This document shows positions 1 to 43,929 of a stretch of DNA of 43,929 nt, piece by piece. The notes beneath the pieces are model-generated. The model was not told the origin of the DNA, searched no databases, and worked only from the letters and a program-made list of their open reading frames with translations. Source of the stretch: Bacillota bacterium. GTDB lineage: Bacteria; Bacillota; Clostridia; Peptostreptococcales; Anaerovoracaceae. How positions within the stretch are numbered: position 1 is the stretch's first letter; the number at the start of each line of letters is the position of its first letter. The position numbers were made by a program, and so were the translations under genes. The stretch is from the NCBI GenBank assembly GCA_017522185.1, contig JAFWZZ010000023.1, forward strand, positions 1 to 43,929. The letters run 5' to 3'.

Positions 1-140
1 AAATGTGCATGCCTGGCGACAACGTAACAATGACAATCGAACTGATCACACCAATCGCTATCGAAGAAGGTCTGAGATTCGCGATCAGAGAAGGTGGCAG
101 AACAGTAGGTTCCGGCGTTGTTTCCGAAATCATCGAATAA
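1..140 (+). CDS. tuf: Elongation factor Tu, C-terminal end (partial)
   Basis: This is the last 46 codons of EF-Tu, the GTPase that brings aminoacyl-tRNA to the ribosome. The 5' part lies outside the window. The frame starting at position 3 reads [19 protein letters not shown], then [20 protein letters not shown] and a terminal SEIIE, which is the conserved C-terminal beta-barrel (domain 3) of EF-Tu. The stop is TAA at 138-140 and a strong terminator follows. In many Firmicutes tuf ends the str operon and lies directly before the S10 operon. Here about 17 kb of other genes separate it from rpsJ. Identification is secure despite the truncation. Confidence 0.95.
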
Positions 141-166
141 TTGGGAGACCTAACCCAAACAATATA

Positions 167-197
167 GAAAGGACACATATGTGTCCTTTCTTTTTTT
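167..197 (+). terminator. Intrinsic terminator after tuf
   Basis: A perfect inverted repeat, GAAAGGACAC-ATAT-GTGTCCTTTC (167-190), is followed by seven T residues. It lies 26 nt after the tuf stop, so the str-type operon ends here and the next genes are transcribed separately. Confidence 0.9.
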
Positions 198-255
198 GTA
201 TAAATTTAAGAATATATGCAAAACGATGGAAGAACAAAAAATCTGCTCAATGAAT

Positions 256-299
256 AACAAACACTATATTGTGCTAAATAAACATAAAAAGTGTTTGTT
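256..299. repeat. 10-bp inverted repeat upstream of the amino-acid transporter
   Basis: Arms AACAAACACT (256-265) and AGTGTTTGTT (290-299) are perfect complements separated by 24 nt. The element lies in an AT-rich intergenic stretch 46 nt upstream of the -35 box of the downstream promoter. It has no U-tract, so it is not a terminator. An operator or a chance hairpin are both possible. Confidence 0.4.
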
Positions 300-344
300 T
301 ATATATAAAATTGGATATATATACAAAAAAGTTGGGGAAAGGGG

Positions 345-373
345 TTGCATCCTGATTCTTATGGATGTATACT
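345..373 (+). promoter_or_regulatory. Sigma-A-type promoter for the amino-acid ABC operon
   Basis: TTGCAT (345-350), 17-bp spacer, TATACT (368-373), 44 nt before the lipoprotein start codon. The same two hexamers with the same spacing form the promoter of the S10 operon at 17203-17231. The spacer contains a short dyad (CATCC...GGATG). Confidence 0.7.
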
Positions 374-417
374 ATATCACGTAAATGAAATAATATACAT
401 CGAAAGGAATTGACATC

Positions 418-1239
418 ATGAAAAAGACATTAAAGAAATTGACAACAATTACACTGATTTTGGTTATGGCGCTGGTTGCACTGTCTGGCTGCGGCAACGA
501 GCCTGCAGGAAATGAAGAGAAAACAACTTTAATCTTAGGCACTTCCGCGGATTATGCACCGTTTGAGTTTATGTATCCGGATGAAAATGGAGAAATGGTG
601 TACGGAGGCATAGATATCTATATTGCACAGTATATAGCAGACTATATGGGATTGGAGTTACAGATCGAAAACATGTCCTTCAACAACTTGCTGACTTCTC
701 TAGATAAGGGACAGTTCGATCTGGTCCTGGCGGATATTGAGGCAACTCCTGAAAGAAAGGAAATGGCAGATTTTTCAGATCCATATCTGTCTGAGCTAGC
801 ACCGCAGTTTCTGGTAAAGGCAGAAAATGCAGATCAGTATCAATCTTATGCAGATTTTGAAGGCAAGACTATTGCAGCACAGACTGCAACAACGAAGCTG
901 GATATTGTTAATGAAATTCCAAATGTTAATGCGGTAGCATTACAAAGCGTACTGGATATGATTAAGGAAGTCAGCTACGATAAGGTAGATGCGATTCTGG
1001 TAGATGCATCTGTTGCACAGCAGTATCAGGAGTCGAATGAAGATTTGGTGGCGCTGAGCTTTGATGAGCTGGGAACATCTGCTGATGCAAGCATCGCAGT
1101 ACAAAAGGGCGATCCAAAGAACTTACTGCCGCAAATTAACGAAGCAATCGCTAAGATGAAAGAAGAAAACAAAATTGAAGAATTCAAGACACAGGCCGCT
1201 GAATTTGCAGATGTATGGCAGGAAGTTTCTGCTGAATAA
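418..1239 (+). CDS. Amino-acid ABC transporter substrate-binding lipoprotein
   Basis: Extracellular solute-binding protein (family 3) that captures a polar amino acid and delivers it to the permease encoded next. The N-terminus has Lys residues, a hydrophobic stretch and a lipobox LSGC with the lipid-carrying Cys at residue 25, so it is anchored to the outer face of the membrane. After the linker come the family features: ADYAPFEF near residue 46, GIDIYIAQYIAD, FDLVLADIEATPERKEMADF and the hinge region with Gln-Thr-Ala-Thr-Thr. At 273 residues it is normal for the family. The start is fixed by GAAAGGAATTG upstream. It is the first gene of a three-gene operon with permease and ATPase. The substrate cannot be told from sequence; arginine, glutamine, cystine or a related amino acid are candidates. 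Confidence 0.9.
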   Translation: MKKTLKKLTTITLILVMALVALSGCGNEPAGNEEKTTLILGTSADYAPFEFMYPDENGEMVYGGIDIYIAQYIADYMGLELQIENMSFNNLLTSLDKGQFDLVLADIEATPERKEMADFSDPYLSELAPQFLVKAENADQYQSYADFEGKTIAAQTATTKLDIVNEIPNVNAVALQSVLDMIKEVSYDKVDAILVDASVAQQYQESNEDLVALSFDELGTSADASIAVQKGDPKNLLPQINEAIAKMKEENKIEEFKTQAAEFADVWQEVSAE

Positions 1240-1288
1240 TAAAATAAGACAATAAAATAAATGATTTGATTAGAAAGGTATACGATCT

Positions 1289-2029
1289 ATGTTTTGGGAA
1301 TGGTGGCAAAGCTTGTTTGTGGATATGACCGCATCAAGTTTCTTCAACTTTAGCTTCTTACCAAAGTATGGAGAGGCAGTCATTCAGGGTGTAGTATACA
1401 CCCTGATTCTTTCTGTAGTATCTGTACTTATGGCTGTATTGCCGGCATTTTTGCTGGCGACTATGCGTTTAAGCAAGAATAACATCATACGCAGTATCTC
1501 TGGAGCTTATATTGCAGTATTTCGTTCTACACCGCTACTGGTTCAGTTAATGCTGATTTATTATGGGGTGTTTTCCTGGATTCCAGTTCCGAATTTCCTG
1601 ATTTTGGGATTTATCGATGCTAGTCGATTTATCCCAGGTGTGGTGGCGTTGTCTTTGAACAGCTCCGCTTATGTAGCTGAAATCTTCCGTGCAGGTATTC
1701 TGGCTGTTGACCATGGTCAGATGGAAGCAGCAAGATCTCTTGGCCTCTCCCAAGGCCAGGCAATGAAACTTGTGATCCTTCCACAGGCAATTAAGAATGT
1801 ATTGCCTGCCCTGGCAAATGAGATGATTACGATGATAAAAGAAAGCTCTGTTTGTATGGTGCTGGGTATGTCGGAAATTATGTTTACAGCACAGACGATT
1901 GCTGGCAGTACGATGATTTCCATCGGACCTTACATGATAGCAGCATTTATTTACTTCCTGATTACATATCCTACATCAAAAGTCATCGAAAATGTTGAAA
2001 GGAGAATGCGTCGTGGAGACAAGAACTGA
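1289..2029 (+). CDS. Amino-acid ABC transporter permease (HisMQ family)
   Basis: Integral membrane subunit of the polar amino-acid importer. At 246 residues it has a periplasm-facing N-terminal segment and about five membrane spans starting at [17 protein letters not shown]. The EAA loop that contacts the ATPase is clear: [20 protein letters not shown], near residues 152-171. [16 protein letters not shown] is also typical of this family. The start has AGAAAGGT upstream. The end overlaps the ATPase gene that follows, which suggests translational coupling. The substrate is unknown. Confidence 0.9.
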
Positions 2030-2762
2030 TTATATCATTCAGGTGAAAGACTTAGTTAAAACTTATAATCATGGTGCGGTTGTTGCATTAAATCACTGTA
2101 GTCTGGATGTAAAGAAGGGACAGGTTATCGCGATAATCGGTCCTTCCGGCTCTGGAAAATCTACCATGCTGCGCAGTTTAAATCTGTTAGAGGAACCAAC
2201 CTCCGGCGAAATTTACTTTAACGATGTGGAATTGACATCCAAAAAAATTGATTTAAATCTTCACCGTCAGAAGATGGGCATGGTGTTCCAGCATTTTAAT
2301 TTGTTTCCGCATAAGACCGTGCTTGAAAATATCACACTGGCACCGGTTACATTAAAAATACAAACGGAGGAAGAAGCAAAGGGCGTGGCACTGCAGCTGT
2401 TAGACCGTGTAGGTCTTCTGGATAAGGCAGATGAATATCCCAACATGTTGTCAGGTGGACAGAAACAGCGTATCGCCATTGTGCGTGCACTGGCTATGGA
2501 ACCTGAAGTGATGCTTTTTGATGAACCAACTTCTGCATTGGACCCGGAAATGGTAGGGGAAGTTTTGGATGTTATGAAAGAATTGGCACAAGAAGGCATG
2601 ACTATGATTGTCGTAACGCATGAAATGGGTTTTGCGAGAGAAGTTGCGGATGAAATTATTTTTATGGCAGACGGGGAAATTGTAGAAAGAGGAATGGCGG
2701 AAGATATTTTCGCTCATCCAAAGATGCAAAGAACAAAGAACTTTATAGACAAGGTTCTGTAA
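2013..2762 (+). CDS. Amino-acid ABC transporter ATP-binding protein
   Basis: Cytoplasmic ATPase of the same importer (GlnQ/ArtP-like). It shows Walker [11 protein letters not shown]-loop [10 protein letters not shown], signature LSGGQKQR, Walker B VMLFDEP with [10 protein letters not shown], and the switch His in [10 protein letters not shown] prefer the GTG start at 2013 because GAAAGGAG (1997-2004) sits 8 nt before it. An ATG at 1992 is in frame but overlaps that ribosome-binding site. With the GTG start the gene overlaps the permease by 17 nt. A terminator follows. Confidence 0.9.
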
Positions 2763-2794
2763 CATTTGTTCCACAATGGAAAGAAAAGAGAAGG

Positions 2795-2819
2795 AAGAGC
2801 ACCAGGGTGGTGCTCTTTT
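2795..2819 (+). terminator. Intrinsic terminator after the amino-acid transporter
   Basis: Stem AAGAGCACCA / TGGTGCTCTT with a GGG loop, continuing into TT. The T-run is short but the 10-bp stem is perfect. It lies 33 nt after the ATPase stop. Confidence 0.8.
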
Positions 2820-2858
2820 GCTGCAATTTGTTTCGAATGTCAAAAGAACTGAATTCCG

Positions 2859-2887
2859 TTGAAATTACGCCGAAAAAGTGGTAAAAT
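2859..2887 (+). promoter_or_regulatory. Promoter of the ECF module
   Basis: TTGAAA (2859-2864), 17-bp spacer, TAAAAT (2882-2887), 35 nt before ecfA1. It follows the previous terminator directly, so the ecf genes form a separate transcription unit. Confidence 0.6.
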
Positions 2888-2922
2888 AAATAGTTAGCGA
2901 AGAAACTATCTTAGGAGAGATT

Positions 2923-3762
2923 ATGAAAAATATCATTCGAATTGAGAATTTGATCTTTGAATACAGCCACTTGGAAGAGGAACCGGCAATCCGTGCGGTA
3001 GATAACGTATCCCTCAACATCGAGACGGGAAGCTTTACCGCAATCATCGGAAAGAACGGTTCCGGAAAATCCACATTGGCGAAGAACCTGAACGGCCTGC
3101 TGCTGCCAAGCGGCGGCACTGTTTACGTGAAGCAGTGGGACACCAGGGACGACGCCCATATCTGGGACGTGAGACAGACTGCGGGTATGGTGTTTCAGAA
3201 CCCGGACAACCAGCTGGTATCTTCTATCGTAGAAGACGATGTGGCCTTTGGTCCTGAGAACCTGGGCATCGAGCCGAAGGAAATCCGGGAAAGAGTGGAC
3301 AAGGCTTTGGCCGATGTCAACATGGGGAAGTATAAGAAGAAAGCTCCCCACCTTTTGTCCGGAGGTCAGAAACAGCGGATTGCCATTGCCGGTGTTGTGG
3401 CGATGAAACCGGAGTGCATCATCTTTGATGAACCGACCGCCATGCTGGATCCGAAGGGCCGTGAGGAAATCATGTCCATCATCGATGAACTTCACAGGGA
3501 AGGTATCACCGTGGTGCTGATTACCCACTTCATGGAAGAGGCGGTGCGTGCAGACCGTATTATCATCATGGATGATGCCAAGGTGCTGCTGGATGGAACG
3601 CCGGAAGAAGTCTTTGCACAGGAAGAAACCCTGCGCGAAGCGAATCTGGAGATTCCAATGGCGGCAAGCCTGGCGCATAAACTGCGCAAAAGAGGCATCA
3701 AGGTGCCGGAAGACGTTATTACTGTAGAAAGATTGGTAGAATTCGTATGTCAATACAAGTAA
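2923..3762 (+). CDS. ecfA1: ECF transporter ATPase EcfA1
   Basis: First of the two cytoplasmic ATPases that energize vitamin uptake through group II energy-coupling-factor transporters, where one A1-A2-T module serves many S components. Walker A GKNGSGKST is at residues 43-51, Q-loop VFQNPDNQLV near 90-99, signature LSGGQKQR at 145-152, Walker B IIFDEP at 166-171 and the switch His in LITHFMEEA. The EDDVAFGPENLG segment is typical of EcfA proteins. Length 279 is normal. AGGAGAG precedes the ATG. The gene overlaps ecfA2 by 16 nt. In many Firmicutes this trio directly follows rplQ; here it lies upstream of the ribosomal operon instead. Confidence 0.93.
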   Translation: MKNIIRIENLIFEYSHLEEEPAIRAVDNVSLNIETGSFTAIIGKNGSGKSTLAKNLNGLLLPSGGTVYVKQWDTRDDAHIWDVRQTAGMVFQNPDNQLVSSIVEDDVAFGPENLGIEPKEIRERVDKALADVNMGKYKKKAPHLLSGGQKQRIAIAGVVAMKPECIIFDEPTAMLDPKGREEIMSIIDELHREGITVVLITHFMEEAVRADRIIIMDDAKVLLDGTPEEVFAQEETLREANLEIPMAASLAHKLRKRGIKVPEDVITVERLVEFVCQYK

Positions 3763-4613
3763 GAAACTTATCACATATTTATTCCAAAGGGATGCCGGAC
3801 GAGCAGCTGGCGCTGGACAATATCAATTTTGATATTTACGATGGCGAGATTGTAGGGATTATCGGACACACCGGATCCGGCAAGTCCACCCTGCTGCAAC
3901 ACCTGAACGGATTGCTGAGACCGCACAGCGGCACGATCTGTATTGGGGACACAGACATTACCGCACCGGGCGTCCTGATGAAAGACATCCGCAGACGGGT
4001 GGGTCTGGTGTTCCAGTATCCGGAGTATCAGCTTTTCGAAGAGACTGTTGCAAAGGATGTGGCTTTCGGCCCGAAGAACCTGGGACTGTCTGATGAGGAA
4101 GTGGAAGACCGGGTAAAGGAAGCCATCGGCCTGGTTGGTCTGGACTATGAGAAGATCAAAGACCGCTCTCCTTTCGAGCTGTCCGGCGGACAGAAGCGCC
4201 GCGTTGCTATCGCAGGCGTTCTGGCCATGAAGCCACAGGTGCTGGTGTTGGACGAGCCGACGGCCGGATTGGATCCTGGCGCGCATAAGGAAATCCTGGC
4301 GATGATTCAGGAAGTCCATAAGGCGCAGAACAACATTATCATCTTTGTTTCCCACAATATGGGAGACATCGCGGATCTGTCCGACAAGGTGATGGTGATG
4401 AACGACGGAAAACTGATGATGGTGGGCACACCGGAAGAGGTCTTTGGCCAAAAAGAAAGACTGGCGGAAATCGGATTATCTGTACCGCCGGTAACAGAGC
4501 TGATGCATGCCCTGAAGGATGCAGGTGTACCTGTGAAAGAGAACATCCTGAACCTGAAGGATGCAGAAGCAGAAATCTATCAATATTTGCAGAGGAAAAT
4601 ACTTCATGATTAG
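3747..4613 (+). CDS. ecfA2: ECF transporter ATPase EcfA2
   Basis: Second ATPase of the ECF module, which pairs with EcfA1 to form the nucleotide-binding dimer under EcfT. Walker A GHTGSGKST is at residues 40-48. Also visible are Q-loop VFQYPEYQLF, the KDVAFGPKNLGLS segment, signature LSGGQKRR, Walker B VLVLDEPTAGLDP and the switch His in FVSHNMGD. It begins inside the end of ecfA1 and its last 8 nt (ATGATTAG) overlap the start of ecfT, so all three genes look translationally coupled. The assignment as A2 rests on order and on the QLFEETV motif. Confidence 0.92.
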   Translation: MSIQVRNLSHIYSKGMPDEQLALDNINFDIYDGEIVGIIGHTGSGKSTLLQHLNGLLRPHSGTICIGDTDITAPGVLMKDIRRRVGLVFQYPEYQLFEETVAKDVAFGPKNLGLSDEEVEDRVKEAIGLVGLDYEKIKDRSPFELSGGQKRRVAIAGVLAMKPQVLVLDEPTAGLDPGAHKEILAMIQEVHKAQNNIIIFVSHNMGDIADLSDKVMVMNDGKLMMVGTPEEVFGQKERLAEIGLSVPPVTELMHALKDAGVPVKENILNLKDAEAEIYQYLQRKILHD

Positions 4614-5418
4614 AGATATTACGTTAGGACAATATTATGCGGGCGAATCCCTGATCCACAGACTGGATCCGAGGGTGAAGATTATCGCTACACTGCTGTT
4701 CATCGTGGAACTGTTTATTGTGAACAACTTTATCGGTTTTGCGGTCTGTGCGGCGGCGCTGGCGGTTTATGTAAAGGTATCAAAGGTTCCCCTCAGCTTT
4801 ATCCTGAGAGGGCTGAAACCGATCCTGCTGATTATCATCTTCACCTTCTGCCTGAACATCTTTATGATTGACGGCAGAATCATTTGGCAGCTGGGATTCC
4901 TGAAGATTACCGTGGAGGGTCTTTTGACAGCGGTGTTCATGGGCATCAGACTGGTGCTGCTGATCATCGGGTCCTCGCTGCTGACCCTGACCACAAAACC
5001 GATCAGCCTGACGGACGGCATCGAGCGTCTGCTTGGACCCCTGGCACGTATCGGCGTGCCGACTCACGAAATCGCCATGATGATGTCCATCGCCCTGCGT
5101 TTCATTCCGACGCTGCTGGAGGAGACGGACAAAATCATGAAAGCACAGCAGGCGAGAGGCGCGGATTTCGAAAGCGGCAATCTGTTGGCGAGAGCAAAAT
5201 CCCTGATTCCGATTCTGGTGCCGCTCTTTGTGAGTGCATTCCGCATTGCCCAGGATCTGGCTATGGCCATGGAAGCGAGATGCTACCGCGGCGGCAAGGG
5301 CAGAACCAGAATGCATGAGATGCGGTTCCGTGGCAATGATTACGCTGCCCTGATGATTCTGGTGCTGTTTTTGGGCGTGACCATCTTCATGAGGATGCAG
5401 CTTCCAAGCGTATTATAA
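4606..5418 (+). CDS. ecfT: ECF transporter transmembrane coupling protein EcfT
   Basis: Membrane scaffold that links the two ATPases to an interchangeable S component. It has several strongly hydrophobic spans. The coupling helices carry the family Ala-Arg-Gly motifs: QQARGADF near residue 170 and AMEARCYRGGKGRTRM near residue 215. I chose ATG 4606, which has AGAGGA 9 nt upstream; a longer in-frame start at 4561 would overlap ecfA2 by over 50 nt. The product is 270 residues. No S component lies in this operon, as expected for a shared module. One candidate partner is at 36463. Confidence 0.92.
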   Translation: MIRDITLGQYYAGESLIHRLDPRVKIIATLLFIVELFIVNNFIGFAVCAAALAVYVKVSKVPLSFILRGLKPILLIIIFTFCLNIFMIDGRIIWQLGFLKITVEGLLTAVFMGIRLVLLIIGSSLLTLTTKPISLTDGIERLLGPLARIGVPTHEIAMMMSIALRFIPTLLEETDKIMKAQQARGADFESGNLLARAKSLIPILVPLFVSAFRIAQDLAMAMEARCYRGGKGRTRMHEMRFRGNDYAALMILVLFLGVTIFMRMQLPSVL

Positions 5419-5446
5419 GTGGGAAATAACAGAAGGACGAGAAAGC

Positions 5447-6085
5447 ATGAGACAGAGAAAAATTAAAGATATAGAGGAAAAGCTGGAGCATTTCACCCAG
5501 TATATGGTGGAAGTTCCGGAAGAACAGAAGGGAAAATGGAAGGAATTCTTCGGCAATGACCATCCAATTTACCTGGAAATCGGATGTGGCAAGGGCCAGT
5601 TCATTACGGAACATGCCAGACGCAATCCGGACTGCAACTACATCGCCATCGAGGGACAGGACAGCGTCATCTGGCGTGCACTGCAGAAGGTGGAAAGAAT
5701 GGAGCTGACGAACCTGTGCTTCATCAAAAAATACATCGATGACATCCGTGACTTCTTTGATGACGGAGAACTGGAGGGGCTTTATCTCAACTTCAGCGAC
5801 CCTTGGCCGAAGGAACGCCACGCAAAGAGAAGACTGACTTACCACAAGAAGCTGAGACAGTATGCACAGATTGTGAAGGCAGACGGCCATATTGAGTTCA
5901 AGACCGACAATGACGGCCTGTTCGAGTTTACGCTGGAACAGATTGCAGAGGCGGAGATGACGATTCTCGAGATGAGCAGGGATCTGCATAACAGCCCTTA
6001 TGCAGAGAAGAATATTCCAACAGAATACGAAGATAAATTCTCCCAGAAAGGGAAGAATATCAACTATGTAAGCATGAAAGCCTGA
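5447..6085 (+). CDS. trmB: tRNA (guanine-N7-)-methyltransferase TrmB
   Basis: SAM-dependent enzyme that methylates G46 in the variable loop of tRNAs. The SAM-binding motif is LEIGCGKGQFITEHA (residues 44-58). The family signature FSDPWPKERHAKRRLTY follows near residues 111-127, and IEFKTDN...FEFTLE near 145. Length 212 matches the family. It begins 28 nt after ecfT with no visible promoter between, so it is probably co-transcribed with the ECF genes. Its stop codon is inside the stem of the following terminator. Confidence 0.95.
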   Translation: MRQRKIKDIEEKLEHFTQYMVEVPEEQKGKWKEFFGNDHPIYLEIGCGKGQFITEHARRNPDCNYIAIEGQDSVIWRALQKVERMELTNLCFIKKYIDDIRDFFDDGELEGLYLNFSDPWPKERHAKRRLTYHKKLRQYAQIVKADGHIEFKTDNDGLFEFTLEQIAEAEMTILEMSRDLHNSPYAEKNIPTEYEDKFSQKGKNINYVSMKA

Positions 6086-6109
6086 TATGGAATCTCCATA
6101 CAGGCTTTT
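6077..6109 (+). terminator. Terminator after trmB (convergent region)
   Basis: AAAGCCTG pairs with CAGGCTTT and an inner TATGG pairs with CCATA, followed by TTTT. The stem includes the trmB stop codon. The A-run on the left means it could also stop transcription from the minus-strand gene that ends at 6129. Confidence 0.75.
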
Positions 6110-6128
6110 CCTGTTTTGTATTAGACAA

Positions 6129-6842
6129 TTACTCGAAGGCAATATAGTCTGCCGGATTGCAGCGTGTGCCATCTTTACAGAGCTCGAAGTGTAAGTGGGC
6201 AGGCTCCATGGATTCGTAAAGTGCCGTTTTACCGATGGTACTGATCTGCTGGCCGCGGGAGACAACATCCCCTTTTTCTACGAGCGCCTTGGTCTCCAGG
6301 CAGGCGTATTTGGAAACGAGGTTGTCATCATGGGTGATTTCAATGGTAATGCCGTAGGCATCATCTTCATAGACGGCTGTCACGGTACCGTCTGCGATGG
6401 CATTGACACCGCTGCCGGAAGGCGCTTCCAGATCGATACCCGGATGTGTCATGTACTGATCGAGGGTCTGGTTATAGATGACCATATCCATGGAGTAGGC
6501 TTTGAGGACGGATGCGGTCTGCAGGCTGATAGGCGGCAGATAAGAAGGCGCAGCGGCCTGTCCCTCGGCGCTGTCTACGACAGGAACCGGTTCGGAAACC
6601 GGAAGGTCGGCAGCCTGCTGTTGTTTTTCCCTGTCTTCGGCCGGGGCAGCTTCTTTTTCTTCCTTGTCATCGGATGGTTCTGTCGCGATCTTCTGACCCG
6701 CCGGCAGATTCTTTGCGCTTTCATTGATCTTGTCTATGCTGGCCTGGATGGTAAAAATCGATGTCAGTGCGATGAGACAAAAACAGAGCACGATGGTTGC
6801 GGTGACACGGTCTTTGCTTCTTTTGTTTTTTGCATGGCGCAT
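6129..6842 (-). CDS. M23/LytM-domain membrane protein, SpoIIQ-like
   Basis: The protein has a short basic N-terminus, one membrane span (VTATIVLCFCLIALTSIFTI), an acidic/proline-rich linker and a C-terminal LytM domain. HPGIDLEAPSGSGVNAIADG gives the first zinc ligands (His and Asp) and AHLHFEL gives the HxH pair, so the metal site looks complete. The segment VLKAYSMDMVIYNQTLDQY before the domain resembles SpoIIQ, the forespore protein that forms the channel with SpoIIIAH during engulfment. Clostridial SpoIIQ keeps the catalytic ligands whereas Bacillus SpoIIQ has lost them. Start is ATG at 6842, with AGGAGG 8 nt upstream; an upstream GTG overlaps that site. A general cell-wall endopeptidase remains possible. 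Confidence 0.75.
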   Translation of the reverse strand: MRHAKNKRSKDRVTATIVLCFCLIALTSIFTIQASIDKINESAKNLPAGQKIATEPSDDKEEKEAAPAEDREKQQQAADLPVSEPVPVVDSAEGQAAAPSYLPPISLQTASVLKAYSMDMVIYNQTLDQYMTHPGIDLEAPSGSGVNAIADGTVTAVYEDDAYGITIEITHDDNLVSKYACLETKALVEKGDVVSRGQQISTIGKTALYESMEPAHLHFELCKDGTRCNPADYIAFE

Positions 6843-6861
6843 GGTATTCACCTCCTGGGTA

Positions 6862-6891
6862 TATTATCGACGGAAGGGCGCGGGTTCATAC
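6862..6891 (-). promoter_or_regulatory. Possible forespore-type (sigma-F/G-like) promoter
   Basis: On the minus strand GTATG, 15-nt spacer, GTCGATAATA resembles the sigma-F consensus (GYATA-N15-GGNNANANT). It lies upstream of the SpoIIQ-like gene. A start site 6-7 nt downstream would leave a leader of only about 14 nt, right at the ribosome-binding site, which weakens the call. Confidence 0.25.
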
Positions 6892-6901
6892 AAAGAATGT
6901 C

Positions 6902-6930
6902 TTGTAAAATACAGGAGTTCGTGATAATAT
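6902..6930 (+). promoter_or_regulatory. Promoter of the aminotransferase gene
   Basis: TTGTAA (6902-6907), 17-bp spacer, TAATAT (6925-6930), 40 nt before the ATG. A TATGAT at 6935-6940 is an alternative -10. Confidence 0.45.
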
Positions 6931-6970
6931 TTTGTATGATTAAGCATAAATTTGCATTTGGAGGTATAAA

Positions 6971-8206
6971 ATGGCTGAATTGATTATGGCGGCACAGAAT
7001 GGAAGAGTCATTCCGAAGGAAGATAAGATTTTCGGAATTAGCCGTAGAGCAAACGAAATGATCGCAGAGAAAGGTGCCGATGCAGTAACCAACGCAACCA
7101 TTGGTGCATTATTAGACGATAATGGAAAGCTGATTGTTTTGACATCAGTAGACGATACATTTGGAAAGCTGAAGCCGGAAGAATATGCCAGCTATGCTCC
7201 AATCGGCGGCACACCGGCGTTTAAGAAGGCGGTAATCAAAGCCGCTCTGGGAAAGTTTGCATCAAAGAGATTCGTGGAAGCGGTTGCGACACCTGGCGGA
7301 ACAGGCTCCATACGTAACGTGATTTCCAACTATTCCTGCTTCGGGGACAAGGTCCTGACCAGCGACTGGTTCTGGGCACCGTACAAGACCATCGCAGGGG
7401 AAATCGGCAGAGGACTGGCGACTTTCGAACTGTTTAACGAAGAAAGAAAGTTCAACATCGGCGACTTTGCGGAAAAAGTAAACGCGCTGCTGACGGTACA
7501 GGAGAGACTGGTGATTCTGCTGAACACACCGGCACACAATCCGACCGGTTATGCGCTGACACTGGAAGACTGGCAGGGCGTTGCTGACGTGCTGAAGGCG
7601 GTACCTGCGGAAAAGAAAGTTGCCCTGTTTATCGACGCGGCATACATCGACTTTGCGGGAGATGAAGATGAATACAGAGAATTCCTGCCGATTGTGGAAA
7701 CACTGCCGGCAAACGTATTACCTGTGATTGGCTACAGTACATCCAAGACCTTTACTCTGTACGGCGCGAGATGCGGTGCGGCAATCTGCCTGGCACCGAG
7801 CGCAGAAATCGCAGAAGAATTCAAGGTGTGCCTGGAGTTCTCTTCCAGAGGTACATGGTCTAACTGTGCCAAGGCGGGACAGAGCATCATCGCTAACATC
7901 TTTGCAGATGAGGCGCTGCTGGCAAAGGTAACCGAAGAGAGAAAAGAAATCAGAGACATGCTGCTGCGCAGAGGCAGAGCGTTTGAAGAGGAAGCGGCGA
8001 AGGCAGGCCTGGAAATCGTGCCTTTCGATGCGGGATTCTTCGCATCCGTGCCTTGCGACAACCCGGAAGAAATCTGCGGGAAGCTGGAACAGGAAGGCAT
8101 CTTCCTGGTACCGCTGGCAAAGGGTATCCGTGTGTCCGTGGCATCTATTTCTGAAGAAAGATGCAGAATGATTCCGGCAAGAATCGTGGCTGCAATGAAC
8201 GCGTAA
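6971..8206 (+). CDS. PLP-dependent aminotransferase, class I/II (aromatic/aspartate type)
   Basis: Fold-type I pyridoxal-phosphate aminotransferase of 411 residues. The N-terminus has the NATIGALLDDNGKLIVL segment, followed by YAPIGGTPAFKKAV. The cofactor site includes NTPAHNPTGY (near 185-194), IDAAYIDF (221-228) and GYSTSKTFTLYGARCG, in which Lys259 would form the Schiff base. These features are typical of aspartate/aromatic-amino-acid aminotransferases from Clostridia. GGAGGT lies 7 nt before the ATG. It is a single-gene unit with its own promoter and terminator. The amino-acid substrate cannot be determined here. Confidence 0.88.
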   Translation: MAELIMAAQNGRVIPKEDKIFGISRRANEMIAEKGADAVTNATIGALLDDNGKLIVLTSVDDTFGKLKPEEYASYAPIGGTPAFKKAVIKAALGKFASKRFVEAVATPGGTGSIRNVISNYSCFGDKVLTSDWFWAPYKTIAGEIGRGLATFELFNEERKFNIGDFAEKVNALLTVQERLVILLNTPAHNPTGYALTLEDWQGVADVLKAVPAEKKVALFIDAAYIDFAGDEDEYREFLPIVETLPANVLPVIGYSTSKTFTLYGARCGAAICLAPSAEIAEEFKVCLEFSSRGTWSNCAKAGQSIIANIFADEALLAKVTEERKEIRDMLLRRGRAFEEEAAKAGLEIVPFDAGFFASVPCDNPEEICGKLEQEGIFLVPLAKGIRVSVASISEERCRMIPARIVAAMNA

Positions 8207-8214
8207 GACGAGAC

Positions 8215-8240
8215 GCCCGCCGGTTACGGCGGGCTTTTTT
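8215..8240 (+). terminator. Terminator after the aminotransferase
   Basis: GCCCGCCG-GTTA-CGGCGGGC followed by six T residues. It is a textbook rho-independent terminator. Confidence 0.95.
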
Positions 8241-8276
8241 CAAAGAGGAAAGAAAGACGGAAGAGGAGGAAATATC

Positions 8277-9029
8277 ATGAGACTCATATCCTGGAATGTA
8301 AACGGCCTGCGTGCCTGCCTGGGAAAAGGTTTTGTAGAATCCATGCGTGAACTGGATGCGGATTTTATCTGCATTCAGGAGACGAAGATGCAGGAAGGCC
8401 AGGCAGAGGTGGACATGCCGGAATTTGGACACGTATATTACAGCAGCGCGGAGAAGAAAGGCTACTCCGGCACTGCGGTTTTTGCAAAGGAAGAACCACT
8501 GCATGTGCAGATCAACTTTGGGAAACATACCGATGAGGGCCGCGGCGTCATCATGGAATACGAGAAGTTTTTCCTGGTGAATGTTTATGTGCCAAATGCC
8601 CAGGACAAGTTGAAGCGTATCGATTACCGAATGGAGTGGGAAGATGACTTCAGAGAATTCGTCCTGGAACTGGACAAGAAAAAACCGGTGATTATCTGTG
8701 GCGATATGAACGTGGCGAAAGAGGAAATCGATCTGAAGAATCCGAAATCTAACCGCGGCAACGCAGGATTCTCCGATCAGGAGCGCGACAAGATGCGTGA
8801 ACTGCAGGGGGCGGGCTTCGTGGACACGTTCCGCTATCTGTACCCTGATGCAGAAGGCATCTACAGCTGGTGGTCCTACCGCTTCAATGCCCGCAAGAAC
8901 AATGCGGGGTGGCGTATCGACTACTTCCTGGTCAGCGACCGCATCAAAGACAAAATCGTAGATGCAAAAATCCATACGGACATTTTCGGAAGTGACCACT
9001 GTCCGGTAGAATTGGAAATCGAACTATGA
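8277..9029 (+). CDS. xth: Exodeoxyribonuclease III / AP endonuclease
   Basis: DNA-repair nuclease that cleaves at abasic sites and degrades 3' ends. All signature blocks are visible in 250 residues: MRLISWNVNGLRA at the start, ICIQETKMQ (metal Glu), GDMNVAKEEIDL with the catalytic Asp/Asn, NAGFSDQERD, YSWWSYRFNARKNNAGWRIDY and the C-terminal GSDHCPV with the catalytic Asp-His. GAAGAGGAGGAAATATC precedes the ATG. Its stop overlaps the next gene by 4 nt (ATGA), so the two genes are co-translated. Confidence 0.95.
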   Translation: MRLISWNVNGLRACLGKGFVESMRELDADFICIQETKMQEGQAEVDMPEFGHVYYSSAEKKGYSGTAVFAKEEPLHVQINFGKHTDEGRGVIMEYEKFFLVNVYVPNAQDKLKRIDYRMEWEDDFREFVLELDKKKPVIICGDMNVAKEEIDLKNPKSNRGNAGFSDQERDKMRELQGAGFVDTFRYLYPDAEGIYSWWSYRFNARKNNAGWRIDYFLVSDRIKDKIVDAKIHTDIFGSDHCPVELEIEL

Positions 9030-9907
9030 GAACAAGTGTGATGATGAGTGCGGCAATTGCACTCTTACTGTGCCTGATTCTGTTTCTGCATTGGAATAAT
9101 AAGTCCATTGTGACAACGGAATATGTGTATGAGAGTGACAGGTTGCCGAAGGCATTTGACGGGTACCGCATCACCCATGTGTCGGACCTGCAGAGCGAAT
9201 ATTTTGGGAAAAATCAGAGAAACTTAATAGAAAAGACAGCGAAGACGAATCCGGACATTATCGTCTACACGGGAGACTTGTTAGACAGAAATCACACGGA
9301 TTTCGATGCGGCAAGAACTGCAATGGAAGGACTGCTCGATATCGCACCGGTATACTATGTCAACGGCAATCATGAGATGGCGGTGGAGGAGACTGCCATG
9401 AATGCCTTCTACGAAGAACTGGAGGCTATGGGTGTTTCCGTTCTCTTTGACCGCAGCCTTCGGATAACAAAGGACGATGCGGAGATCTGCCTGATGGGAC
9501 TTTCGGAACATACGGTTTTCGGATGCAAGGATTTTATAAGGGATAACAGCGCGCCGCTGGATATGAATATGCTGCAGGCGGCTTTGGACGGACTGCGCAG
9601 CCAGGGGGCGAAGAGTGATTTCTCGATTCTGCTCGCTCACGAGCCACAGTATCTGGATGCATACGCTGCAGCAGGATTTGATCTTGCCTTTGCCGGACAC
9701 GCCCATGGCGGACAAATTCGGCTGCCGTTTACGGACGGACTCTATGCACCAGGACAGGGCGTTCTGCCGAAACTGGCCAGTGGGATGCACGGGAAGGAAG
9801 AGACGACGCTGGTAATCAGCAGAGGGCTGGGCAACAGCACCTTCCCGTTCCGTGTCTTTAACAGACCGGAAATCATAACTGTAAAATTATTACATGGAAA
9901 TAATTGA
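9026..9907 (+). CDS. Membrane-anchored metallophosphoesterase (YkuE/calcineurin-like)
   Basis: Calcineurin-like phosphoesterase of 293 residues with an N-terminal membrane anchor (SAAIALLLCLILFLHW). The dimetal motifs are present in order: VYTGDLLDRNH, YVNGNHEM, LLAHEP and FAGHAHGGQIRLP. The first motif is altered: HVSDLQS has Gln where the family consensus D-x-H has a metal-binding His. This may be a subfamily variant. It overlaps xth by 4 nt. YkuE-like proteins often act at the cell surface on lipid or phosphoester substrates, but no specific substrate can be inferred. Confidence 0.85.
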   Translation: MRTSVMMSAAIALLLCLILFLHWNNKSIVTTEYVYESDRLPKAFDGYRITHVSDLQSEYFGKNQRNLIEKTAKTNPDIIVYTGDLLDRNHTDFDAARTAMEGLLDIAPVYYVNGNHEMAVEETAMNAFYEELEAMGVSVLFDRSLRITKDDAEICLMGLSEHTVFGCKDFIRDNSAPLDMNMLQAALDGLRSQGAKSDFSILLAHEPQYLDAYAAAGFDLAFAGHAHGGQIRLPFTDGLYAPGQGVLPKLASGMHGKEETTLVISRGLGNSTFPFRVFNRPEIITVKLLHGNN

Positions 9908-9932
9908 CATTAAGATGAAGAGGTGGTAATAT
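9904..9932 (+). promoter_or_regulatory. Promoter of the PC4/YdbC-like gene
   Basis: TTGACA (9904-9909), 17-bp spacer, TAATAT (9927-9932). The -35 box overlaps the last codons of the preceding gene. Confidence 0.7.
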
Positions 9933-9965
9933 ATTCCTGAGCTGACTGGCAGGGAGGAGTATATT

Positions 9966-10448
9966 ATGCCAGATAGAGACTTTACTTTTGAGATTGAGGA
10001 ACACTTCGGTGTGATCGGCAGTCGTGAAGGCTGGAACAAGGAGCTGAACCTGGTCAGATGGAACGGCGCAGCTGCAAAATATGACATCCGCGAATGGGAC
10101 GAGCATCATGAGCAGATGCACAGGGGGCTTACCCTGACACCATGGGAGATGCGGAAGGTGGTAGATTTGTTCGTGTCCAGAAACAACCATGCAGCCGTTG
10201 CCAGGGGTCGCGCCATCGAGGCCGGACGTAATGCCAGAAGAATCGCGGCAAGACAGAAGGCGGAGGAAACTGCGGCTGAAGCGGAACGTCAGGCAGAGCT
10301 GGAAGCTCTGGAGGGCGCCGCACCGCCCTTTGAGGAACCGTCTGCGGAGGAACCGCCTGCTGAGGAGCCGCCGACAGAGACTGCGGAGGAACAGAAGCAG
10401 GTGGACAGTGATGAATCTCAAGAGGAGCTGCAGGATGCAGATTTTTAA
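9966..10448 (+). CDS. PC4/YdbC-like single-strand nucleic-acid-binding protein with acidic tail
   Basis: Residues 1-75 (FTFEIEEHFGVIGSREGWNK, ELNLVRWNGAAAKYDIREWD, HHEQMHRGLTLTPWEMRKVV) match my recollection of the YdbC family, bacterial relatives of the transcriptional coactivator PC4 that bind single-stranded DNA. A basic, Ala/Arg-rich helix follows (residues 78-105), then a low-complexity Glu/Pro/Ala tail with repeated EEPPAEEPP-type units to the end. The core family is about 75 residues, so the tail roughly doubles the protein. The start has AGGGAGGAG upstream. The role in the cell is not established; the charged tail may be a partner-binding region. Confidence 0.7.
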   Translation: MPDRDFTFEIEEHFGVIGSREGWNKELNLVRWNGAAAKYDIREWDEHHEQMHRGLTLTPWEMRKVVDLFVSRNNHAAVARGRAIEAGRNARRIAARQKAEETAAEAERQAELEALEGAAPPFEEPSAEEPPAEEPPTETAEEQKQVDSDESQEELQDADF

Positions 10449-10511
10449 GAAGAGGAACCAAAGCTGCAGGAGGAGCATATCATATAGTACCTGACAAAAG
10501 GAGGTAATGAT

Positions 10512-10649
10512 ATGTTCTGTAATGACAGAAAAGGGATGGATGACAGTCTCTTATTCTTCTTTTTATTATTAGTTCTGCTGTTCTGCAATCCGAGCATGTT
10601 CGGCTGTGGAAACAACCAGTACGACACATGTGAACCTACATGTTGCTAG
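10512..10649 (+). CDS. 45-residue Cys-rich membrane peptide
   Basis: A small gene with a very strong ribosome-binding site (AAAAGGAGG, 7 nt before the ATG). The peptide starts MFCNDRKGMDD, continues with one hydrophobic segment (SLLFFFLLLVLLF, residues 12-24) and ends with CGNNQYDTCEPTCC. It contains seven Cys, five of them after the hydrophobic segment. I do not recognise a family. A membrane-anchored or spore-type peptide is conceivable. The strong translation signal and clean terminator support it as a real gene. It lies 63 nt after the PC4-like gene and is probably co-transcribed. Confidence 0.65.
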   Translation: MFCNDRKGMDDSLLFFFLLLVLLFCNPSMFGCGNNQYDTCEPTCC

Positions 10650-10655
10650 AAACAA

Positions 10656-10683
10656 AGAAGAGAGGGCATTAACCCTCTCTTCT
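10656..10683. terminator. Bidirectional terminator between convergent small genes
   Basis: An 11-bp perfect stem, AGAAGAGAGGG / CCCTCTCTTCT, with a 6-nt loop. It follows the 45-aa gene on the plus strand and contains the last codons of the DUF378 gene on the minus strand. The U-tract is weak on both sides. Confidence 0.6.
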
Positions 10684-10863
10684 GTCTTCAAAGAGAAAAG
10701 AAATTGACCATACGGCTGCGATCCCTACCAGCGCATAGATGATGCGGGCCAGGAAATAGAGATTGCCGCCGAAGATGGCGCTTACCAGGTTAAACTGAAA
10801 CAGACCGACCAGTCCCCAGTTGAGACCGCCGATGATAACCAGGATCAGGATTAGTTGCCTCAT
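10669..10863 (-). CDS. DUF378 family small membrane protein
   Basis: 64 residues with two membrane segments. The sequence LILVIIGGLNWGLVGLFQFN, then LVSAIFGG and LARIIYALVGIAAVWSI, is the DUF378 signature; the family is small, widespread in Firmicutes and of unknown function. The ATG at 10863 has AGGGAG 7 nt upstream. Longer in-frame starts would run across the divergent promoter region and are not supported. It is transcribed away from the nucleoside-kinase gene. Confidence 0.85.
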   Translation of the reverse strand: MRQLILILVIIGGLNWGLVGLFQFNLVSAIFGGNLYFLARIIYALVGIAAVWSISFLFEDRREG

Positions 10864-10951
10864 CAAATCACTCCCTTCGGGTGTATTTTGCCCGGGTATA
10901 TTTATTCTATACGAAAAATATGATAGAATAACAGCAAAGGAGGATGCTTTT

Positions 10952-12616
10952 ATGAAGATACAGTTAAAGACATCTCCCCGCGGGGAATACAGGGAATTAG
11001 ATATTGCAAAAGGAACGACACTGGAGACTTTGTACCGCAGCCTGGAGACCGGACTGCCATACACGGTTCTGGCGGCGAGAGTGCAGAACCGTCTGGAAGA
11101 GCTGACCTTTGCCGTGGAAGAACCTTGCCAGATTGAGCTTTTGGACATGCGGACCCAGGATGCGAATCTAATCTATCAGTACAGTCTGACGCTTCTGTAC
11201 ATCAAGGCGGTCCGGGACTGTCTGGGGCCGGTTCGTGTGGAAGTGCAGAATTCCCTGAACAAAGGGTTATATACAGAAATCAAGACGAAAGAAAATATTA
11301 CGGAAGCGCAGGTGCGGCAGATTGAGGAACGGATGCGGGAGCTGGTAGCAGCAGACCTGCCTTTCGTAAAGGAGCGTGTGAGCCGGGAAGACGCCGTGAG
11401 CATTCTGCAACAGGCAGGGCTGGAAGAGAAACACCGGCTTCTGGAACATGCTGAAGATATAGAAACGGTGGACTTCTACACCCTGGACGACTACAGAGAT
11501 TCCTTCTTCTCGGCCATGGTGCCGTCTACGGGTTACCTGCAGCATTTTGAACTGAAGAAATACAGGCGTGGTGTGCTGCTTCGCTTTCCACATCCGTCTG
11601 AGCCAGACCGGATACCGGACTATGAGGACGAGGTGAAGCTGTATCAGGCGTTCAGTGAGCAGACCAGATGGGATCAGCTTCTGGGTGTCAATTACGTGGC
11701 AGACTTAAACGAAAAGATCGAAAGCGGCGCATACAAGGAACTGATTCAGTTGTCGGAAGCCCTGCATGAGAAGAAAATTTCAGATATTGCGGATCAGATT
11801 AAACAGGAACGCAAGCGGATCGTCCTCATCGCGGGACCTTCTTCTTCCGGGAAAACGACTTTCGCCCAGAGACTGTGCATCCAGCTGAAGGTCAACGGGC
11901 TGGAGCCTTTGTATCTGGGAACGGATGACTACTTTGTGGAGCGGGAAGAGACACCGCTGGACCAGCACGGCGAACCAGATTATGAAAACCTGGGTGCGGT
12001 GGACATCGAACTGTTTAACCGGAATATGAACGATCTGCTGGAAGGCAGGGAAGTCGACCTGCCGGCCTTTGATTTTCTTACGGGCCACAAGGTGTTTGGA
12101 AAACGAATCACGAAGATCAACGGCAGACAGCCCATCGTTATCGAGGGCATTCACGGGCTGAACGAAGAACTGACGGCACAGATTCCGAAAGAAGAAAAGT
12201 TCAAGATCTATATCAGCCCGCTGACCCAGCTGAATATCGACGGTCATAACCGCATCCCGACCACGGAGGAGCGTATGCTGCGCAGAATGGTCCGGGATTA
12301 CCGCTACCGTGGGAAGGCAGCCCAGACGACCATCGACGAATGGCCGAAGGTTCGGGCGGGAGAAGATACCAACATCTTCCCTTACAACGGGGAGGCGGAT
12401 GTACTGTTCAATTCCTATCACGTGTATGAGATTGCAGTACTGAAGAAATACGCGGAACCGCTGCTTCGTGCGGTGAAGGATACGGAACCGTCCTACATGA
12501 CGGCACAGCGGCTGCTGGACTTCCTGCAGTTTTTCCGTACCATTGAAGACGATCACATTATCGTGAACAACTCTATCATCAGGGAGTTTATCGGCGGCAG
12601 TATATTTGTAGAATAA
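10952..12616 (+). CDS. TGS-domain nucleoside (uridine-type) kinase
   Basis: 554 residues in three parts. Residues 1-65 look like a TGS/ubiquitin-like domain (KGTTLETLYRSLETG). Residues 70-270 resemble the threonyl-tRNA synthetase second additional domain, including YTLDDYRDSFFSAMVPSTGY. Residues 288-500 are a P-loop kinase of the uridine-kinase/phosphoribulokinase family, with Walker A GPSSSGKTT at 295-303, the LGTDDYF base/ribose region, FDFLTGHK and VIEGIHGLN. AAAGGAGGATGCTTTT precedes the ATG; an upstream in-frame start at 10820 would be antisense to DUF378 and lacks a site. Related proteins are annotated as nucleoside kinases. It precedes a PfkB kinase, so a role in nucleoside salvage is reasonable. 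Confidence 0.85.
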   Translation: MKIQLKTSPRGEYRELDIAKGTTLETLYRSLETGLPYTVLAARVQNRLEELTFAVEEPCQIELLDMRTQDANLIYQYSLTLLYIKAVRDCLGPVRVEVQNSLNKGLYTEIKTKENITEAQVRQIEERMRELVAADLPFVKERVSREDAVSILQQAGLEEKHRLLEHAEDIETVDFYTLDDYRDSFFSAMVPSTGYLQHFELKKYRRGVLLRFPHPSEPDRIPDYEDEVKLYQAFSEQTRWDQLLGVNYVADLNEKIESGAYKELIQLSEALHEKKISDIADQIKQERKRIVLIAGPSSSGKTTFAQRLCIQLKVNGLEPLYLGTDDYFVEREETPLDQHGEPDYENLGAVDIELFNRNMNDLLEGREVDLPAFDFLTGHKVFGKRITKINGRQPIVIEGIHGLNEELTAQIPKEEKFKIYISPLTQLNIDGHNRIPTTEERMLRRMVRDYRYRGKAAQTTIDEWPKVRAGEDTNIFPYNGEADVLFNSYHVYEIAVLKKYAEPLLRAVKDTEPSYMTAQRLLDFLQFFRTIEDDHIIVNNSIIREFIGGSIFVE

Positions 12617-12643
12617 AACCTTTTAAGAAACGAGGAACAGACA

Positions 12644-13552
12644 ATGGCAAAAATTATCATCGTTGGCGGAATCAACATTGATATCGAGGGAAGCCCTTAC
12701 GCGGCACTTCGTCCTGCAGACTCCAACCCGGGGAAAGTAGGGATTTCTTATGGCGGCGTAGGAAGAAATATCGTAGAAAACATTGCAAGACTCGGCGGCA
12801 GCGTAGGCATGGTTTCCCTAACCGGGGAAGATGCCATGGGTCTGGATGCGAAGAAACATCTTGGGGACCTGGGCGTGGAAACGCAGTACATAGAACAGGT
12901 ACCGGGAGAAAATACAGGCATGTATCTGTCTATTCTTAACGACAGGAACGACATGGAGCTGGCGATCTGCAATATGGATATTTTCAAGAAGATTACGCCG
13001 GCATTTCTCGAGGAACGTCTGCCTTATCTGGAGCAGGCAGAAATCGTCGGTGTGGACTGTAACCTGGACTTCGAGGCCCTGGACTATATCACAAAGACGC
13101 TGAAGACACCGCTGTTCCTGGAACCGGTTTCCGCATCAAAGGCGGAACGGGTCAAAGACATCATCGGCAGGTTCCATACGATCAAGCCGAATAAGATCGA
13201 GGCGGAAATGCTGAGTGGTATGTCCATCGACAGTGACGAGGATCTGTGTAATGCTGCCCAGTGGTTCTTTGACCAGGGGGTGAAGAGGGTGTTCATCAGC
13301 CTCAGCGAAAGAGGAGCCTATTATAAGGATGAGCACGGTGAAGGCATTGTGCCGCCAAACCTGGTAGAACTGGTCAGCGCCACCGGTGCGGGGGATGCTT
13401 TTTCTGCAGTGATTCTCTATGGACACATTAACGGCATGAGCGCGAAAGAGATTACGGAGATGGGTATGGCCTGTTCGTCTATCGCGGTAGAGACCAAGAC
13501 CGCGGTGAATCCGGAAATGTCTATGGAAAAAGTAAGAGAACGAATGAAATAA
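12644..13552 (+). CDS. PfkB-family carbohydrate/nucleoside kinase (pseudouridine-kinase-like)
   Basis: Ribokinase-fold kinase of 302 residues. The N-terminal motif is VGGINIDIEG; next come GGVGRNIVENIARLG (residues 44-58), the IKPNKIEAEML strand and the PfkB signature 2, SATGAGDAFSAVILYG, with the catalytic Asp in GAGDAF. Proteins of this shape next to nucleoside genes are often pseudouridine kinases (PsuK), but no PsuG glycosidase gene is nearby, so the substrate stays open. It begins 27 nt after the nucleoside kinase and ends at a strong terminator shared with the convergent phosphorylase gene. Confidence 0.82.
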   Translation: MAKIIIVGGINIDIEGSPYAALRPADSNPGKVGISYGGVGRNIVENIARLGGSVGMVSLTGEDAMGLDAKKHLGDLGVETQYIEQVPGENTGMYLSILNDRNDMELAICNMDIFKKITPAFLEERLPYLEQAEIVGVDCNLDFEALDYITKTLKTPLFLEPVSASKAERVKDIIGRFHTIKPNKIEAEMLSGMSIDSDEDLCNAAQWFFDQGVKRVFISLSERGAYYKDEHGEGIVPPNLVELVSATGAGDAFSAVILYGHINGMSAKEITEMGMACSSIAVETKTAVNPEMSMEKVRERMK

Positions 13553-13574
13553 GATGGAATAAGAATAAATAAGA

Positions 13575-13604
13575 AAAAGGAGCTGTCGCATGACGGCTCC
13601 TTTT
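13575..13604. terminator. Bidirectional terminator between the PfkB kinase and the phosphorylase
   Basis: AAAAGGAGC pairs with GCTCCTTTT, with an inner TGTC/GACG helix and a GCAT loop. A-run and T-run on opposite sides allow it to act for both convergent genes. Confidence 0.85.
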
Positions 13605-13621
13605 GTGGTTGTATTGTGAAA

Positions 13622-14338
13622 TTAGTCTTCTGTGCTGATTAGTGTCTCCAGACCGATGCGGATCATCTTGTCCAGCCCACGTTCTTTTTCTTCTGCAGGC
13701 ATATGTTTTTCCGGTTTGTACAGGTTACCAACGATGTTGAGGATCATCAATGCGTTGACACCTTCTCTTGCAGCTACGGAATAGAGGCCTACGCCTTCCT
13801 GCTCGGCAGCCAGTACCTGCCACTTTTCCCACTGGCGGCTGTAGTTGGCCTTGTCTTCTACATAGAAGTGATCGTTGCAGAGGGTTGTGCCTACGTAAAC
13901 CCTGCAGTCTTCTTTTTGTGCAGCGTGGTATGCTTTGTGAAGCAGACCGAAATCAGCGGCAGGCGCAAAGGTTCCAGGCAGATCGTAGAGATTGATGCCG
14001 GATGTGGTGCTGGTTGCCGTGGAGAGTACGATATCGTTGATCTCCAGCTCTTCTCTGACTGCACCGGCAGTGCCGACTCTGACAAAATTCTTACATCCGT
14101 ATTCTCTGCAAAGCTCTGTCATGTAAATCATCAGGGACGGTGTGCCCATGCCGGATGCCATGACGGAGACACGATGGCCTTTGTACATGCCGGTGTAACC
14201 GTACATGCCGCGGAGTTCGTTAAAACAGAATGCATCTTCCAGGAAAGTCTCTGCGATGTATTTTGCGCGAAGGGGATCGCCTGGCATCAGAATATTTGGA
14301 GCGATGTCGCCTGGTTTCGCGTTAATATGTAAACTCAT
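13622..14338 (-). CDS. DeoD-family purine nucleoside phosphorylase, variant active site
   Basis: Hexameric-type nucleoside phosphorylase of 238 residues, which would split nucleosides with phosphate. Family features are HINAKPGDIAPNILMPGDPL, RAKYIAETFLEDA, SVMASGMGTPSLMIY, FVRVGTAGAV and AEQEGVGLYSVAAREGVNAL, with the two ribose-binding Glu residues. The segment that in E. coli DeoD reads TVSDHI, with the proton-donating Asp204, reads NIVGNL here, and the following Arg217 position aligns with Lys. Substrate range or even activity may therefore differ. AAGGAGG is upstream of the ATG. It lies next to two kinases that also look nucleoside-related. Confidence 0.8.
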   Translation of the reverse strand: MSLHINAKPGDIAPNILMPGDPLRAKYIAETFLEDAFCFNELRGMYGYTGMYKGHRVSVMASGMGTPSLMIYMTELCREYGCKNFVRVGTAGAVREELEINDIVLSTATSTTSGINLYDLPGTFAPAADFGLLHKAYHAAQKEDCRVYVGTTLCNDHFYVEDKANYSRQWEKWQVLAAEQEGVGLYSVAAREGVNALMILNIVGNLYKPEKHMPAEEKERGLDKMIRIGLETLISTED

Positions 14339-14374
14339 AATTTCTTCCTCCTTGCGTAAACTATTGCTGGGACT

Positions 14375-14403
14375 ATTTTAACACGGGCAAGAAAAAAGGG
14401 CAA
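14375..14403 (-). promoter_or_regulatory. Putative promoter of the phosphorylase gene
   Basis: On the minus strand TTGCCC, 17-bp spacer, TAAAAT. The -35 box is formed by half of the dfx terminator stem, so termination of dfx and initiation of the next gene overlap physically. Confidence 0.4.
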
Positions 14404-14419
14404 GGTACTGACCTTGCCC
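14392..14419 (-). terminator. Terminator after desulfoferrodoxin
   Basis: Stem GGGCAAGGT / ACCTTGCCC (14398-14406 and 14411-14419) with a 4-nt loop. On the minus strand it is followed by six T residues (AAAAAA at 14392-14397 on the plus strand). Confidence 0.9.
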
Positions 14420-14437
14420 GATGGATTGTCTTGTGTT

Positions 14438-14815
14438 TTATGCTTCTGCCTTCCAGAAACCGTGTAAGTTGCAGTATTCGTAAGCTGCGATAACCTGTTC
14501 ACCTTCGCCTAAGATGAATTCTGCTTCAGGAACGCCTGTGTGATCCAGAGCTTTTCTCTGTACACCCTTGTTTGTTTCTAAGATGACGAATGCGATGTGA
14601 TGTTCTTCCTGCATTGGATGAGCTACGCTGCCAACCTTTACAACAACTTTGTTACCTTCTGCTTCGATAACCGGTACGTGCTTTTCCTGTGCTGCATCTG
14701 TTGTATTCGGAACCAGTTCCTGCATCAGTTCGCCGCAGCATACTGGATTTACACCTCTGTCTTCTACCATTTCTACGATATTACCGCAATGTGCGCATTT
14801 GTAAAGTTTTAACAT
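14438..14815 (-). CDS. dfx: Desulfoferrodoxin (superoxide reductase)
   Basis: Two-domain 2Fe superoxide reductase that reduces superoxide to peroxide in anaerobes. Center I uses C7, C10, C26 and C27 (CAHC and CC). Center II is visible as E44-K45-H46 (QEKHVPV), the histidines in VAHPMQEEHHI, and the Cys-His pair in EYCNLHGFW near the C-terminus. Length is 125 residues. I use the ATG at 14815, which has GGAGGT 7 nt upstream; a TTG further upstream lies in the ribosome-binding site. It is divergent from perR-rbr and shares a regulatory region with Fur/PerR-like boxes, so peroxide control is likely. Confidence 0.95.
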   Translation of the reverse strand: MLKLYKCAHCGNIVEMVEDRGVNPVCCGELMQELVPNTTDAAQEKHVPVIEAEGNKVVVKVGSVAHPMQEEHHIAFVILETNKGVQRKALDHTGVPEAEFILGEGEQVIAAYEYCNLHGFWKAEA

Positions 14816-14854
14816 AATATTTACCTCCAATTTTCTTTAAGTGATTTTTATAAG

Positions 14855-14869
14855 TGATAATCATTCTCG
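14855..14869. promoter_or_regulatory. Fur/PerR-type operator in the dfx leader
   Basis: TGATAATCATTCTCG matches the 7-1-7 Fur-family box (TGATAATNATTATCA) except for two positions in the right half. It lies just downstream of the dfx -10 box, where a bound repressor would block transcription. Confidence 0.5.
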
Positions 14870-14883
14870 TTTATGATAGTTTG

Positions 14884-14911
14884 ATTATACCATCTTTTTA
14901 TATAATGTAAA
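14884..14911 (-). promoter_or_regulatory. Promoter of dfx
   Basis: On the minus strand TTTACA (plus 14906-14911), 16-bp spacer, TATAAT (plus 14884-14889). The -10 box is perfect. The transcription start would be near 14877. Confidence 0.6.
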
Positions 14912-14955
14912 CATATTTTTTTGAAAAAATTCTAAAAATATTTTTAAAAAACTTG

Positions 14956-14984
14956 TTGACAGAATGGGTAGTGCTGGTTATAAT
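14956..14984 (+). promoter_or_regulatory. Consensus promoter of perR-rbr
   Basis: TTGACA (14956-14961), 17-bp spacer, TATAAT (14979-14984). Both hexamers are perfect, so the unregulated promoter should be very strong; the -10 box lies within a PerR-like box. Confidence 0.85.
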
Positions 14985-15001
14985 AATGATAATCAATATC
15001 A
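14978..15001. promoter_or_regulatory. Overlapping PerR/Fur boxes on the perR promoter
   Basis: TTATAATAATGATAA (14978-14992) matches the PerR box TTATAATNATTATAA with one mismatch. TGATAATCAATATCA (14987-15001) matches the Fur-type 7-1-7 box with one mismatch. The two overlap by 6 nt and cover the -10 box. This fits autoregulation by the PerR encoded just downstream. Confidence 0.7.
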
Positions 15002-15024
15002 CTTATGCAAGAAAGGAGCGGAAA

Positions 15025-15429
15025 ATGCGGTACTCGAAGCAGAGAAATCTGATACTGAATATCCTCAGAGAGAATCCAGTACATCCGACAGCGGAATGGA
15101 TCTTTGAGAAGGCAAGAGAAGAAATGCCCGGCATCGGTGTTGCGACCGTATACCGCAACCTGAATGCATTGGTCGAAGCCGGAGAGATTGAGAGGATCTC
15201 AGGACTGGATGGCGTTGACCGATTTGACGGAAATCACATGCCGCACTATCACATGAAATGTAACACATGCGGAAGGCTCTACGATCTGGAGCCAGAAAGC
15301 CAGGAATCGCTGGCCCGTATGGAAGAGGTGATTAGAGAGACCTTCCCGACAGAGGCAGTGGGAATCAAATTGAACACCATGCTGCTGAAGGGAACATGTA
15401 AACAGTGTAGCTGTGGCGAACCAATGTAA
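15025..15429 (+). CDS. perR: PerR-type peroxide-responsive repressor (Fur family)
   Basis: Fur-family metalloregulator of 134 residues. The winged-helix domain includes HPTAEWIFEKA and GVATVYRNLNALVEAGEI. The structural zinc site is CNTC (79-82) and CKQC (125-128). The regulatory ligands of PerR align with H20 (HPTAEW), D68 (RFDG), H74 and H76 (HYHM) and D87 (LYDLE). Asp at the last position, instead of Glu, favours PerR over Fur. The ATG at 15025 has GAAAGGAG upstream; an in-frame ATG-like start at 14953 lies before the promoter. It is co-transcribed with rubrerythrin and divergent from dfx. Confidence 0.88.
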   Translation: MRYSKQRNLILNILRENPVHPTAEWIFEKAREEMPGIGVATVYRNLNALVEAGEIERISGLDGVDRFDGNHMPHYHMKCNTCGRLYDLEPESQESLARMEEVIRETFPTEAVGIKLNTMLLKGTCKQCSCGEPM

Positions 15430-15450
15430 TGAAAGAAAAGGAGAAAGAAA

Positions 15451-15987
15451 ATGAAAGATTTAAAAGGAACTAAGACTTTAGAAAACTTAAAGATTGCTTT
15501 TGCAGGTGAATCCGAAGCAAGAAATAAATACACTTACTTTGCATCCAGAGCAAAGAAGGAGGGTTATGTGCAGATCTCCAAGATCTTTGAAGAAACTGCA
15601 GCAAACGAAAAAGAACACGCTGAATTATGGTATAAGCTGGCTTATGGCATCGGTGAAACACATGAAAACCTGATCACAGCAGCAGAAGGTGAAAACTACG
15701 AATGGACTGACATGTATGCTGAAATGGCGAAGGTTGCCAGAGAAGAAGGCTTCCCAGAAATCGCTGCACAGATGGAAGGTGTAGCTGCTGTAGAAAAGGA
15801 ACACGAAGAAAGATACAGAAAGTTAGCAGACAACGTGAAGAACGGCAAGGTATTTGCAAGAGACGTTGAAGTATTATGGCAGTGCAGCAACTGTGGTCAC
15901 CAGGTATGGGACAAAGAAGCTCCAGGTCTGTGCCCAGTATGCAAGCACCCACAGGCTTACTTCCAGATCAAGGCTGAAAACTACTAA
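15451..15987 (+). CDS. rbr: Rubrerythrin
   Basis: Non-haem diiron peroxidase that reduces hydrogen peroxide in anaerobes. It has 178 residues. The ferritin-like four-helix domain carries the iron Glu residues in [19 protein letters not shown] and EKEHEERY. The C-terminal rubredoxin-like domain has CSNCG and [11 protein letters not shown] for the Fe(Cys)4 centre. It follows perR by 21 nt with AAAGGAG upstream, forming a perR-rbr operon that together with dfx makes a complete superoxide-to-water pathway. Confidence 0.97.
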
Positions 15988-16074
15988 AGAGTTTATATTT
16001 GCGGACTACAGTCTGCATGAAATAAAAAGGGAGAATTGGGATTACCCCTCACAATTTTATACAAAAGGTAACTG

Positions 16075-16108
16075 GAAAGGCCGGCTGCGTAGCAGCCGGC
16101 CTTTCTTT
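16075..16108 (+). terminator. Terminator after rubrerythrin
   Basis: A 14-bp stem, GAAAGGCCGGCTGC / GCAGCCGGCCTTTC, with a GTA loop, followed by TTT. It lies 87 nt after the rbr stop; I see no gene in between. Confidence 0.9.
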
Positions 16109-16123
16109 GCGGGAGAAAAATCC

Positions 16124-16152
16124 TTGCAGGGCGGGGGAAAATCGTGTATCAT
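16124..16152 (+). promoter_or_regulatory. Promoter of the YczE-like gene
   Basis: TTGCAG (16124-16129), 17-bp spacer, TATCAT (16147-16152), 49 nt before the start codon. Confidence 0.6.
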
Positions 16153-16201
16153 AGATGTGTTTTGGAAAAAATAACGGACTTATATATAGAAGGAGACAGA
16201 T

Positions 16202-16867
16202 ATGAATCGGACCAGAGGAGAGATTGTGAAACATTGTTTTGTCGCGGCTTTCGGCCTTGCGACCTTTGCGACAGGGGTATACCTGACCATTCAGGCCAAC
16301 ATCGGGGTTGCGCCGTGGGACTGTTTTTTCCTGGGGGTGGAAAAGACGTTCGGCATTAAGTATGGTAACGTAGCAGTAATGACATCTTTGATCGTGATCT
16401 GTATCGACCTGCTTCTGAAGGAAAGAATCGGGCTGGGGACTTTGATCGATGCGGTGTTTACCGGCAAGGTAGTCGACTTTCTGGACTGGCTGGACGTGGT
16501 GCCGCCGCAGGAATCCATGGTAATCGGTATTCTGATGATGATAGGAGGCCTGTTCTTAAATGGCCTGGGACAGTTCATCTATATGAGGGTGGCTCTTTGC
16601 TGTGGACCGAGAGACGGTATGATTGTAGGACTGAGCAAGAAACTGAAGCGTGTGCCTATCGGCATCGTCAGCGTTTTAATTCTGGCGGTGGTATTGTTCT
16701 TCGGCTGGATGCTGGGCGGCCCGATTGGAATCGGTACTCTGATTGGCGCATTCCTGATGGGTCCAATCATGCAGCTGGTGTTTAAGATGCTTCATTTTGA
16801 TGCAGAAGCCGTAAAACACCAGGATATCTTTGCTTCTGCGAAAGTGCTGGCGGGCAGGAAGGCGTAG
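16202..16867 (+). CDS. YczE/YitT-like integral membrane protein
   Basis: A 221-residue membrane protein with about five spans. The pattern FGLATFATGVYLTIQANIG followed by VAPWDCFFLGV resembles the YczE family of Firmicutes, and GPRDGMIVGLSKKLKRVPIG and GGPIGIGTLIGAFLMGP fit the same family. Members are uncharacterized or accessory to lipid/antibiotic pathways in some Bacillus; no function can be assigned here. GAAGGAGACAG precedes the ATG. It is a single-gene unit flanked by terminators. Confidence 0.75.
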   Translation: MNRTRGEIVKHCFVAAFGLATFATGVYLTIQANIGVAPWDCFFLGVEKTFGIKYGNVAVMTSLIVICIDLLLKERIGLGTLIDAVFTGKVVDFLDWLDVVPPQESMVIGILMMIGGLFLNGLGQFIYMRVALCCGPRDGMIVGLSKKLKRVPIGIVSVLILAVVLFFGWMLGGPIGIGTLIGAFLMGPIMQLVFKMLHFDAEAVKHQDIFASAKVLAGRKA

Positions 16868-16893
16868 CGGCTATATAGAAAAACAGAGTGAAA

Positions 16894-16930
16894 AGGTCTG
16901 TTTCCCTGATGGGAACACAGATCTTTTTTT
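16894..16930 (+). terminator. Terminator after the YczE-like gene
   Basis: GGTCTGTTTCCC pairs with GGGAACACAGATC around a TGAT loop, with one bulged C, followed by a long T-run. Confidence 0.85.
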
Positions 16931-17038
16931 TATTTTTTGTGAAATGTAGAAAAAATGCCCTGGATTTTGTGTGAAAAACACAGATTTTGGCCTGTTTTGT
17001 GAACATTGGAAAAGATGTAGAAAAAGACGCAATAGGAG

Positions 17039-17062
17039 AAAACGTTGAAATTGCAACGTTTT
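17039..17062. repeat. Perfect 9-bp dyad in the gap before the S10 operon
   Basis: AAAACGTTG-AAATTG-CAACGTTTT. The surrounding gap (16931-17202, about 270 nt) is A/T-rich and holds no convincing gene; TGTAGAAAAA occurs twice in it. The dyad is followed by only four Ts that belong to the arm, so it is not an obvious terminator for the upstream gene. An operator is possible. Confidence 0.4.
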
Positions 17063-17202
17063 GACGGATTCTGACGCTAAAAAAGAAACGCCAGGTCGCG
17101 TGTTCTAACATCGTCCGCGCAGATGCTTGAAAATACTGGATTTGCGAGTTTTCGGTCTCGAAAAAAAGTCGAAAAAAGTGCGAAAAAAATTTAAAAAAAG
17201 TA

Positions 17203-17231
17203 TTGCATTATTTGACAACTTAAGATATACT
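17203..17231 (+). promoter_or_regulatory. Promoter of the S10-spc-alpha superoperon
   Basis: TTGCAT (17203-17208), 17-bp spacer, TATACT (17226-17231). It is preceded by a strongly A-rich stretch that could act as an UP element, as expected for a growth-regulated ribosomal promoter. A TTGACA at 17212 is at the wrong distance from any -10 box. Confidence 0.7.
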
Positions 17232-17237
17232 ATAAAA

Positions 17238-17521
17238 GCTTGCTTAAGGCGATGAAGTAGGAAGTTGCTGGGCTATCAGGTTTTCCTACGGAGAATTGTC
17301 CCCACCTGATGGGGGCGAAGGTGTTCGCCGGCTTTTGCTTTGTGCCAAAATAAAAGAAACGCACGGAGGCGTGTACAAAGTAAGCAATTCCACCGTTACA
17401 CGTTAAGGAAGCAGGCATTTGACTGATCTACGAATTGAAACATCAAATCGCCTAAGGTCAATTAAAGAACCCCTTGTACAGGCATAGCGAAAACAGTACA
17501 AAAAAGAAAGGAAAAAGAAAG
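17238..17521 (+). ncRNA. Structured 5' leader of the S10 operon
   Basis: A 280-nt untranslated leader without an open frame of note. Visible helices: a closing helix between AGGCGAT (17247-17253) and ATCGCCT (17447-17453), CCCCA/TGGGG near 17300-17314, GGCGAA-GGTG-TTCGCC (17314-17329), and a TTGCT/AGCAA-type stem around 17334-17385. Ribosomal operons in many bacteria use such leaders for feedback by a ribosomal protein (L4 for the E. coli S10 operon). Which protein binds here is unknown. Confidence 0.6.
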
Positions 17522-17833
17522 ATGAGCGAATTACAGAAAATCAGAATTAAGCTGAAGGCTTATGATCACGCATTACTGGATCAGTCCGCAGCTAAGATTG
17601 TGGAAACAGCTAAGAAGACTGGCGCAGACGTTTCTGGCCCAATTCCTCTTCCAACAGAAAAGGAAGTTGTAACAATCTTAAGAGCTGTACACAAGTACAA
17701 AGACAGCAGAGAACAGTTCGAACAGAGAACTCACAAGAGACTGATCGACATCACAAATGCAACTCTGCAGACAACAGATGCTCTGACTAAGCTGGACTTA
17801 CCTGCTGGCGTAGACATCGAAATCAAGCTGTAA
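17522..17833 (+). CDS. rpsJ: 30S ribosomal protein S10
   Basis: First gene of the superoperon, 103 residues. S10 is a small-subunit head protein, and also NusE in transcription antitermination. [20 protein letters not shown] and [20 protein letters not shown] match the family, and the C-terminal [11 protein letters not shown] is complete. I use the ATG at 17522, placed 5 nt after AAAGGAAAAAG and matching the usual N-terminus. An in-frame upstream start at 17474 has no ribosome-binding site. Confidence 0.97.
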
Positions 17834-17988
17834 GCTTAACAACAACAAAGTATTAAGGGTACTCCCCTTAGTAAGATTACATGAGAGGGACTTCACCGGG
17901 CCGTCCTGTGTTGGCAAGGCGAAGCGACCAAACCAGAGTAATCCGCTGTAAGATGCGGCCACAGCCGCAAAAGTAGGAGGAAAAAATA
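17834..17988 (+). ncRNA. Structured spacer between rpsJ and rplC
   Basis: 155 nt with no gene, unusually long for this tightly packed operon. TAAGGG/CCCTTA forms a hairpin at 17854-17870. GATTAC (17875-17880) pairs with GTAATC (17938-17943) and encloses two helices, GGAC/GTCC and TTGG/CCAA, giving a three-way junction. TGCGGC-CACA-GCCGCA (17954-17969) is a perfect hairpin just before the rplC ribosome-binding site. It looks like a cis-regulatory RNA. Confidence 0.55.
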
Positions 17989-18618
17989 ATGAAAGCATTA
18001 CTAGGCAAGAAAATCGGAATGACTCAGATTTTCGCAGAAACAGGAGAAGTAATTCCTGTAACAGTTATCGAAGCTGGTCCTGAAGTAGTAACTCAGATCA
18101 AGACAGTTGAAACTGACGGTTACAACGCAGTTCAGGTAGCGTTCGAAGATCAGAAGGCTCACAGAGTAAACAAGCCAATGACTGGTCACTTTGAAAAGGC
18201 TGGCGTAGCTCCTAAGAAGCACGTTACAGAATTCAGAGTAGAAGAAGGTGAAACTTACGAAGTTGGACAGGTTATCACTGTTGCTGATTTCGAAGTTGGC
18301 AAGAAGTTAGACGTAACTGGTACTTCCAAAGGTAAGGGTACTCAGGGTAACATCAAGAGACACGGCCACCACAGAGGTCCTATGTCCCACGGTTCCAAGC
18401 ACAAGAGATTAGCTGGTGCTTTAGCTGCTGGTACTTACCCATCCAGAGTATTCAAGGGTAACGCTGGTCCAGGTAGAATGGGTCGCGAAACTGTAACAGT
18501 ACAGAACGTTGTTTTAGTAAAAGTTGACACTGACAGAAACCTGATGCTGGTTAAGGGCGCTGTTCCTGGCGGCAAGGGTAGCCTGGTTAGAATCCAGTAC
18601 GCTGTTAAAGGTCAGTAA
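17989..18618 (+). CDS. rplC: 50S ribosomal protein L3
   Basis: L3 initiates large-subunit assembly and reaches toward the peptidyl-transferase centre. 209 residues, normal length. MKALLGKKIGMTQIF is the family start. The loop with GHHRGPMSHGSKHKR at residues 126-140 is the conserved central extension. GTAGGAGG precedes the ATG. It is the first gene after the structured spacer, so that RNA could control L3 and everything downstream separately from S10. Confidence 0.97.
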   Translation: MKALLGKKIGMTQIFAETGEVIPVTVIEAGPEVVTQIKTVETDGYNAVQVAFEDQKAHRVNKPMTGHFEKAGVAPKKHVTEFRVEEGETYEVGQVITVADFEVGKKLDVTGTSKGKGTQGNIKRHGHHRGPMSHGSKHKRLAGALAAGTYPSRVFKGNAGPGRMGRETVTVQNVVLVKVDTDRNLMLVKGAVPGGKGSLVRIQYAVKGQ

Positions 18619-18647
18619 GATAGACTTCAGGAAGGAGGAAGCAAAAA

Positions 18648-19271
18648 ATGGCAAAAGTAACAATGCTTAACATGGCCGGAGCTGAAGCCGGAGTTATTGA
18701 GCTGAGAGATGACATCTTTGGTATCGAACCAAACGCAAACGCTGTTCATGCAGTAGTTGTAAACTACCTGGCAAACCAGAGACAGGGTACTCAGTCCGCA
18801 AAGACTAGAGGAGATGTTAGAGGCGGCGGTAGAAAGCCTTTCAGACAGAAGGGTACTGGTCGTCACAGACAGGGTTCCACAACTGACCCATCCCAGGTTG
18901 GAGGTGGTGTTGCGTTCGCACCAAAGCCAAGAGATTACAGATACACAATCAACAAGAAGGTAAGAAGATTAGCTATGAAGTCTGTATTATCTTCCAAGGT
19001 ATTAGAAAAGGAATTAATCGTTTTAGACGAATTAAAGTTTGACGCTCCTAAGACAAAGGAAATGATCAAAGTATTAGAAAACGTTAAGGCTGGTAAGAAA
19101 GCTTTAATCGTAACTGCTGAAAAGGACGAAAACATCGTGAAGTCCGCAGCAAACATCCCTGGTGTAAGAACTGCACTGGTTGGAACAATGAACGTTTACG
19201 AAATCGTAAACCACAACAGCTTCATCGTAACAAAGGAAGCAATCGAAAAAATTCAGGAGGTGTACATCTAA
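18648..19271 (+). CDS. rplD: 50S ribosomal protein L4
   Basis: L4 lines the peptide exit tunnel and in some bacteria represses its own operon by binding the S10 leader. 207 residues. The tunnel loop is clear: [20 protein letters not shown] followed by [21 protein letters not shown] precedes the ATG. Its stop overlaps the rplW start by one base (TAATG). Confidence 0.96.
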
Positions 19272-19561
19272 TGAGATCTGCATACGACGTAATCATTAAG
19301 CCGGTTATCTCCGAACAGAGCATGGACATGGCACAGGAAAAGAAGTACACTTTCAAGGTTGCTGTAGATGCTTCTAAGACTGAAGTTAGACTGGCTGTAG
19401 AAGAAATCTTTGGTGTTGAAGTTAAGAAAGTAAACATCATGAACTATGACGGAAAGTTAAAGAGAATGGGAAGAACAATGGGCAGAAGAGCTGCTTACAA
19501 GAAGGCAATCGTTACACTGACTGCTGGCAGCAAAGAAATCGAGTTCTTCCAGAGTCTGTAA
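19271..19561 (+). CDS. rplW: 50S ribosomal protein L23
   Basis: L23 sits at the tunnel exit and is the docking point for trigger factor and SRP. 96 residues. [20 protein letters not shown] and [20 protein letters not shown] match the family. The start ATG overlaps the rplD stop. AGGAGGTG lies in the end of rplD, showing translational coupling. Confidence 0.96.
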
Positions 19562-19579
19562 TATAGGAGGTAGGCTACA

Positions 19580-20413
19580 ATGGGAATTAAGAAATATAAT
19601 CCAACTACTCCTGGTTTAAGAGGAATGACAGTTTCTACTTTCGAAGAAATCACTGCGAAAGCACCTGAGAAGTCTTTAACAGAAACTTTAAAGAAGAACG
19701 CTGGTAGAAACGTAAGAGGTAAGATCACCGTTAGACACAGAGGTGGCGGTGCTAGAAGAAAGTACAGAATCATCGACTTCAAGAGAAGAAAGGATGATAT
19801 TCCAGGAACAGTTGCAACAATCGAATACGATCCAAACAGAACTGCGAACATCGCTCTGATCGTTTACGCTGACGGCGAAAAGAGATACATCATCGCTCCA
19901 GAACACTTAAAGGTTGGAGATGTGATCTACTCCGGTCCAGAAGCTGACATCAAAGTTGGTAACGCACTGCCAATTGCAAACATTCCAGTTGGTACAATGA
20001 TCCACAACATCGAATTAAAGCCTGGCAAGGGTGGTCAGCTGGCAAGATCCGCTGGTAACGCTGCTCAGTTAATGGCTAAAGAAGATAAATACGCTCAGGT
20101 AAGACTGCCTTCCGGAGAAGTAAGAAAAGTTCTGATCGAATGTAGAGCTACAATCGGTGAAGTTGGTAACTCCGATCACGGTAACATCCAGATCGGTAAG
20201 GCTGGTAGAAAAAGACACATGGGCTGGAGACCTACAGTAAGAGGTTCCGTTATGAACCCTAACGATCACCCACACGGTGGTGGTGAAGGTAGAGCGCCTA
20301 TCGGACGTAAGGGTCCAGTTACTCCTTGGGGTAAGCCAGCTCTGGGTTACAAGACAAGAAAGAAGAACAAGGCTTCTAATCAGTATATTGTAAAGAGAAG
20401 AAACGAAAAGTAA
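19580..20413 (+). CDS. rplB: 50S ribosomal protein L2
   Basis: L2 is the largest conserved 23S-binding protein, needed for subunit joining and peptidyl transfer. 277 residues. GRITVRH-type RNA-binding block [19 protein letters not shown] and the C-terminal signature [20 protein letters not shown] are intact, including the conserved His near the catalytic centre. The start follows TAGGAGGTAGGCTACA. Confidence 0.97.
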
Positions 20414-20433
20414 TTAGGAAGGAGCATATATAA

Positions 20434-20712
20434 ATGAGCAGATCACTTAAAAAAGGTCCTTTCGTAGACGTTAAGCTTCTGAAGGCTATCGAAGCAATGA
20501 ACGAAGCAAACGAAAAGAAAGTCATCAAAACATGGTCTAGACCATCTACAATTTTCCCACAGATGGTAGGTCACACAATTGCAGTACATGACGGCAGAAA
20601 GCATGTTCCAGTATACGTTACTGAAGACATGGTTGGCCACAAGCTGGGCGAATTCGCTCCAACAAGAACTTACAGAGGTCATGCTGCAGACAAGTCATCC
20701 AAGGTTAGATAA
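20434..20712 (+). CDS. rpsS: 30S ribosomal protein S19
   Basis: S19 is a head protein close to S13 and the A-site tRNA. 92 residues. [20 protein letters not shown] at the start and [18 protein letters not shown] at the C-terminus are diagnostic. GGAAGGAG is upstream. It sits 20 nt after rplB. Confidence 0.97.
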
Positions 20713-20728
20713 GAAAAGGAGATAAAAA

Positions 20729-21064
20729 ATGGAAGCAAAAGCAATTGCAAAATACGTGAGAATGTCTCCTATCAAGCTGAAGCCAGTTGTTGACCTGGTT
20801 AGAGGCAAAGACTTAAATGAGGCATTAACAATTCTGAAGTTCACACCTGGTAAGGGTGCTGAAATCGTTGAAAAAGTTGTTCAGTCTGCTGCTGCAAACG
20901 CTGAAAACAACTTCGACATGAATCCAGATAATTTATACGTTGCAGAAGTATACGTTCACCAGGGACCAACCATGAAGAGATGGAGAGCAGGTTCCCAGGG
21001 TAGAGCATCTATTATCCTGAAGAGATCCAGCCACGTTGGCGTAACTCTGAAGGAAAGAGTCTAA
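20729..21064 (+). CDS. rplV: 50S ribosomal protein L22
   Basis: L22 shapes the exit tunnel and contacts all 23S domains. 111 residues. The N-terminal KYVRMSPIKLKPVVDLVRGK and the tunnel hairpin region MKRWRAGSQGRASIILKRSS are visible. AAAGGAG precedes the ATG by 8 nt. Confidence 0.96.
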   Translation: MEAKAIAKYVRMSPIKLKPVVDLVRGKDLNEALTILKFTPGKGAEIVEKVVQSAAANAENNFDMNPDNLYVAEVYVHQGPTMKRWRAGSQGRASIILKRSSHVGVTLKERV

Positions 21065-21082
21065 GATAGGAGGTTTTCACAA

Positions 21083-21931
21083 ATGGGTCAGAAAGTAAGT
21101 CCACACGGCTTAAGAGTCGGCGTAATTAAAGACTGGGATTCCAAGTGGTACGCTGATAAGAAAAACTTTGCAGACTTCCTGGTTGAAGACAACAAAGTTA
21201 GAGAATATGTAAAGAAAAAATTATACGCTGCAGGCGTTTCTAAGGTAGTAGTAGAAAGAGCAGCTGAAAATAAGATGAGAGTTATCGTAGCAACTGCAAG
21301 ACCTGGTATGGTAATCGGCAGATCCGGCAACGGCGTTGATGAATTAAAGGCTGCATTAGTAAAGATGACTGGCAAGGAAGTTGAAATTTCCATCGAAGAA
21401 GTTAGAAGAGCTGAATTAGACGCTCAGTTAACTGCTGAATCCATTGCACAGGCATTAGAAAGACGTGTAACTTTCAGAAGAGCTATGAAGCAGGCAATCA
21501 CAAGAACTATGAAGGCTAACGCTAAGGGTATCAAGGTTCTGTGTTCCGGTAGATTAGGCGGCGCTGAAATCGCTAGAAGCGAAAAGTACAGCGAAGGTAA
21601 CGTTCCTCTGCACACAATCAGAGCTGACATCGATTACGGTTTTGCTGAAGCAGATACAACATACGGTAAGATCGGTGTTAAGGTATGGATCAACCACGGT
21701 GAAATCCTGGATAAGGGTTTACAGAGCCCAATCCGCGAAGAAAAGCGTGAAAAGAGAGAAAGAAGAGGCAGAAAAGACGGCGACAGAAGAAGAAATGATC
21801 GTAGAAACAACGACAGAAGAAGAAACGACCGTTTCGAAAAGCCAGAAGCTGCTAAAGCAGTAAACCCAAGAGTTAGAAAGACTCCAAAAGTTGAAGAAGC
21901 ACCAGTTGAAACAGTAGTTGAAGCTGAATAA
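21083..21931 (+). CDS. rpsC: 30S ribosomal protein S3 with long C-terminal extension
   Basis: S3 forms part of the mRNA entry channel. The core is normal: [20 protein letters not shown], the KH-type motif [15 protein letters not shown], and the C-terminal domain with [18 protein letters not shown] and [10 protein letters not shown]. At 282 residues it exceeds the usual length of about 215-225. The extra residues after about 218 are low complexity: an Arg/Asp-rich run ([16 protein letters not shown]) and then an acidic end ([13 protein letters not shown]). The extension is in frame and ends normally. Confidence 0.97.
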
Positions 21932-21961
21932 TAATACGTTTGAGAAAGGAGGAACTAAGCC

Positions 21962-22390
21962 ATGTTAATGCCAAAGCGCGTTAAACACAGAAGAGTTCAT
22001 AGAGGTAGAATGAAGGGCGTAGCTACTAAGGGTAACAAGATTACTTACGGAACATACGGCCTTGTAGCACAGGAATGCGGATGGATCACCTCCAATCAGA
22101 TCGAGGCAGCCAGAATTGCCATGACAAGATCTATCAAGAGAGGTGGTAAAGTATATATCAAAATTTTCCCACACAAGTCAGTAACTAAGAAACCTGCAGA
22201 AGTAAGAATGGGTTCCGGTAAAGGTTCTCCAGAATACTGGGTAGCAGTAGTGAAACCAGGCAGAGTTATGTTCGAAATTGAAGGTGTAAGTGAAGAAGCA
22301 GCAAGAGAAGCTATCAGACTGGCAATTCACAAGTTACCTATCAAAGCGAAGTTTGCCATCAAAGAAGAAGCAAAGGGTGGTGAAGCATAA
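21962..22390 (+). CDS. rplP: 50S ribosomal protein L16
   Basis: L16 organizes the A-site tRNA elbow region of the large subunit. 142 residues. [19 protein letters not shown] and [20 protein letters not shown] are family signatures. AAAGGAGG lies 9 nt before the ATG. The end overlaps rpmC by one base. Confidence 0.97.
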
Positions 22391-22593
22391 TGGAACTGAA
22401 GAAAATGAGAGAAATGACAGAAGTTGAATTAACTGCAGAACTGGAAAAGATGAAGAAAGAATTATTCAACTTAAGATTCCAGCACGTTACAGGTCAGTTA
22501 GAAAACCCTGTTAAGATGAGAGAAGTTAAGAGAAACATTGCAAGAGTTAAAACTATTATGAGAGAAAAAGAGCTTGAAAAGGTTCAGGCTTAA
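22390..22593 (+). CDS. rpmC: 50S ribosomal protein L29
   Basis: Small helical protein near the tunnel exit, next to L23. 67 residues. [20 protein letters not shown] followed by [20 protein letters not shown] is the family pattern. The start overlaps the rplP stop (TAATGG), with AAAGGGTGG as the likely ribosome-binding site inside rplP. Confidence 0.96.
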
Positions 22594-22612
22594 TTGAAAG
22601 GAGGATGTATCT

Positions 22613-22873
22613 ATGGCAGTTGAAAGAAACAGAAGAAAGACTAAAGTAGGCGTTGTTGTAAGCGACAAAATGGATAAGACTGTTGTTGTTGCAATCGAAG
22701 ACTTCGTAAGACATTCTCTTTACGGTAAGGCTGTTAAGAGAACTAAGAAAGTTAAGGCTCACGATGAAAACAACGAATGCAATATCGGAGATAAAGTTAG
22801 AATTATGGAAACAAGACCTCTGTCCAGAGACAAGAGATGGAGACTTGTTAACATCGTAGAAAAAGCTAAATAA
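22613..22873 (+). CDS. rpsQ: 30S ribosomal protein S17
   Basis: Primary 16S-binding protein with an OB fold, 86 residues. [20 protein letters not shown] and [20 protein letters not shown] are diagnostic. AAAGGAGG precedes the ATG. Confidence 0.97.
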
Positions 22874-22887
22874 GGAGGCACCAAATC

Positions 22888-23262
22888 ATGATTCAGACAG
22901 AAACAAGATTAAGAGTTGCTGACAATTCCGGTGCAAAAGAATTATTATGTATTCGTATCTTAGGCGGTACTTCCCGTCAGTATGCGAACATTGGCGATAT
23001 TATCGTTTGTGCTGTAAAGGAAGCAACACCAGGCGGCGTTGTTAAAAAGGGCGACGTTGTAAAGGCTGTAGTGGTTAGAACTAAGAAGGGTGCCAGAAGA
23101 GCAGATGGCAGCTACGTGAAGTTCGACCAGAACGCTGCAGTTATCATTAAGGATAAAGAAGATAAGACACCAGTTGGAACACGTATCTTCGGACCTGTAG
23201 CAAGAGAGCTGAGAGACAAAGGCTTCATGAAGATTGTCTCCTTAGCACCAGAAGTACTGTAG
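22888..23262 (+). CDS. rplN: 50S ribosomal protein L14
   Basis: L14 lies at the subunit interface and is the docking site for RsfS. 124 residues, close to the usual 122. [20 protein letters not shown] and the conserved [20 protein letters not shown] block are present. AAGGAGG is upstream, 14 nt from the rpsQ stop. Confidence 0.97.
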
Positions 23263-23278
23263 GGAGGTGTTTTGAAAG

Positions 23279-23584
23279 ATGCGTATTAAGAAAGGTGATA
23301 CAGTAGTAGTAATTACTGGTAAAGATAAGGGCAAGACAGGTGAAATCCTGAAGGCTATGCCAAAAGAAAACAAAGTCATCGTTGAAGGTGTGAACATTCA
23401 GACAAAGCACCAGAAGCAGACTAGAACAGCTAAGGCTGAAATCAAGCACGTTGAAGGACCTATCGACGCTTCCAATGTTATGTTCTATGACGCAAAGGCT
23501 AAGGAAGCTGTAAAGATCGGTTACAAGATCGACGGCGACAAAAAAGTTAGAATTAACAAGAAAACAGGAAATGTAATCGACTAA
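23279..23584 (+). CDS. rplX: 50S ribosomal protein L24
   Basis: Early assembly protein near the tunnel exit, 101 residues. The N-terminal KOW motif is clear: [29 protein letters not shown]-like [12 protein letters not shown] and [15 protein letters not shown] follow. GGGAGGTG is upstream. Confidence 0.96.
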
Positions 23585-23601
23585 GAAAGGAGGAGACGAT
23601 T

Positions 23602-24144
23602 TTGACAGCAAGATTAAGAGAAACTTACAAGAATGAAGTATTCCCAGCATTAAAGGAAAAGTTCCAGTACGAAAACGTTATGGAAGTTCCAAAGCTGGTT
23701 AAGGTTACAATCAACATGGGTCTGGGCGAAGCAAAGGAAAACGCTAAGATCATGGAAACAGCTGTTAAGGAACTGGGTCTGATCTCCGGTCAGAAGCCAG
23801 TTACTACAAAGGCAAAGAAGTCCATCGCTAACTTCAAAGTTAGACAGGGCATGCCAGTTGGAGCAAAAGTTACTCTGAGAGGAGACAACATGTACGAATT
23901 CTGCGACAAGTTCTTCAATATCTCTCTTCCAAGAGTTAGAGACTTCAAGGGTGTTAGCAAGAACTCTTTTGATGGCAGAGGTAACTACTCCATGGGTATC
24001 AAGGAACAGTTAATCTTCCCTGAAATCAACTATGATGATGTTGACACTATCAAAGGTATGAACATTGTATTTACTACAACGGCTAAGACAGACGAAGAAG
24101 CTGCAGCTTTACTGGAACTTCTGGGTATGCCGTTCGAAAAGTAA
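23602..24144 (+). CDS. rplE: 50S ribosomal protein L5 (TTG start)
   Basis: L5 binds 5S rRNA and contacts P-site tRNA. 180 residues. [20 protein letters not shown] at the N-terminus and [20 protein letters not shown] in the middle are characteristic. The start is TTG with AAGGAGGAG at a good distance; no ATG lies upstream in frame. A TTG start could tune expression. Confidence 0.96.
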
Positions 24145-24159
24145 TAGGGAGGTTAACAC

Positions 24160-24345
24160 ATGGCAAAGACATCTTTAAAGGTTAAACAGCAGAGAAAACC
24201 TAAGTTTTCCACTCGTGCATATACAAGATGCAGACTGTGCGGAAGACCACACTCTGTACTGAAGAAGTACGGTATCTGCCGTATCTGCTTCAGAGAACTG
24301 GCTTACAAGGGTGAAATCCCAGGCGTAAGAAAAGCAAGCTGGTAA
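24160..24345 (+). CDS. rpsN: 30S ribosomal protein S14, zinc-ribbon type
   Basis: 61-residue S14 of the short zinc-binding (C+) type. The ribbon has CRLC and CRIC pairs separated by 12 residues. The C-terminal [18 protein letters not shown] is typical. Short zinc S14 is usual in low-GC Gram-positives. It is followed by a 110-nt structured spacer rather than the usual short gap. Confidence 0.97.
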
Positions 24346-24455
24346 GATATATTAATTAGTTAGATCAGTGCATAGGCGAGTCCAGAACAGGCTCCGGAAT
24401 CGGCCGGGGCTCACCTGAGGCTTCGAACCATGCAAGTGAAAGGAGAAATACTGTA
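24346..24455 (+). ncRNA. Structured spacer between rpsN and rpsH
   Basis: 110 nt without a gene. TGCAT (24369-24373) pairs with ATGCA (24430-24434). Inside, GGCGAGTCC (24375-24383) pairs with GGGGCTCACC (24406-24415) with one mismatch, around a GC-rich apical part. The rpsH ribosome-binding site (AAAGGAG) lies just after the fold. A feedback site for S8 or another spc protein is plausible. Confidence 0.5.
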
Positions 24456-24854
24456 ATGACAATGACAGATCCAATAGCAGATATGCTAACAAGAATCAGA
24501 AATGCCAATACTGTAGGACACGAAACAGTTGAAATTCCTGCGTCCAACATCAAAAAGTCCATCGCAGAAATTTTACTGGAAGAAGGCTACATTAACGGCT
24601 TCGAAGTAATCGAAGACAACAAGCAGGGCATCATCAAAGTACAGATGAAGTACGGCGCTGCTAAGGAAAGAGTTATCACTGGTATCAAGAGAATTTCCAA
24701 GCCAGGCCTGAAGGTTTATGCAAAGGCTAACGAAGTTCCAAGAGTTTTAGGCGGCTTAGGTATCGCTATCATCTCCACTTCCAAGGGTGTTGTAAGCGAC
24801 AAGAAGGCTAGAGAACTTGGAGTTGGCGGCGAAGTTGTTTGTTATGTTTGGTAG
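24456..24854 (+). CDS. rpsH: 30S ribosomal protein S8
   Basis: 16S-binding protein of the platform; in E. coli it is the repressor of the spc operon. 132 residues. [20 protein letters not shown] and the C-terminal [20 protein letters not shown] are family signatures. AAAGGAG precedes the ATG. It is the first gene after the structured spacer. Confidence 0.97.
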
Positions 24855-24867
24855 GAGGTAATTAGAT

Positions 24868-25407
24868 ATGTCTAGAATTGGTAACAGACCAGTTGCTATC
24901 CCTGCCGGCGTAGAAGTTACAGTTGACGCAAACAACGTTGTAACTGTAAAGGGTCCAAAGGGCGAACTGCAGGAACAGGTGAGCAACTTAATTAATGTAG
25001 AAATCAAAGAAAACGAAGTAGTATTCACAAGAGAGTCTGACTCCAGAGAATACAGATCCCAGCACGGTTTAGCTAGAACTCTGGTTAACAACATGGTTGT
25101 TGGTGTTACTCAGGGTTACGAAAAGAAAATGCAGTTAATCGGTGTTGGTTACAAGGCAGAAAAGAAGGGCAACCTGTTAGTTCTGAACCTTGGTTATTCC
25201 CACCCAGTTGAATTAGAAGACCCAGCTGGAATCACTACAGAAGTACCTAACGCAACAGAAGTAGTTGTTAAGGGTATCGATAAGGCTTTAGTTGGTAACT
25301 ATGCGGCTAACATCAGAGCTTGGAGAGCACCAGAACCTTATAAGGGTAAGGGTATCAAGTACGTTGATGAAGTTATCCGTAGAAAAGAAGGAAAAACTGG
25401 TAAATAA
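24868..25407 (+). CDS. rplF: 50S ribosomal protein L6
   Basis: L6 supports the factor-binding region of the large subunit. 179 residues. [31 protein letters not shown] and the C-terminal [20 protein letters not shown] are diagnostic. TAGGAGG overlaps the end of rpsH. Confidence 0.97.
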
Positions 25408-25426
25408 GAAGGGAGTGACATAGAAA

Positions 25427-25792
25427 ATGGCAAAAGAAAGCAGAAACGACAGACGTGTTAAGAGACACGAAAGAGTTAGAAAAAATTTAACTGGAACTCC
25501 TGAGAAGCCAAGACTGTGCGTTTTCAGATCTAACAAGAACATTTCCTGTCAGATCATCGATGACGTAAACAAGGTTACTTTAGCTTCTGCATCTTCCCTG
25601 GAAAAGGAACTGAAGGCTGAAATGGCTAACGGCGGTAACAAGGAAGCTGCAAAGAAGGTTGGCGAAATTATTGCTAAGAGAGCTTTAGAAAAGGGTATCG
25701 AAGTTGTTACTTTTGACAGAGGCGGTTTCTTATATCACGGAAGAGTGAAGGAATTAGCTGATGGCGCTCGTGAAGGCGGATTAAAATTCTAA
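25427..25792 (+). CDS. rplR: 50S ribosomal protein L18
   Basis: 5S rRNA-binding protein, 121 residues. [34 protein letters not shown] and the C-terminal [20 protein letters not shown] match the family. GAAGGGAG is upstream. Confidence 0.97.
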
Positions 25793-25808
25793 CAGGAGGA
25801 AAAAAGGA

Positions 25809-26312
25809 ATGCGTAATATCATTGATGCATCCAAGCTGGACTTAAAAGAAACTATCGTTAACATCAGACGTGTTGCTAAGACTGTTAAGGGCGGTAGAAA
25901 CATGAGATTCAGCGTAACAGTAGTTGTTGGTGACGGCAACGGTTATGTAGGCGTTGGTCTGGGTAAGGCTCAGGAAATTCCTGAAGCTGTAAGAAAAGCT
26001 ACAGAAGATGCTAAAAAGAATTTAATATATGTTCCAACAGTAGGAACAACAATCCCACACAGAAATATCGGTGTATTCGGTGCCGGCAGAGTTTTATTAA
26101 TGCCTGCTGCACAGGGTACTGGTGTAATCGCTGGTTCTTCCGTACGTACAGTACTGGAAGCTGCTGGCATCAAGGACGTTAGAGCTAAGTCCATTGGCTC
26201 CAACAACACAGGCAACATGGCTTATGCTACATTAGAAGGTCTGAAGTCTCTGATGACTGTAGAAAAGGTAGCAAAGCTGAGAGGCAAGAAGCCTGAAGAA
26301 ATTTTAGGATAG
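25809..26312 (+). CDS. rpsE: 30S ribosomal protein S5
   Basis: S5 helps form the mRNA entry site and decoding fidelity region. 167 residues. The N-terminal double-stranded-RNA-binding fold carries [20 protein letters not shown], and the C-terminal domain [20 protein letters not shown] is typical. CAGGAGG precedes the ATG. Confidence 0.97.
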
Positions 26313-26325
26313 GAGGTAACGCATA

Positions 26326-26505
26326 ATGGCTATGTTAAAGATTACATTAACTAAGAGTACAATTGGCGCTTCCCCTAAACAGAGAAAAGTTGTTGAAGCG
26401 TTAGGACTGAAGAAGATGCACAAGTCAGTTGAATTAGCTGACACACCTGCTACTCGTGGTGCAATTGCAAAGGTAGCGCATCTTGTTACTGTAGAAGAAC
26501 TGTAA
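26326..26505 (+). CDS. rpmD: 50S ribosomal protein L30
   Basis: 59-residue protein. It reads [20 protein letters not shown] and then [20 protein letters not shown], ending VTVEEL, which is the L30 pattern of a single ferredoxin-like fold. TAGGAGG is 8 nt upstream. It occupies the expected place between rpsE and rplO. Confidence 0.96.
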
Positions 26506-26524
26506 GATAGGAGGTGCACGTACG

Positions 26525-26968
26525 ATGAAATTGCATGAATTAAGAGCTGCAGAAGGTTCCAAGAAGAACCGTAAAAGAAGAGGTCGTGGTACTGCTTCCG
26601 GTCAGGGTTGCACTGGCGGTAGAGGTATGAACGGTCAGAAATCCAGATCTGGCGGTGGCGTTAGATTAGGTTTCGAAGGTGGTCAGATGCCACTGTACAG
26701 ACGTCTGCCAAAGAGAGGTTTCACTAACATCTTTGGTGATGTTTTCACAGAAGTAAACGTAGAAGCATTAAACAGATTTGAAGCTGGTACTGTTGTAACA
26801 GCTGAATTACTGGACGAAGCTGGCGTAATTAGCAAAATCGAAAAGGATGGCGTTAAGGTTCTGGGCAACGGCGAATTAAAGGTTGCTTTAACAGTTCAGG
26901 CTAGCAAGTTCACTAAGTCTGCGATTGAAAAGATTGAAGCTGCTGGAGGAAAGGCAGAGGTGATCTAA
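26525..26968 (+). CDS. rplO: 50S ribosomal protein L15
   Basis: Assembly protein of the large subunit, 147 residues. The extended basic, Gly-rich N-terminus [20 protein letters not shown] and [16 protein letters not shown] are diagnostic. TAGGAGGTG precedes the ATG. Only one base separates its stop from the secY start. Confidence 0.97.
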
Positions 26969-26969
26969 G

Positions 26970-28250
26970 ATGGAAATGCTTAAGACAGTTCGACAGGCAC
27001 TTCATGTTCCAGAAATCAGAAGCAAGCTGATTTTTACCCTGTTGATGCTGGTGGTATTCAGAATCGGTTCTAACATTCCAGTTCCTGGAATCGACAGAAC
27101 CGTTCTGGCACAGGTGTTTGCAGGAGATACCGGTTTACTCGACTTATTCGACTTATTCTCCGGTGGATCCTTTAGCCAGTTTACCATTTTCGCTTTAAGT
27201 ATTACACCTTACATTACTGCTTCCATCATCATTCAGCTTTTGACTATTGCTTTCCCATATTTTGAAAGACTGGCAAAAGAAGGACAGGAAGGCAGAAAGA
27301 AGATGGCTCAGATCACAAGATATCTGACTGTCGTATTAGCATTAATCCAGGCACTGGGTTTAACCGTAGGTCTGTTCAGACAGGCTGTTATCAACCAGAC
27401 ATGGTTCGACTTCGCAGTCATCATTCTGGTATTAACAGCAGGTACTGCATTCCTGATGTGGCTGGGTGAAAAGATTAATGAAAACGGAATCGGTAACGGT
27501 ATCTCCTTAATCATCTTCGGCGGTATCGTTGCAAGAATCCCAAGCGGCCTGCGTAGTATCTATACACAGGTTACAGAAGGCACTATGAGTGTCATCACAC
27601 TGATCCTGTTTGCATTATTTGCAATCGTGGTTATCCTGGGAATTATCGAAATCCAGCAGGGTACCAGAAGAATTCCGGTTCAGTATGCAAAGAGAGTTGT
27701 AGGTAGAAAGATGTACGGCGGACAGTCCACACACATTCCGCTGAAGGTAAACCAGGCTGGTGTTATTCCGGTAATCTTCTCCCTTTCCATCCTGCAGTTC
27801 CCGCTGACAATCACTTACTTCTTCCCGAATACAGGTTTCACTGAATTCGTAACAAACTGGTTATCCCCAGCTGGTATGCCAGGGGTGCTGGTTTACTCCG
27901 TGATGAACGTAATGCTGATTGTTGCATTTAACTACTTCTACACAACGATTACATTTAATCCAATTGAAGTAGCTGACAACTTAAAGGCAAACGGCGGTTT
28001 CATCCCAGGTATCAGACCTGGTAAGGCGACTGTTGAATATCTGACAAAGGTTATGTCCAGATTAGCATTCGTTGGCGCTGTTTTCCTGGCAGTAGTAGCA
28101 ACACTGCCTACTATCATCGGTCAGGTTACCGGCCTGAACATTCAGTTCGGTGGTACATCCCTGCTGATTGCTGTAGGTGTTGCGATTGACACAATGAAAC
28201 AACTGGAAAATCAGATGGTTATGAGAAACTATCAGGGTTTTCTGAAATAA
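26970..28250 (+). CDS. secY: Protein translocase channel subunit SecY
   Basis: Core of the Sec translocon, 426 residues with ten expected membrane spans. Visible signatures are RIGSNIPVPGID after the first span, the plug region LLDLFDLFSGGSFSQFTIFA, LSITPYITASIIIQLL, GIGNGISLIIFGGIVARIP, and the ribosome-facing loops including GQSTHIPLKVNQAGVIPVIF. The C-terminus VMRNYQGFLK is normal. GAGGTG precedes the ATG. It follows rplO by one base and is translationally coupled. Confidence 0.97.
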   Translation: MEMLKTVRQALHVPEIRSKLIFTLLMLVVFRIGSNIPVPGIDRTVLAQVFAGDTGLLDLFDLFSGGSFSQFTIFALSITPYITASIIIQLLTIAFPYFERLAKEGQEGRKKMAQITRYLTVVLALIQALGLTVGLFRQAVINQTWFDFAVIILVLTAGTAFLMWLGEKINENGIGNGISLIIFGGIVARIPSGLRSIYTQVTEGTMSVITLILFALFAIVVILGIIEIQQGTRRIPVQYAKRVVGRKMYGGQSTHIPLKVNQAGVIPVIFSLSILQFPLTITYFFPNTGFTEFVTNWLSPAGMPGVLVYSVMNVMLIVAFNYFYTTITFNPIEVADNLKANGGFIPGIRPGKATVEYLTKVMSRLAFVGAVFLAVVATLPTIIGQVTGLNIQFGGTSLLIAVGVAIDTMKQLENQMVMRNYQGFLK

Positions 28251-28265
28251 AGAGGAGATGAGCAA

Positions 28266-28913
28266 ATGCTGAGAACAGTTTTGTTAGGCCCTCCAGGTGC
28301 TGGTAAGGGTACACAGGCAGTAAGAATCGTGGAAAAGTACAATGTTCCACACATTTCAACTGGTGACATTTTCAGAGAAAACATCAAGAATGGTACTGAG
28401 CTTGGTAAAAAAGCACAGGAATACATGAACAAAGGCGAACTGGTTCCAGATGATCTGGTAATCGAAATCGCTACAACAAGACTGCTTGCAGATGACTGCA
28501 AGAACGGTTTCCTGTTAGATGGTTTCCCTAGAACAGTTTATCAGGCAGAAAAGCTGGATGCTTTCTTAGAAGAGCACGGTATGAAGCTGGATAAGGTCAT
28601 CGACATCGAAGTTGAAAAGGAAGAATTAATTACAAGATTAACAGGAAGAAGAGTCTGCAAGGCTTGCGGCGCTTCCTTCCATGTTGTAAATATTCCTCCT
28701 AAAACAGAAGGCATTTGTGACAACTGTGGTGGCGAGTTATTCCAGAGAGCTGATGACACTGTTGAAACTGTTGAAAACAGAATCGCAGTTTATATCGAGC
28801 AGACTATGCCCCTTGTAGATTACTATAAGAATGCTGGTAATATTGTGGAAATCGATGGAGCACTTCCATTAGACACAGTATTCGGCCAGATCGTAGAAGC
28901 TATAGGTGAATAG
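28266..28913 (+). CDS. adk: Adenylate kinase, zinc-lid type
   Basis: Interconverts AMP, ATP and ADP. 215 residues, the long form. P-loop GPPGAGKGTQ near residue 8, AMP-site HISTGDIFRENI and DGFPRTVYQAEKL are clear. The LID carries a Cys4 zinc site (CKAC and CDNC), usual in Gram-positives. AGAGGAG precedes the ATG. Typical position after secY. Confidence 0.97.
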   Translation: MLRTVLLGPPGAGKGTQAVRIVEKYNVPHISTGDIFRENIKNGTELGKKAQEYMNKGELVPDDLVIEIATTRLLADDCKNGFLLDGFPRTVYQAEKLDAFLEEHGMKLDKVIDIEVEKEELITRLTGRRVCKACGASFHVVNIPPKTEGICDNCGGELFQRADDTVETVENRIAVYIEQTMPLVDYYKNAGNIVEIDGALPLDTVFGQIVEAIGE

Positions 28914-28914
28914 T

Positions 28915-29661
28915 ATGATCATCATCAAATCTGAACACGAAATTGAAATGATGAGAGAAGCCGGCAAGGTTACAGGTCAGATTTTAAGAGAGCTGAAGGA
29001 TGTAATTAAGCCTGGCATCTCCACCATGGATATTGACCAGTTTGTTGAAAGACGCGTAAACGAATTTGGCATGATTGCTTCCGAGAAAGGCTATTGTGGT
29101 TTCCCAGGAAGCGTCTGCACGTCTGTCAACGAAGTCGTTGTTCATGGAATTCCAAGTGAGAGCTGCATTTTAAGCGAGGGCGACATCGTCAGTGTTGACC
29201 TGGTTGTAGAATATAAGGGTTACATGGCTGACGCATGCAGAACGTATGCCGTTGGTCAGATCAGCCCTGAGGCACAGCATCTCATCGATACTGCAGAAGC
29301 TGCATTCTTTGAAGGTATGAAATACGCCAAAGTGGGCAACCGTCTTGGTGATATCTCAAACGCGATTCAGCAGAAAGTAGAAAGCGAAGGCTTTGGTGTC
29401 ATCAGAGAATTCGTTGGACACGGAATCGGCAAAGATATGCATGAAGAACCACAGATTCCGAACTACGGAAAAGCAGGCAAAGGTCCAAGACTGGTAAAGG
29501 GTATGACCCTGGCCATCGAACCGATGATTGTAGAGGGTTCTTACGAGGTTGATGTTTTGTTGGATGACTGGACTGTTGTTACGATTGACGGCGGTCTGGC
29601 TGCCCACTATGAGAATACTGTTGTAATTAGTGATGGTGAGCCTGAATTGCTTACCCTATAG
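28915..29661 (+). CDS. map: Methionine aminopeptidase type I
   Basis: Removes the initiator Met from nascent proteins. 248 residues. Metal ligands are visible in [20 protein letters not shown] (two Asp), [20 protein letters not shown] (His), AIEPMIVEG (Glu) and YENTVVI (Glu). I use ATG 28915, with AGGTG 6 nt upstream; a GTG at 28906 lies inside that site and overlaps adk. Confidence 0.97.
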
Positions 29662-29681
29662 TAAAGAGAGAGGTGTATATC

Positions 29682-29900
29682 ATGGCGAAGAAAGACGTCA
29701 TCGAAGCAATCGGAACCGTTGTGGATGCTCAGCCAAACGCAATGTTCAAGGTAAAACTTGATAATGGTTTTGAAGTGCTTGCACACATTTCAGGAAAAAT
29801 CAGAATGAACTATATCAGAATTCTGCCTGGCGATAAGGTGAAGGTTGAACTTTCCCCTTATGACCTGACAAGAGGCAGAATCATCTGGAGAGATAAGTAG
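29682..29900 (+). CDS. infA: Translation initiation factor IF-1
   Basis: OB-fold factor that occupies the ribosomal A site during initiation. 72 residues, the exact usual length. [40 protein letters not shown] and [18 protein letters not shown] are diagnostic. The ATG at 29682 has AGAGAGGTG upstream; a GTG three codons earlier is part of that site. Confidence 0.97.
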
Positions 29901-30004
29901 CGAGCCTTCAATCTTAACGGCGTTGCCGTAAGGTTGGCTCGATATAATTCCCTCGGCATTGCTCGGGAATTATAAAACGTAACAGATATGAAGGAGGAAA
30001 TAAG
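29901..30004 (+). ncRNA. Tandem hairpins between infA and rpmJ
   Basis: Two strong hairpins fill the gap. The first pairs CGAGCC with GGCTCG (29901-29906/29936-29941), then AATCTTA with TAAGGTT, then CGGC with GCCG. The second is TATAATTCCC / GGGAATTATA (29943-29952/29965-29974). Neither has a U-tract, so full termination is unlikely. RNA processing, mRNA stabilization or ribosomal-protein binding are possible. Confidence 0.55.
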
Positions 30005-30118
30005 ATGAAAGTTAGAGCTTCCGTAAAACCTATCTGTGAAAAGTGCAAGGTTATCAAGAGAAACGGCAGAGTAATGGTTATCTGCGAAAACCCAAAGCAC
30101 AAGCAGAGACAAGGTTAA
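30005..30118 (+). CDS. rpmJ: 50S ribosomal protein L36, zinc type
   Basis: 37-residue zinc-binding protein of the large subunit. It reads [20 protein letters not shown] and [17 protein letters not shown], with Cys-x2-Cys, Cys and His ligands. GAAGGAGG precedes the ATG. It lies between two structured spacers. Confidence 0.97.
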
Positions 30119-30248
30119 TTTAAATTCGTTTTAAAATTTGTCTGGCGAGGACCAGGACCGTCAGATGTGTAAAGTTTTTGTTTATATAGTTACCCCTGTC
30201 TATATCACCCCTGGAAGGTGACGGTAAGATAGGAGAAGGAGGAAAAAT
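30119..30248 (+). ncRNA. Pseudoknot-containing spacer upstream of rpsM
   Basis: 130 nt without a gene. TCTGGC/GTCAGA forms a first helix near 30140-30166. ATATAG (30184-30189) pairs with CTATAT (30200-30205). Its loop bases TTACC (30190-30194) pair with GGTAA (30223-30227), enclosing a CACC/GGTG hairpin (30206-30220). This is an H-type nested pseudoknot ending just before the rpsM ribosome-binding site. In E. coli the alpha operon is controlled at the same place by S4 binding a nested pseudoknot. Confidence 0.55.
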
Positions 30249-30617
30249 ATGGCTCGTATTGCCGGTGTCGACCTGCCAAGAGATAAGAGAGTAGAAATTG
30301 GCTTAACTTACATTTATGGTATTGGTAGAAAGACTTCCAACATTATTCTTGAAAAAGCTGGTATTAACCCAGATACAAGAGTGAAAGATTTAACTGAAGA
30401 TGAAGCTGGTAAGATCAGACACATCATCGATGAAGAATACTTAGTAGAAGGTGACCTGAGAAGAGAAGTTTCCTTAAACATCAAGAGATTAATGGAAATC
30501 GGTTCTTACAGAGGTATCAGACACAGAAGAGGTCTGCCTGTTAGAGGTCAGAAGACTAAGACAAACGCTAGAACTAGAAAAGGTCCTAAGAAGACTGTTG
30601 GTAGAAAGAAGAAGTAA
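30249..30617 (+). CDS. rpsM: 30S ribosomal protein S13
   Basis: Head protein that contacts P-site tRNA and L5. 122 residues. [37 protein letters not shown] and the C-terminal [20 protein letters not shown] are diagnostic. AGAAGGAGG precedes the ATG, directly after the pseudoknot. Confidence 0.97.
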
Positions 30618-30634
30618 GAAGGAGGTAGAAAATC

Positions 30635-31033
30635 ATGGCTAAAGCTGCTAAGAAAGTAGTAAGAAAAAAGAAAAGAGAACGTAAGCACGTTGAAAAAGGC
30701 CAGGCACATATCCAGTCTACCTTCAACAACACTTTAGTTACTCTGACAGATATGGACGGAAATGCTCTTTCCTGGTCCAGCGCTGGTTCCCTGGGTTTCA
30801 AGGGTTCCAAGAAGTCCACTCCATTTGCTGCACAGATGGCTGCTGAAACAGCTACTCAGGGTGCACTGGAACATGGCTTAAAGACAGTTGAAGTATACGT
30901 AAAGGGTCCAGGTTCCGGTAGAGAAGCTGCGATCAGAGCTTTACAGGCTGCAGGTCTGGAAATCACTATGATTAAGGACATCACACCAATTCCACACAAC
31001 GGCTGCAGACCACCAAAGAGAAGAAGAGTCTAA
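30635..31033 (+). CDS. rpsK: 30S ribosomal protein S11
   Basis: Platform protein near the E site, 132 residues. [40 protein letters not shown] and the C-terminal [15 protein letters not shown] match the family. AAGGAGG precedes the ATG. Confidence 0.97.
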
Positions 31034-31055
31034 TTGAAGGGAGGAGTAATATAAA

Positions 31056-31676
31056 ATGGCAAGATATACAGAAGCTAACTGCAGATTATGCAGAAGAGAA
31101 GGTCAGAAACTTTTCTTAAAGGGTGAAAGATGCTACGGCGGCAAGTGCGCTTTAGAAAAGAGAAATTACGCTCCTGGACAGCACGGTCAGGCAAGAAAGA
31201 AGACTTCTGACTACGGTTTACAGTTAAGAGAAAAGCAGAAGGCAAAGAGATTCTACGGCATGCAGGAAAAGCAGTTCAGAAACTTATTTGCAAAGGCTGC
31301 TAAGAGAGCTGGTAAGACTGGTGATAACTTACTGATCTTACTGGAAACAAGATTAGATAACTGTGTTTACAGATTAGGTTTCGCTTCTTCCAGAAAAGAA
31401 GCTAGACAGTTAGTTGTTCATGGTCACTTCACAGTAAACGGCAAGAAGGTTCAGGCTCCAGCAATGGAACTGAAGGCTGGTGACGTTATCGCTGTTAAGG
31501 AAAAGAGCACTAACTCCCCTAAGTTCAAGGAAATCAAAGAAATGTCCATTACTGTTCCAGCTTGGATGACAGTAGATGTTGATAAGTTAGAAGGTAAAGT
31601 TGTAGCTATGCCAACAAGAGAAGAAATCGATACTCCAGTTGCAGAGCACTTAATCGTCGAATTGTACTCCAAATAA
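31056..31676 (+). CDS. rpsD: 30S ribosomal protein S4, zinc-binding type
   Basis: Primary assembly protein of the 30S body; in several bacteria it represses ribosomal operons. 206 residues. The N-terminus has CRLC (residues 9-12) and two further Cys near 26 and 31, a zinc site seen in C+ forms. [20 protein letters not shown] and the S4 RNA-binding domain ([20 protein letters not shown]) follow. It lies within the alpha operon, downstream of the pseudoknot it might bind. Confidence 0.97.
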
Positions 31677-31726
31677 TTAGCGGTCAAAAACCGGTATTAC
31701 TTGGAATAATGAAGGAGGGTTTTTGA

Positions 31727-32671
31727 GTGATCGAAATCGAAAAACCAACAATCACTAAGTTTGTGGACGAAGATGGAACATACGGCAGATTTGTCGTAGA
31801 ACCTTTAGAAAGAGGTTACGGTACTACACTGGGTAACTGCATGAGAAGAATTCTTCTGAGCTCCTTACCAGGTGCAGCTGTAACATCTGTAAAAATCGAC
31901 GGAATACTTCACGAGTTTTCAACTATACCAGGTGTCAAAGAAGACGTTACAGAAATTATCTTAAACTTAAAGAAGCTTGCTGTAAGACTGAACGGTGAAA
32001 GCACAAAGAGAGTCATCATCAACGCAGTTGGTCCTAAGGAAGTAACTGCAGCAGACATCATTGGCGATTCCGAAATGGAAATCTTCAATCCTGATCTGCA
32101 CATCGCGACTCTGGAAGAAAACGCTACTCTGGTTATGGAATTAAACCTGGCTAGAGGCAGAGGTTATGTGCCAGCTGACCAGAACAAGACAGAAAGCACA
32201 CCAATTTCTGTGATTCCGGTTGACTCCATTTTCACACCAGTGAGAAAAGTTAACTATACAGTAGAAAATACAAGAGTTGGTCAGGTTACTGACTTTGACA
32301 GACTGATTCTGGAAATCTGGACTGACGGTTCCATCACACCAGAAGAAGGTGTATCCATCGGCGCGAAGATCATGCATGAACACTTAAACCTGTTCATCCA
32401 GTTAGATGATTCCGCAGATGCACTGGAAATCATGGTTGAAAAGGAAGAAGACCAGAAAGAAAAGGCTCTGGAAATGACAATTGAAGAATTAGAACTGTCC
32501 GTTCGTTCCTTCAACTGCCTGAAGAGAGCTGCAATCAATACTGTTGAAGAATTAACAGAACGTACTGAAGAAGACATGATGAAGGTTAGAAACCTTGGTA
32601 AGAAGTCTCTCGACGAAGTAAAAGCAAAATTAGAAGAATTAGGCCTTGGCCTGAAACCAAGCGACGATTAA
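31727..32671 (+). CDS. rpoA: RNA polymerase alpha subunit (GTG start)
   Basis: Scaffold for RNA polymerase assembly. 314 residues. N-terminal domain: [41 protein letters not shown]-terminal domain, contacting UP elements and activators: [20 protein letters not shown] and [20 protein letters not shown]. The start is GTG 31727 with GAAGGAGG 8 nt upstream. Confidence 0.97.
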
Positions 32672-32702
32672 TCTAGCAACATAGAAGAAAGGAGATATTG
32701 AT

Positions 32703-33044
32703 ATGCCAGGATATAGAAAACTGGGCAGAGAAACTGCTCACAGAAAGGCTATGCTGAGAAATCTGGTTACTGATCTGTTAAGAGAAGGCAGAATTTCTAC
32801 AACTGAATGCAGAGCTAAGGAAGCAAGAAGAGAAGCTGAAAAGATGATCACACTTGCAAAGCGTGGCGATTTACACGCTAGAAGACAGGTGTTAGCATAT
32901 GTTTATGACGAATCCGTTGTAACTAAGCTGTTCGAAGAAATTGCTCCTAAGTATGCTGACAGAAACGGTGGATACACAAGAATTCTGAAGTTAGGACCTC
33001 GTAGAGGTGACTGCGCAGAAGTTGTATTCGTAGAATTAGTTTAA
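32703..33044 (+). CDS. rplQ: 50S ribosomal protein L17
   Basis: Last gene of the superoperon, 113 residues. [40 protein letters not shown] and the C-terminal [20 protein letters not shown] are diagnostic. AAAGGAG precedes the ATG. In many Firmicutes ecfA1-ecfA2-ecfT follows here, but in this genome a terminator and an unrelated secreted protein follow. Confidence 0.97.
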
Positions 33045-33072
33045 TTCATACCGTATATATGACTTGTATGAG

Positions 33073-33105
33073 ACCCCTGCGGCCGTAAGGCTGTGGGGGT
33101 TTTTT
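33073..33105 (+). terminator. Terminator of the ribosomal superoperon
   Basis: ACCCCTGCGGCC pairs with GGCTGTGGGGGT (several G-U pairs) around a GTAA loop, followed by TTTTTT. It lies 28 nt after rplQ. Confidence 0.9.
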
Positions 33106-33215
33106 GTGTGCGCTCGTGCAAATCCTCCCAGATATTTCCTGAATGAAATATTTCCCATCGCTCGTATTTATAGTAAGGGATGTATTTAAATATATAGTAT
33201 ACGAGGAGGATGTTT

Positions 33216-35504
33216 ATGAGAAGACTAACTGCTGCTCTTATGGCCGGCATCATGGTACTGACAACTCTGACCGGCAGTTTAACCGCATTTGCGGACACAG
33301 AGATCGACGAAACTGCGCCTGTGATTCATTCTATAGAACTGCTTAACGGGGATGATTATGACGGCACAGATGAACCATTCAGAGATCCGTTAAAAGTAAA
33401 AATAAACCTGACGGAAGAAGGTTCTGGCGTTTCCTGGATTGATTTGGATTTCGGGGCGAAGGCGTTTTCCTTCCGATATGATGCACATCACTTTGTGGAG
33501 GAAGAAGGACATAAAGAAAATGAACTGTTATTCAGTGGTGAGCATGTCATTGAATGCAGAAATCATGATGCGCTGCCAATGGGGAGACATGAATTGGTCG
33601 GCATATCTGTAGGCGACGCCAATAACAATGTATCTTATGTCAGAAAAGATGAAATCGCTTCCTATTTAGGCAATGTTCCGACACTGAACGTAACGAAAAC
33701 CAACTATAAGGTAGAAAACATTGAGCTTACAAGTTTTCGCTTCCTGCAGACAGACGGACTCGACACAGAAGGAGAACTCCCTGTGGAGTTAAGCTTCCAA
33801 TCCAGCTTCGAGGTTTCCTCTATCATGTTGGACTTCTATGATTTGGATACCGAAAGAGAAGAGCCAAGAGAACTGCAAGTGAGTTTTAAGGAAGGCGAAC
33901 GATTAAAGAGTGGCACCCACAAGGTGGCATTTCCGTTTAACGAATTATATACCAAAGGAACGAAGCTGCTATACGGCATTTGTTTTAATGGGAAATACTG
34001 GATAGACGTAACAGAAAGTTCAATTGTAGAGAATCCAAAGATTCACATCACTAAGGGAAAAGCGCCACGCCGCGATCCCGAAATCATTGACTTTGCATTT
34101 GCAAAAAATGAGATTAAGGCTCCGGACGTGATTCGGGTTGATCTTCAGATTAAAGATTATGGAAATAAGCTGAATCAGGCAGGCCTTCTTTATGTGGACA
34201 AGAATGGAAAATCCTACAGTCTCGAAGGACCGTTGAAAAAGAAAAGCGATGGCAGCTATTACAGTGAGATTCCGGTACACCCGTTCATAACAGAGGGTGA
34301 ATTGAAACTGGATCGCATCAGTGTAGAAAACTATATTCCAAGCCAGGATGCATGTAGCTGCTTCGGCATGATTACCGATACAGAGCGGCTGGCAAAGGGG
34401 GATATTACCCTGACTTCAGGCTACGATATTACATATTTTGGGTCCGTAGGAAACAAGAAGGTGCCTTCTGTACTCAAAGAAATGAATGCAGGTGAAACGG
34501 CGGTTTTAGATTGCAGAAATTATAAAATTGCGTCAAAAGCGATTTTTGAGGCAATCGCAGGCCGTGACGTAACGGTAGCTTTTGTCGACAATAATGTCCA
34601 ATGGGTCTTCAATGGGAAAGACATTCAAAAAAGCAAATGTAAGAAGATCAATCTGACTTCCTACGTTCAGGTTGTTTCTGGTGGAACTGCAGGATTCCCC
34701 GATGACAAAAAGGTCGCAAAGCTGGTCTTCCGTGATAATGGAGAACTGCCGGGGGAAGTTGAAATGCGCATCAATTATGACTATCTGGCGGCAAAATACA
34801 ACTTTGACAAGAAGAACCTGAAACTGACGTATCTGGCACCAACGAACCCGGTACTGGAAGATGCAGATGTAGACACGGCAAAGGACAACTTCTACGAATA
34901 TGAGGTGGATCACAATTCAACCTTCGTGTTATCAAAGACAAAAGCGAAGCTTGGCACGACAACCGTAACCATGGTTCCAAATAATCTGAAATCCGTTAAG
35001 ATTAAATGGAAGAAGACAAAAGGTAACGGCTATTACGTGTATCGTGCGACGAAGAAAGACGGAAAATACAAGAAAGTTGCGACCATCAAAGGGAATAAAA
35101 ACGTATCCTATGTTGATAAGGATGTTGTGAAAGGGAAAAACTACTACTACAAAGTAAAGCCTTATTCCACAAAGAAAAGCTTTAACAAAACCGCCAGGAT
35201 GAGCAAGCCGTGCAAGGTGTATACGAAGCTGAAGACGCCGCGATTCTGTAGTGCTAAATACTCTAAGTATAAAAAAGGGGTTGCGGTTGAATGGTGGTCA
35301 AATGCAGACGCAGAAAAATATGTGCTCTACCGTGCTACAAAAGCAGAGGGGCCATATAAGAAAATCAAGACCTTAACACTGAGCTTTACTACGGATAAAA
35401 CAGCAAAGAAAGACAAGACATATTATTACAAAGTAAAATCCATCTACAAGGATGGATCAAGGATGAACAGCAACTTCAGCAATGTAAAAAGCACACAAGA
35501 TTAA
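33216..35504 (+). CDS. Secreted protein with Ig/Fn3-like domains
   Basis: A 762-residue exported protein. The N-terminus has a signal peptide (RRLTAALMAGIMVLTTLTGS, cleavage after AFA). The first part contains three similar beta-rich segments starting DETAPVIHSIELL, TNYKVENIELTSFR and DPEIIDFAFAKNEIK, each followed by a G/S-rich strand pattern. The C-terminal 200 residues hold two Fn3-like repeats, recognisable by GYYVYRATKKDGKYKKVATI and KYVLYRATKAEGPYKKIKTL, each ending in TYYYKVK-like strands. No anchor motif is visible, so it may be secreted. ATG 33216 has GAGGAGG 6 nt upstream; an ATG at 33210 abuts that site. A surface or matrix role is likely; the ligand is unknown. Confidence 0.8.
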   Translation: MRRLTAALMAGIMVLTTLTGSLTAFADTEIDETAPVIHSIELLNGDDYDGTDEPFRDPLKVKINLTEEGSGVSWIDLDFGAKAFSFRYDAHHFVEEEGHKENELLFSGEHVIECRNHDALPMGRHELVGISVGDANNNVSYVRKDEIASYLGNVPTLNVTKTNYKVENIELTSFRFLQTDGLDTEGELPVELSFQSSFEVSSIMLDFYDLDTEREEPRELQVSFKEGERLKSGTHKVAFPFNELYTKGTKLLYGICFNGKYWIDVTESSIVENPKIHITKGKAPRRDPEIIDFAFAKNEIKAPDVIRVDLQIKDYGNKLNQAGLLYVDKNGKSYSLEGPLKKKSDGSYYSEIPVHPFITEGELKLDRISVENYIPSQDACSCFGMITDTERLAKGDITLTSGYDITYFGSVGNKKVPSVLKEMNAGETAVLDCRNYKIASKAIFEAIAGRDVTVAFVDNNVQWVFNGKDIQKSKCKKINLTSYVQVVSGGTAGFPDDKKVAKLVFRDNGELPGEVEMRINYDYLAAKYNFDKKNLKLTYLAPTNPVLEDADVDTAKDNFYEYEVDHNSTFVLSKTKAKLGTTTVTMVPNNLKSVKIKWKKTKGNGYYVYRATKKDGKYKKVATIKGNKNVSYVDKDVVKGKNYYYKVKPYSTKKSFNKTARMSKPCKVYTKLKTPRFCSAKYSKYKKGVAVEWWSNADAEKYVLYRATKAEGPYKKIKTLTLSFTTDKTAKKDKTYYYKVKSIYKDGSRMNSNFSNVKSTQD

Positions 35505-35507
35505 GAG

Positions 35508-35533
35508 GCGGGCCGACAGGCCCGCTTTCTTTG
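35508..35533 (+). terminator. Terminator after the secreted protein
   Basis: GCGGGCC-GACA-GGCCCGC followed by TTTCTTTG, four bases after the stop codon. Confidence 0.85.
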
Positions 35534-35565
35534 TTGTATCAGACGGCATAAGAAACATAATTCCG

Positions 35566-35594
35566 TTGACAACCACCCAGATGCATGCTATATC
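35566..35594 (+). promoter_or_regulatory. Promoter of the small membrane protein/DUF3842 operon
   Basis: TTGACA (35566-35571), 17-bp spacer, TATATC (35589-35594), followed 21 nt later by the start codon. Confidence 0.65.
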
Positions 35595-35615
35595 TGAAAA
35601 GGGAGGTGCATTCTA

Positions 35616-35894
35616 ATGAGCGCATTCTTTGAAACTATTATGCTGATCTGTTTTGGCCTGTCATGGCCCATTTCCGTACATAAATCCTGGACCAGCAGAA
35701 CTGCCAAAGGTAAGAGCGTTTTCTTTACTTACGCTATTATCCTGGGCTATATCTGCGGCATCCTGGGCAAGATTACCGTAGGTAACATCAACTACGTTCT
35801 GGCACTTTATGTGCTAAACACTTTGATGGTCAGCGCAGATGTGGTATTATATTACCGTAACAGAAGACTGGACAAGTTAGGAGAAGAACAATGA
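35616..35894 (+). CDS. Small three-span membrane protein (PQ-loop/SemiSWEET-like)
   Basis: 92 residues with three predicted spans: ETIMLICFGLSWPISVHKSW, VFFTYAIILGYICGILGK and NYVLALYVLNTLMVSADVVL. The Trp-Pro in the first span and the overall size resemble half-transporters of the SemiSWEET/PQ-loop type, but the similarity is weak and a function should not be assumed. AAGGGAGGTG is upstream. It overlaps the DUF3842 gene by 4 nt, so the two products probably act together or are at least co-translated. Confidence 0.65.
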   Translation: MSAFFETIMLICFGLSWPISVHKSWTSRTAKGKSVFFTYAIILGYICGILGKITVGNINYVLALYVLNTLMVSADVVLYYRNRRLDKLGEEQ

Positions 35895-36301
35895 AGATTT
35901 TAATTATAGACGGACAGGGTGGCCAGCTGGGCGCACAGCTCATCAAAGCCATTGGTGGCACCTTTGCAGATGCTGACATTACGGCAATCGGCACCAATGC
36001 CGTTGCGACGGCATCCATGCTGAGGGCAGGTGCCCATCAGGCGGCAACAGGGGAGAATCCGGTCATCGTGGCATGCAGAAAGACAGATGTGATTATCGGC
36101 CCAATCGGCATCGTCATCGCAGATTCCCTCATGGGGGAAGTGACGCCAAAGATGGCTGTGGCAGTAGGTCAGGCTGACGCCAAACGGATCCTGCTGCCGG
36201 TGAACAAATGCGACAATCTGGTTGCGGGGGTCGCGAAGCCGACGGTGGCGTCTTTGATTGAAGACGTGATCGCGAAAATGAAAAACCAACTTGTCTGCTA
36301 G
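35891..36301 (+). CDS. DUF3842 family protein
   Basis: 136 residues. The start MKILIIDGQGGQLGAQLIKA, the middle ITAIGTNAVATASMLRAGAH, and IIGPIGIVIADSLMGEVTPK are the family pattern, in which a Gly-rich loop after the first strand suggests a Rossmann-like nucleotide-binding fold. The family is common in Clostridia and uncharacterized. It is coupled to the small membrane protein by an ATGA overlap. The next promoter overlaps its stop region. Confidence 0.82.
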   Translation: MKILIIDGQGGQLGAQLIKAIGGTFADADITAIGTNAVATASMLRAGAHQAATGENPVIVACRKTDVIIGPIGIVIADSLMGEVTPKMAVAVGQADAKRILLPVNKCDNLVAGVAKPTVASLIEDVIAKMKNQLVC

Positions 36302-36319
36302 GTTTTTCCATGCTATACT
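36291..36319 (+). promoter_or_regulatory. Promoter of the ECF S-component leader
   Basis: TTGTCT (36291-36296), 17-bp spacer, TATACT (36314-36319). The sequence TGCTATACT followed by TATGCAGAAGTATGC is very similar to the promoter region of the second cobalamin riboswitch at 38079-38127. Confidence 0.6.
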
Positions 36320-36325
36320 GTTTAT

Positions 36326-36442
36326 GGTATGCAGAAGTATGCCACGAAGACAGAAGTCTTTTCATTATAGAAAAAATTAACATGACAAAGACGATACCAG
36401 AAGGTGTCACCATATCCCAGCAGGGGGCGGTGCGCCTTTTTC
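36326..36442 (+). promoter_or_regulatory. Leader RNA with terminator before the S component (riboswitch candidate)
   Basis: About 115 nt between promoter and gene. Hairpins GGTATGC-AGAA-GTATGCC and AAGAC-AGAA-GTCTT come first. Then AAGGTG-T-CACC pairs with GGTG-CGCCTT, directly followed by TTT (36402-36442), an intrinsic terminator shortly before the ribosome-binding site. The layout is that of a transcriptional attenuator. I do not recognise a known ligand class (not cobalamin, TPP, FMN, THF or preQ1-I by eye). Confidence 0.5.
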
Positions 36443-36462
36443 TATTGTCGGAAGGAAGCAAT

Positions 36463-36987
36463 ATGAAGAGAGAAACTGATGTAAAGAAATTAACCTATTC
36501 TGCCTTATTTTTAGCGCTGGCTTTTGTGCTGCCGTTTTTGACAGGCCAGATTCAGCAGATTGGCAACATGCTTTGCCCGATGCATATACCTGTAATCTTA
36601 TGTGGTTTTATCTGTGGGGCACCATGGGGCGGTCTGGTGGGTGCGCTGGCGCCGATTTTAAGATCTATGACTTTGGGCATGCCGGTGCTGTTCCCCAACG
36701 CGGTCTGCATGGCGGTGGAACTTGCCGTTTACGGATTTGTTTCTGGCCTGTTGTATAGCATGCTGCCGAAGAAGAAAGCAAGCGTGTATATCTCACTGAT
36801 TACGGCCATGATTGCCGGCAGGGCGGCATGGGGGCTGGCCATGTTCAGCGTGCTGGGATTCGATACGGCAAAATTCGGCTTTGATGCTATCATCGCGACG
36901 ACTATCACCGCATCCATTCCGGGTATTATCCTGCAGCTTGTGCTGATTCCGGTGATTGTTTTTGCGGTGGAAAAGAGAGTAAAGTAA
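36463..36987 (+). CDS. ECF transporter S component
   Basis: Substrate-binding membrane subunit of a group II ECF transporter, 174 residues with about five or six spans. The pattern LTYSALFLALAFVLPFLTGQ, QIGNMLCPMHIPVILCGFIC, GAPWGGLVGALAPILRSMTL and AVCMAVELAVYGFVSGLLY is of the PF12822-type S components. It would be energized by the EcfA1-A2-T module at 2923-5418. ATG 36463 has GAAGGAAG upstream; in-frame starts further 5' lie in the leader RNA. The vitamin is not identifiable from sequence. Pantothenate-like and corrinoid-related S components are both possible, the latter only by neighbourhood. Confidence 0.8.
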   Translation: MKRETDVKKLTYSALFLALAFVLPFLTGQIQQIGNMLCPMHIPVILCGFICGAPWGGLVGALAPILRSMTLGMPVLFPNAVCMAVELAVYGFVSGLLYSMLPKKKASVYISLITAMIAGRAAWGLAMFSVLGFDTAKFGFDAIIATTITASIPGIILQLVLIPVIVFAVEKRVK

Positions 36988-36995
36988 GACGCCGC

Positions 36996-37024
36996 TTTAC
37001 AAAAACGGATTTCGATGCTACAAT
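36996..37024 (+). promoter_or_regulatory. Promoter of cobalamin riboswitch 1
   Basis: TTTACA (36996-37001), 17-bp spacer, TACAAT (37019-37024). It begins 9 nt after the S-component stop, so the riboswitch unit has its own start. Confidence 0.6.
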
Positions 37025-37045
37025 ACTCGTACAACTGAAGAAACA

Positions 37046-37210
37046 TTCATGTTCTCATGTTACGACATGAGCTAAGAGGGAAGCAGGTGTAAATCCTGCG
37101 CGGTCCCGCCACTGTAAAGGAAGAGCAGGATTCAATATGTCACTGAGGCCGGAAGGCTTTGGGAAGACGGATCGTGCGACGAGGCCTGAGCCAGGAGACC
37201 TGCATGAACT
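37046..37210 (+). promoter_or_regulatory. Cobalamin riboswitch 1
   Basis: Classical B12-sensing RNA. The P1 helix is TTCATG (37047-37052) with CATGAA (37203-37208). The conserved core reads GAAGCAGGTGTAAATCCTGC, GCGGTCCCGCCACTGTAA, then GTCACTG, GGGAAGACGG, CGACGAGGCCTGAGCCAGGA and GACCTGCATG, which includes the B12 box. It is followed by an intrinsic terminator, so cobalamin binding should reduce transcription of the two genes downstream. Confidence 0.93.
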
Positions 37211-37263
37211 GTATTTCTATCGACGGAGCATCGAGAAAGAAAGCGACATAAACAGCAAATACG

Positions 37264-37291
37264 GACTGTGGCTTTTTGGCCACAGTCTTTT
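37264..37291 (+). terminator. Riboswitch-controlled terminator 1
   Basis: GACTGTGGC-TTTTTG-GCCACAGTC followed by TTTT. It lies between riboswitch 1 and the 95-aa gene, in the position of an expression platform. Confidence 0.85.
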
Positions 37292-37337
37292 ATTGTTTTC
37301 TTTTCGAAACGCGGTCATGACGAAAGGAGAAAGAAAG

Positions 37338-37625
37338 ATGACAAATATCAAATGGTTTAAGGACCCGGACAACATTTCTTATGTAGACGCAAATGAATTT
37401 ATGGATCATTTTGGAAAAGAAATCGGTGTTGAAAATTTAAGAGAAAAGGTAAAGGCCTTTGCAGACAATCCAACAAAGGAAGGGCAGATGCTGAAGGGCA
37501 CAAAGAGAACAAGCATCAAGCTGTTCATTCCGGATCTGACATTTGATGAGCATTTGGAAATGGGCGAAAATGTCTGGATGTTTATGGGAGAACATTACGA
37601 CTGCTACTGTATCTATAACCTATAA
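37338..37625 (+). CDS. 95-residue protein of unknown function, B12-regulated
   Basis: First gene after riboswitch 1. The product starts MTNIKWFKDPDNISYVDANE and ends WMFMGEHYDCYCIYNL. It is soluble, mixed alpha/beta in character and has two Cys close to the C-terminus in DCYC. I do not recognise the family. ATG 37338 has AAAGGAGAAAGAAAG upstream; an in-frame start at 37137 would read through the riboswitch and terminator and is rejected. It is 18 nt before a COG2158-like gene, so the two are an operon. Confidence 0.75.
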   Translation: MTNIKWFKDPDNISYVDANEFMDHFGKEIGVENLREKVKAFADNPTKEGQMLKGTKRTSIKLFIPDLTFDEHLEMGENVWMFMGEHYDCYCIYNL

Positions 37626-37643
37626 CCAGAAAGAGGAGAATCT

Positions 37644-37925
37644 ATGAAACCACTGACAACAGAAAACTACAAGTTCCACAGCCATAAAGAATGTGAGTTT
37701 TTCCCATGTCATGAGACAGCGGACAGCGAAGCATTTAACTGCTTATTCTGCTACTGTCCTCTGTATCCTATGGGCAAAAACTGTGGCGGCAACTATGTTT
37801 ATTTAGAAAATGGCATCAAAGACTGCAGCAACTGCATGGTGCCTCACAAAAAAGGCAACTACGACTACATCATGACAAAGCTGATGGAATATCATAAGCA
37901 GCTGCGAGAAGAAGGCCGCCTGTAA
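37644..37925 (+). CDS. Cys-rich small zinc-type protein (COG2158/PF04071-like)
   Basis: 93 residues. The Cys-rich stretch HKECEFFPCHETADSEAFNC, LFCYCPLYPMGKNCGG and KDCSNCMVPHKKGNYDYIM is the pattern of the Cys-rich small domain found beside cobalamin-biosynthesis genes in many anaerobes. About nine Cys and two His could hold zinc or an iron-sulfur cluster. The family's biochemical role is not known. Its place under a B12 riboswitch supports a corrinoid-related function. GAAAGAGGAG precedes the ATG. Confidence 0.85.
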   Translation: MKPLTTENYKFHSHKECEFFPCHETADSEAFNCLFCYCPLYPMGKNCGGNYVYLENGIKDCSNCMVPHKKGNYDYIMTKLMEYHKQLREEGRL

Positions 37926-37933
37926 TGACGGGA

Positions 37934-38039
37934 GATTCATCCATTTGTCTCCACCCATAATGCATTGATCTTAAAACGCAGAGAAAATGGATGCCTGCTC
38001 ATGGAGAGCCCGGCAAAGGGATGGGAAATGCCGGGCTCT
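37934..38039. repeat. Long stem-loops between the Cys-rich gene and riboswitch 2
   Basis: AGAGCCCGGCA (38005-38015) pairs perfectly with TGCCGGGCTCT (38029-38039) around 13 nt. Further out, CATCCATTT near 37937 can pair with AAATGGATG near 37985. There is no U-tract on the plus side. It may still end the upstream operon or stabilize its 3' end. Confidence 0.45.
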
Positions 38040-38078
38040 GCATTGAGCTGCAGTGAAAATTGATATACAAGTCCCCCC

Positions 38079-38107
38079 TTTACGAATTCGCCATTTGGTG
38101 CTATACT
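38079..38107 (+). promoter_or_regulatory. Promoter of cobalamin riboswitch 2
   Basis: TTTACG (38079-38084), 17-bp spacer, TATACT (38102-38107). Confidence 0.6.
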
Positions 38108-38141
38108 AGATATGCAAAAGTATGCACAAAATGAATAACAC

Positions 38142-38308
38142 GAAATTTCATGTTCTCATGCTACGGCATGAGCTAAGAGGGAAGCCGGTGTGAATCCGGC
38201 GCGGTACCGCCGCTGTAAGGGAAGAGTATCGTCTAATATGTCACTGTGACTGCTGGTCATGGGAAGGCAGACGATTGCGATGAGGCCCGAGCCAGAAGAC
38301 CTGCTTGG
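38142..38308 (+). promoter_or_regulatory. Cobalamin riboswitch 2
   Basis: Core GAAGCCGGTGTGAATCCGGC, GCGGTACCGCCGCTGTAA, GTCACTG, GGGAAGGCAGACG, GATGAGGCCCGAGCCAGAAG and ACCTGC match the cobalamin riboswitch. The first 80 nt are close to those of riboswitch 1. Differences are compensatory: GCAGG/CCTGC there and GCCGG/CCGGC here, CATGT/ACATG there and CATGC/GCATG here. An intrinsic terminator follows, then the 89-aa gene. Confidence 0.93.
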
Positions 38309-38375
38309 AATTGGCAGAGATTCTGACGGATTTATCAGACAAGCTGCAAAGTATTTTAGTGTACAGAAATAATAC

Positions 38376-38410
38376 GGGCTGTAACACCATTTGGTGTTAC
38401 AGCCCTTTTT
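38376..38410 (+). terminator. Riboswitch-controlled terminator 2
   Basis: GGGCTGTAACACCA pairs with TGGTGTTACAGCCC, followed by TTTTT. It is one of the strongest terminators in the window and lies before the only gene of this unit. Confidence 0.92.
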
Positions 38411-38471
38411 GTGTTTTTGGTTATAAACGGGACCGCACATAAAAATAGATTAGACAGGTAAGGAAGAACGC

Positions 38472-38741
38472 ATGACACCAGAAGAAAAAAAGATGATTGA
38501 AATTTATGAGCGAATGACCGACGAGGAAATTTTCCAGTTTGTGAGAAATACAGCAGACGAGTTAGGTCGTATACCGACCAAGAACGATTTGCTTTGTCCA
38601 TGGTATCTAAAGGAACGATTTGGTCCGTGGCCAAGATTTATGGAGAAGGCTGGCGTAAAACAAGTCAGCGAAAGACGCAAGAAGAAGCTGGAAGAGATGG
38701 AACTGAAGAAGAGAAGAACAAACAAGAAATCTGACCAGTAG
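38472..38741 (+). CDS. 89-residue HNH-repeat-like DNA-binding protein, B12-regulated
   Basis: The core EEIFQFVRNTADELGRIPTK followed by YLKERFGPWPRFMEKAGV resembles the homing-endonuclease-associated repeat (PF18780-like), a small helix-turn-helix fold. There is no nuclease domain. The C-terminus is a charged, Lys/Arg/Glu-rich helix ending in KKRRTNKKSDQ. A stand-alone unit of this kind could act as a regulator or DNA/RNA-binding adaptor. It has its own promoter, cobalamin riboswitch and terminator. AAGGAAG lies 6 nt before the ATG. Confidence 0.7.
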   Translation: MTPEEKKMIEIYERMTDEEIFQFVRNTADELGRIPTKNDLLCPWYLKERFGPWPRFMEKAGVKQVSERRKKKLEEMELKKRRTNKKSDQ

Positions 38742-38755
38742 CGTTTAATTCGGCT

Positions 38756-38785
38756 TTGATTGAGCCGTGTTAATAAAAATATTAC
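38756..38785 (+). promoter_or_regulatory. Weak promoter of cobalamin riboswitch 3
   Basis: TTGATT (38756-38761), 18-bp spacer, TATTAC (38780-38785). A small dyad (CGGCT/AGCCG, 38751-38767) overlaps the -35 region and may end the preceding unit. Confidence 0.35.
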
Positions 38786-38789
38786 TTTT

Positions 38790-38957
38790 ATGTTTCCTGT
38801 ATGACGGTGATACAGGACGAAGATGGAACCCGGTGCAAGTCCGGGACGGTACCTGCCGCTGTAAGTGAAGAGTTTCTCTCCAATATGCCATTGGGATGCT
38901 GTAAGCGCCTGAGAAGGCGGAGAGACGCAGTGACGCACAAGTCAGAAGACATGCATA
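38790..38957 (+). promoter_or_regulatory. Cobalamin riboswitch 3
   Basis: A more divergent copy. Recognisable core: GGAACCCGGTGCAAGTCCGG, GACGGTACCTGCCGCTGTAA, GCCATTGGGATG, GAGAAGGCGGAGAGACGCAG and the B12 box variant AAGTCAGAAGACATGCA. Peripheral helices differ from copies 1 and 2. No intrinsic terminator is evident after it, so control is probably at translation or through the following 130-nt leader. Confidence 0.85.
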
Positions 38958-39086
38958 GAGCGAAGATAAAGTATTAACTTTTGCAAATGCTATAAGAGGA
39001 AAAATGAATTAGGAGGTGCAAAGAAGACTTGTACGATGGGCATACCGAAGCCCGACGAAATACAAAATAGAGAAAGGAAGATAGAT
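38958..39086 (+). promoter_or_regulatory. Leader between riboswitch 3 and the surface protein
   Basis: The leader has a two-codon frame (ATG AAT TAG at 39004) preceded by AGAGGAAAA, then TAGGAGGTGC. TTGCA near 38981 can pair with TGCAA at 39018-39022. A GGGC/GCCC hairpin follows near 39039-39054. The gene's own site AAAGGAAG is 9 nt before the ATG. Translation control by competing pairings is possible but not shown. Confidence 0.35.
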
Positions 39087-42000
39087 ATGAACGGAAAACA
39101 TGAGAAACGTTCAAGAATCGTAGCATTGCTGATGGTGTTTATGATGGTATTTACCATGATTCCATCCATGGCATTTGCTGCACCGGCGGAATATGTTCCA
39201 TTTTTGGTGTATGATGCTGATTATGAAACTGAAATGACTCGAATTGATGAAAGTGTTTTGGAATGGGAAGATTGGATGACAGGTGGAACTTCTCAGATTC
39301 CTTGCTATACCGTAACTATTCCCAAAGGAACATTTGAAGTAGTTGTAGCCTTTGAGGAGGAAAAAGAGTGGTTTTGGTATGATAGTAAAGGAAATATGAT
39401 TAACGAAGGAGGACTATGTGAAGAGGATTCTTTCCAAATTCAGGACTCTAATAACGATGGGGAGTTAGACGGAATTTCCGTACAGATTCCCGAAACGTAT
39501 ACTACGGAATATTTTATCTTATTTGAATATGCAGAACCATTGAAAGTCATGGTAGACGAAACACCGATCACTACAATTGATGAAGGTACAATCGAATGGT
39601 TCAATATGGAAACATATGGCATGGAGGAAATTCCAATGTACACGGTTACAGTACCACAAGGTACTACCGAAGCGACACTGAAGTTCGATAGTGAAAAGGT
39701 ATGGACTTATTATGACAGCAAGGGAGAGTATATTGATGAAGGAAGCTGGTCAGAAGACACGGAACATACAGTAGCAGTACAAGACACTAACGGGGACGGC
39801 GAACTTGATGGTATTTCAGTTCAGGCGCCACAGGCGTGGAGTGCAGAATTCTTCGTGCTATTTGTCTATGACGGTGAACATGTCCACAAATATGGTGACT
39901 GGCAGATTACAGAGGCAACCTGTTATGCAGAAGGCGTAAAAACCCGTACTTGTCCAAGTTGTCCTGAAGGAACAGAAGGCAAAGTAGAGTCGGAAGTAAT
40001 TCCTAAGGCAGGGCATAGCTATCCGGATGAATGGACCGTAAAAAAGAATGCAACTTGTACAGAAAGCGGCAAAAAGATTCGCGAATGTACTGTATGCCCT
40101 GAAGGAACAGAAGGTCATGTAGAAGAAGCGTCTATTTCCGCATTGAACCACGATTATGACACGGTAAACTTTGAGGTGACAGTGGAACCAACTTGTACAA
40201 CAGCTGGGACAAAGGTTCTGTCTTGTAAACGTGATGGCTGTACTGCCGAAACCTCCGGACACACCAAAACAGAAACAATAGCAAAGCGTGGCCACGACTA
40301 CGACGAAGAAACCAGAATCTGTTCTCGTTGTCAGGATGTGGAACTGGCGAAGGACAAAGACGGCGCTTATCTGATTGAAACAGAAGCTGATTTATTATGG
40401 TTTGCAAAGACTGTAAATGAAGGCTTCAACGATATCGATGGGAAGCTGACTGCAGACGTGGATTTAGGACAGCTGAAAGACGAAACTGGAAAAACAATTA
40501 CATGGCCAGGCATTGGTAACTCTGCAAATCCATTCAAAGGTTCCTTCGATGGTCAAAACCATACGATTACACTGAATGGTTCCGTGTGGGGCGTTTTCAG
40601 TCGTGTAATGGGTACAAGCGACGATAACTTTGGACCAAAGGACGTAGCCGTAATTAAGAATGTCATCACAGATGGTACTTCTAAAAATGCACCTCTGATT
40701 CACATTGGTGGATACATGGAAGTTTCCAACTGTGTAAATAAGGCTGACGTAAAAGGCAACAACGCTTGCGTGGCTGGCATTGTAGGAAGCGTAGCTTATG
40801 CACTGCAATATAATTCTGTAAAATACAGCTATGTAAAAATTGAGAACTGCATCAACGAAGGCGAAATTAACGGAATGTCCTGCGTGGGCGGCATCTTAGG
40901 GGAAGGCCTTGCTGGTACAACCGTAATCGGCTGTGCCAATACTGGTAACATCATTGGCGGAACACATATTGGTGGTCTTGTAGGTTATCTGCAGGAAATC
41001 AATGGTACTTGTGCGATCAAGAACAGCTATAATATCGGCAAAGTAACAGGGGATACTGCTGCTGGCGGTATCATCGGAAGTTTATTCAATGGCGCAGAAG
41101 TTTCTAACTGCTATAACACAGGTGTTGCGCCTTATGCAATCGCAGGAAATATCTACAACAATACGGTATCCATTACGAACACATATTATCTTGGTATGAC
41201 GGGTTCCCATGGTACACCATATGAATGCCAGACTGGAGTTGCTTTGAACACAGCTTACTACGGCACATCCGTAACCACTGCGTACATGAGTAGCGAAGAT
41301 TTTGCAAAAGATTTAGGCGACGGCTTCAAACAGAGCTGTCCATCTCCTGTCTTTGAAAACCAGAATACTGCGGAACATAACTTAGAAGGCGGTATTTGTA
41401 CAGTCTGCAAAACAGGAAATACAATCAAAGAAGAATACAAGATAACTTTTGTACTGCCAGACGGCGCAGAAGTGGTTGGTGACACAACCGTAAAAGAAGG
41501 TAACGACTATACATTCTCCGTAAATATTTTAGACGGATATTATGCAGATGGCTTCGGAGTAACTGTAAACAGCGCATCTGTAACAGCTGTGGATGGCGTT
41601 TATACTGTAGAACAGCCAAACGGACCATTCTATATTACGGTGACTGGTATCAAAGCGTTAACAGATAGAGTTCCAATTACTATTCCTGGAACTGGAAACG
41701 GTTACAGAGTAAACCTTTGTGACGGCTACAACAGCGTTGTAGAAAGCGGCAAAGACTTCAAGTTTACAGTTGATTTTGTTGACGGCTTCAAAGCAGGCAA
41801 AGACTTTACTGTAAAGAGAACCGACAGCTACGGCGAAGTTGAACTGGAAGCAGATGAAAACGGCGTTTATACCATCGAGAATGTCATGATTCCGCAGAAA
41901 ATTACGGTAGACGGTGTAGATGCGATTCCTGGACAGAACTCCGTAACCATTGGTTTTGACTGTACAGAAGGAGAAATGCTGTTCCTGCAGGCAGAAGAGA

Positions 42001-43929
42001 CTGGTGCCATTACCATGGACAATCAGATTGAAATTCCATATTTTGATTTAGAACTGTATGGCTACGAAAAGTACTACTATAACCCATATTGTTATGTAGA
42101 CGAAAATGGAGCAATCAGAGGCCAGCAGAAGGCAGGTAACCGCGAAACAGCATACAATGTAGTAACTGCGATGCATGCATTCATCTATATCACAGATATG
42201 TACTACCTGAATTACGATGCAGACGTAGCTGGAACTGGCTATACAGATAACATTGACAGCGATGGCGATGGAATCAGTGACTTTGATGAAGCCGTATCCT
42301 GGACACAGGGCGTAGGCTCCAGCTTCATGGACTTCTGGGGCTTAGGTACTAACCTGAACTATCACATTAATTATGAATATCCGCTGGCTTATCCAAAGTG
42401 GGGTTCCACATCTGACCAGCAGGCATTGAAGGATGGCGATCTGCTTTCCGTTCATATGATTACAGGAAATGCAAGTGGATCCGGTTTCGGTCTGTTCGCT
42501 GTAAATGATAACAACAACAAATACAACAAAACCGAAACAAGAGACAGCTTTACTGTAAAACAGGGGGAAGAAATCAAACTGACCCACTACATTGGTACAC
42601 AGGGACCAAACTATACAACAAAGTTTATTACCGGACCAGATAAGGTTCTGTATTGGACAGAAGAAGGCGACGAAAGCGTTGATGTGACCACTTGGAATCG
42701 TGCAGGCTTTGGATCCATGAAGGCTGCAGACTTCAAGACAAATAGCAAGGGCGAAATTGTCATCGACACAACAGACCTTAAACCAGGCGTATACTACATC
42801 GCCACAACTGGCGGCTTTATCAAAGGTACCGGTGAAGCAGGATCTGACGGATTCGTATCCGCAGGTACAGAATGTGGTCCGGCATACTTCAAGCTGACAG
42901 TAGAAGGCTTAACTGACGCAGAGATCTTAGCAGCAGCAAAGGAAGCAGCAAAGGCAAAAGTTGCAGCATACAAAGATGCATCCTTATACAGAGAAGCACA
43001 GCAGACTGAACTGTCCAAGGCAATCGAAGACGCAGCGAAGGCAATCGATGCAGCGGAAGACAAGGAAGCCGTAGCAGAAGCAGTATCTGCAGCAAAGGCA
43101 GCAATGGACGCCATCAAGACGGACGCACAGATGAAGGCGGAAGAAGAAGTAGCGGCGGAAGCACTGGCAGCAGCAAAGACAGCTGCGAAGCTTGAAGTTG
43201 CAGCGTACAAAGATGCATCCTTATACAGAGAAGCACAGCAGACTGAACTGTCCAAGGCAATCGAAGACGCAGCGAAGGCAATCGATGCAGCAGAAGACAC
43301 CGATGCTGTAGATGAGGCAGTATCTGCAGCAAAGGCAGTGATGGACGCAATCAAGACAGACGCACAGATGAAGGCAGAAGAAGATGAAGCTGCGGCAGCA
43401 GCACTGGCAGCAGCGAAAGCAGCAGCAAAGAAGGAACTTGCGGAATACAAGAATCCTGCAGACTATAGAGCAGCACAGCAGAAAGAATTGTCTGATATGA
43501 TTCAGGTTGCAGAGCTGGTTATCGATGCAGCAGAAGATGTGGATGCAGTGACAGCAGCCGTATCTACAGCGAAGGCAGAACTGGACAAGGTTAAGACAGA
43601 CGCACAGCTGAAGGCAGAGGAGGAAGCCGAAGCGGACAAACCGTCTGACACAGACAAACCGTCTGACACAGACAAGCCGTCCGACACAGACAAGCCATCT
43701 GACACAGACAAGCCGTCCGACACAGACAAGCCATCTGACACAGACAAGCCGTCTGACACAGACAAACCGTCTGACACAGACAAACCATCTGACACAGATA
43801 AGCCGTCCGATACAGACAAACCGTCTGACACAGATAAGCCATCTGACACAGATAAGCCGTCCGATACAGACAAACCGTCTGACACAGACAAACCGTCTGA
43901 CACAGACAAACCAGCTGACACAGACAAAC
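39087..43929 (+). CDS. Giant B12-regulated surface repeat protein (partial, runs off the window)
   Basis: An open frame of at least 1,614 codons without a stop. Order: signal peptide (residues 1-31, cut after AFA); two similar beta domains (about 35-262), each ending in a calcium-type loop (DSNNDGELDG, DTNGDGELDG); Cys-pair/His repeats (264-421) such as TCPSCPEGTEGK; a GLUG-like beta-helix (425-705) with VGGILGEG, IGGLVGYL, AGGIIGSL; Ig-like strands (778-948); a DUF4430/transcobalamin-C-terminal-like region (949-1275) with ETAYNVVTAMHAF, an inserted loop DSDGDGISDFDEA, LNYHINYEYP, ALKDGDLLSVHM and a closing PAYFKLTVEG; three 79-80-residue helical repeats (about 1282-1515); and 16 copies of PSDTDK. 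Sitting behind a cobalamin riboswitch, it is a candidate corrinoid-binding surface protein. Any wall anchor lies beyond the window. Confidence 0.85.
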   Translation, partial: MNGKHEKRSRIVALLMVFMMVFTMIPSMAFAAPAEYVPFLVYDADYETEMTRIDESVLEWEDWMTGGTSQIPCYTVTIPKGTFEVVVAFEEEKEWFWYDSKGNMINEGGLCEEDSFQIQDSNNDGELDGISVQIPETYTTEYFILFEYAEPLKVMVDETPITTIDEGTIEWFNMETYGMEEIPMYTVTVPQGTTEATLKFDSEKVWTYYDSKGEYIDEGSWSEDTEHTVAVQDTNGDGELDGISVQAPQAWSAEFFVLFVYDGEHVHKYGDWQITEATCYAEGVKTRTCPSCPEGTEGKVESEVIPKAGHSYPDEWTVKKNATCTESGKKIRECTVCPEGTEGHVEEASISALNHDYDTVNFEVTVEPTCTTAGTKVLSCKRDGCTAETSGHTKTETIAKRGHDYDEETRICSRCQDVELAKDKDGAYLIETEADLLWFAKTVNEGFNDIDGKLTADVDLGQLKDETGKTITWPGIGNSANPFKGSFDGQNHTITLNGSVWGVFSRVMGTSDDNFGPKDVAVIKNVITDGTSKNAPLIHIGGYMEVSNCVNKADVKGNNACVAGIVGSVAYALQYNSVKYSYVKIENCINEGEINGMSCVGGILGEGLAGTTVIGCANTGNIIGGTHIGGLVGYLQEINGTCAIKNSYNIGKVTGDTAAGGIIGSLFNGAEVSNCYNTGVAPYAIAGNIYNNTVSITNTYYLGMTGSHGTPYECQTGVALNTAYYGTSVTTAYMSSEDFAKDLGDGFKQSCPSPVFENQNTAEHNLEGGICTVCKTGNTIKEEYKITFVLPDGAEVVGDTTVKEGNDYTFSVNILDGYYADGFGVTVNSASVTAVDGVYTVEQPNGPFYITVTGIKALTDRVPITIPGTGNGYRVNLCDGYNSVVESGKDFKFTVDFVDGFKAGKDFTVKRTDSYGEVELEADENGVYTIENVMIPQKITVDGVDAIPGQNSVTIGFDCTEGEMLFLQAEETGAITMDNQIEIPYFDLELYGYEKYYYNPYCYVDENGAIRGQQKAGNRETAYNVVTAMHAFIYITDMYYLNYDADVAGTGYTDNIDSDGDGISDFDEAVSWTQGVGSSFMDFWGLGTNLNYHINYEYPLAYPKWGSTSDQQALKDGDLLSVHMITGNASGSGFGLFAVNDNNNKYNKTETRDSFTVKQGEEIKLTHYIGTQGPNYTTKFITGPDKVLYWTEEGDESVDVTTWNRAGFGSMKAADFKTNSKGEIVIDTTDLKPGVYYIATTGGFIKGTGEAGSDGFVSAGTECGPAYFKLTVEGLTDAEILAAAKEAAKAKVAAYKDASLYREAQQTELSKAIEDAAKAIDAAEDKEAVAEAVSAAKAAMDAIKTDAQMKAEEEVAAEALAAAKTAAKLEVAAYKDASLYREAQQTELSKAIEDAAKAIDAAEDTDAVDEAVSAAKAVMDAIKTDAQMKAEEDEAAAAALAAAKAAAKKELAEYKNPADYRAAQQKELSDMIQVAELVIDAAEDVDAVTAAVSTAKAELDKVKTDAQLKAEEEAEADKPSDTDKPSDTDKPSDTDKPSDTDKPSDTDKPSDTDKPSDTDKPSDTDKPSDTDKPSDTDKPSDTDKPSDTDKPSDTDKPSDTDKPSDTDKPADTDK
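41935..42910 (+). other. DUF4430/transcobalamin-like region of the surface protein
   Basis: The stretch resembles the bacterial DUF4430 arrangement: a segment ending in TAYNVV, then Trp/Tyr-rich strands (FMDFWGLGTNLNYHINYEYP), then LKDGDLLSVHM, followed by a beta domain with FTVKQGEEIKLTHYI, GEIVIDTTDLKPGVYYI and a final PAYFKLTVEG. In eukaryotic intrinsic factor and transcobalamin the matching domain helps clamp cobalamin. The match is by eye and the DSDGDGISDFDEA insertion is unusual. Confidence 0.4.
42929..43630 (+). repeat. Three tandem alpha-helical repeats
   Basis: Units start near 42929, 43170 and 43404. Equivalent positions 42963 and 43200 are 237 nt apart, and 43201 and 43441 are 240 nt apart. 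The first 100 nt of units 1 and 2 differ at only about two positions, showing recent duplication, while unit 3 has diverged. The protein pattern YKDASLYREAQQTELSKAIE is FIVAR-like and forms a stalk. Confidence 0.85.
43641..43929 (+). repeat. 18-nt tandem repeat encoding PSDTDK
   Basis: Sixteen full units to the window edge: fifteen PSDTDK and one PADTDK. Third positions vary (CCG/CCA, AAA/AAG, GAC/GAT). It encodes an acidic/proline-rich stalk, as in wall-spanning regions. Length is likely variable between strains, and assembly errors are easy here. Confidence 0.95.

Follow-up and report, generated by a model that had tools for sequence, protein, structure and literature searches.

Three cobalamin riboswitches in an Anaerovoracaceae contig precede genes for small accessory proteins and for a large surface protein, probably as part of a corrinoid-scavenging regulon

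Cobalamin riboswitches of the family RF00174 have been surveyed at the level of regulons, and the target classes named in the excerpted text of that survey are B12 synthesis, transport of B12 or its precursors, cobalt transport, and isozymes (PMC3766115). In Bacteroides, according to the excerpted accounts of BtuG and BtuH, riboswitch-controlled loci, several per genome, add surface-exposed B12-binding proteins to the transporter (PMC6143338, PMC8941943), and the excerpted text of PMC9481103 describes seven riboswitches within 7 kb in Desulfobacca acetoxidans. Here we consider a window of 43,929 nucleotides, a whole contig (C18) from a member of the Anaerovoracaceae, for which the initial annotation had claimed three cobalamin riboswitches within 2 kb, none of them before a classical B12 gene. 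Both points are borne out (Table 1). A covariance-model search with RF00174 at the Rfam gathering threshold returned three matches on the forward strand (RS1, RS2 and RS3), each spanning the full length of the model (positions 1-189), with scores of 113.2-123.1 bits against a gathering cut-off of 31.5 bits, and the annotation of the downstream genes places no classical B12 gene directly 3' of any of the three. Scores so far above the cut-off exclude a chance origin, and look-alike hairpins were rejected as a source on the same grounds. The first genes behind RS1 encode a 95-aa protein (P95) and a Cys-rich protein of the family PF04071, while RS2 precedes an HNH-repeat protein and RS3 a giant surface protein.

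Table 1 Positions of the features discussed, in window coordinates
Feature	Position	Strand	Remarks
Promoter-like site 5' of RS1	36996-37024	+	TTTACA-17-TACAAT; consensus scan, not above shuffle background
RS1, cobalamin riboswitch (RF00174)	37032-37221	+	123.1 bits, E 1.4e-30
Intrinsic terminator of RS1	37263-37288	+	11-pair stem, then T run
P95, 95-aa protein	37338-37625	+	no family match in Pfam, NCBIfam, PHROGs or PADLOC
Cys-rich protein, 93 aa, PF04071 (zf-like)	37644-37925	+	Pfam 100.2 bits (curated cut-off 27)
Promoter-like site 5' of RS2	38079-38107	+	consensus scan, not above shuffle background
RS2, cobalamin riboswitch (RF00174)	38133-38322	+	121.0 bits
Intrinsic terminator of RS2	38376-38405	+	13-pair stem, then T run
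89-aa protein, one HNH_repeat (PF18780)	38472-38741	+	Pfam 50 bits (curated cut-off 26)
RS3, cobalamin riboswitch (RF00174)	38773-38972	+	113.2 bits
Shine-Dalgarno-like AGGAGGUGC	39011-39019	+	upstream of surface gene start at 39087
Giant surface protein, 1614 aa or longer	39087-43929	+	truncated at contig end
Divergent DUF4430-like domain of surface protein	about 41937-42860	+	profile comparison

Our main reading, to which we assign a probability of roughly 70%, is that the window would represent a split-up portion, under riboswitch control, of a regulon for corrinoid scavenging in Anaerovoracaceae and some Oscillospiraceae, combining surface capture, handling by P95 and the Cys-rich protein, a DNA-binding HNH-repeat protein and serial OFF switches. 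The computed part of this reading comprises the three riboswitches, the terminators of the first two, the repeated occurrence of the target genes behind such riboswitches and beside ECF-transporter and DUF4430 genes, and the genes in which P95 and the Cys-rich protein are fused. RS1-RS3 probably control the small accessory proteins and the large surface protein, and the relatives of these proteins suggest that they belong to a B12-scavenging system.

The wider genome is consistent with such a regulon. It holds six RF00174 riboswitches, three of them in the window, and the other three precede an ECF T/A/S and DUF4430 operon, a CbiR-like TIM-barrel gene and btuFCD-like genes. CbiC was not found in this genome (99.1% complete), yet five genes with a B12-binding domain are present, which speaks for a need for corrinoids. 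Models of defence systems gave no match. A survey of gene order in related Clostridia found P95, HNH-repeat and surface genes recurring behind cobalamin riboswitches and beside ECF/DUF4430 genes, in agreement with the initial description of a corrinoid-response locus.

The expression platforms differ among the three RNAs. RS1 and RS2 are each followed by an intrinsic terminator, and none was found 3' of RS3. It had been proposed that each RNA has its own promoter, a claim that the sequence does not support: the evidence for promoters is weak throughout, since the consensus scan gave 3 sites in the region against a mean of 4.8 in shuffles, placing the sites before RS1 and RS2 within the background. 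The same scan gave no site before RS3, and a separate promoter for RS3 is unsupported, because it has neither a promoter-like site nor a terminator and starts 31 nt past the stop codon of the HNH-repeat gene. Within the candidate Shine-Dalgarno sequence, positions 39014-39019 can form six pairs (one of them G-U) with bases 38849-38854 of the RS3 aptamer, a weak hint that RS3 may act on translation.

High intracellular cobamide would be expected to make RS1 and RS2 terminate transcription, and RS3, which probably sits within the transcript of the HNH-repeat gene, would act on translation, which would place the surface protein under two OFF switches in series. At low cobamide, judging from neighbourhood, fusion and domain type, the wall-attached surface protein may capture or hand over corrinoids, the cytoplasmic pair of P95 and the Cys-rich protein may help to receive or process the cargo of the transporter, and the small HNH-repeat protein may bind DNA.

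The surface protein could alternatively be an ordinary adhesin or S-layer protein whose production is cued by B12 limitation and which does not bind corrinoids; we regard this as somewhat unlikely. The protein contains GLUG motifs and, by eye, a signal peptide, helical repeats and a Pro-rich DTDKPS repeat; the GLUG motifs and the low-complexity repeats would suit an adhesin. Capture at the surface, put forward in the initial annotation, is partly supported, since the domain is only DUF4430-like and misses the Pfam cut-off: PF14478 (DUF4430) gave no Pfam match at E values up to 1, and a profile-profile comparison gave a modest match (probability 63.6, E 6.7e-5, 41 columns). A structure model of the domain, built from two sequences, was unusable (pLDDT 36.6), and a profile search of the PDB (E up to 1) returned two weak, unrelated matches. 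DUF4430 has been placed at the C-terminus of vertebrate B12 carriers in the excerpted text of PMC4350170, and PDB sequence searches with the canonical DUF4430 domains of these genomes matched no such carrier, so any link to transcobalamin derives from that source. Two further giants behind riboswitches lack a Pfam DUF4430 (one from C. aminobutyricum, L174, and the incomplete protein of L079), yet other giants of the genus directly behind riboswitches carry it (65.3 bits in L093 and 37.1 bits in L089). The divergent domain itself also recurs directly behind a riboswitch in three of eight homologues (L149, L150 and L202), and in L202 the order is riboswitch, fused P95 and Cys-rich gene, riboswitch, giant, with the domain at 65% identity. 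Of the first seven homologues, four lack a riboswitch within the stretch fetched, and for a fifth the riboswitch lies more than 4 kb off.

For P95, a search of GTDB contigs with the single sequence yielded 99 pattern stretches and no relative, and a search with an alignment yielded 85 relatives, of which 80 were kept. In a family-wide sample of 20 copies, 13 have a riboswitch above the cut-off at a distance of 117-306 nt upstream, and 29 of the 80 GTDB loci have one within 600 nt upstream, as against 23 of 627 other, mechanically called ORFs in the same loci. The 29 include weak model matches (28.6 bits in L171, where nothing exceeds the Rfam cut-off) and leave out one partial match (L239, 6677-6714). 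No riboswitch was found within 600 nt upstream in the remaining 7 copies and 51 loci, with 3 of the 80 loci offering less than 500 nt of upstream sequence; a search for other regulatory RNAs 5' of such genes, covering 11 of 48 loci, found only a tRNA immediately upstream in L214. These samples are not independent, since the GTDB loci overlap the family-wide genomes (e.g. L168/G023 and L208/G137) and some riboswitches were counted twice in the terminator survey. Genus riboswitch positions are those among the matches listed, and 84 of the 85 typed lie inside fetched stretches.

The P95 gene is fused to PF04071 in six genomes (G002, G005, G008, G009, L171 and L202). Its direct operon neighbours are ECF and DUF4430 uptake genes in loci from Anaerovoracaceae as well as from Oscillospiraceae: the order riboswitch, P95, DUF4430, toroid-like protein, ECF T occurs in L208 and L217, its first four elements in L212, and the order toroid-like protein, P95, DUF4430, ECF T, with no riboswitch detected, in L228 and L241. 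Four toroid-like proteins that were tested score too low to pass the Pfam thresholds for squalene-cyclase/prenyltransferase toroids, and the one compared with the PDB had weak matches to structures of the squalene-cyclase type and to some ubiquitin-type chains. The uptake neighbourhood argues against the proposal, which we judge unlikely, that P95 and its Cys-rich partner are under B12 control because they function in a B12-independent bypass or in an iron-sulphur or redox process and not in uptake. That proposal draws on the cysteine pattern of PF04071, on a lineage in which P95 precedes a YjeF_N/MazG gene, on the lack of a fold match for P95, and on the position of PF04071 genes mostly away from riboswitches (in a sample of 119 genomes, 45 have such a gene, and in just 3 of these does it lie within 600 nt behind a riboswitch). 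The suggestion of a metal or cluster protein is partly supported by membership in PF04071. The structure model of P95 is confident (pLDDT 94), but P95 has no clear match in the PDB; weak leads to RNase Sa and 1nyn are not claimed as its fold. The missing match is no evidence of a new fold.

The HNH-repeat protein of the window gave in Pfam its repeat and a chance-level match to DUF3419, a long relative gave the repeat only (long relatives carry several copies), and the sole match obtained in PHROGs links the protein to a family of unknown function. That RS2 and this gene form a degenerate homing-type mobile cassette, inserted between the unit of P95 and that of the surface protein and without a corrinoid role, is very unlikely: PF18780 is by name a homing-endonuclease-associated repeat, HNH copy number varies with some genes adjoining each other (L119, L204), and one genome (G020, L114) has the order riboswitch, Resolvase gene, HNH gene, riboswitch, secreted protein, but Pfam finds no nuclease domain, the catalytic hallmark of a homing endonuclease, in the window protein, in one of the long forms or in three further relatives, 8 of 10 HNH-repeat genes of the genus (among the matches listed) lie directly behind a riboswitch above the cut-off, and the long forms, unlike random passengers, head ECF operons or adjoin CbiK and divergent CbiM genes. 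In Flavonifractor plautii (L234), both the second riboswitch (25.8 bits, below 31.5) and the HNH-repeat match (17.6 bits, below 26) are sub-threshold.

If the scavenging-regulon reading is correct, P95, a family without description, gains a pathway that can be tested directly, because it is present in named strains (Emergencia timonensis SN18 and Flavonifractor plautii ATCC 29863), the PF04071 and HNH-repeat proteins acquire a place in physiology, and the split arrangement, with as many as three consecutive aptamers, offers a natural test of how serial OFF switches set the order in which capture, handling and regulatory proteins are expressed. A bolder version, quite unlikely in our estimation, would make the HNH-repeat proteins a new type of regulator of transcription one tier below the riboswitches (B12 shortage, sensed by the RNA, yielding a DNA-binding protein that resets further corrinoid genes), P95 together with its Cys-rich partner a new pair that handles corrinoids inside the cell, and serial riboswitches in one transcript a means of grading the order of production.

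The locus had been called undescribed, and no paper describing it stood among the literature matches listed, which cover subscription journals thinly. With the surveyed RF00174 regulons it shares the RNA family and the presence of uptake genes among the targets, whereas P95, PF04071 and HNH-repeat proteins are unnamed in the excerpted text of that survey (PMC3766115). The ECF-type B12 transporter, in the excerpted text of PMC5997447, has its counterpart in the ECF T/A/S genes that stand behind a cobalamin riboswitch, both in this genome and in P95 operons, although here the transporter genes lie on another contig and the P95, Cys-rich and HNH-repeat partners are not mentioned in that text. The likeness to BtuG and BtuH lies in the pairing of surface proteins with a transporter under riboswitch control, but the Bacteroides system belongs to the Gram-negative outer membrane (PMC6143338, PMC8941943), as against an ECF system with large secreted proteins here, and the window's surface domain has no clear sequence match to a solved structure. 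The cluster of Desulfobacca acetoxidans, as excerpted, likewise packs three AdoCbl riboswitches into a short stretch, but joins them to c-di-GMP-I and c-AMP-GMP aptamers to form logic gates, whereas in the window all three are of the cobalamin type, with genes between them (PMC9481103).

A proposal, made from the sequence of the window, that it carries three cobalamin riboswitches was confirmed by a search with the Rfam model RF00174, whose three full-length matches exceed its cut-off of 31.5 bits by 82 to 92 bits; they are ordinary members of this class. The host genome (2.12 Mb, 99.1% complete, with the window as contig C18) contains six such riboswitches in total. The other three precede a CbiQ-like T/ABC/ECF-S operon ending in a DUF4430 (PF14478) protein gene, a TIM-barrel protein gene that is weakly CbiR-like (36.3 bits against a cut-off of 105), and BtuF/C/D-like genes. 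As these are ordinary B12 targets, the three units in the window constitute extra targets. The genome encodes five B12-binding-domain proteins and no CbiC was found in it, fitting a corrinoid user unable to synthesise the ring through the standard pathway, although a single absent gene is not proof of this. The only further Rfam match above gathering score in the window was an S10-Clostridia ribosomal leader (17244-17318, 40.6 bits).

Features of the three riboswitch units in the window
Feature	Position	Strand	Remarks
RS1	37032-37221	+	RF00174, full length
RS1 terminator	37263-37288		3' of RS1, then P95 (95-aa protein)
RS2	38133-38322	+	RF00174, full length
RS2 terminator	38376-38405		3' of RS2, then 89-aa HNH-repeat protein
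RS3	38773-38972	+	RF00174, full length

The gene for P95 is followed 18 nt downstream by one for a Cys-rich protein (PF04071). RS3 starts 31 nt past the HNH-repeat gene (PF18780) and is followed by the gene of a giant surface protein, which is cut by the contig end after at least 1614 aa and has, by eye, a signal peptide. No terminator was found behind RS3; six of its aptamer bases can pair, one of them as G-U, with a Shine-Dalgarno-like sequence (39014-39019), which hints weakly at control of translation. As in the window, the riboswitch 5' of the giant gene closely follows the preceding gene in three relatives (28 nt in L174, 16 in L171 and 64 in L202), and terminators accompany 7/16 riboswitches before proteins of at least 700 aa versus 73/95 before smaller ones, these riboswitches being non-independent. 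By eye, many terminators of the surveyed riboswitches share a near-identical stem, GGRCTGTGG...CCACAGTCC, in several genomes. Separately, a leader at 36302-36462, flanked by a DUF3842 gene and the gene for an ECF S component (36463-36987), has a strong predicted hairpin, a terminator-like site (36422-36440) and no Rfam match, and is possibly an attenuator.

P95 matched nothing in Pfam, NCBIfam, PHROGs or PADLOC, and its confidently predicted structure has no clear match among solved structures (PDB). Twenty copies occur in 19 of 119 genomes drawn from the Anaerovoracaceae, 13 with an above-cut-off riboswitch on the same strand, starting from 117 and reaching up to 306 nt away on the 5' side, one (G020) with a riboswitch 6.3 kb upstream and six with none nearby. 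An alignment search of GTDB contigs recovered 80 P95 loci, extending to Flavonifractor plautii (Oscillospiraceae) and one MAG labelled Oscillospiraceae; a covariance model trained on 47 riboswitches from the genomes studied places a riboswitch within 600 nt upstream of P95 in 29 of them, compared with 23/627 other ORFs of at least 80 aa in the same loci. Gene orders include riboswitch-P95-DUF4430-toroid-like (L212), the same followed by ECF T (L208, L217) and, with no riboswitch detected, toroid-like-P95-DUF4430-ECF T (L228, L241) and Cys-P95-ECF T-ABC-S-CbiR-like (L186). P95 and the Cys-rich domain form a single open frame in six genomes (G002, G005, G008, G009 and those of L171 and L202), and this fusion, together with their adjacency, makes a joint function likely. 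Eight riboswitch-less P95 loci (L172, L173, L175, L181, L182, L183, L185, L196) share by eye an upstream TATGTACCAT motif, and in seven of them one gene family follows P95, its member in L172 being a YjeF_N/MazG protein.

HNH-repeat genes number ten in 8 of 13 genomes of the host genus, and eight lie directly behind an above-cut-off riboswitch (one each in G000, G005, G009 and G011, two each in G007 and G008); upstream of the others are a 25-bit model match (G010) and no match (G004). Long forms of about 345 aa, with four repeats by a local profile, head ECF T/A/S operons in G005, G007 (C27), G008 (C59) and G009, and in G007 (C54) and G011 adjoin a CbiK gene accompanied by a divergently oriented riboswitch and CbiM gene. 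Across the family sample, a riboswitch directly precedes 5 of 14 HNH genes (15 matches), two of these five riboswitches scoring below cut-off. The F. plautii locus L234 reorders the window's parts: riboswitch, weak HNH-repeat, sub-threshold riboswitch, Cys-rich, P95. Two further arrangements were observed. In L114 (G020, 8606-12552) a riboswitch precedes a Resolvase-family recombinase gene, followed by an HNH-repeat gene, a riboswitch and a secreted protein gene; in L101 (G001, 3619-6658) a riboswitch and terminator directly precede a UvrD-type helicase gene, as if the CbiR-like gene lying between them in relatives such as L110 had been lost.

Eight further proteins contain homologues of a domain of the surface protein (41937-42860), with a riboswitch directly upstream in three (L149, L150, L202), more than 4 kb upstream in L155, and none within the stretch fetched for L151 to L154. 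Closest to the window's layout is L202 (riboswitch, fused P95 and Cys-rich, riboswitch, giant), whose giant is 65% identical across the domain and carries, by eye, a sortase-like tail; the L149 anchor is CW_binding_2. Pfam DUF4430 is absent from both, and the domain profile resembled canonical DUF4430 of the genomes studied across 41 columns (probability 63.6, E 6.7e-5). Pfam DUF4430 occurs in two giants directly behind riboswitches of the host genus (L093, L089) and in a third behind a P95-Cys gene (L088); the truncated L079 giant and that of C. aminobutyricum (L174) have none.

Among the matches listed, the literature searched held no description of this gene set. The novelty lies in which genes are targeted and how they are arranged, including riboswitches repeated between genes, rather than in the riboswitch class. 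P95 represents an undescribed family, which fusion and operon context would link to corrinoid uptake, and in the host genus the HNH-repeat proteins belong regularly to the B12 regulon; the roles of all these proteins are inferred. The closest parallels among the papers listed are the BtuG/BtuH loci of Bacteroides (PMC6143338, PMC8941943) and the Desulfobacca cluster of seven mixed riboswitches (PMC9481103).
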